A stretch of 42,610 nt of DNA from Candidatus Sysuiplasma jiujiangense. Lineage in GTDB: Archaea; Thermoplasmatota; Thermoplasmata; Sysuiplasmatales; Sysuiplasmataceae. Positions 1-42,610 of the stretch are shown one piece after another; the first letter of the stretch is position 1, and each line of letters begins with the position of its first letter. The DNA is taken from positions 1-42,610 of the forward strand of contig JAHEAD010000017.1 in assembly GCA_019721075.1 (NCBI GenBank), written 5' to 3'. The position numbers were made by a program, and so were the translations under genes. The notes below the pieces were generated by a model that saw nothing but the letters and a program-made list of their open reading frames with translations, did no database searches and was not told the origin of the DNA.

Positions 1-112
1 AGTCGATGAGGCTGCGTGTAATGCTGGCTTTTCCTGTTTTCCTTATATATACTCATTCGATCCTAGTACTTCTGTTACGATCGTCTTCGGAGATACTGGC
101 CTAAGGCAAAAT

Positions 113-135
113 AGTTAAATAGTGTTCTATAGTAC
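113..135 (+). promoter_or_regulatory. TATA-like promoter region of the sugar-binding protein gene
   Basis: Two AT-rich TATA-like stretches lie before the ATG at 155: agttaaatag (113-122) and ctatagta (about 128-135). The second sits about 25 bases from the ATG, which would give a leaderless or nearly leaderless mRNA. A further ttatatatac box at 43-52 could serve a longer transcript or a gene outside the window. Which is used cannot be told from sequence. Confidence 0.45.
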
Positions 136-154
136 AGACTTAAAAAGTGGTTTT

Positions 155-1765
155 ATGAGTCAACAAGGCAATGAACCTTCAAAGGAGCCTTCAAAGGTGC
201 AAAAGGGGGGACGGACAAAGTGGATAGCCGTAGCTGTTGTAATTGTGGTCATCGTTGCGGCTGGCGGAGTTGCAGCCTATTATCTCACTTTACCAAAGAA
301 GACTACGACCACCACCGTGACCGTAGCAGCACCTATCTATGGTTCCAGTGCTACAGTGTGGGAAAACTGGATCAATAACGCAACTGTCGCCTGGAAAGCT
401 GATCATCCGGGTGTAAAAATCAAGTTTGTCGGTCCGTTTGGTGCAAGCAATGAAGGTGATTATTATACGAAATTGGATCTTATGACGTCATCGCCTTCGA
501 CGGCACCCAGTGTGATGCTGGAAGATATGTTTTATACTGCGACTTATGCAAGTTCGCATGTTCTTCTTCCGCTCAACAGCTATGTTAACAGCAGCGTAAT
601 TTCAAATGAATTCCCTTCAGCCCTTAACCAGATGTCAATAAACAATACCTACTACGGGCTCCCTGCTCAGGTTACTGACACGCTGATATATTACAACATG
701 ACACTTTTCAAGGAAGCTGGTTTGCCGGTTCCTTGGCAACCCACCAACTGGTCGGACATAATCAGTGCTGCGGAGACAATACACTCCCTTTCCAATATGT
801 CGTCCGTCATTCCGCTGAACGCATATGAGGGCATCAAGGCCGATGAAGCATCGTCTTTTACCGGTTTTGAGGGTCTTCTCTACGGAACAGGCTGGGGACT
901 TTACAATTTCACTGCGCACAAGTGGTATGGAGAAAACCCAGGTCTGCTTCAAACGCTTGATTTCTATCAGCAGGCATTTGTCAACAAAAGCCTTGCCTCC
1001 GCCTCTTTAAGCGCTGTTCCATATGTGACAGTCGGTCAGTATCTGCAGGAAGGCAAACTTGCAATTGCGATCGATGGCAGCTGGATGTATGGATATCAGT
1101 GGGGACCAGGCGCACAGCATCCGGTAACAAATTTCCCTAGCTACATCGGTGTTGCAAAGATACCGACAGAATTCGGCCAGTCGCCAGGTTACTCTACCAT
1201 GGTCGGTGGATGGGGATGGGCCGTCTATAATCATACCTCCAATCCCTCTCTGGCTGTTTCATTCGCTGAAGCTCTGGCAAACACAACTAATTCGATTACA
1301 ATAAATCTTCCGGGCAGTGCTCTTGCAGGAGGTCTTCCGACAACAAAGACTGCAGTAAACAATCCTCTTTTCGCCAAACTCATGCCAACCGATCCGTCGC
1401 TGGATGCGTTTTACACCAACCTTCTCCAGTACGGTAATTACAGGCCACCCGTTGCGGGATACCCAAAAGTTTCATACCAGCTCGATGTAGCGATGTCCGC
1501 AGTAGTCCATTCTACAGCATCACCAGCCGCAGCTCTGTCTGCCTATAACAGCGCTTTGATATCCACTTTCGGCTCGTCGGATGTTCAGGCAATTTCATCT
1601 GTTGCCGGCGTCTCTGTCGCCCACAACATTGTAAATTTAAACGGCATTCAGGTTGTTTCAGACTTTGGCCTCAGCGGCACTTCACACTACTCTTCTCTGC
1701 TGTCCTACGGTTTTATGGAGCAATCTTTAAGTGAACTGTCCGCCGTTCCTCTAAGCAGACTCTGA
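155..1765 (+). CDS. Membrane-tethered extracellular sugar-binding protein of an ABC importer (SBP family 1)
   Basis: This 536-residue protein is read as the substrate-binding component of a carbohydrate ABC importer, held on the outer face of the membrane. It has a basic cytoplasmic N-tail, one hydrophobic helix (about residues 25-45, WIAVAVVIVVIVAAGGVAAYY), a Thr-rich linker (TTTTTVTV) and then a family 1 solute-binding domain with recognisable stretches such as AWKADHPGVKIKF, YGLPAQVTDTLIYYN and GGWGWAVYNH. There is no lipobox cysteine, so anchoring is probably by the uncleaved helix, as in many archaeal binding proteins. An upstream in-frame GTG at 122 adds 11 residues, but the ATG at 155 fits the TATA spacing better. 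It is followed by a possible terminator and a separate promoter for the permease genes, so it may be expressed at a different level. The neighbouring alpha-mannosidase suggests a mannose-containing oligosaccharide ligand; that is inference. Confidence 0.88.
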   Translation: MSQQGNEPSKEPSKVQKGGRTKWIAVAVVIVVIVAAGGVAAYYLTLPKKTTTTTVTVAAPIYGSSATVWENWINNATVAWKADHPGVKIKFVGPFGASNEGDYYTKLDLMTSSPSTAPSVMLEDMFYTATYASSHVLLPLNSYVNSSVISNEFPSALNQMSINNTYYGLPAQVTDTLIYYNMTLFKEAGLPVPWQPTNWSDIISAAETIHSLSNMSSVIPLNAYEGIKADEASSFTGFEGLLYGTGWGLYNFTAHKWYGENPGLLQTLDFYQQAFVNKSLASASLSAVPYVTVGQYLQEGKLAIAIDGSWMYGYQWGPGAQHPVTNFPSYIGVAKIPTEFGQSPGYSTMVGGWGWAVYNHTSNPSLAVSFAEALANTTNSITINLPGSALAGGLPTTKTAVNNPLFAKLMPTDPSLDAFYTNLLQYGNYRPPVAGYPKVSYQLDVAMSAVVHSTASPAAALSAYNSALISTFGSSDVQAISSVAGVSVAHNIVNLNGIQVVSDFGLSGTSHYSSLLSYGFMEQSLSELSAVPLSRL

Positions 1766-1769
1766 TGGA

Positions 1770-1811
1770 TTTTTCCTGGCATCCTGTTGCAGAAAACCAT
1801 CGCAGGAAAAA
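1770..1811 (+). repeat. 9-bp inverted repeat downstream of the sugar-binding protein gene
   Basis: TTTTTCCTG at 1770-1778 is the exact reverse complement of CAGGAAAAA at 1803-1811, leaving a 24-base loop. It starts five bases after the stop codon, so it could be an mRNA 3'-end stem that stabilises the binding-protein transcript. Confidence 0.5.
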
Positions 1812-1874
1812 ATGACCGTATTCCATGGATGGCTGTTCAGGGGACATGCGTTGTTTCGGGAAACCGGTAAAACC

Positions 1875-1886
1875 TTTTTGTTTTCT
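1875..1886 (+). terminator. T-rich archaeal-type terminator
   Basis: The run tttttgttttct lies between the binding-protein gene and the permease promoter. Archaeal RNA polymerase terminates at such U-rich tracts without needing a hairpin. Its position would separate the binding-protein transcript from the permease operon. Confidence 0.5.
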
Positions 1887-1904
1887 TCAAATTGCGTTTC
1901 TAAT

Positions 1905-1916
1905 AATTTATTTAAC
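1905..1916 (+). promoter_or_regulatory. TATA box of the permease-ATPase-mannosidase operon
   Basis: aatttatttaac is a good archaeal TATA element. Counting about 26 bases from its centre puts the transcription start near 1937, giving a leader of roughly 18 bases to the ATG at 1955. Confidence 0.55.
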
Positions 1917-1954
1917 ATCGCCTGAAATATGAGGGTATGTTGCTGTAACTGAAG

Positions 1955-2860
1955 ATGACGGTCCTGTTTATGAAAATCAAAGCGCGCAGTGAAGGAAACT
2001 CAAATTTATTCATCCATGTTTATCTCATAGCATCTTTCGGTTTTCTCGCGGCCTTTTTTATTTTCCCTATTGCCCTCTCAATATATTACTCATTCACGAA
2101 TCTCAGTCTCTACAACATATATCAGTTTTCATTTGTTGGACTCAGAAACTATATTTCGCTTTTTACCAGCAGATCGTTCCTGAACTCGTTTTACATAACC
2201 ATGCTCTTCCTGTTTCTATCCGCAATTGTTGGTCAGGCAATGCTAGGCCTCGTGCTCGCATATATGCTTAACACTGTCAGATCCTACTTTCGCACCGTTG
2301 TAACAACCTCGCTTCTGCTTGCATGGGCAACCCCGCAGGTGACAGCAGGCATACTCTGGTACACAACATTAAGCATACAACCGCCTGGTGTTGTCAATCT
2401 GATTCTCTCCTCATTTGGTCTGCATGCAGTGAATTTTCTCGGAATCCGATATGCCATATTTTCGATAATTGTGGCAAACATATGGCTCGGTCTTGCCTTC
2501 TCTGTGCTGATTTATATGGCAGGCATTCAGAATATTAATCCGTCAACTATAAAATCATCAATAGTAGACGGTGCCGGACCGGTGAGCAGATTCATTCATA
2601 TTGTGGTTCCGCAGCTTAAAAACAGCATATTGATGGATGTCATACTCATCACCCTCTTTACTCTTGGCACATTTACGATGGTTTTCACACTTACTGGAGG
2701 GGGACCCGCCGAGACTACCAACCTTCTGACAATCTATCAGTATTACACAGCATTCTCTTTTTTTGATATCGGATTGGGCAGTGCCATTGGAACGATCGTG
2801 ATATGTGTTGCAATAGTACTCTCGTTCCTCTACATCCGCATTATGAGGGTGGGAGTATGA
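1955..2860 (+). CDS. Carbohydrate ABC transporter permease (MalF/UgpA type)
   Basis: This is one of the two integral-membrane subunits forming the translocation channel for the sugar bound by the upstream binding protein. The 301 residues contain about six hydrophobic segments, beginning with LIASFGFLAAFFIFPIALSI. The cytoplasmic coupling (EAA) loop is visible as IVDGAGPVSRFIHIVVPQL, which docks into the ATPase; the leading Glu of the consensus is not conserved, while the D-G and I-x-P core is. Length is normal for the MalF-like subfamily without the long periplasmic insert. A second ATG at 1970 could be the true start. Its 3' end overlaps the next permease in an ATGA arrangement, so translation of the pair is probably coupled. 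Confidence 0.9.
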   Translation: MTVLFMKIKARSEGNSNLFIHVYLIASFGFLAAFFIFPIALSIYYSFTNLSLYNIYQFSFVGLRNYISLFTSRSFLNSFYITMLFLFLSAIVGQAMLGLVLAYMLNTVRSYFRTVVTTSLLLAWATPQVTAGILWYTTLSIQPPGVVNLILSSFGLHAVNFLGIRYAIFSIIVANIWLGLAFSVLIYMAGIQNINPSTIKSSIVDGAGPVSRFIHIVVPQLKNSILMDVILITLFTLGTFTMVFTLTGGGPAETTNLLTIYQYYTAFSFFDIGLGSAIGTIVICVAIVLSFLYIRIMRVGV

Positions 2861-3666
2861 AGATACTCGCAGCTGCCAATTACGTAATACTCGCCGCAAT
2901 AGCTGTCCTTTTTGTTGTGCCCTTTACCTGGCTGGTCGTGGAGAGTTTCAGCCCGCTGAATAATATTGGCGTAACTGCTCCCCCCTATCTCACGCTCAAT
3001 AACTTTGTGGCCGTTACGGCCAACGGCTCGTTCGTGCTTTCCATACTTAATGGCCTGTTACTGTCTCTGGGAGGCACAGCGATATCGCTGCTGTTTGCCA
3101 TTGGCCCGGCATATGTTTTCTCACGAAGGAAGTTCAGATTGAGGAACGGTCTCCTGCTCGCGATCCTCTTTCTGACCGGTTTTCCCACATTCGCTCTTCT
3201 TGTTCCCACATATGCGTACTTCATCCACATCGGGCTGTACAATTCCATCGGGGGTGTGATTCTCTTTCTGGCAGCACTCAATCTTCCCATTACGATATGG
3301 ATATTGAAAAATGCGTTCGATCAGATACCCCTGAATGTGGAGAAGGCTGCAATGGTTGACGGTTCGTCAACTGCTCAGACAATTCTGCATATATTCCTGC
3401 CACTGGCATTTCCGAGCATTGCAGTTGTCGTCATACTTAACTTTGTGCTTAACTGGGGTAATTTCTATGTACCCTTTATATTAATCAGCTCTGGCAATGA
3501 GCTTCCGATTGCTGTTAAAATATACTCATTTTTCGGCGCATACAATGTGAAATATAATGAACTGGCGGCATTATCCTTCGTTTATACAGTCCCTGCGATC
3601 GTGATGTATATATTTGCACAAAAGTACCTGATAAAGGCGTTTTCCTTCGGCGGGAGCAAGGGGTGA
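2857..3666 (+). CDS. Carbohydrate ABC transporter permease (MalG/UgpE type)
   Basis: This is the second permease subunit, expected to pair with the preceding one. From the ATG at 2857, which overlaps the upstream TGA (ATGA), it is 269 residues with about six membrane helices. The first is ILAAIAVLFVVPFTWLVVES. The EAA coupling loop is well preserved: EKAAMVDGSSTAQTILHI followed by FLP. An in-frame upstream start at 2803 would extend it by 18 residues into the upstream gene with unlikely residues, so the overlapping ATG is preferred. The ATPase gene follows immediately with no gap. Confidence 0.9.
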   Translation: MKILAAANYVILAAIAVLFVVPFTWLVVESFSPLNNIGVTAPPYLTLNNFVAVTANGSFVLSILNGLLLSLGGTAISLLFAIGPAYVFSRRKFRLRNGLLLAILFLTGFPTFALLVPTYAYFIHIGLYNSIGGVILFLAALNLPITIWILKNAFDQIPLNVEKAAMVDGSSTAQTILHIFLPLAFPSIAVVVILNFVLNWGNFYVPFILISSGNELPIAVKIYSFFGAYNVKYNELAALSFVYTVPAIVMYIFAQKYLIKAFSFGGSKG

Positions 3667-4752
3667 TTGCAAACGGCAAGCATAAGTGTGAGAAATCTGA
3701 GCAGAACCTTTGGGACCGTAAAGGCTCTCAACGATGTCAATTTTGACATCGCCGATGGTGAATTCTGCGTCATACTTGGCGCTTCGGGCTCTGGAAAAAC
3801 AACACTTCTTAATCTTCTTGCCGGCCTTGAAAAACAGACAACCGGCGATGTCCTGATTGACGGCAAAGTAGTCAATGATAAAGATCCGAAGAGCAGGGGG
3901 ATAGCGATGGTTTTCCAAGACTACGCACTCTATCCGCACATGACGGTCTATGGCAATATGGCATTCCCGCTGAAAATGGCCAGGATGCAGAAAAACGTCA
4001 TTGACTCCAAAGTCAAAAATGTCGCGAGCCAGTTGTCGATTGAGCAACTTCTCCAGAGAAAACCGCGTGAACTTTCCGGTGGGCAGGCCCAGAGAGTCGC
4101 TGTCGGCAGAGCTCTGGTGCGTGATCCTTCCGTCTTCCTGATGGATGAACCACTCAGTAACCTTGATGCCAAGATAAGATCGCAGGTGAGAACAGACCTG
4201 AAGGTCCTCCACAGGGAGCTGAAGAAGACATTTGTGTACGTCACTCACGACCAGCAGGAAGCGATGTCACTGTCGGACAAAATTATACTTATAGACAATG
4301 GCAGTGTTTCGCAGATAGGAAGCCCTCTTGATGTATATAATTCGCCAGCGAACATAACTGTCGCCACATTCCTCGGCGATCCTCCAACCAACATATTCAA
4401 AGCACATGCTGAAAAAGGTGTTTTTATCAGCGATCTTTCCCCGCTTAAAATAGCTACAGACAGGGAACGTATCAAGATAGGCATCAGGCCGGAGGCATTT
4501 CAGCTTGAGGGAGGCCCTAACTGCGCCTATGCCGATCTCAGCGTGATAACAGTTGAGTCGTTCGGTTCCCATATGATTGTCACTTGCGAAACTGAAAGCA
4601 AAGCCACCGTGAAAATAAGGATTTCGAATAGACCCTTCAAGGAAAACAGATTAAGGGTATATGTTCAACCGCCATTCATGCATCTGTTTGATGACAGCGA
4701 CGGAAAGAGACTTCTGGACGTCGATATAACACCGGCAGCAGCCCCCCGGTAG
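3667..4752 (+). CDS. Carbohydrate ABC transporter ATP-binding protein (MalK/UgpC/MsmX type)
   Basis: This is the cytoplasmic ATPase that powers the two permeases. The nucleotide-binding domain shows Walker A GASGSGKT (38-45), Q-loop around VFQDYALYPHM, signature LSGGQ (136-140), Walker B VFLMDE (156-161), D-loop NLDAK and switch His194 (THDQQEAM). After about residue 235 comes the extra C-terminal beta domain typical of sugar-importer ATPases (LGDPPTNIF, then KIGIRPEAF). At 361 residues it has the family's usual length. The start is TTG directly after the permease stop, with the sequence ggggtga just upstream as ribosome binding site. It could energise other sugar binding proteins too, as MsmX-type ATPases sometimes do. 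Confidence 0.92.
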   Translation: MQTASISVRNLSRTFGTVKALNDVNFDIADGEFCVILGASGSGKTTLLNLLAGLEKQTTGDVLIDGKVVNDKDPKSRGIAMVFQDYALYPHMTVYGNMAFPLKMARMQKNVIDSKVKNVASQLSIEQLLQRKPRELSGGQAQRVAVGRALVRDPSVFLMDEPLSNLDAKIRSQVRTDLKVLHRELKKTFVYVTHDQQEAMSLSDKIILIDNGSVSQIGSPLDVYNSPANITVATFLGDPPTNIFKAHAEKGVFISDLSPLKIATDRERIKIGIRPEAFQLEGGPNCAYADLSVITVESFGSHMIVTCETESKATVKIRISNRPFKENRLRVYVQPPFMHLFDDSDGKRLLDVDITPAAAPR

Positions 4753-4764
4753 TCTGGTGGTCGG

Positions 4765-5142
4765 TTGCGTTCAGTGAAGTTTATATCTGTTTTGCTGACA
4801 CTGGTTGTAGTGTCGGTTGCGGTTGCATCTATAAGTGCGAGCAGGCATACAGAGGAAGCAAAAGTCACAATAACGAATCTTGAAATCGGTTTCTTCGGAA
4901 TATCTCCTGCCACGAACATTTCCTATCCACGCAGTGTCCTGGCCAATTCATCTTTCAGTATTTCCATGAATGTCGTTGAAAATGTCACGCGGGTGTATAT
5001 AACAACTCCAGGGTTTGAAGTCATCAACTGGCATCTTTCGTATACCGATCTGACGGTTTCCGTAATTTACAGGCAGGCTGCATATATCGGTATTCTATCA
5101 ATGCATGTCGTGGGCAATATTCCCTTTCCGGTAATATACTGA
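4765..5142 (+). CDS. Small exported or membrane-anchored protein of unknown function in the sugar operon
   Basis: I do not recognise this 125-residue protein. It begins with a signal-anchor (about residues 6-22, FISVLLTLVVVSVAVASIS), so most of it should lie outside the cell. The remainder is Ile/Val/Thr/Ser-rich with alternating hydrophobic residues and N-x-S/T sites, suggesting a small beta-sandwich. It contains no cysteine. The TTG start at 4765 is 12 bases after the ATPase stop and is preceded by ggtggtc. The mannosidase gene follows after nine bases, so it is firmly inside the operon. An accessory role in glycan capture, or in anchoring the binding protein, is a guess from context only. 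Confidence 0.65.
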   Translation: MRSVKFISVLLTLVVVSVAVASISASRHTEEAKVTITNLEIGFFGISPATNISYPRSVLANSSFSISMNVVENVTRVYITTPGFEVINWHLSYTDLTVSVIYRQAAYIGILSMHVVGNIPFPVIY

Positions 5143-5151
5143 GGTGAGTTA

Positions 5152-8115
5152 ATGAATTCTGTCGATGGCATTTATGAGACTGTTCGGGAATTGAAGAAGA
5201 GGGCGTCATATTTCATACTTGCCAGTGTAGTAGAACCAGAGCAAATTCGGAACTGGAAAAGAAAAAAGATGCCCCTTGAGGAAGCCGAAGCATTCAGATG
5301 TGATTACTATTCGCTTGAAAGCGAATATTCAACCGAAGGAGAATCCTTCGTCTATTTTGGCGTTCCGGGAAGTGCGATGATGCTTATCGACGGAAAGGTA
5401 TACTTCGGCATCGATGCCTTCCATAGAATCGTGGATGTCCCGGAAGGAAGCCATCAAATTCGACTGGAAGCAACACATAGAGGACTTTTTGGAAACAAAA
5501 CTTTTTCTTCCATACCATTCAACGCAGTGCTGTTCAAAAAAAATATTCTTTATGAAAAGATATACTACAAACTGATTACGCTGCTCGATTTCATACTGAT
5601 TTCCCGGGATGAAACTAAACTGAACACTCTTCTGGAAATGTACGAAAGTTTCCCCCTTCTAAATGTCAGCGCTCTCGCTTACATCGTGCATGGAGACCTT
5701 TTTTCAGACGACTTCACATTTTCTGATGCGGCCTTAAAGATTCTGAAACTGAAAGAGAGGAACGAGAGCATCCTGGAAGATGTAAAATCGGCGAACAAAC
5801 TGTCCGAGGAAATAGACATCCTCCTTCGTGACTGCCGCCTGTCTGTGGAATGCACCATTATGCCTCTGGGGCATGCACACACAGATCTCGCATGGTTGTG
5901 GCCTGTAGCCGAAACCACCAGAAAATCATTGCGCACTTTTGCCAGTGTGCTTCATCTGCTGGAGAAATTTGATTTTTTGTTTGTCCAGTCCATGGCATGG
6001 CATTACAAGCTTGTGGAAGATGCCGGATCTGATTATGCTATCGACATCTTTGACCGAATAAGGAAAATGGTGTCACAGGGGAAATGGGTGCCAATTGGAG
6101 GCATGATGGTTGAACCGGACTGCAACCTTACATCAGGTGAGTCGATTGTGAGGCAGGCGCTGTATGGCCAGCTTTATTTCCAGGAAAAATTTGGAACAAA
6201 GAGCAGCATTGCTTGGCTTCCGGACACATTTGGCTTCTCCCCGCAGCTGCCGCAAATTCTTCGGCTTTCCGGTTTCGACCTTTTTCTGACAACAAAACTC
6301 TCCTGGAACGACACAAACAGATTCCCGCATGATATGTTCACTTGGACTGGTATTGATGGAACAGCAATAGCTGCTCATTCCCACATGAGAACTTACAACT
6401 CAGATCTCTCTCCCGTTGATCTTGCAGAATCGCTTGAACTCCATCCGGAGACGAAAATAACAGGAATTATGCCGGTAATCTTTGGAAAGGGAGATGGCGG
6501 CGGCGGTCCAACAGGTGAAATGCTGGAACAGCTGGATGTTATTCGAAAGACAAAAAGCGCCGTAACAACCGGGAATACACTCTATGCCTGGCTGGAATCG
6601 ATTAAGCACAATATGGAGAAGCTGCCACGCTTTAACGGCGAACTGTATCTGGAATACCATAGAGGCACCTATACGACGCATGCGGACATCAAGAAACTGA
6701 ACAGGAAGACAGAAAGCCTTCTTTTCCTCGCGGAGGCTCATGCTGTTGCGGCGTCGGTACATTCTCGCAGCACACCCAGCAGATTCAGAGCGGAATGGGA
6801 AGTATTGCTTAAAAATCAGTTTCATGACATCCTTCCTGGCTCATCCGTCAGGCAGGTCTACATCGACTCAGTATCGGAGCTTTCCGAACTGGATGAAAAA
6901 CTCAACCGCCTGATAGCGGATAATACCGGGGAAGCTGAAAATTTTTCAATCTTCTGTCCCTATTCGTGGCCGACTTCATACTTGATGGAACTCGGAGATA
7001 AATTTTCAGATGGCGATATCCTTGTATCGGAAAGCGGCACATGGTATCCTGTTTTTACTGCTTGTCACAGAAAGTTTGTCGAACTGAAATTTGAAGAAGG
7101 CATGGGTTTTTATGGATACACGAAGAAAAAGGGCAGTCAAACCCGGCCTGCTGTCATTCACCGGAAGGATTTTGTTGCAGGGAATTGGCATGTCCGTATA
7201 GAAAAGAACAGAATTTGCAGTCTCTCATTCTCTGACAGGGAGATGCCGCCTCCCGATTTCCGTCTGTTTCAGGATTTCCCGTCGGCATTCGACGCGTGGG
7301 AACTCGACAGGAAAAAAATTGAAAGCGGCCGCAGTCTCGATCCCCATGATATCAGAATCTCGGCTCCGGAAAACGGCTGCGTGGCGATCAGGCAACGTTA
7401 TGATCTATTTCCCGGATCAATGACGGTTGAATATCTGTTTTTCTCTGATGGATTATGCAGAATGTTTTTCAACGTCGATTGGAGGGGAAACAACCGGCTC
7501 CTTCGCATGTATTTCAAAACTGGCGGCAACCGCTGTCACGGTGAGGTTGCCTACGGGCACGTGGTAAGGAAATCAGAAGGGGCAGTTTTTGAGTTCCCTG
7601 CCCAACGTTTTATCTGTGTGGAAACTGCCGCAGGCCTGTTTGCACTTTTCAACGATGGAAAATACGGTAACTCCTTTGAGGATGGAATGCTGGGAACGAG
7701 TCTTCTTCGTTCTCCTGTTTATCCGGACATTCATTCAGATCGCGGTAATAACCTTTTTTCATTTGCATTTGGTTTCATTGGAGACTTGCAACAGTGCCAT
7801 CAGGAAGGTTTCAAGTTTAACGTGCCCCCATCCGTCTGCTCGCACACCGGCAGATCCAAATTCCGACTGGAAGGAGCGATGCTCGGTGCTCTGAAGGCTG
7901 CGGAACACGATAACACAATAATTGCAAGACTCTACAACCCTTCGGAGAAAACGATGAAGTTCAGGCTTGCAGTTCCATTCGAACTGTCTGACTGCCGCAT
8001 GTGTGATCTGCTTGAAAACAACCGTGAAGGGACCTCACTGGAAATTGCCGGCACCGAGATAAAGGGAAGCATTCATAAGTTTGGAATAATCACACTCAAG
8101 TTAACACCAAAATAA
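5152..8115 (+). CDS. Glycoside hydrolase family 38 alpha-mannosidase
   Basis: This 987-residue enzyme should hydrolyse terminal alpha-mannose from oligosaccharides with retention of configuration, using a catalytic zinc. Family GH38 signatures are clear: HAHTDLAWLWP with zinc ligands His243 and Asp245, the nucleophile Asp358 in WLPDTFGFSPQLPQIL, GKGDGGGGPTGEM, and His558 in NQFHDILPGSS. The N-terminal 230 residues and the C-terminal beta region (after about 640) match the expected multi-domain layout. No signal peptide is present, so it acts in the cytoplasm, presumably on glycans brought in by the ABC importer encoded upstream. The ATG at 5152 is preceded by gaggtgagtta, a good ribosome binding site, and is nine bases from the previous stop. 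The exact linkage specificity cannot be told. Confidence 0.93.
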   Translation: MNSVDGIYETVRELKKRASYFILASVVEPEQIRNWKRKKMPLEEAEAFRCDYYSLESEYSTEGESFVYFGVPGSAMMLIDGKVYFGIDAFHRIVDVPEGSHQIRLEATHRGLFGNKTFSSIPFNAVLFKKNILYEKIYYKLITLLDFILISRDETKLNTLLEMYESFPLLNVSALAYIVHGDLFSDDFTFSDAALKILKLKERNESILEDVKSANKLSEEIDILLRDCRLSVECTIMPLGHAHTDLAWLWPVAETTRKSLRTFASVLHLLEKFDFLFVQSMAWHYKLVEDAGSDYAIDIFDRIRKMVSQGKWVPIGGMMVEPDCNLTSGESIVRQALYGQLYFQEKFGTKSSIAWLPDTFGFSPQLPQILRLSGFDLFLTTKLSWNDTNRFPHDMFTWTGIDGTAIAAHSHMRTYNSDLSPVDLAESLELHPETKITGIMPVIFGKGDGGGGPTGEMLEQLDVIRKTKSAVTTGNTLYAWLESIKHNMEKLPRFNGELYLEYHRGTYTTHADIKKLNRKTESLLFLAEAHAVAASVHSRSTPSRFRAEWEVLLKNQFHDILPGSSVRQVYIDSVSELSELDEKLNRLIADNTGEAENFSIFCPYSWPTSYLMELGDKFSDGDILVSESGTWYPVFTACHRKFVELKFEEGMGFYGYTKKKGSQTRPAVIHRKDFVAGNWHVRIEKNRICSLSFSDREMPPPDFRLFQDFPSAFDAWELDRKKIESGRSLDPHDIRISAPENGCVAIRQRYDLFPGSMTVEYLFFSDGLCRMFFNVDWRGNNRLLRMYFKTGGNRCHGEVAYGHVVRKSEGAVFEFPAQRFICVETAAGLFALFNDGKYGNSFEDGMLGTSLLRSPVYPDIHSDRGNNLFSFAFGFIGDLQQCHQEGFKFNVPPSVCSHTGRSKFRLEGAMLGALKAAEHDNTIIARLYNPSEKTMKFRLAVPFELSDCRMCDLLENNREGTSLEIAGTEIKGSIHKFGIITLKLTPK

Positions 8116-8194
8116 GCTCTGCGGTTGTGTTTTTGTCAGAGCCTTGCTGCCGTATCGGTTTTGTTTATACGGGATCACCGCCTGTCAATGACGG

Positions 8195-8200
8195 TTTTTT
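8195..8200 (+). terminator. T6 tract after the mannosidase operon
   Basis: Six T residues lie about 80 bases after the mannosidase stop, preceded by short inverted repeats (for example GCTCTG/CAGAGC at about 8116-8143). This is plausible as the operon's U-rich terminator. The tRNA on the other strand also ends nearby. Confidence 0.4.
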
Positions 8201-8230
8201 CCTACATGGCCCTCATACTGAAAACAGAGT

Positions 8231-8302
8231 AGCCCCGGGCAGATTCGAACTGCCGTCGCAAGATCCAGAGTCTCGCATGATTGACCGCTACACTACGGGG
8301 CT
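8231..8302 (-). tRNA. tRNA-Gln (anticodon CUG)
   Basis: Read on the minus strand, this 72-base sequence folds as a tRNA. The acceptor arms are AGCCCCG/CGGGGCT. The anticodon stem CGAGA/TCTTG holds the loop CTCTGGA (anticodon CTG). The T-arm is GGCAG-TTCGAAT-CTGCC. CCA is not encoded and no intron is seen. The 3' end points left toward the lower-GC sugar cluster. Confidence 0.93.
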
Positions 8303-8333
8303 GAAACGCAACGACATGACAACGGCGATAGTA

Positions 8334-8346
8334 GATAAATTTAATC
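8334..8346 (-). promoter_or_regulatory. TATA box of tRNA-Gln
   Basis: On the minus strand the element gattaaatttatc is centred about 38 bases upstream of the mature tRNA 5' end, which predicts a short 5' leader removed by RNase P. Confidence 0.55.
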
Positions 8347-8456
8347 AGCGTCTGCAGCCGGACAAACAGACAGATATGCAGAGCACGGCGATTCAGGTGA
8401 TAACGGCGTTCCGGCACTTTGAATATACGCCGAATTGAGCGAAGATTCCGATGAAT

Positions 8457-8466
8457 CTTTAAGATA
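8457..8466 (+). promoter_or_regulatory. TATA box giving a leaderless mRNA for the adenosine-specific kinase family gene
   Basis: tctttaagat is centred about 26 bases before the GTG at 8487, the spacing expected if transcription starts at the first codon. No ribosome binding site precedes the GTG, which supports a leaderless start. Confidence 0.55.
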
Positions 8467-8486
8467 TCGGCAAGCGATATACCGGC

Positions 8487-8984
8487 GTGGAGCGTGAGGA
8501 TCTGGAAATATCGGTTGTTGACCTGGGGAGCAGAGACGGGGTTAACATAATACTGGCGCAGTCGCACTTCATAAAGACGGCAGAAGACGTATATGAAGTG
8601 CTGAAGACGGCAGTGCCCGGGATGAAATTCGGGATTGCGTTCAATGAGGCTTCGGGACCGAAGCTAGTAAGGACGGAAGGTAATGACGGCCCGCTGGTAA
8701 GCCTTGCGGCAGAGAATGCAATGAAGGTCGGCGCCGGACATCTGCTTGTCATTGCCATTAAAGACGCTTTCCCGATCAACATCCTCAATGCATTGAAGAA
8801 TGTAAGCGAAATCACACACATCTACTGTGCGACTTCCAACAAACTCAGGGTTGTTGTCTGCTCGGACGGCATGGCAAGATCAGTGCTCGGCGTGATGGAC
8901 GGGGAAATGCCTGAGAGAGTGGAAGGGGAGAAGGAAAAACAGGAAAGAAGGGAATTCCTGAGGCGCATAGGGTACAAACTGTAA
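8487..8984 (+). CDS. Adenosine-specific kinase family protein (Adenosine_kin, DUF355)
   Basis: This 165-residue protein matches by eye the small archaeal and bacterial family named adenosine-specific kinase. Characteristic stretches are FGIAFNEASGPKLVR, NAMKVGAGHLLVIAIKDAFP, NILNALKNVSEITHIYCATSN and GVMDG near the end. The biochemical role of the family is poorly settled; the name comes from adenosine or AMP binding and weak kinase activity reported for a crenarchaeal member. Length is usual for the family, with a charged C-terminal tail (EGEKEKQERREF). It starts with GTG, probably leaderless, and stands alone. The next gene is convergent and ends 56 bases away. Confidence 0.85.
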   Translation: MEREDLEISVVDLGSRDGVNIILAQSHFIKTAEDVYEVLKTAVPGMKFGIAFNEASGPKLVRTEGNDGPLVSLAAENAMKVGAGHLLVIAIKDAFPINILNALKNVSEITHIYCATSNKLRVVVCSDGMARSVLGVMDGEMPERVEGEKEKQERREFLRRIGYKL

Positions 8985-9040
8985 TTAACAGCGTGCCCGT
9001 CAAAAACTGTTCGGTAAATACTTCCCCCTGTTCCGGCGTT

Positions 9041-10012
9041 TCATGCTCCGCCGAGCATCTGAACCACGGAGTCGGAAACATTGCCGCCGGAAATTATCAG
9101 TGCGACGGACAGGGCACCTTCCGGCAGAGAGGTACGGTACCTGAGCAGCGCCGCGACGGTCGAAGCGCTCGCCGGCTCCATCAGGATTCTGGAATTGACC
9201 CACATCTCCCTGACGGCCGACAGTATCTCTTCGTCAGAAACCAGAAGAATTCGTCTCACCCTTTTTGAAAGTATTGAAACATTCATTTTCCCGGGCGTGG
9301 TTACAGCTATACCGTCTGCGACGGTTGCAGAAGGCGAAACCACCGGTTTTCCCTCTTTCAGCGACTCATACATAGATCGGGAGTTTTCGGACTGAACCCC
9401 TATCACCTCTGTTCCTGGAACACCGTCATATGAAAGGGCAATACCGGATATCAGGCCGCCGCCGCCCACGGGGCTCAGGACAAAATCGCAGCGCTGACCT
9501 GACTGCATTTCGAGACCGATTGTTCCCTGGCCGGCTATAATCTCCGGATCGTCGAAAGGCGGTATCATCCGCAGCCCCCGCGATGAGCTGATCTCCCTCG
9601 CCTTTGCCATCCGCTCGTCCGAGCTGGTTCCGCAAAAAACGACCTCTGCCCCGTAGGAACTGATTATCTTCAGCTTTGACCGGTTGACATTCTCCGGCAG
9701 CACTATTGTCGCCTTTTTGTTAAGCCGCCTCGCCATGTATGCAACGGCCATCCCGTGATTGCCTGAGGATGCTGTTATTACGCCATCCTCCCGGACGCGC
9801 AGCATCTTGTTTGCCGTCCCCCTGATTTTGAATGAACGGACTGGCTGGAATGTTTCCATCTTCAGGTACACATCGGTCCGGGTCTTCGATGAAAGATAGT
9901 AATCGTATTGCAGCGGTGTCCTGACGCAATAGCCGTATATCACACGGCCTGCATCAATGACGTTCTTCCGGCTCAACTCGCCCGCGGACATATCAGCACA
10001 CTGTCCTTTCAA
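9041..10012 (-). CDS. PLP-dependent threonine/serine dehydratase-like protein (short, no regulatory domain)
   Basis: This 323-residue fold-type II PLP enzyme resembles catabolic threonine/serine ammonia-lyases, which convert threonine to 2-oxobutyrate and ammonia. The PLP lysine is Lys62 in RSFKIRGTANKM. The substrate loop is ASSGNHGMAVAYMARRL (81 onward), and the glycine loop that binds the PLP phosphate is PVGGGGLISGIAL. It ends soon after the catalytic domain, so the ACT-like regulatory domain of biosynthetic IlvA is absent and feedback by isoleucine is not expected. Serine racemase or a related lyase cannot be excluded from sequence. Its ATG overlaps the nadE stop codon (ATGA), so the two are translationally coupled. 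Confidence 0.85.
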   Translation of the reverse strand: MKGQCADMSAGELSRKNVIDAGRVIYGYCVRTPLQYDYYLSSKTRTDVYLKMETFQPVRSFKIRGTANKMLRVREDGVITASSGNHGMAVAYMARRLNKKATIVLPENVNRSKLKIISSYGAEVVFCGTSSDERMAKAREISSSRGLRMIPPFDDPEIIAGQGTIGLEMQSGQRCDFVLSPVGGGGLISGIALSYDGVPGTEVIGVQSENSRSMYESLKEGKPVVSPSATVADGIAVTTPGKMNVSILSKRVRRILLVSDEEILSAVREMWVNSRILMEPASASTVAALLRYRTSLPEGALSVALIISGGNVSDSVVQMLGGA

Positions 10013-10806
10013 ACATACCAGTCCACTCCTATGGTCCTTATACCGATCTTCGGAACGGGAGCAGCCCTGCGCTTATGATAGCTGGATTTTACCATAGCGG
10101 AGACGCGTTCTACAACAGCAATGTCCTCGCCGGTGAGAGATGCAATCTGTTCCTCCCGGTATCCCGTCTCCATGCAGAACAGTATCCTGTCCAGCTGATC
10201 GTAGGTAAGACCCATCTCCTCTTCATCCGTCTGCCCCTCCCAGAGGCCTGCCGTCGGTTTCTTGTCGAGGAAGGCATGCGGAAGATGGAGTGCTTCAGCG
10301 AGCTGGCGTACCTCAGTTTTGTACAGGTCGCCTATCGGAAGCAAATCTGCGGCACCGTCCCCGTACTTTGTAAAATAGCCTGTAAGCAGCTCACTCTTGT
10401 TTCCTGTTCCGGCAACGAGCAGCCTGTGGCTGTTTGCATAGCCGTAGAGGAAAATCATCCTTGTCCTTGCCTTGATGTTTCCGATGTACTTCACGCCCGT
10501 GATGCCTGCCGTGCCTGCGATGATACCCACTGCAGGCGATATCACCATTCGCCTTACCGCTGCTCCCAGGGATTGTGCATATTCCCTGGCATCGTTCTCG
10601 TCCGCCGATGTCTCCTCCCTGTCCGGAAGGAGCAGGCCCGTGACTGCCTTTGCACCAACAGCGTCGGCGCAGAGCCTGAGTGTCAGTGCGGAATCGATGC
10701 CGCCGCTCAGACCTATCACCATTCCCTTTGCACCGCTCTCCTCGAACTCCTGCCTTATGAATGATATGATTGCATCGTATGAATAGTCCCTTAATTCAAT
10801 TTTCAC
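10009..10806 (-). CDS. nadE: Ammonia-dependent NAD synthetase
   Basis: The 265-residue enzyme adenylates nicotinic acid adenine dinucleotide and amidates it to NAD, the last step of NAD synthesis in the cytoplasm. It shows the ATP pyrophosphatase P-loop SGGIDSA (34-40) and the family stretch GTGNKSELLTGYFTKYGD followed by GAADLLPIGDLYKTEV. There is no N-terminal glutaminase domain, so it should use free ammonia, as is common in archaea. The GTG start at 10806 lies 26 bases from the centre of a TATA element, implying a leaderless mRNA. It is the first gene of a two-gene operon with an ammonia-releasing dehydratase, which is suggestive but unproven as a functional link. Confidence 0.95.
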   Translation of the reverse strand: MKIELRDYSYDAIISFIRQEFEESGAKGMVIGLSGGIDSALTLRLCADAVGAKAVTGLLLPDREETSADENDAREYAQSLGAAVRRMVISPAVGIIAGTAGITGVKYIGNIKARTRMIFLYGYANSHRLLVAGTGNKSELLTGYFTKYGDGAADLLPIGDLYKTEVRQLAEALHLPHAFLDKKPTAGLWEGQTDEEEMGLTYDQLDRILFCMETGYREEQIASLTGEDIAVVERVSAMVKSSYHKRRAAPVPKIGIRTIGVDWYV

Positions 10807-10825
10807 GCGGCGCGATATGTTGAGT

Positions 10826-10836
10826 CAATATGTAAA
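10826..10836 (-). promoter_or_regulatory. TATA box of nadE (leaderless)
   Basis: On the minus strand ttttacatatt is centred about 26 bases upstream of the nadE GTG, so transcription should begin at or next to the start codon. Confidence 0.55.
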
Positions 10837-10915
10837 ATTGTCGAAACAGCGGCATGTGCCGGGCACAATCTTAACAACGGGAACCGATGAACCTGAGGAA
10901 AACAAATCAATCACG

Positions 10916-10924
10916 ATTAAATAG
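10916..10924 (+). promoter_or_regulatory. TATA box of tRNA-Ser
   Basis: attaaatag is centred about 29 bases upstream of the tRNA 5' end at 10949, which fits an archaeal promoter with a very short leader. Confidence 0.6.
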
Positions 10925-10948
10925 AGTTTGCAGATTACAAGGCAGTCA

Positions 10949-11047
10949 GCCGAGGTGGCCCAGCCCGGTAAGGCGCGAGCCTGGAGAGTCATTCACCGAC
11001 AGCTCGTGTCGCTCTGCGACTCGGGAGTTCAAATCTCCCCCTCGGCG
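10949..11047 (+). tRNA. tRNA-Ser (anticodon GGA) with a predicted 14-base intron
   Basis: Acceptor arms GCCGAGG/CCTCGGC and T-arm GGGAG-TTCAAAT-CTCCC define the ends, with discriminator G. A long variable arm (GTCGC-TCT-GCGAC) marks a class II tRNA. The anticodon stem CGAGC (10976-10980) pairs with GCTCG (11002-11006), but 21 rather than 7 bases lie between. Removing 10987-11000 leaves the loop CTGGAGA with anticodon GGA, and the cut falls at the canonical archaeal position 37/38. The mature tRNA would be 85 bases. CCA is not encoded. A non-serine assignment is unlikely given the loop and the variable arm. Confidence 0.85.
10987..11000 (+). other. Predicted intron in tRNA-Ser(GGA)
   Basis: These 14 bases separate G37 from A38 of the anticodon loop. 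Its ends can pair as GTC (10988-10990) with GAC (10998-11000) around a seven-base loop. A perfect bulge-helix-bulge could not be drawn by hand, so the splice motif would be of the relaxed type. Confidence 0.7.
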
Positions 11048-11066
11048 TACCGGTTTCCCGGCTGTT

Positions 11067-11612
11067 TCATCTCGCGCCGCTGATGCTGATTTCATGTTTT
11101 GCGGCTATGGCAGCCGAGGCAGGCTTGAACTGCTTTTCGTCCAGCCTGTAATGCCTCCATCCGTCCAGTGCCTGCGCACCCATTCCGTCATAGAAGGAAA
11201 TCGCTGGCTCGTTCCAGTTGAGCACCATCCACTCGATTCTTCCGCATCCCTTTTTCGCTGCAATGTCTATGATCTTCAGGAACATCCTGGAGCCCACTCC
11301 GCTTCTCCTTTCATCCGCTGAGACAAATATGTCCTCCACGTACAGTGTGGGCCGCGCAAGGAATGTGGAATATGTCATGAAATAAACGCAGTAACCTACA
11401 GCCTCCTCCCCCCTGAATGCCATCAGCAGGCTGTATCTGCGATTCTTGCCGAAACCGTCCCTGACCAGTTTCCTGGTCTCACTCACACCTGGAGGCTCAA
11501 GTTTTTCGTAGGCTGCCAGTTCCCTGACAAGATGGACAAAATACCTGGCATCCGACTTTCTGGCACTCCTCACGACGAGTTTTTCGTTCGATTTCAGTTT
11601 ACCACTTTCCAC
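11067..11612 (-). CDS. GNAT-family N-acetyltransferase, SSAT (diamine acetyltransferase) type
   Basis: This 181-residue cytoplasmic enzyme should transfer acetyl from acetyl-CoA to an amine. The GNAT core is clear: YVEDIFVSADERRSGVGSRM contains the acetyl-CoA pyrophosphate-binding R-x-x-G-x-G/S, followed by IEWMVLNWNEPAISFYDGM. The combination of RPTLYVEDIFV, WMVLNWN and W-R-H-Y-R-L is characteristic of spermidine/spermine or thialysine acetyltransferases, so a polyamine-like substrate is likely. It starts with GTG at 11612, 46 bases after the FixX-like gene, and might share its transcript. The C-terminal 20 residues extend slightly beyond the domain. Confidence 0.82.
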   Translation of the reverse strand: MESGKLKSNEKLVVRSARKSDARYFVHLVRELAAYEKLEPPGVSETRKLVRDGFGKNRRYSLLMAFRGEEAVGYCVYFMTYSTFLARPTLYVEDIFVSADERRSGVGSRMFLKIIDIAAKKGCGRIEWMVLNWNEPAISFYDGMGAQALDGWRHYRLDEKQFKPASAAIAAKHEISISGAR

Positions 11613-11658
11613 CGTTCAGAACGCGCAGTATTGATCAGGAACAGCGGCATCAGGAGCG

Positions 11659-11973
11659 TCAGCCGTAATGATATGCTATACCCTTTCCGCCTTCCGGATA
11701 GCTCCACCGTATTGCACCTTTTCCGATGTGTCTGCACACTATGACGCATGCACCAAGCTCCATGCACCCTTCCGGATTGTAGACAAGTTTTCCATTTTCA
11801 TCCAGTTTGTAGACCTTTGCGGGACAAACGTAGAGGCACGGTTTCGGCACGCACTTCTCACATATCGCGGTATCCACCCGTATGAAATCGTTGTTGCCGA
11901 AATCATACGAATCGAGGCCCGTCCTGTCCTCAACGGAAAGCGCCCGTTCCTCCTCAGCCTTTTCACCGCCCAT
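11659..11973 (-). CDS. fixX: FixX-like ferredoxin
   Basis: This 104-residue iron-sulphur protein resembles FixX, the ferredoxin partner of electron-transfer-flavoprotein:quinone oxidoreductase (FixC/ETF-QO). Cysteines are arranged as C-E-K-C-V-P-K-P-C-L-Y-V-C-P and then C-M-E-L-G-A-C-V-I-V-C, with the FixX-style stretches CPAKVYKLDENGKLVYN and the C-terminal W-x-Y-P. One complete 4Fe-4S cluster is expected; the second set is incomplete, as usual in FixX. No fixA, fixB or fixC gene lies in this window, so its partner must be encoded elsewhere. The start is ATG with gggtg upstream, and a TATA element at about 12021-12032 would give a leader of about 25 bases. Confidence 0.85.
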   Translation of the reverse strand: MGGEKAEEERALSVEDRTGLDSYDFGNNDFIRVDTAICEKCVPKPCLYVCPAKVYKLDENGKLVYNPEGCMELGACVIVCRHIGKGAIRWSYPEGGKGIAYHYG

Positions 11974-12020
11974 CTGTGAAACACCCGCGCCAGAGCATTC
12001 TGATTCTCCAGAAACAACTG

Positions 12021-12032
12021 ATTATTTAAAAC
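12021..12032 (-). promoter_or_regulatory. TATA box of the fixX-like gene
   Basis: The minus-strand element gttttaaataat lies about 53 bases upstream of the ATG, between the Nep1 stop and fixX. It predicts a transcription start near 12000. Confidence 0.5.
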
Positions 12033-12034
12033 TG

Positions 12035-12700
12035 TCAGAGTCTCCTCAGGCGATACGCCGCAAGCAGTGTTGCGACAACCGTCCAGGACATGAGTTTCTC
12101 GTCCGCAATGGATATCATGCCTGCCGTGCATTCCGATACATCTGACAGAAAGCCGCCATGCGGGAAGCCTCCGACAATCAGAGTCATGTCATTGTACTGT
12201 CCGAGGAATGAAAGTGAATAATCAGCCTTGCCCTCCTCGCTGAATGCAATTGCCGGCGGACCAAGTTCGCGAACAAGATCTCCCAGCGTCTGCCGCGACG
12301 AGGATGCAAGCCGCTGCCCGGAAGGCGAAACAAGTTCACCTTTCGAAAGAAGGTCTTCCATCAGTCCGGTGAACCTGCTGTAGTTCCTTGGAAGACGAAT
12401 CTCCGGATCAAATCTCAGTACGATATTGTTTCTGGTATGCACTAACACCCTCAGTCCGTTCTTTGCACTGTTGACCGGCGAGTCCATTGCAAGAAGCAGG
12501 CAGAAGTGGACGATGTCCGGCCTTCCCCTCCTGCCTGCGTCCTGAAGAGAGTTCATCGCGGAATGATGTAGACTGGAGTCCAGCAAACACTCCTCTGCCC
12601 TTTTTCTCTTCTTCGAAGAAGTGGCGCGAACAGACGGGTGGCCTGCCAGTTTCTGTGGAATGAGTTCGAGTTCCGCGTCCGCAATAACGATATTAATCAT
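12035..12700 (-). CDS. nep1: Ribosomal RNA pseudouridine N1-methyltransferase Nep1 (Emg1, SPOUT superfamily)
   Basis: This 221-residue enzyme is read as Nep1, which methylates a pseudouridine in helix 35 of 16S rRNA and aids assembly of the small ribosomal subunit. The family signatures are LLDSSLHHSAM, GRPDIVHFCLLLAMDSP, the strongly conserved RLPRNYSRFTGLMEDLL, and the SPOUT knot region LIVGGFPHGGF followed by SIADEKLMSWTVVA. The length is normal for the archaeal protein. It follows purP on the same strand after 49 bases and could be co-transcribed with it, although gattaatatc in the gap might be a weak internal promoter. Confidence 0.92.
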   Translation of the reverse strand: MINIVIADAELELIPQKLAGHPSVRATSSKKRKRAEECLLDSSLHHSAMNSLQDAGRRGRPDIVHFCLLLAMDSPVNSAKNGLRVLVHTRNNIVLRFDPEIRLPRNYSRFTGLMEDLLSKGELVSPSGQRLASSSRQTLGDLVRELGPPAIAFSEEGKADYSLSFLGQYNDMTLIVGGFPHGGFLSDVSECTAGMISIADEKLMSWTVVATLLAAYRLRRL

Positions 12701-12749
12701 GTTCCTGTCTTTTCCTGTCCTCCCGTCCGTTCGTGCGCTGCGATATTAA

Positions 12750-13820
12750 TCAGGAAACTATCTCCAGCAGTCTCCCCTTCTCAAATCCGAGCTTGATCTC
12801 CTGCGCTATCCTTCTTCCGGTGGAGAGGCCAGGCTCAATCATTTCAGAATACGGCGAGCCGGCGACAAAGGGATTTGTTCCTGCCACAATCCTGGATGAG
12901 ATTTCGAACACCTTGATTTCCAGCTTGTCTGTGACTATCGTCTCGAGGGCGAACGGACCAATCAGCCCGCCAAAAAGCTCCTTGGAGCGGTTGATTGTCG
13001 CTTCCCCCATTTCAAACACCTTCGGAAGCAGGCTCTCGCGCACGACAATCGAATAGTTTCCGGTGACCACAAAAGTGGGAAAGAATCCGAGACGCTTCAG
13101 CTCCTCCACGGAACCCAGCTTATAAAGTTCGTCTATGTTTGCCTCATCCCTCCGGTCGATGGAAAGCATTTCGAGCGATCCGCCGGATTTGACCCTGTAG
13201 CCCTCATCCCTGAGCGGTGAATAGAAGTAATGGAAGTAATAACGCGTTCCCAGCACGTACTCCTGGATTGTGTACTGTTTGCTGTAGTCTATACCCATTT
13301 TGAATTCCATGTAGTCCTTTGCGATGAATGCACCCCTGCCGCCCTTGGCCCCGGAGTATTTGACAAGGACCGGTCTGTCTATATTTCTGGCATCCTTGAT
13401 CTCTTCAGGCATTGAGATGCCTGCGGATGTCAGCCATTTCCTCTGTGTTGAACGGTCCGATTCCCATTTCAGAACCTCCCGGTTTCCGAAGCTCGGAACA
13501 TTGAATCTGCTGAAATTATCGGCACCCATGTACTCCACAAAAGAGCCATGAGGGACGATTATTGCGTTGCGGGAGACAAGCTCGTCTTCCAGATCCTTTA
13601 TGTCGGCATAGCTCTTTACCTTAAGAAACTCATCCGGCTTTGCAAGTGGAAATGCATCATAAAAGCGTATATCCCTGTCAACGGCTATGCCTATTGTCCT
13701 GAGCCCTTCCTTCCTTGCACCATGAAATATCTGAAGGGAGGAATGCGAACACAGTGTTGCTACCGAAACATCCTTCGGGCTGTAGCCTTCGACAATCTTC
13801 TTTATTTTCGGGGAGACCAT
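12750..13820 (-). CDS. purP: FAICAR synthetase PurP (5-formaminoimidazole-4-carboxamide ribonucleotide synthetase)
   Basis: PurP is the archaeal ATP-grasp enzyme that formylates AICAR using formate and ATP, replacing the folate-dependent transformylase in purine synthesis. The 356 residues contain the family stretches ATLCSHSSLQIFHGARKEG at the start, the ATP-grasp strand PVLVKYSGAKGGRGAFIAK, QEYVLGTRYYFHYFYSPL and, toward the end, EISSRIVAGTNPFVAGSPY. Length and domain order are typical. The ATG at 13820 lies 26 bases from the centre of a TATA element, so the mRNA should be leaderless. It heads a possible purP-nep1 unit. Confidence 0.94.
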   Translation of the reverse strand: MVSPKIKKIVEGYSPKDVSVATLCSHSSLQIFHGARKEGLRTIGIAVDRDIRFYDAFPLAKPDEFLKVKSYADIKDLEDELVSRNAIIVPHGSFVEYMGADNFSRFNVPSFGNREVLKWESDRSTQRKWLTSAGISMPEEIKDARNIDRPVLVKYSGAKGGRGAFIAKDYMEFKMGIDYSKQYTIQEYVLGTRYYFHYFYSPLRDEGYRVKSGGSLEMLSIDRRDEANIDELYKLGSVEELKRLGFFPTFVVTGNYSIVVRESLLPKVFEMGEATINRSKELFGGLIGPFALETIVTDKLEIKVFEISSRIVAGTNPFVAGSPYSEMIEPGLSTGRRIAQEIKLGFEKGRLLEIVS

Positions 13821-14305
13821 ACGATTATATTCATAGGATAGCTTTAAACATTTCCTTGTCGCTCATTTCCACGCCGTTTCAGGATGACGGGAGTTTAAAA
13901 AACAGAGCGTTAAAGACCGGATAGTGCAGAACCGGTTCGTTCCCCAATCAGTGCAGAAATGAAAATGCGGACTCCCCGATTTGGGAACAGCTGCTGAGAT
14001 TGGTCTGACTGATGCAGAACTGCATTTATGGCGTTGGCAAAATGACTGATCAAAAGTTTGTGCTATATTTATCGGCAAATCATACTCCACTATTATCTCA
14101 ACGGAAAATATCAGATGCGTTTCAAACTCCATCGCCTTCCAGAATTCAGCGAAGGAGCCATTGTTTGAACATGCGACAGAGCGGGGATTTGGAATACAAA
14201 CAGGTTACAGGATTGCTTCAAAACAGAAAGTCAGCAGACATAACACTGTCAGAAGTTTCAATTGGGCAGACAGCCTGCCACGCAAAGCATCTGAACTTAG
14301 GCAAC
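13821..14305. other. 485-base intergenic region without a convincing gene
   Basis: Lower in GC than the flanking genes. Open frames on both strands (up to 89 codons minus, and a plus frame running into the DinB gene) have no recognisable protein character and no good start signals. The purP promoter lies at its left edge (13841-13850). No tRNA, box C/D pair or repeat was recognised. It may hold a decayed gene or an unrecognised small RNA. Confidence 0.5.
13841..13850 (-). promoter_or_regulatory. TATA box of purP (leaderless)
   Basis: tgtttaaagc on the minus strand is centred about 26 bases upstream of the purP ATG, the spacing for transcription starting at the A of the start codon. Confidence 0.6.
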
Positions 14306-14854
14306 TCACTTCAGCTGCTGCCTGCACATAGTCCCTATCCATGTCATAGCCGGAGGCTCGACATCCTGCTGCCAGAGAGCACCAATTATTTCACCGAGAT
14401 GATGCGCCTCTTCCAATGTTGTCTGCATGAGTGCGTCTGAAAGAACATAATCTCCACGCATCCAGAATGCATGGACAGGCCTAGACATGTCCTTCTCCCT
14501 GAGACTGTCAATGAAAGTGCCGACTGATGACCACACATGTCTCGAGTAGACGCCGAAATCGCGCCAGTCTTCCGGATGGCGTCGCCTGTCGCTGAAAAGC
14601 TTGTCCAGCTCACTGTCCGAGTTCCGTCCCTGGAGGATGTAACATATCCAGACCTCATGAACATTGAGAATGTGGATGAGCGTTTCAAACAGCGACCTGT
14701 GTCCTGTTTCCCTGTTCCTGATTGCCTCGTTCCAGCCGAGCCGGCGAATACGCCGGACGTAACGTTCGAACACGCGCCGGTTGTACTCGAACAGGCGGCG
14801 TGACTGTTCCGGAGACAGTAAAGTGTTTTTTGCACCTCTGGCTTTTCGCTGCAT
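14306..14854 (-). CDS. DinB-family four-helix protein with a probable metal site
   Basis: This 182-residue protein has the pattern of the DinB/YfiT superfamily, four-helix bundles that bind a divalent metal through three histidines. The likely ligands are in TLIHILNVHEVW (His61 or His66) and EEAHHLGEIIGALW (His151/His152). The start LFEYNRRVFERYVRRI and the placement of the two His motifs about 85 residues apart fit the family. Members act in thiol-dependent detoxification or transferase reactions or have unknown roles; nothing here fixes the substrate. It begins at ATG 14854 and appears monocistronic. Confidence 0.75.
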   Translation of the reverse strand: MQRKARGAKNTLLSPEQSRRLFEYNRRVFERYVRRIRRLGWNEAIRNRETGHRSLFETLIHILNVHEVWICYILQGRNSDSELDKLFSDRRRHPEDWRDFGVYSRHVWSSVGTFIDSLREKDMSRPVHAFWMRGDYVLSDALMQTTLEEAHHLGEIIGALWQQDVEPPAMTWIGTMCRQQLK

Positions 14855-14910
14855 GGCAGGCGTCAGGCAATGCTGTGATTAAAAAATTGTTGAAGCCGGC
14901 TGTATGATAT

Positions 14911-14934
14911 CACATCCTAAAGGCCGAGGATGTG
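14911..14934. repeat. Perfect 8-bp stem hairpin between divergent genes
   Basis: CACATCCT (14911-14918) is the exact reverse complement of AGGATGTG (14927-14934), with an 8-base loop. A second palindrome, GCAGG-CAG-CCTGC, follows at about 14940. Both lie between the DinB-family gene (minus) and the gene starting at 15039 (plus). Confidence 0.5.
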
Positions 14935-15004
14935 TGGCAGGCAGCCTGCAGTTGTGTGCCGTCGTCCGCCTTTATCTGTAGAAGCACCGTAAAACCGTAA
15001 AGCG

Positions 15005-15013
15005 TCTTAAATA
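15005..15013 (+). promoter_or_regulatory. TATA box of the gene at 15039
   Basis: cttaaatac is centred about 30 bases before the ATG at 15039, which suggests a leaderless transcript and helps choose that ATG over the TTG at 15030. Confidence 0.5.
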
Positions 15014-15038
15014 CACAAAACCAATTCAGTTGCGAGAG

Positions 15039-15659
15039 ATGCGGATGCCGAACAGGTCGAAACCAAAGGATGAAGACTGGTTCAAAGCGCTGGAAGCGGA
15101 ACTTGACAGGGAAGCTTCTTCGATAAAGGATGATATCGTCGAACTCAACACACTGAAATCGGGCATAAACAGGGAAGTGCTGCAGGACTTCTGGAGGATC
15201 TGGCTGCGTTTCAACAAATCAAACATACACTTTTCACTGCAGCCGGAGTACAGCGAGTATCTGCGATTCACCGAATTTCCGGACAGCTGGTCCCTCAGGG
15301 ATGATTTCAGATATACATCTGTGAATGCGATCGAGCTCATTGACAGAACAAGCGACGAGGGGAGGATGGGTGACAGGCTCAAACTCTTCTATTACACACA
15401 GGACGGAAAGCACTATGTCAGGATGACATTCGAATACTTTGAGGGCGAACACTATTACAAATATTCAGGCTGGAAAAGACTGTTCGGGCAGTACGTGCTG
15501 TATGACGTTCCTGTGAAATCCTTCGACGCGAAGAAATTCCACGAAATAATCGGCGACATAGTAAAGTCATGGTTCGAATCGCACATGAGGAAGAGCAGGG
15601 ACAGTTTCCTGGAACATCTGAAAGCACACTATCCCGCCGGTAACTCGTACAGCGAATAG
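15039..15659 (+). CDS. Protein of unknown function upstream of RPA
   Basis: I do not recognise this 206-residue soluble protein. It begins with a charged, probably coiled-coil segment (KDEDWFKALEAELDREASS and following), then an aromatic-rich alpha/beta region with YLRFTEFPDSWSLRDDFRY, LFYYTQDGKHYVRMTFEYF and GQYVLYDVPVKSFDAKKFHE, ending in a basic helix. There is no signal peptide or membrane segment and no cysteine. The ATG at 15039 fits the TATA spacing; another ATG follows at 15045. The RPA gene starts about 70 bases downstream from its own promoter, so they are neighbours rather than a strict operon. A role near DNA metabolism is only suggested by position. Confidence 0.7.
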   Translation: MRMPNRSKPKDEDWFKALEAELDREASSIKDDIVELNTLKSGINREVLQDFWRIWLRFNKSNIHFSLQPEYSEYLRFTEFPDSWSLRDDFRYTSVNAIELIDRTSDEGRMGDRLKLFYYTQDGKHYVRMTFEYFEGEHYYKYSGWKRLFGQYVLYDVPVKSFDAKKFHEIIGDIVKSWFESHMRKSRDSFLEHLKAHYPAGNSYSE

Positions 15660-15685
15660 ATGCTTTCGGCCATCCTCCAGTCCCA

Positions 15686-15694
15686 TTTAAATAA
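15686..15694 (+). promoter_or_regulatory. TATA box of the RPA operon
   Basis: tttaaataa is centred about 26 bases before 15716. The mRNA would begin close to the ribosome binding site aaaggagtgat (about 15715-15725) that precedes the GTG at 15730. Confidence 0.6.
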
Positions 15695-15729
15695 CTAATT
15701 TGCCTTTTCAGCACAAAGGAGTGATTTGC

Positions 15730-17346
15730 GTGGAATCGGATATTGAAAAACATGTCGAAGACATGTACGGCGTGCTTGGCGGGAAGATTGAGAAGAATGT
15801 CCTGAGAAGCGACTTGGAACTTTATGTGAACCAGTACCGTGTCTCCATCCCCTCCGCGAAGAGAAGCATTGTGAAGAGATATGGGGGCGACCCTGATGCC
15901 CTTTCCGTCGGCGTCGAAAAGAGTATAGCTGAAATCGCAGCCGGCGAGAACGGCATAGACACCACCGGAAGGGTAGTTTATGCGGAGAAGAGGGAGATCG
16001 AAATAGACGGAAAAAAGAGAGTGCTTCTTTCCGGTATGCTTGAGGACGCCACGGGCGGCATACCGTTCACCATATGGGATTTTGCCGGTCCAGACATAGC
16101 GAGGGGCGATCTCATTTCAGTAAGGAACGCATATGCGACAGTTTACCGCGAGAGGCCGCAGCTCAATATTTCGTCCCGTTCCAGAGTATGGGTCAGGGAG
16201 AGGATAGAGCAGTGGACAAAAGAGCCGAAGAAAATTTCAGAAGTATCCGGAAATGAAATGGATGCCGCCTTTGTCGGCAAGATCGTTTCGTGGAATCAGA
16301 AGAGGATTGTAAGCAAGGGAAAGGAGATTGAGATTGGTTACGGACTCGTGGGAGACGAGACAAAAACCGTACGCTTCACTGCCTGGAAGGATTTCGGTCT
16401 TGCGAAGGGTGATGTCATAAGTGTTTCGGGCGCCTACACGCGCGAGAGGGAAGGAGAGGTCCAGATAAACCTGAGCGAAAGGACCGAAGTGCGGAAGATG
16501 GAGGGGCACGCCATACCCAGCGTTGCACGTTTCGGCGAGCCGAGAAAGTGCACCATTTCAGAGCTCAGGGACGGAATGGGCAACGTCACCGTCAGCGGCA
16601 GAGTTGTCAGGGTTGAGAAGAAGGAGATCATGCACAACGGACAGAGTGTCACAATGTTTTCCGGTCTCCTGGCGGACGGGACAGGCAAAATAGCATTCAC
16701 CGGCTGGAGGGAATTCGCATTCATCGGCGGACAGGATGTGCGCATTTCCGGCGCATATGTACGCGCGTGGAAGGGTATTCCTCAGCTCAAATTTGATGAA
16801 AAATCGGAAGTGACGGCTGCCGGGGAGGAGATAAAACTGCAGGAGGACGGCTCCGCTGCACAGGAAATAGGTGCCCTGGCGGAGAGGGGAGGTGCAATGG
16901 AGGTAAATGTGCGCTCCACTGTAATTGAGGTGAGGCAGGGAACTGGTCTTGTGTTCCGGTGCCCGCAGTGCGGCAGAACACTCAGGTCTGGAGAATGCAG
17001 GACGCACGGTGCGGTGCAGGGGATTCCAGACTTCCGGATAAGGCTGATAGTGGATGACGGTACCGGCTCAATGACAGTAAACATGCCCAGGGAAATATCG
17101 GAGAAGATTACCGGACTGACACTTGAGGAAGTGAGGAAGAGGGCCGAGGCGACGCTTAACCAGGATGCAGTCGTTGCAGATGTGTCCTCAAAGCTGCTCT
17201 TTTCAAGACTGAAACTCTCCGGAAACGTGTTTGCTGACGATTTCGGTCTGAGCATGTCGTGCAAATCTGCTGAGATGGACAGCGGTGAAATCAATGAGGA
17301 GGCGGCGGCCCTGTATCAGGGGGTGATACAATCACTGGGGATGTAA
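15730..17346 (+). CDS. rpa: Single-stranded DNA-binding protein RPA, four OB folds with zinc finger
   Basis: This 538-residue protein is the large replication protein A of euryarchaeal type, coating single-stranded DNA in replication and repair. After an N-terminal helical part come OB folds at roughly residues 75-165, 175-265, 285-370 and 395-510. Each of the first three repeats a G-x-V/I-V strand and a later stretch such as DATGGIPFTIWDFA, VRFTAWKDFG or GTGKIAFTGWREFA. The last carries the zinc finger C-P-Q-C-x8-C-R-T-H. A strong ribosome binding site ending about five bases before GTG 15730 selects that start over GTG 15721. It is followed after two bases by its COG3390 partner. Confidence 0.93.
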   Translation: MESDIEKHVEDMYGVLGGKIEKNVLRSDLELYVNQYRVSIPSAKRSIVKRYGGDPDALSVGVEKSIAEIAAGENGIDTTGRVVYAEKREIEIDGKKRVLLSGMLEDATGGIPFTIWDFAGPDIARGDLISVRNAYATVYRERPQLNISSRSRVWVRERIEQWTKEPKKISEVSGNEMDAAFVGKIVSWNQKRIVSKGKEIEIGYGLVGDETKTVRFTAWKDFGLAKGDVISVSGAYTREREGEVQINLSERTEVRKMEGHAIPSVARFGEPRKCTISELRDGMGNVTVSGRVVRVEKKEIMHNGQSVTMFSGLLADGTGKIAFTGWREFAFIGGQDVRISGAYVRAWKGIPQLKFDEKSEVTAAGEEIKLQEDGSAAQEIGALAERGGAMEVNVRSTVIEVRQGTGLVFRCPQCGRTLRSGECRTHGAVQGIPDFRIRLIVDDGTGSMTVNMPREISEKITGLTLEEVRKRAEATLNQDAVVADVSSKLLFSRLKLSGNVFADDFGLSMSCKSAEMDSGEINEEAAALYQGVIQSLGM

Positions 17347-17348
17347 GG

Positions 17349-18227
17349 ATGAGGGAAATGGCCCACAGGATATTTGCGGCCGAATTCAATTCTTCAAACT
17401 ACGAGATCAGGGAGGGAGAGGAGAAGAGCACCGTTTATGTGGTGACACCACTCGGAGCGCGTGTCAGCAGGCTCATGATAGCCGGCGTTCTGACGGAGAA
17501 GGACGAGAACCAGGGCGAGAACTGGAAAATGTATTCGGCCCAGATAGCTGACCCGACCGGCACATTCAGAGTGACTGCGGGACAGTATCAGGAGAGTGCG
17601 TCCCGGACGCTGCAGTCGCTTGAGCCGCCAGCATTTGTGGCGGTGGTCGGAAAGGCAAAGACATTCACTACCGAGGAGGGGGCGGTATACGTTTCCGTCA
17701 GGGCAGAATCAATAGCGAAAATAGATCAGAGGCAGAGGGATATCTGGGTGTTTGAAACATGCCGTGAGACGCTGAGGAGGATTGAAGCCGTCGCCGCTGC
17801 CGCCGAACTTTCGCCTCCGACTGCCGGTGGACTGGTAAAGCTCGGCGTAAGCGCGCGATATGCCGAAGGGGCAGTCATTGCCAGGCAGCATTACGGCAGC
17901 GTGGATCTGGATGCATACAGAGGGGTGGTTGTCGAGGCACTCCGCTCAATTCCCGGCATAGAGGAAAAGACGCACGAGATCGACGGTGCTGTCATGGAGA
18001 GAGCACAGAACGGAGAAGACGAGGAACTCACCGAACTCGAGAAAACGCTGCTGATAATAATCGGTTCGCTCGACAACAACACCCCCAGGGGGGCGGAATG
18101 GAAGGACATAGAGCGGAAAGCGCAGGAGAAGAAGATGACACCCGAGCAGTTAAGCGAGGCGGTGAGCGGCCTGCTTGACAAGGGAATGGTTTACGAACCT
18201 GTGATCGGGAAAATGAAGAGAATCTGA
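17349..18227 (+). CDS. RPA-associated protein (COG3390), OB fold plus winged helix
   Basis: This 292-residue protein is the usual operon partner of euryarchaeal RPA and is thought to bind it as a second subunit. An OB-fold-like region fills about residues 30-135 (ARVSRLMIAGVLTEKDENQG, then YSAQIADPTGTFRVTAGQY). A helical middle follows. The last 65 residues (ELEKTLLIIIGSLDNNTPRG, then LSEAVSGLLDKGMVYEPVIG) look like a winged helix, comparable to the C-terminal domain of eukaryotic RPA32. The ATG is two bases after the RPA stop, with aagg just before it, so the two proteins should be made together. Its biochemical function remains loosely defined. Confidence 0.87.
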   Translation: MREMAHRIFAAEFNSSNYEIREGEEKSTVYVVTPLGARVSRLMIAGVLTEKDENQGENWKMYSAQIADPTGTFRVTAGQYQESASRTLQSLEPPAFVAVVGKAKTFTTEEGAVYVSVRAESIAKIDQRQRDIWVFETCRETLRRIEAVAAAAELSPPTAGGLVKLGVSARYAEGAVIARQHYGSVDLDAYRGVVVEALRSIPGIEEKTHEIDGAVMERAQNGEDEELTELEKTLLIIIGSLDNNTPRGAEWKDIERKAQEKKMTPEQLSEAVSGLLDKGMVYEPVIGKMKRI

Positions 18228-18353
18228 GGTGTGCAGGCAAAGTGACCCGATATCAGCGGATCTCGGGCCGGTTTGGTCCGTTTAGCAGCACATACGGACA
18301 GTTCTGCGCAATCTATAATTAGATCGCATGGATGCAGATTTCCGGTAGATATA

Positions 18354-19412
18354 TTGGAAAAGATACTTTTCACCGCCGGACCGGTAGAGGTTAGGCGGGA
18401 AGTGCTCAATGCAATGAGCAGGCCGATGATAACACACCGCGGAAGCGATTACAAAAAACTTCACAGCGGAATTGTCGACAAGCTGAAGGATCTCCTTGAA
18501 ACAGAGAATGATGTTTTCCTCATTCCCTCCTCATCTACCGGCGCAATGGAAGCGGCTGTGAGAAGCTCCGTCAGAGAGAGCATTCTCCACATGAGCTGCG
18601 GTGCATTCGGAGACAGATGGATTGAGATTTCAAGAAGCAACGGGAAGAGGGTGAAGACAATTTCGACTGACTGGGGCAGGGGATTCACGTCCTCCGTCAT
18701 CGACAGCGTTGTCGACAGCGGCGAAGAGGCGATAGCCATCACCCACAATGAGACATCCACCGGCGTCATGAATCCGCTCGCGGAAATAGCCGAACGCATC
18801 CATGGCGCCAGCGATGCGCTTCTGTTTGTGGACGCAGTCACATCGGCATTCGGGACACCCGTGGACATGAAAAGGGTGAAGCCGGACATACTTATATTCG
18901 GAACACAGAAAGCGCTCGCGCTTCCACCCGGGCTTGCGGTGGCTGTTGTCTCGGACCGGGCGCTTGAGGCGGCGAAGCGGGTTGAGAACAGGGGAAGATA
19001 TCTGGATCTTGTCGAAATAAAGGAGTTCGCAGACAGGAATCTTGTTCCGACAACACCGCCCATATCGCTTATGTACGCGCTTGACTTCCAGCTCGACAGA
19101 ATCGTTGAAGAGGGAATGGCGGCGAGGACCGGACGGCACAGAAAGCTCGGCGAAATGGCAAGAAAGTGGGCATCCGAATGCATGTCGGTCTTCACCGAGG
19201 ACGGCTTCTACTCAGACACGGTAACGTGCGTGAGGAACACATCCGGAAAGGAGTACGGGTTCATAGATGCGGAGCTCGGAAAGCGTGGCTACCAGATTTC
19301 AGAGGGGTACGGAAAACTCAAGGGGGGGACATTCAGGATAGGTCACATGGGTGACCTGACAGCAGATGAGATGGGTGGACTTCTCGACGCACTGACGGAG
19401 GTTGTGACATGA
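18354..19412 (+). CDS. Class V PLP aminotransferase (alanine/serine-glyoxylate type), probable phosphoserine aminotransferase
   Basis: This 352-residue fold-type I PLP enzyme belongs to the class V aminotransferases, the group with alanine-glyoxylate and serine-pyruvate transaminases. It opens with the family's typical LFTAGPVEVRREVLNAM and THRGSDYKKLH. The PLP aspartate lies in LLFVDAVTSAFGTPVD and the PLP lysine in FGTQKALALPPGLAV. The longer frame to 18273 is ignored: TTG at 18354 fits the protein's natural start and a TATA element (ctataatt, 18313-18320). Its stop overlaps the serA ATG. Because the partner makes 3-phosphohydroxypyruvate, the likely role is its transamination to phosphoserine; alanine-glyoxylate transamination is the alternative. 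Confidence 0.85.
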   Translation: MEKILFTAGPVEVRREVLNAMSRPMITHRGSDYKKLHSGIVDKLKDLLETENDVFLIPSSSTGAMEAAVRSSVRESILHMSCGAFGDRWIEISRSNGKRVKTISTDWGRGFTSSVIDSVVDSGEEAIAITHNETSTGVMNPLAEIAERIHGASDALLFVDAVTSAFGTPVDMKRVKPDILIFGTQKALALPPGLAVAVVSDRALEAAKRVENRGRYLDLVEIKEFADRNLVPTTPPISLMYALDFQLDRIVEEGMAARTGRHRKLGEMARKWASECMSVFTEDGFYSDTVTCVRNTSGKEYGFIDAELGKRGYQISEGYGKLKGGTFRIGHMGDLTADEMGGLLDALTEVVT

Positions 19413-20380
19413 CGAAAATAATAATCACGGATGCAGTCGACGAAAAGCATGTGAACAGGCTGAAGTCGATGGCTGGATTTGAAGTCGATTTCAGGAACGG
19501 CATAAACTCCAAGGAACTCTCTGAAATCGTAGGCAACTACGAATGCATTGTGGTCAGGAGCAGGACAAAACTGACGCATGAACTGATATCGAAGGCTGAA
19601 AGGGCAAAACTCATCGTCAGGGCCGGCGTCGGCACAGACAATATAGACGTCGAGGCGGCGAGCACCTTCGGCATACCGGTCGCAAACACGCCGTGGGCCA
19701 ATGTGGTTTCGGCAGCGGAACTTGCATTTGCATTGATGCTCGCACTCAGCAGGAGGGTCCACCTGGCGAACAGCTCCATGCACGAAGGGAAATGGGAAAC
19801 ACTGAAGTTCACCGGTTCCGAGCTGAGCGGAAAGACGCTGGGCATAATAGGGCTCGGAAGAGTGGGCAGGGAAGTCGCCAGGAGAGCAAGGGCATTCCAG
19901 ATGGAAATCGTCGCCACGGACCCGTTTATCGGCAGGGATGTCGCTGAAGCTGCAGGAGTGCATCTGGTGAGCAAGGAAAAACTCCTGGCTGAGGCAGATA
20001 TTGTTACACTGCATGCATCAATGATGCCCGGGAATGTGCATCTCATTGGCATGAAGGAAATGGAGCTCATGAAGAAGAATTCGCTGCTCATCAACACGGC
20101 AAGGGGCGAGATGGTCGACAGCGGTGCACTGGTGCATTTCATAAAAGAAGGAAAGATCGCGGGTGCCGGCCTCGATGTGTTCGAGAAAGAGCAGACGGTG
20201 GATCCGAGGCTTGCGGAACTCCCGAACGTTGTCATGACGCCGCACATTGGTGCGCAGACGAGGGAGGCGCAGAACAGGGTTGGCGGCGAGGTTGTTGAAG
20301 TCATAGAGGCGTTCTTCAACAGAGGGGAGATGATGAACGTGGTAAACGCGGGGCGTATTGAGAAACTGCGACAGAAATGA
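19409..20380 (+). CDS. serA: D-3-phosphoglycerate dehydrogenase, short form
   Basis: This NAD-dependent 2-hydroxyacid dehydrogenase should oxidise 3-phosphoglycerate to 3-phosphohydroxypyruvate, the first step of serine synthesis. Motifs in its 323 residues are RAGVGTDNIDVEAA (71 onward), nucleotide-binding GLGRVG (148-153), catalytic arginine in NTARGEMVDSGAL, glutamate in LDVFEKE and histidine in MTPHIGAQT. It ends after the catalytic domain, so the regulatory ACT and intervening domains of long SerA are missing and feedback by serine is not expected through them. The ATGA overlap with the aminotransferase supports a serine-pathway pair. Another 2-hydroxyacid substrate is possible. Confidence 0.9.
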   Translation: MTKIIITDAVDEKHVNRLKSMAGFEVDFRNGINSKELSEIVGNYECIVVRSRTKLTHELISKAERAKLIVRAGVGTDNIDVEAASTFGIPVANTPWANVVSAAELAFALMLALSRRVHLANSSMHEGKWETLKFTGSELSGKTLGIIGLGRVGREVARRARAFQMEIVATDPFIGRDVAEAAGVHLVSKEKLLAEADIVTLHASMMPGNVHLIGMKEMELMKKNSLLINTARGEMVDSGALVHFIKEGKIAGAGLDVFEKEQTVDPRLAELPNVVMTPHIGAQTREAQNRVGGEVVEVIEAFFNRGEMMNVVNAGRIEKLRQK

Positions 20381-20509
20381 ATCCGGCGTTGTGCGGTAAG
20401 ACACAGAGCATTTCAACTATTTCTACCGCTTCCGGCATATAAGAATCGCCGGTCCGCAGTCATATCCTGTCATCTCGGGAGACAGCGGATGCTGTTGACT
20501 GACCGCGAA

Positions 20510-20523
20510 TCGGCTTTAGCCGA
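20510..20523 (+). repeat. Short hairpin in the leader region before the exported protein gene
   Basis: TCGGC-TTTA-GCCGA forms a 5-bp stem with a four-base loop. Another stem, CTGTC/GACAG (20467-20485), lies upstream. Two TATA-like elements (catataag near 20436 and agttatttat at 20541-20550) flank the hairpins, so whether they are transcribed depends on which promoter is used. Confidence 0.4.
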
Positions 20524-20540
20524 AGGAAGTGAAATTCAAA

Positions 20541-20551
20541 AGTTATTTATT
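20541..20551 (+). promoter_or_regulatory. TATA box of the exported protein/ABC-2 operon
   Basis: agttatttatt predicts a transcription start near 20573 and a 25-base leader containing the purine-rich ribosome binding site gagaagagga before the ATG at 20598. Confidence 0.5.
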
Positions 20552-20597
20552 CAGGATGAAGGTCGAATCACTACCCTGAGAAGAGGAAAAACAGTTT

Positions 20598-21434
20598 ATG
20601 AAATACCTGACCAAGGTTATTGTTGTGGCGGCGGTTGCGGCTTCCGTCGCGCTGCCTGCGGGCTATTTCGCCTATACGGCATCAGTTCCGGCTGCTCCGG
20701 CGCCTGCGGAATTTGTGCCGTCCAATGTACAGTATGTCATGAGGGCTTCATTGAACAATTCGAGCGCTTACGCATTCGTTTCAAACGGGTCTGCATCACT
20801 CGTGCTCGAATATACAATAAGCGCATTCGACGCAAGGCTCTCGGCAGCCGGGAACTTTTCCCGCGGAACCGGCTTCAAGGGAAATATCACGCCTGTTCGC
20901 TGGGGCGAATACAGGGGCTACACGATATACAGACTGGAAAACACCACTTTCAGCACGGATGCACTTCTTGGTTCTCTTGCGAATATAACCGGGCTCGGTA
21001 CCTTCTTTGATTTTGGAGCGCTTAACAGCAGCGGAAGCGTGTACGTCTCGCAGGTCAGGCCGCAGATAATGGCAGTCGGCGGAACTGCCGGCATTCAGGC
21101 ATCAGTGAATGCATACCTCTCGGGAAAAAATTTTGCAAAACAGGAAAAACAGCTCTTTTCGCCTGCTGCGGATCTCTCAGCCTATGTAAATTCCAGCACG
21201 ACGCCGTTTGCATCGGCGACACTGAACATATTCGCTGATTCCGGCTATCTGAACCTCACATTCTCCACTACCACCTCGGCCCAGAGATTCTATTCAGTGG
21301 CTGAAAATTATTCATCCAATGTTTCTTCCGTCGCAACGCTCAGCGGGAGTTCGGTCAGCATCAGGTTTGACGCAGGGCTGACGGGTCTCGGCAGCTACGT
21401 CTACCTGCTCAGGGAAATAGAGGCGCATCTCTGA
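20598..21434 (+). CDS. Exported protein of unknown function in an ABC-2 transporter operon
   Basis: This 278-residue protein was not recognised. It has an N-terminal signal or anchor (LTKVIVVAAVAASVALPAGY, about residues 4-23), an Ala/Pro linker (SVPAAPAPAEF) and then an extracellular domain rich in Ser, Thr, Ala and Tyr with many N-x-S/T sites. There is no cysteine and no C-terminal helix. Its stop is directly abutted by the ABC permease ATG with no gap, so it is co-translated with the transporter. It may be a surface accessory or sensor of the exporter, or a solute-capturing protein; neither is supported by a known domain. Confidence 0.7.
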   Translation: MKYLTKVIVVAAVAASVALPAGYFAYTASVPAAPAPAEFVPSNVQYVMRASLNNSSAYAFVSNGSASLVLEYTISAFDARLSAAGNFSRGTGFKGNITPVRWGEYRGYTIYRLENTTFSTDALLGSLANITGLGTFFDFGALNSSGSVYVSQVRPQIMAVGGTAGIQASVNAYLSGKNFAKQEKQLFSPAADLSAYVNSSTTPFASATLNIFADSGYLNLTFSTTTSAQRFYSVAENYSSNVSSVATLSGSSVSIRFDAGLTGLGSYVYLLREIEAHL

Positions 21435-22289
21435 ATGGGCGAAAAGACCGGGAACGGCGGAATGAGGCTGCTCGGAACAGTCACATGGTACTACTTCAGG
21501 AATTATTACAGATCAAAAAGCTTCTATTTCATGGTAGTGATAACACTTCTTGTTTCGGCCCTCCTGAGCTATTTCTCGTTCAACTACGTCAACAGGATAG
21601 GAAGCATTTTTCCCGGTGCGAACCTGACGGACATAGGTACGTTCGCCAGGGAACAGATATTCGGGTACCTGTGGTCGTTTGTTCTGCTGGATCTGCCCGT
21701 TTTTGCCTCCGTTTTCTTCGGTTCCCCCGCAATATCGTCCGAGATTGAGTCAAAGACGGCCTACCATATATTCACTCTGCCCATCGGGAGGACAAAACTG
21801 TTCGTCTCAAAGTATCTTGCGGCTGTGGCCGCAACCTTGCTGACTGTCCTGATCTACGTGGCGGTCCAGGCTGCCGTTTTCATCTCCCTTTTCCACGGAC
21901 TGCTCATTTATCCTTTCTACGAATCGATCGGACTGCTCATTGTTTTCATCTTTGCAATCGTCGCATTTACCTTCCTGATAAGCGGCATATTCGACAGGAA
22001 CACATATGCCTACATCACCGTCTTCCTGATATATTTCCTGGTCTTCAGCGCATTCCAGATTATTGTCGAATTTCTGTACAGGGAGACACCTTTCTATCTC
22101 CTGAATGTCGCAGCAAGCATAGTTGAACGTGTCTACATAAACATAAACCCCGATCCGTTCCGTACTTCATTCACATTTGCGCCTGCCGGGCAGGCGGACA
22201 TACTCCTTTCTCTGGCTGTCATCGCCGTATACTGGATTATTTCCTTGAGCGCAGGCATAATAATGTTTGAAAGGAAGGAGGTGAAATGA
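21435..22289 (+). CDS. ABC-2 type transporter permease
   Basis: This 284-residue membrane protein has about six hydrophobic helices and the layout of ABC-2 permeases (NatB/BcrB-like). Visible features are an amphipathic N-terminus ending in RNYYRSKSFYFMVVITLL, the conserved region SPAISSEIESKTAYHIFTLP followed by IGRTKLFVSKYLAA, and later helices such as LIVFIFAIVAFTFLISGIF. The conserved I-S-S-E-I-E followed by L-P-x-x-R is characteristic. It starts immediately after the exported protein and overlaps the ATPase by four bases (ATGA). Such transporters export drugs, peptides, lipids or ions; the substrate cannot be deduced. Confidence 0.87.
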   Translation: MGEKTGNGGMRLLGTVTWYYFRNYYRSKSFYFMVVITLLVSALLSYFSFNYVNRIGSIFPGANLTDIGTFAREQIFGYLWSFVLLDLPVFASVFFGSPAISSEIESKTAYHIFTLPIGRTKLFVSKYLAAVAATLLTVLIYVAVQAAVFISLFHGLLIYPFYESIGLLIVFIFAIVAFTFLISGIFDRNTYAYITVFLIYFLVFSAFQIIVEFLYRETPFYLLNVAASIVERVYININPDPFRTSFTFAPAGQADILLSLAVIAVYWIISLSAGIIMFERKEVK

Positions 22290-23179
22290 CGCCCTCCATC
22301 AGGCTCGAAGCCATATCCAAGGCATACGGCGGGACGCTTGCCCTGGACAGGATAGATCTCCGGGTGGATGGCCCGGTCTGCCTTGGAATCCTCGGCCCCA
22401 ACGGCGCTGGGAAGACCACGATGCTGAAGATCATTACTAACATTTCCAGGCCGACCGGCGGCGTTGCGCTTGTCAACGGAATAAACGTTTCGGAGGATCC
22501 GCAGAAGGCGCTTTCAGCCGTCGGGTCACTCATCGAACAGCCCGAGTTCTATCCGTACCTCAGGGGAAGGGAGATACTCGAGTTCGTCGCGAAGGTGAGG
22601 GGGCTGGAGGAACGGGAGATTGATGCAGACATCGGAAAAATTGCCCAAAGGACAGGATGCACTGAATATCTTGACAAAAAGTCCGGCATACTCTCAAGGG
22701 GGATGAAGCAGCGCCTAGGGCTTGCGGCTGCGCTGATCGGAGATCCGGAGATACTCATCCTTGATGAGCCGACATTCGGCCTGGATCCAAGGGGCATGAG
22801 GGATATCAGAGAAATCATCAGGGAACTCAGTTCAGAGAGAAGGCGGATAATCATGCTCAGTACTCACCTCACGTACGAGGCAAGCGAAATATGTGAGCGT
22901 GTGATCATAGTGAACAGGGGGAGGATCGTCCACGATACGGGACTGAGGTCGGAGGCTGAAGAAGTAAAAGTCGTCCTGGAGGAGACGCCTGCAAATCTGG
23001 AACTGCCGCCGGCCCTCTCTTCGAATTTCAGGGTGGAGGGGAGCACCGTGATAATAAGAAAAAGTGACGGTGTGGCAAACAGCGAGCTGATTTCGTACCT
23101 TGCCGCAAGGGGTATGAGAATCAAATACATCCTTCCCGGAGACAGTGTGGAGGATATGTATGTCAGGGTTGTGGATTAA
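22286..23179 (+). CDS. ABC transporter ATP-binding protein (CcmA/BcrA type)
   Basis: This is the ATPase partner of the ABC-2 permease. In 297 residues it shows Walker A GPNGAGKT (near 38-45), the Q-loop at IEQPEFYPYL, signature LSRGMKQRLGLAAALIG, Walker B ILILDEPTFGLDP and the switch histidine in STHLTYEASEIC. The signature has Arg in place of the usual first Gly (LSRGM), a common variant in BcrA-like ATPases. The last 70 residues form the small C-terminal domain found in exporters of this group. It is the last gene of the three-gene unit; about 175 bases follow before the next start. Confidence 0.92.
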   Translation: MTPSIRLEAISKAYGGTLALDRIDLRVDGPVCLGILGPNGAGKTTMLKIITNISRPTGGVALVNGINVSEDPQKALSAVGSLIEQPEFYPYLRGREILEFVAKVRGLEEREIDADIGKIAQRTGCTEYLDKKSGILSRGMKQRLGLAAALIGDPEILILDEPTFGLDPRGMRDIREIIRELSSERRRIIMLSTHLTYEASEICERVIIVNRGRIVHDTGLRSEAEEVKVVLEETPANLELPPALSSNFRVEGSTVIIRKSDGVANSELISYLAARGMRIKYILPGDSVEDMYVRVVD

Positions 23180-23311
23180 GACCTGCTCCTGCCCGGTCTG
23201 CGCGCTGAACGCTGCAGGGGTGCCGCCTTACAGGTAGATGATACGCCGGCATGCCCACAGGAATATGAGCTGCGGACCGGCAGCCTTGCCGGAAAATGCA
23301 GATTGACCTCA

Positions 23312-23322
23312 ATTTATATATG
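23312..23322 (+). promoter_or_regulatory. TATA box of the small membrane protein gene
   Basis: atttatatatg is a strong TATA element. It predicts a start near 23343 and a 12-base leader that includes the ribosome binding site ggggt (23344-23348). Confidence 0.6.
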
Positions 23323-23354
23323 TTACCCTGCAATGTCCATGCAGGGGTAGTTAA

Positions 23355-23705
23355 TTGTCTTCGGGAGAAAGTTCGGGCAGTCCGCAGCCGGCCCAGAGCC
23401 ATGCGACCATCGAGAGTGAAGTTGCCACGATGATAGAAACAGCAACCCATACGACTATAATAGTTGCAATAGTTCTCTTCGGCCTGGTTCTGGATTTCAT
23501 TGCACAGATCATAATCGTCGTTTCGTCCGGACCCGGGACATCGGGATATTCGGCGGGACTTGTGCTTTCCATATTCGGAAATTTCATCATACTGGCGATA
23601 CTCTTCATTGCCGGAATACTCAAGAGGGATGCGACTGACTATGTCAGGATAGGCTACCTCGTGGCAGCCGGCCTGGTGTTCATAGCCACGATGAGGCTTA
23701 TCTGA
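23355..23705 (+). CDS. Small three-helix membrane protein of unknown function
   Basis: This 116-residue protein has a polar Ser/Gln-rich N-terminal tail of about 35 residues. It then has three hydrophobic helices: IIVAIVLFGLVLDFIAQIII, GLVLSIFGNFIILAILFIAG and IGYLVAAGLVFIATMRLI. The only charged loop residues are K-R-D-A-T-D-Y-V-R between helices 2 and 3. No family was recognised. The TTG start at 23355 is supported by ggggt seven bases upstream and a good TATA element. It stands alone between the ABC-2 operon and the next single gene. Confidence 0.65.
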   Translation: MSSGESSGSPQPAQSHATIESEVATMIETATHTTIIVAIVLFGLVLDFIAQIIIVVSSGPGTSGYSAGLVLSIFGNFIILAILFIAGILKRDATDYVRIGYLVAAGLVFIATMRLI

Positions 23706-23799
23706 ATCACTGTGCATGGGCTGCTCAGCGCAGCCGCTCCCTTGCTTCCTGTACGATGGTCTATCTGTAATTCGGCAGCCGTCGATGAATTGATTGACA

Positions 23800-23833
23800 A
23801 TATTTAAATACAAACAGTTCGTAGAATTAATAC
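23800..23833 (+). promoter_or_regulatory. Two TATA-like elements before the gene at 23884
   Basis: atatttaaatac (23800-23811) and gaattaatac (23824-23833) could each place a start; the first gives a transcript beginning near 23832. The leader then carries a 6-bp hairpin ACTGCG/CGCAGT (23832-23837 with 23854-23859) just before the ribosome binding site aggagtg (23872-23878). Confidence 0.45.
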
Positions 23834-23883
23834 TGCGGTTCTGTATCCATGTACGCAGTTTGTAGCCCACCAGGAGTGTTTTA

Positions 23884-24315
23884 ATGCCGGCAGCGAAAAC
23901 CAGTGATTCGTTCAGGGCAAGGACACTGACCGTCGACCATCTGAGTCTGGCTATAAGGAACAGCATAGACAGGGAGGATATGCCTGCCGAGGAGGCCATG
24001 TCGCTTGCCCAGCATGTGATGAATTTCTTCGGCTACAGCGAACGGATCATAGACAACATGCTGGAACCTGAGGACAGGGATGCTTTTTACATGCTTGAGG
24101 ACAGCGGCATCCTGACGACCGAGAGGGAGGAAACGACGCTCTATGACGGCAGGGAATGGCGTATCCACTACTGGCTCTTCCAGAAGGAAAGGATATGGGA
24201 GCTTATCAACGGCATCGAGGGAGAGGATGTTTCCGAAACGAGCGACAACTCCGTTTACGACGATGTGCCGGAAGATGTCTGGGACATGCTAAAACAGACA
24301 CACAGCCGCAGATAG
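23884..24315 (+). CDS. Small acidic conserved protein of unknown function (possibly the DUF6015 family)
   Basis: This 143-residue soluble protein is acidic and mostly helical, with a wH-like stretch: ILTTEREETTLYDGREWRIH resembles the wing of a small winged-helix protein, preceded by helices such as MSLAQHVMNFFGYSERIID. The C-terminus is Asp/Glu-rich (EGEDVSETSDNSVYDDVPED). I recall similar proteins from Thermoplasmata annotated only as DUF6015, but this is from memory. The ATG at 23884 follows a strong ribosome binding site (aggagtg). No cysteine, signal or membrane segment is present. A DNA-binding or regulator role is conceivable but not demonstrated. Confidence 0.7.
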   Translation: MPAAKTSDSFRARTLTVDHLSLAIRNSIDREDMPAEEAMSLAQHVMNFFGYSERIIDNMLEPEDRDAFYMLEDSGILTTEREETTLYDGREWRIHYWLFQKERIWELINGIEGEDVSETSDNSVYDDVPEDVWDMLKQTHSRR

Positions 24316-24371
24316 TGCCGCCGCCTGCCTTTCAGCCAACCCTTCAATAGTTTTTTAACCTGCAGCCGGGA

Positions 24372-26339
24372 ATGGGATTGTCCGGCAGAGACTGGAAACA
24401 CATGGAAGAGGAAGAAAACGGTGAGGGGCGCAGGGAAACCGGCGGAAGCTTTTTCCCCTACAGCCCGAGAAGGGGACAGATGCGCATAATGAAAGCTGTC
24501 TTTGAGTGCATCACAGCGTCACGCCATCTTGTCGTCGAGAGTCCGACGGGAAGCGGCAAGACTGCGAGCGTCCTTTCGGCAGTGATCGACAGCAGCGGTG
24601 AAAAAAAAATACTCTATCTCACGCGAACGAATTCGCAACAGCGCCAGGTGATGGATGAATTGCGCAGGATATCCTCCAGGAAGAGGATATTCGGGCTGGC
24701 GGTGCAGGGAAGAAACAGCAGCTGTCTACTTGCGAGAGACGACGGGGAGATAGGTTCAGGCAGCGCCGAGGAGCTGTCGTCGTACTGCAACTACCTCAAG
24801 GAGAAGACGAGGAACGGAATGGACGGATGCCGCTACTATCGCAGACTGCTTGATTCGGATCAGCATGAAATCATAGAGTGGCTCAGGGATGAAATGCCTG
24901 ACGCAGAGGCAGTCATAAAATGGGCCGGGGAAAGGAGTGTCTGCCCGTATGAGCTTTCGAAGTCGTTCCTTGCCGAAGCAGATATTGTCATGGCGCCGTA
25001 CATCTACTTCTTCGATCCGTTCATAAGGAGGAGGCTCTTCGAATGGATGGGCGTCCAGCCCAGGGACATCATACTCATACTGGACGAGGCGCACAACCTC
25101 CCCGATTACCTGAGGGAGGTCCAGAGCATCAGATTCGGGGTGAGGGCCGCACAGGGGATGAAAACGGAGGCGGAAGAGTTCGGCGACCCCGAAATAATTC
25201 CGGGCGTGAGCGTCAGGGATCTTTCAGAAGTTGTGGAGGATGCCATAAGGGCCATAGCCGAGGATTTTGTGCTCGACGATGACGGCCTGGTCCCGGAAGA
25301 CGAGTTTGAAACACAGATAATGGAGGAACTTGGCGTCAATTCCAGCTCCTTCCACACCATATCCACCATACTTTCGAACCAGGGGGATATCGTCAGGGAC
25401 GCTAAGCTGAAACAGGGGAGGCTTCCCAGGTCGTATATCCGCTCATTCAGCGATTTTCTCCGCTTCTGGACTGAAATCGAGCCGCAGCACTATGTCAAGC
25501 TCGTCAACGGGGGGGAAACACCCTCCCTGGAAGCGTACTGTCTCGACCCTGCCATAGCCGCTGCGCCGGTAATGGATACACACGCGAGCATTCACATGTC
25601 CGGGACGCTCGGCAAACTCGAGGACTACAGGACGCTACTCCAGCTTCCGGAAGACACTGTGCTGCTGTCCGTCCCTTCCGACTTTCCGGTATCGAACAGG
25701 AGGCTTGTCTATGTGGACGACATAACCACAAGATACGAAATACTGGTAAGGGACGCAGGCATGCTGGCCGCCATATGCGGCAGAATTGCCGGTATCTGCA
25801 ACGCTGTCAGAAGAAATACGATGGTGTTTCTGCCTTCGTTCGGGATGCTCGATTCACTCCTGTCGCTCAACATTGAGAAGAGGATAAACGGGAACGTAAT
25901 CGTGGAAAGGAAGGAGATGCGGCAGGAAGAACTCATGAACGCCGTGGATCGTTTCAAGCATGCGCCCGGTTCCGTATTCCTGTCGGTCATCGGCGGAAGG
26001 ATTTCGGAAGGACTTGATTTTCCCGACAGGACACTTGAGATGGTCATCATCGTTGGCATCCCGTACCCGAAACCGACTGCCAGGCAGAGAGCGCTTGTCA
26101 ACTACTACGACATACTGTACGGCAAGGGATGGGACTACGCAGTCAGGGGGCCGGCACTCAGAAGGCTGCTTCAGGCTGCCGGCCGCATGATAAGGAGCGA
26201 GACCGACAGGGGCATTGCCATCGTCCTTGACAAGAGACTTTCGTATTTTTCAGGCGTGGATGCGGAACGGGTAGATGACGCGGCCGGCGCAGCAGTGAGC
26301 TTCTTTTCCTGCCCGCCGGAGGATATCTCAAAGCGGTGA
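24372..26339 (+). CDS. xpd: XPD/Rad3-type superfamily 2 DNA helicase with Fe-S cluster
   Basis: This 655-residue 5'-3' DNA helicase is expected to act in DNA repair. Motifs seen: FFPYSPRRGQMRIM (Q-like region), Walker A SPTGSGKT (57-64), motif Ia YLTRTNSQQRQV, DEAH box (238-241), and in the second RecA domain SVIGGRISEGLDFPDR, VGIPYPKPTARQR and QAAGRMIRSETDRG. Four cysteines, Cys118, Cys139, Cys153 and Cys191, sit between motifs Ia and II as the 4Fe-4S ligands of the XPD family. Length is close to archaeal XPD. The start is uncertain: ATG 24372 has little upstream signal and ATG 24402 (residue 11) is also possible. It stands alone. Confidence 0.92.
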   Translation: MGLSGRDWKHMEEEENGEGRRETGGSFFPYSPRRGQMRIMKAVFECITASRHLVVESPTGSGKTASVLSAVIDSSGEKKILYLTRTNSQQRQVMDELRRISSRKRIFGLAVQGRNSSCLLARDDGEIGSGSAEELSSYCNYLKEKTRNGMDGCRYYRRLLDSDQHEIIEWLRDEMPDAEAVIKWAGERSVCPYELSKSFLAEADIVMAPYIYFFDPFIRRRLFEWMGVQPRDIILILDEAHNLPDYLREVQSIRFGVRAAQGMKTEAEEFGDPEIIPGVSVRDLSEVVEDAIRAIAEDFVLDDDGLVPEDEFETQIMEELGVNSSSFHTISTILSNQGDIVRDAKLKQGRLPRSYIRSFSDFLRFWTEIEPQHYVKLVNGGETPSLEAYCLDPAIAAAPVMDTHASIHMSGTLGKLEDYRTLLQLPEDTVLLSVPSDFPVSNRRLVYVDDITTRYEILVRDAGMLAAICGRIAGICNAVRRNTMVFLPSFGMLDSLLSLNIEKRINGNVIVERKEMRQEELMNAVDRFKHAPGSVFLSVIGGRISEGLDFPDRTLEMVIIVGIPYPKPTARQRALVNYYDILYGKGWDYAVRGPALRRLLQAAGRMIRSETDRGIAIVLDKRLSYFSGVDAERVDDAAGAAVSFFSCPPEDISKR

Positions 26340-26419
26340 CAGGACAGCGGTGAATGCATCCGCGGCCATGCAGGCAGGCACGGGCTCATCCGCGATACAG
26401 TTAACTAACACGATTATCA

Positions 26420-26992
26420 TTGGCTGCCGTGGATTTGCTCTCATCAATAGCCGACGCGGTATGGTTCTTCCTTCCGGCCATGCTGCCGAATACGGGTGCA
26501 GCAATATTCGGCGGAGGTAAACCGATAGACATGGGGAGGATGTGGAGAGGAAACAGACTGCTAGGAGACGGAAAGACCTGGCGTGGTCTTTTCACGGGCA
26601 TTCTCTCCGGGGTGCTGCTCGGCTACCTCGAGAGTCTGATCGGTGCTTTCATCGGCGGACCGGTTTCGGCGGTTTACAGGATTTCGCCTTACATACTGCC
26701 CGTGCTCCTCTCGCTTTCCGCCGGCTCGATGCTCGGCGACATATGCGGCGCGTTTGTAAAAAGGAGGATGGGGCTCGAAAAGGGCGCGAGCGTCCCAATC
26801 CTGGACCAGTACGATTTTGCCGCAGGCGCCTTTCTCCTTGCACTGCTTGTATCGGCAGGCAGCGTGATGCGTTTCCTCATCGACGGTTATGCGCTTGCGG
26901 GTTTTGCGGTTGCGCTGATAATAATTTATCCGCTGCACAGAATAATCAACTACATCGGATACAGGAGAGGGCTGAAGAGCGTTCCCTGGTAA
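26420..26992 (+). CDS. carS: CDP-archaeol synthase
   Basis: This 190-residue integral membrane enzyme should activate digeranylgeranylglyceryl phosphate with CTP to CDP-archaeol, the step that precedes polar head-group attachment in archaeal lipids. It has four to five hydrophobic helices and the hallmark stretches AMLPNTGAAIFGGGKPIDMG and RLLGDGKTWRGLFTGILSG. A further polar loop carries KRRMGLEKGASVPILDQYDF, whose G-x-x-x-P-x-L-D-Q-x-D-F pattern matches the CDP-alcohol-type active site. Length is normal. The start is TTG at 26420; no clear ribosome binding site is seen. Confidence 0.92.
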   Translation: MAAVDLLSSIADAVWFFLPAMLPNTGAAIFGGGKPIDMGRMWRGNRLLGDGKTWRGLFTGILSGVLLGYLESLIGAFIGGPVSAVYRISPYILPVLLSLSAGSMLGDICGAFVKRRMGLEKGASVPILDQYDFAAGAFLLALLVSAGSVMRFLIDGYALAGFAVALIIIYPLHRIINYIGYRRGLKSVPW

Positions 26993-27031
26993 GCATTTTA
27001 CTATGATTGCAGCATTGCATGGGCTGATTGA

Positions 27032-27547
27032 ATGGAACTGATGCAAAAACTGATTGAATCGGGCGCGCTGATGTTCGGGGAATTCAGGCTGACTTCCGGC
27101 GCAACAAGCAGCTACTACGTCAATATCAAGAAAGCATACACGCAGCCTGCCGTGCTCAGAATGATTGCCGGTGCGATGGCACCGCATGTTCAGGGCAGCA
27201 GGGTCGCCGGAATGGAGCTTGGAGCAATACCCATCGTTGTCGCGGTCTCACTTGAGACAGGGAAGCCTTTCTCAATGATCAGGAAGGAGGGCAGGGAACA
27301 CGGCACGAAAAGCCTGATCGAGGGGGAAATAGCCGCGGGCGAAACAGTCGACATACTGGAGGATGTCAGCACAACGGGCAGATCCATACTGAAATCAGCA
27401 GACCAGGTCAGGGATGCCGGCGGAAGGGTGGAGCGTGCGATAGTGGTTGTGGACAGGGGAGAGGGGGCGGAGGAACTTCTGAAGGCAGAGAGAATAAGAC
27501 TTGTGCCTCTCATCGACGCGCAGACGCTCCTGAAAGGGGGAAAATAA
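27032..27547 (+). CDS. pyrE: Orotate phosphoribosyltransferase
   Basis: The 171-residue enzyme joins orotate to PRPP, giving orotidine 5'-phosphate in pyrimidine synthesis. It begins with LMQKLIESGALMFGEFRLTS and SSYYVNIKKAY, has the substrate-binding KPFSMIRKEGREHGT, and carries the PRPP-binding signature VDILEDVSTTGRSI, in which two acidic residues precede T-T-G. Length is typical of archaeal PyrE. A TATA-like attttactat lies about 32 bases before the ATG. It is transcribed in the same direction as the RNA polymerase operon but is separated from it by 164 bases with a strong new promoter. Confidence 0.95.
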   Translation: MELMQKLIESGALMFGEFRLTSGATSSYYVNIKKAYTQPAVLRMIAGAMAPHVQGSRVAGMELGAIPIVVAVSLETGKPFSMIRKEGREHGTKSLIEGEIAAGETVDILEDVSTTGRSILKSADQVRDAGGRVERAIVVVDRGEGAEELLKAERIRLVPLIDAQTLLKGGK

Positions 27548-27603
27548 GACTGGTGCCCGGTACCCGTTCCTTGCTGTCCGTCTTTGGTCCCCTCCCTATC
27601 CCG

Positions 27604-27634
27604 CTGCACATCGTCGTACACCGTGTTTGTGCAG
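27604..27634 (+). repeat. 7-bp inverted repeat between pyrE and rpoH
   Basis: CTGCACA (27604-27610) pairs exactly with TGTGCAG (27628-27634) across a 17-base loop. It lies just upstream of the RNA polymerase operon promoter and may be a 3'-end structure of the pyrE mRNA. Confidence 0.4.
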
Positions 27635-27662
27635 AAAAATGACGGGGCCTGTATACCGAATA

Positions 27663-27676
27663 CTATATATATAAAT
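27663..27676 (+). promoter_or_regulatory. Strong TATA box of the RNA polymerase operon
   Basis: ctatatatataaat is the most canonical TATA element in the window. It predicts initiation near 27695 and a leader of about 17 bases to the rpoH ATG at 27712. Confidence 0.7.
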
Positions 27677-27711
27677 CACCATTAGCATTGAATTACCGGA
27701 CGAGATTGGAC

Positions 27712-27972
27712 ATGCCCCCTTTTAATATTTTAAATCATGAAATGGTACCTGAGCACCGTCTTTTGACCGATGCTGAAACTGTAAAAATTTTGAAGAAACT
27801 GGGAATAACAAGAGAGCAGCTGCCAAAGATCAAACTGGGAGACCCTGCGATAAGGGTTCTCGAGGCGACCTCCAAGGAGAAGGGCAGCATACAGGAGGGC
27901 AGGGTCGTCGAAATCAGGCGGAAGAGCAAGACAGCGGATATATTTGTCGCTTACAGGCTGATAACGAGATAA
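27712..27972 (+). CDS. rpoH: DNA-directed RNA polymerase subunit H (Rpo5, eukaryotic Rpb5 C-terminal homologue)
   Basis: This 86-residue subunit contacts downstream DNA at the polymerase jaw. It matches the family over its whole length: FNILNHEMVPEHRLLTDAE at the start, LGITREQLPKIKLGDPAIR in the middle, and the end VAYRLITR. An in-frame TTG at 27688 would add eight residues, but it lies at or before the predicted transcription start and the family normally begins as here, so ATG 27712 is chosen. It is the first gene of the transcription operon; rpoB follows after 39 bases. Confidence 0.93.
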   Translation: MPPFNILNHEMVPEHRLLTDAETVKILKKLGITREQLPKIKLGDPAIRVLEATSKEKGSIQEGRVVEIRRKSKTADIFVAYRLITR

Positions 27973-28011
27973 ACGGATGAAGCCGATCAATCTATTCGGA
28001 GTGTGTTTTGA

Positions 28012-31000
28012 TTGAAGGAACTGGTATTTTCGTATTTCAAAGAGAGAAGCATTGTAAACCACCATATCGCGTCGTTTGATGATTTCCTGAGCACGTACAT
28101 GAATGCGAACAGCAGAATGCAGAGGATCGTCGACAACGCAAGGGTAAGCCCGGAGGACATGGAGCGCGGAGTGATCCGCCTCGATCCGGAAAAGACGGAC
28201 GGAAAGCTGATTGAGATAAGATTCGGCAGGAGAAGGGACGATAAGACGGGGCAGATAGATCCCGTCGCGAAGCCTACGATTACAGTGAAGAAGCCGATTG
28301 TGAGGGAGGCGAACGGCGCCAGCCATGAACTCAAGCCGATGGAGGCAAGACTCAGAAATCTCAACTACCAGGCTCCGATATTCCTGGAGTTCACAGTCAT
28401 AGAGGATGGCATTGAAAGAGAGTCGGACAGCGTGCATATCGGCGATCTGCCCATAATGGTGAAGAGCAGGGCGTGCAACCTGACCAGAGACAACATACTT
28501 GAGGAGGGCGCGGAGAGGGAGCTCACGCCGCAGGAATACATATCGAGGCTTCAGCAGGAGGGCGAGGACCCGCTTGACCCCGGCGGATACTTCGTGATCG
28601 GCGGAACCGAACGCGTGCTGATAACGCTCGAAGATCTTGCGCCGAACAGGATACTCGTCGAGTACAACGAGCGCTACGGAACAAGGATACAGGTGGCGAA
28701 GGTCTTTTCGCAGAAGGAGGGCTACAGGGCTCTCACCGTTGTCGAGAAAAAGAAGGACGGCGTGCTGATGGTTTCTGTTCCTGCTGCATCCGGACAGATA
28801 CCGCTCATCATACTGATGAAGGCGCTGGGCATGGAAAAGGACAACGAAATATTCGAATCCATTGTCAGCGATCCGAGGATGGAGGAGATTGTCTACGCCA
28901 ACATAGAGGATGCGCAGGACAAGAAAAATTTTCCGCCCAACGGCATATACACGACAGAGGATGCGCTGGGCTACCTCGAGAAGAAATTCGCGACCGGGCA
29001 GGCAAAGGAATTCAGGGTCAAGAAGATCGAGTCGATAATAGACAGATCACTGCTTCCGCATCTCGGCGACACGGCCGAGGACAGGCTGAAGAAGGCGGTG
29101 TTCCTCGGCAGGATAGCAAGGAACGTGCTCGAACTCTCCCTGGGAATACGCAGGGAGGATGACAAGGACCACTATGCGAACAAGAGGCTCAAGCTTGCAG
29201 GTGACCTGATGGAGGATCTTTTCAGGGTTGCGTTTACGAACCTCATCAAGGATCTCAAGTACCAGCTCGAGAGGAGCGTTGCGCGCAAGAAGGATATCAA
29301 AATACAGAGTGCCATAAGACCCGATCTGCTGACACACAGGCTGCTGCATGCACTGGCAACAGGCAACTGGGTGGGCGGAAGGGCGGGCGTGAGCCAGCTG
29401 CTCGACAGAACCTCAAACATGTCCACCGCAAGCCATCTGAGGAGGGTAACCAGTCCGCTGACGAGGAGTCAGCCGCACTTTGAGGCAAGGGATTTGCACC
29501 CCACACAGTGGGGAAGGCTGTGCCCCAATGAAACGCCCGAAGGGCAGAACTGCGGCCTTGTCAAGAACGCAGCGCTCATCGTTGATGTGTCCGAGGGCAT
29601 ACCCGAATCCGAGGTTATCATACAGCTGCGCGATCTCGGCGTCCGGGAAGCGAAATTTTCGGAGATGATGGAGCAGACGAGGGTCTACGTGAACGGCGAC
29701 CTCATAGGCGTGGTAAGGGACGGCGAAAAGCTCGTAGGCGAGATCAGGGAGAGAAGGAGGACAGGCAAGATATACGGGCAGCGTTCCCATGAACTCAATG
29801 TCCATTTTGACCGCACGACCAACGATGTGTACATCAACTGCGACGAAGGCAGACTCAGGAGACCGCTTGTCGTCGCCAGGAACGGCACCACTTTGCTCAA
29901 CTACCACGTGCTCAGGGAGGTCGGAGAGGGAAGGAGGGGGTGGGGCGAACTCATAAGAGGCGGCCTGGTTGAGTGGATTGACGCCGAGGAGGAAGAGGAC
30001 AGCTACATCTGCGTCGAGCCGTTCACCATTCCGGAGAAATGCCCGCACTGTTCATCCATTCTTTCATCGGGCGACGTCAGATGGATAAACATGGGCATGC
30101 AGGAAAGCGATGCAAAGCTCGAATGCGTAAGATGCAGCGGCACTTTTTCCTCCACGCTTCTTCTCTCAAAGGACCATACGCACCTTGAGGTCGACCCCAT
30201 GGTCATACTCGGTGTCTGCGCCGGTCTTGTTCCCTACCCCGAGCATAACGCTTCACCAAGGGTGACCATGGGTGCCGGCATGGCAAAGCAGTCTCTGGGA
30301 CTCGGCGCATCGAACTACAGGCTGAGACCCGATACGAGAGGGCACCTGCTCCACTATCCGCAGAAACCGCTTGTCCAGACCACCCAGATGAACTTCACCG
30401 GTTTCAACGAGCGCCCGGCAGGACAGAATTTCGTTGTCGCAATCATATCGCACTACGGCTACAACATGCAGGATGCCGTCATAATGAACAGAGGCTCCAT
30501 AGAACGCGGCCTGGGCCGATCAAGCTTTTTGAGGAGCTACAGAGCGGAGGAGCGCCGCTATCCCGGCGGGCAGGAGGATCACTTCGAGATACCAAGTCCC
30601 GATGTCAGGGGCGCAAGGGCGGATGTCGCCTACAGCAACCTTGGCGAGGACGGACTCATATCGCCCGAGACGTTTGTCAACGGCGGCGATGTGCTCATAG
30701 GCAAGACCTCGCCTCCCCGTTTCCTTGAGGAGGAGACAGATTTTCTGACACCGCAGAAGAGAAGGGAGACCTCAATAACGGTCAGGGCAGGCGAGTCCGG
30801 ATATGTGGACAGCGTCATACTCACTGAATCGGAAAACGGCTCGAGACTCGTCCGCGTCAAGGTGAGGGATGAAAGAATACCCGAGCTGGGGGACAAATTC
30901 GCTTCCAGGCATGGCCAGAAGGGAGTGGTCGGCCTTCTCGTTCCGCAGGAATCGATGCCGTTCACATGCGACGGTTCCGTCCCTGACCTGATCATCAATC

Positions 31001-31625
31001 CGCACAGCATTCCGTCGAGAATGACGGTCGCGCATGTGCTCGAGATGGTCGGCGGCAAGGTTGCATCCCTTTCGGGCAGGTTCGTTGACGGAACGGCGTT
31101 TTCCGGGGAGAAGGAGGAATCGCTCAGGAGCGAACTGCTGAAGATGGGCTTCCGCAACAACGGCAAGGAAGTGATGTATGACGGCACCACGGGCAGGATG
31201 ATACAGGCTGAGATATTCATCGGTGTAATCTACTACCAGAAACTTCACCACATGGTCTCAGGAAAACTGCATGTCAGGAGCAGGGGACCCGTCCAGATAC
31301 TGACCAGGCAGCCGACGGAGGGAAGGTCGAGGCAGGGCGGACTGAGGTTCGGTGAAATGGAGAGGGATACGCTGATTGCACATGGCGCGGCCATGGTAAT
31401 CAAGGACAGGCTGCTTGACGAGTCGGACGGCACATACCAGTATGTGTGCGGCAACCCGGACTGCGGCCACATCGCATACGTGGACAGGAGGGGACTGGTA
31501 CGCTGTCCTGCGTGCGGCAACACATCAAACATACATCTCATACAGACGAGCTACGCCTTCCTTCTTCTCATGTATGAACTCATGTCGCTTGGTGTTGTGA
31601 TGCGCCTGCAGCTGGAGGATTTGAA

Positions 31626-31629
<4 letters not shown>
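28012..31629 (+). CDS. rpoB: DNA-directed RNA polymerase subunit B (Rpo2, intact single polypeptide)
   Basis: This is the second-largest polymerase subunit, 1205 residues, with B'' and B' halves joined in one chain. Conserved stretches include [40 protein letters not shown], the catalytic-core [15 protein letters not shown] (about 958-972) and [20 protein letters not shown]. The C-terminal zinc site is CGNPDCG followed by CPACG (near 1145-1165). A second Cys4 set, C677-x2-C680-x24-C705-x2-C708, lies in an insertion before the stretch DHTHLEVDP. Start is TTG 28012, supported by ggagtg eight bases upstream. It overlaps rpoA1 by four bases. Confidence 0.97.
30040..30135 (+). other. Cys4 zinc-ribbon-like insertion within RpoB
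   Basis: Codons 677-708 of rpoB encode two C-x2-C pairs (CPHC and CVRC) 24 residues apart, between [10 protein letters not shown] and [10 protein letters not shown]. From memory of other archaeal B subunits, the two flanks usually lie close together, so this is likely an inserted zinc ribbon. Confidence 0.6.
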
Positions 31630-35776
<4,147 letters not shown>

Positions 35777-35781
35777 TACGA

Positions 35782-36057
35782 ATGGATATGGACAATGCAA
35801 TCAGGCTCGCGGTGGCAGACGGCAAGGTGGTCATTGGCGAAAGGGAAGTCGCGCGCTGTCTCGAGAAGAAGAAGGCCAAAGCGCTCGTTTACGCGTCAAA
35901 CGCGCCGGAAGCGCTGCACTATTCAAGGCTCAGGAGCGTAAAGACGTACAGGTACTCCGGCGGGAGCGTTGAACTTGGAGTGGCCTGCGGAAAACCGTTC
36001 ACCGTGTCCGTGGTTGCCATCACGGACGATGCTTCCGCATCGCTGCTCGGAGCGTAA
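35782..36057 (+). CDS. rpl30e: Ribosomal protein L30e
   Basis: The 91-residue protein belongs to the L7Ae/L30e RNA-binding family and is assigned as L30e because of its place between rpoA2 and nusA, which is conserved in many euryarchaea. It shows the family pattern in AIRLAVADGKVVIGEREVAR, KAKALVYASNAPEALHYSRL and LGVACGKPFTVSVVAI. The first in-frame start, GTG 35773, overlaps the rpoA2 stop; ATG 35782 gives the more typical N-terminus and follows aagtgat as a short-spaced ribosome binding site, so it is preferred. It probably binds 23S rRNA in the large subunit. Confidence 0.87.
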   Translation: MDMDNAIRLAVADGKVVIGEREVARCLEKKKAKALVYASNAPEALHYSRLRSVKTYRYSGGSVELGVACGKPFTVSVVAITDDASASLLGA

Positions 36058-36062
36058 TCTTC

Positions 36063-36488
36063 TTGCAGAAGATGAAATTCAATTCGGAAACACTCCGCTA
36101 CATATCACTGTTCGAAAGCGTGACGCACTGCCAGGTCAAGGACTGCCTCGACACGCCTGACAAGCTTGTTTTCGTTGTCGTGCCTGGACAGGCGCAGAGG
36201 GCTGTGGGCGCGAAGGGCGCAAACGCCATCAAGATGAAGCAGCTTACAGGCAAGGACATACAGATCATAGAGTTTTCCGACGAGCCGATACAGTTCGTAA
36301 AGAATGTTTTCCACAGCTACGGCGTAAAGGACGTAGTGCTTGAGGAAAGGGGAAACATCGTCCACGCAACAGTGACGGTCGATCCGGCTGTCAAGGGAAG
36401 GGCCATAGGCAAGGACGGCAAGAACCTGAGGATTGCCAGGGACATCGTCAACAGGCACCACAACATACAGAGCGTCAGCGTTGCGTAA
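36063..36488 (+). CDS. nusA: NusA-like transcription factor with two KH domains
   Basis: This 141-residue protein is the short archaeal NusA, made only of the two KH RNA-binding domains. The start region LRYISLFESVTHCQVKDCL is characteristic. KH1 shows VVPGQAQRAVGAKGANAIKM and KH2 shows VKGRAIGKDGKNLRIARDIV with the G-x-x-G loops. Its role in archaea is presumed to be in elongation or antitermination. Start may be TTG 36063 or ATG 36072; the latter gives a typical N-terminus. It is the last gene of the operon, and its 3' end overlaps the convergent radical SAM gene by 14 bases. Confidence 0.92.
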   Translation: MQKMKFNSETLRYISLFESVTHCQVKDCLDTPDKLVFVVVPGQAQRAVGAKGANAIKMKQLTGKDIQIIEFSDEPIQFVKNVFHSYGVKDVVLEERGNIVHATVTVDPAVKGRAIGKDGKNLRIARDIVNRHHNIQSVSVA

Positions 36489-37545
36489 TTTCTCTCCTCT
36501 CGACTTCAGTTCTCTCGGCAGTGGGGTATTCCTCGACGATAAAAATCCTTTCGCCGGCCTCGGGCGCGATCTCCTCGGCTATCCATGGTGCTATTTCCAC
36601 CCTGTTCCGCTCGCTGTCCAGCCTTATGAATCTGTCAGGAATGCCGAATCTCTTCTTGAGATCCGCAAGCGACCTCCCGGGACTGCTGTTTTCTATGACT
36701 GCCCTGAGCAGCGTTCCGTCCTGCGTCACAACATCGCCGCTCCATCTGACCACCGAAGCCATGCGCTTTATGCGCTCCCTGAGCTGCACTGAATCCTTGA
36801 ATCTGGAAGGGCAGTAATGGACCGGAATCGGGAAGGTGCGGCGCACTGTCATCTCGGCCATTTCGTCGCTCCCTCTGATTGAGTTGGAATAATCGTTCGC
36901 GAGTTCGAAACCCCTGGCCCTGAGGTTTGATGCGTTGCTCTCTGACATTTCGAGCTCGTTGAGGTTAGCAAACTGGGCGCCCGCCAGTGCAGCGCTTTCT
37001 ATCAGGGCGGAAAGTTCCTTTTCGTATCCTGGTATGGCCGGCACTTCGAGTCCGACCCTCATACCGAGCCTCCTTCCCTCCGAAATCATGCGCTCGAAGT
37101 TTGTCCCATGGAACCTCTGCCATGTAGATTCGGGCGGATGGACCCTCAGTTCATCGAGACCCGCATCGGCAACGGCCGGCAGTGCGGAAACGGTGGGCCT
37201 TCCCGTGTAGAGATGGATATGGTGGGAGTGCCCGAAATTTTCTTTCAGCAGCCTGATGTAATGTGCCGTTCTCTCCGGAACAATGAGCGGATCGCCCCCC
37301 GTGATCCCGGTACCAAGCGCGTTCATCTTTCTTGCTTCGTCGATAATATCGCCGTCTTCATGGACGACACGCTCGTTTGCATACACAACGTCGTGGTTGG
37401 CCCTCCTGAACGAAACTGGACAGTAGAAGCAGCCTACATCGCAGACGCCGGTGACGAACAGCACCATCTTTGCTCCCCTGATGCACTGCGTGCAGCCTCT
37501 CGTGAGCGTTCCTGAATAGAGACCGTCTCCCGGTGTCTTCCTCAT
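36475..37545 (-). CDS. Radical SAM protein of unknown substrate (COG2108-like)
   Basis: This 356-residue enzyme has the radical SAM cluster motif C35-D-V-G-C39-F-Y-C42 followed by PVSFRRANHD, and a glycine-rich SAM-binding stretch GTGITGGDPL. Upstream is another pair, Cys18-T-Q-Cys21, in RGCTQCIRGAKMVLFVTG. This pattern, I believe, matches the archaeal COG2108 group related to pyruvate-formate-lyase activating enzymes, whose reaction is unknown. Frame continues to 37665, but ATG 37545 fits both the protein start and a TATA element 26 bases upstream (37568-37575), giving a leaderless mRNA. The C-terminal 90 residues form a separate small domain. It converges on nusA with a 14-base overlap. Confidence 0.85.
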   Translation of the reverse strand: MRKTPGDGLYSGTLTRGCTQCIRGAKMVLFVTGVCDVGCFYCPVSFRRANHDVVYANERVVHEDGDIIDEARKMNALGTGITGGDPLIVPERTAHYIRLLKENFGHSHHIHLYTGRPTVSALPAVADAGLDELRVHPPESTWQRFHGTNFERMISEGRRLGMRVGLEVPAIPGYEKELSALIESAALAGAQFANLNELEMSESNASNLRARGFELANDYSNSIRGSDEMAEMTVRRTFPIPVHYCPSRFKDSVQLRERIKRMASVVRWSGDVVTQDGTLLRAVIENSSPGRSLADLKKRFGIPDRFIRLDSERNRVEIAPWIAEEIAPEAGERIFIVEEYPTAERTEVERREITQR

Positions 37546-37567
37546 GACAGGGATGGTAAAATGAGGA

Positions 37568-37575
37568 GATATATC
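37568..37575 (-). promoter_or_regulatory. TATA box of the radical SAM gene (leaderless)
   Basis: The palindromic gatatatc is centred about 26 bases upstream of the minus-strand ATG at 37545. Being symmetric it could in principle work in the plus direction too. Confidence 0.55.
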
Positions 37576-37698
37576 TACATTCACAATGCACACACGGCAG
37601 TGCTTCCACTTCCGGAAGTAAACGGAACGGCGGATGGAGGTCGGACGCGTGCTGCTGTTGCGCATCGGTTATTAGGGAAATCATCAATCCAGGGCATC

Positions 37699-38283
37699 AT
37701 GAAGAAGGGAGTCAGATATCTCGTGAGGCTTGCCAATTCCGATCTCATCGACGTTTCCAGATACGCGATGGTAAGGGAAAGACTGCGCAGGATCCTGGAA
37801 ACTGAAGAGTGCAGAATCAACAGCTCACGCATCTCAGGCACCGCAATCGAGGTTGATTATTTCGCACCCGACAGGAAAACGGCTGAAAAGTCGGCCGGCA
37901 TCCTTTCCAGAATCGACAGGGTGCTGACAGTTAAGTGCCTGTCGGACGAAAACAGGGCGGATCGGAAAAGGGAGGATGTCATGGAGGAGGCAAGGGCACT
38001 GTTCAATGAGGAGAGATTCTGGGAGGTACACGAGGTCGTGGAAGGGGAATGGAAAAAGGCCGAGGGAGAGGAGAAGGAGATACTTCAGGGCATAATACTC
38101 TACGCTGCGGCGTATGTGCACCATCAGAAAAACGAAAAGGAGACAGCGCTGAGAATGCTCAGGAGGGCAGTGGAAAAACTCGGCGTTTCCTCCGACATAT
38201 ACTTCTGTTTTGACCTCGGGAAAATGAGGGAAATGGAACGGACAATTGCGGCAAAAAAGAACATCGAAATATTCAGACTCTGA
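37699..38283 (+). CDS. DUF309-domain protein with an extra N-terminal domain
   Basis: This 194-residue protein ends in a DUF309-like helical domain (about residues 95-165): ARALFNEERFWEVHEVVEGE, EILQGIILYAAAYVHHQKNE and ALRMLRRAVEKLG contain the characteristic F-x-x-x-x-F/Y-W-E-x-H-E and L-Q-G patterns. The function of DUF309 proteins is unknown. The first 90 residues are a separate basic alpha/beta segment (VRYLVRLANSDLIDVSRYAM) that I do not recognise. The frame opens at 37561, but ATG 37699 lies 28 bases from a TATA-like gttattag, and the upstream codons overlap the promoter of the opposite gene, so the shorter form is chosen. Confidence 0.75.
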   Translation: MKKGVRYLVRLANSDLIDVSRYAMVRERLRRILETEECRINSSRISGTAIEVDYFAPDRKTAEKSAGILSRIDRVLTVKCLSDENRADRKREDVMEEARALFNEERFWEVHEVVEGEWKKAEGEEKEILQGIILYAAAYVHHQKNEKETALRMLRRAVEKLGVSSDIYFCFDLGKMREMERTIAAKKNIEIFRL

Positions 38284-38366
38284 GCGCCGGAAAGGATCCT
38301 GCCGGCAGCGAGGCAATCATGTCAGGATTTGTCACTCATTGGTTATCCAGAACGCCTGTGTGGCGG

Positions 38367-38387
38367 CGGATGCTGTTTTTGCATCCG
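38367..38387. repeat. Perfect 7-bp dyad next to the thermopsin promoter
   Basis: CGGATGC (38367-38373) and GCATCCG (38381-38387) are exact inverted copies separated by seven bases (tgttttt). The dyad lies about 10 bases upstream of the TATA element, a position where archaeal activators or repressors bind. It could instead be a hairpin ending the DUF309 transcript. Confidence 0.5.
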
Positions 38388-38397
38388 GCAATTTGGA

Positions 38398-38410
38398 TTA
38401 ATAATAAATA
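38398..38410 (+). promoter_or_regulatory. TATA box of the thermopsin-like gene (leaderless)
   Basis: ttaataataaata is centred about 29 bases before ATG 38434, implying that transcription starts at or a few bases before the start codon. Confidence 0.6.
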
Positions 38411-38433
38411 CAGCGATCCGTTTTCCACTCACT

Positions 38434-41400
38434 ATGACGGGTAAAACAGTTGCTTTCAGTATAGCTGTTGCGCTTGTCCTGGTGATCTCCGGCGCGTTTG
38501 CTTTCGCAGTAACCGCCGTTCATCCGGCCAGCGCAGGAACAAACGCGGTTGCATATTCGCAGCAGGGCAGCGGAATTTCCTCTGCAGGCGGGACGGCATT
38601 ATCCAGTTCTTCTTCATCGCCCCAGACGACGGGTTCCGGCGTGTCATCCGGCGCAGGACCATATCCCAAATCCGCTGCGGCGACTTCTCCGTACATAACG
38701 GCGGCGAAGAATGCTGGAGTGCCGCTTCAGTATGTCTACATACCGGCACCGAAAAGGGCACCGATAATCAACGGTAATGTAGTAATGCCGGGCTATGCAC
38801 AGGGACCGGCACCGTTCGGTATCGGCGCATATGGAATAAGGAATGTTTCCGGAACGCTCGAGCCGTTTATGTACACGACAACTGCATTCAATTCAAGCTT
38901 CAACGCAACACAGCTGAATGCGTTTGATGTTAATTCCTTTGATCCGAACGGCCTGACTGTACAGCTCAACGCAGTCCTCACTGGAACGACTGTCGACGGT
39001 GTAACAGGCTACACATACTGGACGCAGAACGTGATGTTCTACGACAGTTATGCACATCAGTTCGAAATGGTTGACAACATATGGAATTTCAGTTCTCCCA
39101 GAGCAACTATGCCTTCTTCAACCATCTACAGCCACACCGCTTCGCAGCAAGCGTATCCTTACGCCTACATCGGCGTCGGGCCGGTAATCAATAACGTGAG
39201 CACGCCCTTTGTCGCAAACCTGTCGCTGCAGTCCGCGGTGGTCGACGGAATGAGCGCCGTTTTCTTCAACTACACATTAACGTTCACCAACTCCAGCACG
39301 GGTAAAATGCAGCAGATTGGCGGCGTCTTCGACGAAGTTCTTTTCAATTCACTCAACGGCGTCCTCGGCTATTCCGCACCCCTTCCGGTATACAGGGTTG
39401 ACGGCGGAAACCTCACGCCGACCGGATACATCCCCTACGATGCCGAAGTAGGCATTATAGGCCCGGGCGGCGGAAGCCAGATCAACATACAGACGATAAG
39501 CGGAACACTCAACCTGGATTACAAAAATGCTGCCGGCAAGATGGTGAACGTTCCGAGCGCATACGACATTGGCTCAGAAACAGGCGAAACCTCGACCGGA
39601 ATTGCGGAAGCGTGGCAACCGTCCGGAACGGTGACACTTTCCTCGGGCCCGTCGCTTGTCTACGGCATGTGGGACATTGCACCGTTCAGCGGCGTGACGC
39701 ATTACACCGGGACAATCAGCCCTGCCAATGCATTCATGTTCGTGAGCCCCGGCAGTTCCCTTTCGCTGGGGCAGTATGGATATGTCACGACTTCGACCGG
39801 AGGCAAATACAGCTTCTGGCTGCCTACGGGGACGTACTCGCAGGGAGTGATGATGAGCTACCGCAACCCTGAATCCGGCCCTCTTTCGCAGTCCGAGAAC
39901 ATCGTTCTCACCATGAACTCAGCAATGGGCGTCTACACGCCGCTGTACGCCATGGGCAATGCTGAAGCTGCAAACATATCGCTCTCCGGGAACGGGACGC
40001 TCGGGAATCCCTATCTCGCATACAGCAACCAGCCGGGATACATCAGCCCGTATTTCGGCATGATGAATGTTTACGGCTTCCCCGTATTTTCAGGCATACA
40101 GATTGCAGACACGGACGTTTACATCAATTTCAACAATTCACCTTCATTCAGCATCCTGTACGAGCAGCCGCAGACCTCTCTTTACCTCGGGCTGCTGTAC
40201 TTCGTTCCCTCCGTAAACAATCTCGGCTATGTATTCTACAACACATCGAACCTTTCGGTATACGGTGCGAAACTCATAACAGGCACCATCCCCGCCGACT
40301 ATGCGGCGGGCTTCTACGGCGCAAATATAATGATGTGGAATTCAACGCACGATCTCATTGCGAACTCAACCTTCGTGGGCAATGTCTTCTTGCCATTTCA
40401 GATCTCCGTCCTTATCTATGATACGGGTACAATGAACGGCACCAACGTACTGTTCGGCAACCACTTCCTGGACAGCTCGCTCAGCTTTGGTCTGGGAATT
40501 GCAAGCTCAGGCAATCTCATATTCAACAACTACTTTGCAGACCAAGCAGCGAATGTCATTCAGTTCCCGTTTAATCTTTACACGCTTACCTCCATCCTTT
40601 ACGTAGATACCTGGAATGTCACTCCTGCACTTACCAGCACATTCGTCTACCATTTCAACGGCTACAACCTCAAGGGAAACATAGTAGGGAATGCAACAAT
40701 GGGCGGCAACTTCTGGAATGACTTTGTCCCCGGCGTGAGCACCTTACCCTTTAACGACAACGGCAACATATTTGTCGGCGGGGATTATGCTCCTGTCACG
40801 TACTCCGGCGCTTCGTATGCGCCATATGTCCCGCTCATATTCTTCGAAACTGGGCTTGCGGCCGGCCAGTCATGGTCTGTAAATCTGTCAGGTTATGTAC
40901 AGACAACCACATCCAACATGATGACTTTCTATGTTCTTCCGAATGCAGTCTACAGCTATATCGTCGGGAACGTGTCGGGATACATTGATTTCTTCGGAAA
41001 CCCCGGTTCGGTATTCGCATCGTCCGGTGCAAACGTGGTCAGTCTGCTGTTTCTGCCGTACTACACAATAACGCTGAAGGAAACAGGCCTGCCCGCGGGA
41101 TACAGCTGGGAAGGGGCTATCCTTTATCGCGGGATTTTCCCAGTCACAAGCAACACGAGCAGTACTGACGTGATGACATTCGAATGGGTGCCCGGTACAT
41201 GGTACCTCGGTGTATCGCCAACAGGCTACTACTACAATTTCCCGGAGTACTACTCATATTCATTCAACATCACGTATGTTTCGCTCTTCAGCAACGTATC
41301 AGGTACTATGAACATGGCACCGATATACAACAACTTCACGTTCACACCGATAGGCATTGCAACCGGCACGCCGTGGAGCGTAACAGTCTGGACAATGCTG

Positions 41401-42432
41401 CAAGGAGGGGTGACTGTACCGGTGGGCACATTCTCCTCGACAAACACGAGTCTTACGGTACCGCTCATCGAGGCCGTCTATGGTTTCAGCTTCAGTTCGG
41501 GCAGCTACTACATGTCCGGAAGCAACCCTTCGTCGTTTGAATTCTCACCTTACTGTTACCCGGGTATCGGGTTCTCTGTATACACCGGGTATGCGGTGAC
41601 ATTCGATGTCAGCAACCTGCCTTCCGGAACCGAGTGGAATCTTGAGGCCAGTGCTTTCAACGTCTATTTCTATCTGAGCGCTTCCACATCTTCCAGCACC
41701 CTTACTGTCACACTACCCGCCGATGGCGTTTACTACGCCATCATACCTGCAAACAGCTCGTTCCAGACATACTCCAACGATCTACTTGTGAATGCACCTA
41801 CAACAGTCAATGTAGCCATGCAGCTTAATCCTGGTTCACAGGTCACGGTGACATTCAGCGAAAGCGGCCTGTCCTCCGGTACATCGTGGCAGGTCACATT
41901 CAACGGACAGACACAGTCTTCAACGGCCTCAACGATATCCTTCACAACAACTCCGGGAACATACTACTACCAGGCATATTCAAACGGCAGCGTATCCCCG
42001 CAGAGCCCGGGTTCGCTGAACGTGCAGCACTCGATGACAGTGGATGTGTCGTTCTACGCACAGACATACACAGTGACCTTCATTGCGGCCGGCATCCCGT
42101 CAGGAGCGGCAATGACGCTGACCTTCAACGGCAGGACGGTGACGACCACAAGCCAGATTGCAGGCTTCATCGTTCCATCTGGCACATACGGCTTCACAGC
42201 GAGTGTAAAGGGATACACGCTCTCCTCCTCGACGACCACCGTCAAAGTCGGGCAGAACACAATCGTTCTGCTCCAGTTCAAACCGACCACGACGCCGAGC
42301 AAGACGAGTTCCATCCCCTCACTGCTTGTTGACAGCGGCCTCCTCATCCTGGGACTTGTGGTGGGCGCAGTCGTCGCCTATGCAGTCATCAGGCATGAAG
42401 CGTCCAGGAAGAAGGGCAAAGGAAACACCTGA
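38434..42432 (+). CDS. Giant thermopsin-family (peptidase A5) surface protein
   Basis: This 1332-residue protein is exported and membrane-anchored. A signal peptide (about residues 5-30, VAFSIAVALVLVISGAFAFA) is followed by a Ser/Ala/Gly-rich linker and a thermopsin-like domain: PFGIGAYGIRNVSGTLEPFM, VNSFDPNGLTVQLNAVL, YTYWTQNVMFYDSY and VDNIWNFSSP are typical. Thermopsins are acid proteases acting outside the cell; the catalytic residues of the family are not firmly known, so activity is inferred. A middle part with repeated N-x-F and short turns (for example TNVLFGNHFLDSSLSFG) resembles a beta helix. The last 540 residues hold about six related modules and end in a helix (LLILGLVVGAVVAYAVI) and a basic tail. 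Many N-x-S/T sites suggest heavy glycosylation. The frame is open to 38329, but ATG 38434 fits signal peptide and promoter. Confidence 0.87.
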   Translation: MTGKTVAFSIAVALVLVISGAFAFAVTAVHPASAGTNAVAYSQQGSGISSAGGTALSSSSSSPQTTGSGVSSGAGPYPKSAAATSPYITAAKNAGVPLQYVYIPAPKRAPIINGNVVMPGYAQGPAPFGIGAYGIRNVSGTLEPFMYTTTAFNSSFNATQLNAFDVNSFDPNGLTVQLNAVLTGTTVDGVTGYTYWTQNVMFYDSYAHQFEMVDNIWNFSSPRATMPSSTIYSHTASQQAYPYAYIGVGPVINNVSTPFVANLSLQSAVVDGMSAVFFNYTLTFTNSSTGKMQQIGGVFDEVLFNSLNGVLGYSAPLPVYRVDGGNLTPTGYIPYDAEVGIIGPGGGSQINIQTISGTLNLDYKNAAGKMVNVPSAYDIGSETGETSTGIAEAWQPSGTVTLSSGPSLVYGMWDIAPFSGVTHYTGTISPANAFMFVSPGSSLSLGQYGYVTTSTGGKYSFWLPTGTYSQGVMMSYRNPESGPLSQSENIVLTMNSAMGVYTPLYAMGNAEAANISLSGNGTLGNPYLAYSNQPGYISPYFGMMNVYGFPVFSGIQIADTDVYINFNNSPSFSILYEQPQTSLYLGLLYFVPSVNNLGYVFYNTSNLSVYGAKLITGTIPADYAAGFYGANIMMWNSTHDLIANSTFVGNVFLPFQISVLIYDTGTMNGTNVLFGNHFLDSSLSFGLGIASSGNLIFNNYFADQAANVIQFPFNLYTLTSILYVDTWNVTPALTSTFVYHFNGYNLKGNIVGNATMGGNFWNDFVPGVSTLPFNDNGNIFVGGDYAPVTYSGASYAPYVPLIFFETGLAAGQSWSVNLSGYVQTTTSNMMTFYVLPNAVYSYIVGNVSGYIDFFGNPGSVFASSGANVVSLLFLPYYTITLKETGLPAGYSWEGAILYRGIFPVTSNTSSTDVMTFEWVPGTWYLGVSPTGYYYNFPEYYSYSFNITYVSLFSNVSGTMNMAPIYNNFTFTPIGIATGTPWSVTVWTMLQGGVTVPVGTFSSTNTSLTVPLIEAVYGFSFSSGSYYMSGSNPSSFEFSPYCYPGIGFSVYTGYAVTFDVSNLPSGTEWNLEASAFNVYFYLSASTSSSTLTVTLPADGVYYAIIPANSSFQTYSNDLLVNAPTTVNVAMQLNPGSQVTVTFSESGLSSGTSWQVTFNGQTQSSTASTISFTTTPGTYYYQAYSNGSVSPQSPGSLNVQHSMTVDVSFYAQTYTVTFIAAGIPSGAAMTLTFNGRTVTTTSQIAGFIVPSGTYGFTASVKGYTLSSSTTTVKVGQNTIVLLQFKPTTTPSKTSSIPSLLVDSGLLILGLVVGAVVAYAVIRHEASRKKGKGNT
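40828..42260 (+). repeat. About six related beta-sandwich-like modules in the thermopsin-like protein
   Basis: Modules begin near 40828, 41062, 41332, 41593, 41842 and 42070. Each opens with a variant of V-T-F-x-E-x-G-L-P-x-G-x-x-W-x-V, for example FFETGLAAGQSWSVNL, LKETGLPAGYSWEG, TFSESGLSSGTSWQVTF and TFIAAGIPSGAAMTLTF. Copies are diverged at the DNA level. The pattern is common in surface proteins of Thermoplasmata and likely forms a stalk. Confidence 0.75.
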
Positions 42433-42462
42433 TCCGACGCGCGAAACAGACCGGAACACAAA

Positions 42463-42469
42463 TCTTTTT
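42463..42469 (+). terminator. T-tract terminator after the thermopsin-like gene
   Basis: A run of T (atcttttt) about 30 bases after the stop codon is a likely U-rich archaeal terminator, placed before the convergent gene's stop at 42483. Confidence 0.45.
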
Positions 42470-42482
42470 CAGCTCAAATCCC

Positions 42483-42610
42483 TTAATTCTCTTTTATTTT
42501 AAGCGCTGCAGCAGTATCTCCGATCCTTTTTATGTTGCCGATAGGCATGTCTGACTGGATACTTTTGCAGGATACGAAGTAAACGCCATCCGCTTCGCAT
42601 TTCAAACAAC
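42483..42610 (-). CDS. C-terminal end of an unidentified gene (cut by the window edge)
   Basis: On the minus strand an open frame enters from the right edge and ends at TAA 42483-42485. The 41 visible residues include CLKCEADGVYFVSC and, nearer the end, DMPIGNIKRIGDTAAALKIK. They have normal protein character, with a C-x2-C-x9-C arrangement that could bind a metal. It converges on the thermopsin-like gene. I cannot name the family from this fragment. Confidence 0.55.
   Translation of the reverse strand, partial: CLKCEADGVYFVSCKSIQSDMPIGNIKRIGDTAAALKIKEN

Follow-up and report, generated by a model that had tools for sequence, protein, structure and literature searches.

Thermopsins constitute peptidase family A5. 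The 2013 review of the family by Rawlings (PMC3842238) stated that its fold and mechanism were unknown, with no solved structure or catalytic residues, and listed as candidates Asp129, Asp144, Asp228, Asp257 and Asp302 together with several amides. No later solution of an A5 structure or of its catalytic residues was found in the literature or among the PDB sequences searched. S. solfataricus has the multi-domain thermopsin-like proteases SsMTP and SsMTP-1 (SSO1175), of which SsMTP-1 was purified and is active at pH 2 and insensitive to pepstatin (PMC3958906), which leaves the catalytic class of A5 unsettled. M164_1049, the orthologue of SsMTP-1, and Saci1846 are secondary S-layer stalks that assist SlaB in anchoring SlaA, the model of Saci1846 having three Ig-like domains and a transmembrane helix at the C terminus (PMC6712394, PMC12207459). 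Membrane-anchored multidomain (stalked) thermopsins are thus already known in Sulfolobus. The architecture described here has precedent and the idea of a stalked thermopsin is not new. What goes beyond the literature found is a branch of thermopsins carrying a beta-helix, the extent of this branch and a sharper list of candidate active-site residues.

Gene integrity and domain organization

The window is one whole contig of 42,610 nucleotides from a Thermoplasmata genome of 55 contigs and 2.29 Mb (Candidatus Sysuiplasma jiujiangense, an uncultured acidophilic archaeon). Its last gene, on the + strand like all features below, starts at the ATG at 38434 and its stop codon ends at 42432, coding a protein of 1332 amino acids. 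An in-frame TTG at 38329 is disfavoured as start because it is the ATG that opens the signal peptide, and the alignment with the closest orthologues likewise starts from its methionine. The gene ends 178 bases before the contig end, a position that could suit a chance ORF or a mis-assembled fusion of separate genes. The likelihood of such an artefact is close to nil, since the same domain order is found in five orthologues on unrelated contigs (54-84% identity across residues 60-880), which also rule out a stop-to-stop reading. A chance ORF is excluded by these orthologues together with the low dN/dS of the thermopsin domain relative to the two closest of them (see below). The upstream genes in the window, named by reading their translations, code RNA polymerase subunits, a 240-aa ORF and a radical-SAM-like ORF. 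The flanking genes are absent near the orthologues, so that the context gives no function.

The protein is poor in charged residues and acidic-neutral at its surface (52 Asp/Glu, 27 Lys/Arg), has a single cysteine and features 28 N-x-S/T sequons distributed over the thermopsin domain, the beta-helix and the stalk. A search of NCBIfam gave no family for it. The amino terminus is a predicted signal peptide or hydrophobic segment (residues 1-33; 38434-38532; hydropathy windows 1-15 above 1.6), followed by a linker rich in serine and threonine that may be a propeptide (residues 34-116; 38533-38781; assigned by composition). No acidic residue is present in residues 1-116. The linker is the fastest evolving N-terminal part, and the first 24 residues of the AlphaFold2 (AF2) model of residues 60-880 have pLDDT values below 50.

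The thermopsin domain spans residues 117-400 (38782-39633). By its match to PF05317 (E=9.1e-49; residues 118-389; scoring 166.7 bits where the cut-off is 25, over profile positions 6-255 of 256) the protein belongs to peptidase family A5. The domain is modelled with pLDDT mostly above 90 and almost entirely as strands, the all-beta content that was predicted for the family. It is followed by a small beta domain of the carboxypeptidase-D-regulatory type (CPD-like; residues 401-500; 39634-39933), identified through matches of family members to CarboxypepD_reg (best 5e-5) and through a purpose-built profile that matches all 27 relatives bearing the helix. Residues 501-797 (39934-40824) form a predicted right-handed beta-helix of NosD type. 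The NosD match of the window protein itself (E=4e-4) lies just below the Pfam cut-off, at 20.4 against 23.6 bits, while its relatives reach 3.6e-9 for NosD (PF05048) and 3.9e-6 for Beta_helix (PF13229); a purpose-built profile also covers this region.

The stalk consists of six Ig-like modules of 73-88 amino acids, recognized by motif and by alignment and modelled by AF2 as individual beta-sandwiches: module 1 (residues 798-877; 40825-41064), module 2 (878-964; 41065-41325), module 3 (965-1052; 41326-41589), module 4 (1053-1136; 41590-41841), module 5 (1137-1211; 41842-42066) and module 6 (1212-1284; 42067-42285). Every module begins with the motif [T/V]F-x-E-[T/S]-G-L-P-x-G-x-x-W. Their scores against the module profile are high partly by construction, because the profile was built with all six among its rows. 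Module 5 is the best conserved (65-86% identity in orthologues) and module 6 is missing from three of the five orthologues; the gaps of two close ones (about 1210-1282 and 1211-1290) correspond to module 6 and support the boundaries. The stalk module of the window protein has no family of its own in Pfam, and related proteins show matches to the PEGA and carboxypeptidase-regulatory families. The stalk is followed by a C-terminal transmembrane helix predicted by hydropathy (residues 1298-1318; 42325-42387), extended to residue 1328 in the AF2 model, and by a basic tail, IRHEASRKKGKGNT (residues 1319-1332; 42388-42429), that would be cytoplasmic. The domain assignments above bear out the initial sequence-only reading of the gene as a 1332-residue thermopsin with a beta-helix-like middle, a stalk of about six modules and a membrane anchor.

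The AF2 models are consistent with these domain blocks. Residues 60-880, modelled with 62 sequences, have a mean pLDDT of 88.4 and a pTM of 0.83. The stalk, modelled with 15 sequences, appears as repeated sandwiches of about seven strands plus the terminal helix (pLDDT 80.8), its low pTM of 0.43 being due to the freedom of the modules relative to one another. Foldseek searches of the PDB matched the stalk to the B. anthracis TIE protein and to Gram-positive pilins and surface stalks.

Conserved residues and candidate active site

Residue conservation was assessed in 62 and then in 82 non-redundant thermopsin domains, all from Thermoplasmata. Equivalences to thermopsin numbering are drawn by motif because the Sulfolobus sequences stood outside the alignment. 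Gln177 and Asn179 (38962-38970) are invariant (82/82 each), as are Trp196 and Gln198 in the segment that ends with Asn199 (39019-39030). In the DNIWN motif at residues 214-218 (39073-39087), Trp217 and Asn218 are found in all 82 domains, Asn215 in 81 and Asp214, which corresponds to Asp144 of thermopsin and is present in the window protein, in 75. Two candidate catalytic acids are Asp300 (39331-39333; 81/82), the motif equivalent of Asp228, and Asp336 (39439-39441; 79/82, the others being two Asn and one Glu), the equivalent of Asp257. In the sequence Glu382-Thr-Gly-Glu385 (39577-39588) the last residue, equivalent to Glu305, is conserved in 81/82 domains. Conservation among the acids of the set is highest at Asp300, Asp336 and Glu385; E338 is found in 75/82. 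The equivalents of Gln109, Asn111, Gln128, Asn148, Asp228, Asp257 and Glu305 are all present, each in 79-82 of the 82 domains, and the window protein retains every near-universal polar residue of the domain. With the conserved acids in place and an all-beta predicted fold, its assignment as a thermopsin stands, and the sequence-only reading was also right, in agreement with the 2013 review, that no catalytic residues had been established for A5.

Two positions among the older candidates are variable. Asn199 is the equivalent of Asp129, a position with Asn in 44 and Asp in 38 of the 82 domains; every one of the 28 members of the beta-helix branch carries Asn there. Position 382, the equivalent of Asp302, has Asp in 50, Asn in 17, Glu in 13 and Ser in 2. 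Since both positions vary, Asn199 and Glu382 are not family-defining, and the Asp129 and Asp302 equivalents look unlikely as catalytic residues. Across these 82 divergent domains, the pattern of conservation thus narrows the A5 active-site candidates to few residues and the acids to three that are near-universal, Asp300, Asp336 and Glu385. In the AF2 model, strands assigned by DSSP span residues 173-187, 190-204 and 209-218. Gln177, Asn179, Trp196, Gln198, Asn215 and Trp217 probably line one face of this sheet while Asn199 and Asp214 would lie on the opposite one, an arrangement derived from the DSSP strand limits and an assumed simple hairpin register.

The Glu at position 382, instead of the commoner Asp, could be taken to indicate a pseudo-enzyme whose beta-helix would serve in adhesion or glycan binding. 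A beta-helix on an Ig stalk is common in adhesins, and the fold matches of the stalk are to pilins and surface anchors. We consider such a role improbable, as position 382 varies throughout the family, with Glu in 12 of the 27 helix-bearing relatives, and no other near-universal residue is lacking. An inactive copy is more plausible in the case of the thermopsin L070|375-2864, found elsewhere, which has neither Glu385 nor Asn215; this agrees with a linked loss of function but is a single case.

The N-terminal 821 residues gave Foldseek matches below E=0.001 in the PDB only to eight chains of HC7 (PDB 8pmu, 8pn3, 8pn5), a di-glutamate mucinase of Bacillus cereus (PMC13003899). The best match has E=2.6e-6 and probability 1.0 but superposes poorly overall (target TM-score 0.28, rmsd 24 A), and HC7 has no sequence-profile similarity to the thermopsin part. 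Kinship with HC7 is a lead only, the matched residues lying outside the Foldseek output. Sequence profiles of the thermopsin domain and of the domain plus helix gave no match in the PDB up to E=10, and a viral fold library gave weak multi-domain matches only (TM near 0.1). Homology to the G1 eqolisins was rejected: 62 thermopsin domains compared by hhalign with 20 G1 proteins of Thermoplasmata reached a probability of 1% at best, over 12-14 columns, and PF01828 (glutamic peptidases G1) had no match. Profile-profile comparisons were likewise non-significant for homology of thermopsin to PNGase A and for a pepsin-like internal duplication. A tentative and rather doubtful proposal is that A5 enzymes are non-pepsin-like beta-sandwich acid peptidases, structurally HC7-like, in which Glu385 (Glu305 in thermopsin) would act with Asp300 or Asp336 beside the amide- and Trp-lined sheet face, the beta-helix branch being a dedicated digester of surface glycoproteins.

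Selection, distribution and probable function

Of all parts of the gene, the thermopsin domain is the most strongly constrained by purifying selection, with a dN/dS of 0.05-0.065 (NG86, relative to the two closest orthologues), followed by the beta-helix (about 0.08), module 5 (0.10-0.13) and modules 1-4 (0.15-0.2); these values are approximate because dS is near or above 1, and their ranking is consistent. Thermopsins were found in 139 of 349 genomes of the class with completeness of at least 80%, many of which code several copies. Most of these ORFs have 500-1500 amino acids, which rules out that long thermopsins are rare. The architecture, unusual according to the sequence-only reading, is thus not exceptional in length, and Ig-stalked thermopsins with a transmembrane anchor are published in Sulfolobus.

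Among the 62 thermopsin domains, 28 belong to proteins with the beta-helix, the window protein included. The helix profile matched the 27 other members and none of the 34 remaining thermopsins, and in a tree of the thermopsin domain only, the 28 helix bearers form exactly one clade (support 0.997). Since similarity to the window protein had served for the initial assignment of members, the profile test provides the independent check. The clade members come from five Thermoplasmata families. No thermopsin was found in plasmid records or viral contigs, and there is therefore no sign of a mobile or viral origin.

A 20-kb stretch elsewhere in the same genome (C7) codes one thermopsin that has the helix but lacks the stalk, another that is fused to PNGase A, and an acid protease of S53 type (pro-kumamolisin) that bears the stalk module of the window protein and a transmembrane anchor. 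This gene set favours, by association, a shared role in extracellular digestion of proteins or glycoproteins. The beta-helix branch moreover exemplifies a design that recurs in acidophilic Thermoplasmata: a single Ig-like module serves to attach various extracellular enzymes, namely thermopsin and the S53-type protease.

The best explanation, which we consider likely, is that the window protein is an A5 acid endopeptidase that is secreted and stays tethered to the cell. Its thermopsin domain is predicted to be active, and probably is an acid protease, because the near-universal polar residues are all kept and the domain is under the strongest purifying selection. Relatives with a signal sequence, thermopsin domain, repeats and anchor were purified as active proteases at pH 2 (SsMTP-1), and the stalk module also tethers the S53-type protease. 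The structural role of a Sulfolobus relative in S-layer anchoring counts against this reading, as does the pepstatin insensitivity of SsMTP-1. The protein might instead serve mainly as a structural stalk that helps to fasten a proteinaceous coat or a matrix of glycoproteins to the membrane, its proteolytic activity being lost or of minor importance, as for M164_1049/Saci1846, with which it shares the overall plan of signal, thermopsin domain, Ig-like domains and C-terminal transmembrane segment. Such a role is unlikely in view of the complete set of active-site-type residues and the strength of selection on the thermopsin domain. Cultured Thermoplasmatales are, moreover, reported to be without an S-layer (PMC12448462), although the surface of this lineage may differ. 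Between the digestion and the adhesion at the cell surface suggested by the sequence-only reading, digestion is the most economical function, while adhesion has no positive support here.

As an acid endopeptidase the protein would be exported via its signal peptide and anchored by the C-terminal helix, leaving the basic tail inside. The six Ig-like modules, if extended in their sequence order, would hold the rigid beta-helix and the thermopsin domain at the tip off the membrane. In the acidic surroundings the latter would cleave proteins or glycoproteins, most likely via Glu385 with Asp300 and/or Asp336, beside the amide- and Trp-lined sheet face, as conservation and predicted strands suggest. 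The attached enzyme would keep the released peptides near the cell for uptake. The weakest step concerns the small CPD-like domain and the beta-helix, whose most likely role would be the binding or presentation of bulky substrates.

Comparison with known systems

With its signal peptide, thermopsin domain, Ig-like modules and C-terminal transmembrane helix, the window protein is of the membrane-anchored Ig-stalked type. It shares with SsMTP and SsMTP-1 the signal sequence, an N-terminal thermopsin domain, C-terminal repeat domains and a C-terminal transmembrane or anchor segment. SsMTP-1 is however much shorter (about 600 residues by published coordinates), has two repeat regions and no beta-helix is described for it. 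Saci1846 and M164_1049 have in common with the window protein the signal sequence, the thermopsin family, Ig-like domains and the C-terminal transmembrane helix, and 'stalk' is the role assigned to them. Saci1846 has three Ig-like domains, compared to six in the window protein, and no beta-helix is mentioned. Thermopsin of S. acidocaldarius, the MEROPS type peptidase of A5, carries the same Pfam domain and motif set (PMC3842238), while it is secreted, short and without a stalk, and features Asp in its QDV and DTG motifs where the window protein has Asn199 and Glu382, respectively.

A thermopsin-PNGase A fusion and its neighbour

Contig C7 of the same genome codes for a 1302-amino acid paralogue of the window thermopsin (31515-35420, minus strand; positions 11516-15421 of locus L057). 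Profile matches recognise two enzyme domains in it, thermopsin at E=5e-58 and PNGase A, a peptide N-glycanase, at E=8.6e-19; the polypeptide would combine a predicted protease and a predicted deglycosylase. The listed PNGase A matches cover 45 genomes of the class Thermoplasmata, and among them this fusion is the only one recognised inside a thermopsin protein. Its gene is directly followed downstream by one coding a Pro-kumamolisin/S53-type protease (C7 29236-31554, L057 9237-11555, minus strand), which features one copy of the Ig-like stalk module of the window thermopsin and a carboxyl-terminal transmembrane helix.

The stalk module in other surface proteins

Further large surface proteins with the stalk module are encoded in contigs C13, C1 and C14 of this genome (loci L104, L105 and L106, respectively); one of them terminates in a DUF835 domain and one has an NHL repeat match. 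The module is a general building block of surface proteins. The 1343-amino acid thermopsin of locus L071 (4435-8463, plus strand) carries 79-amino acid stalk modules in a row whose near-identity suggests a recent module expansion.

Thermopsin gene clusters and putative sugar genes of the window

Three thermopsin genes occupy one stretch of locus L070 (375-16183). The first product lacks both Glu385 and Asn215 (window thermopsin numbering) and may be a dead copy. In locus L063 two thermopsin genes, coding 639 and 645 amino acids, form a direct tandem (3889-7811, minus strand).

In the window, a putative sugar ABC transporter operon precedes a 987-amino acid ORF (122-8115, together) whose translation, read by eye, resembles alpha-mannosidase (GH38).
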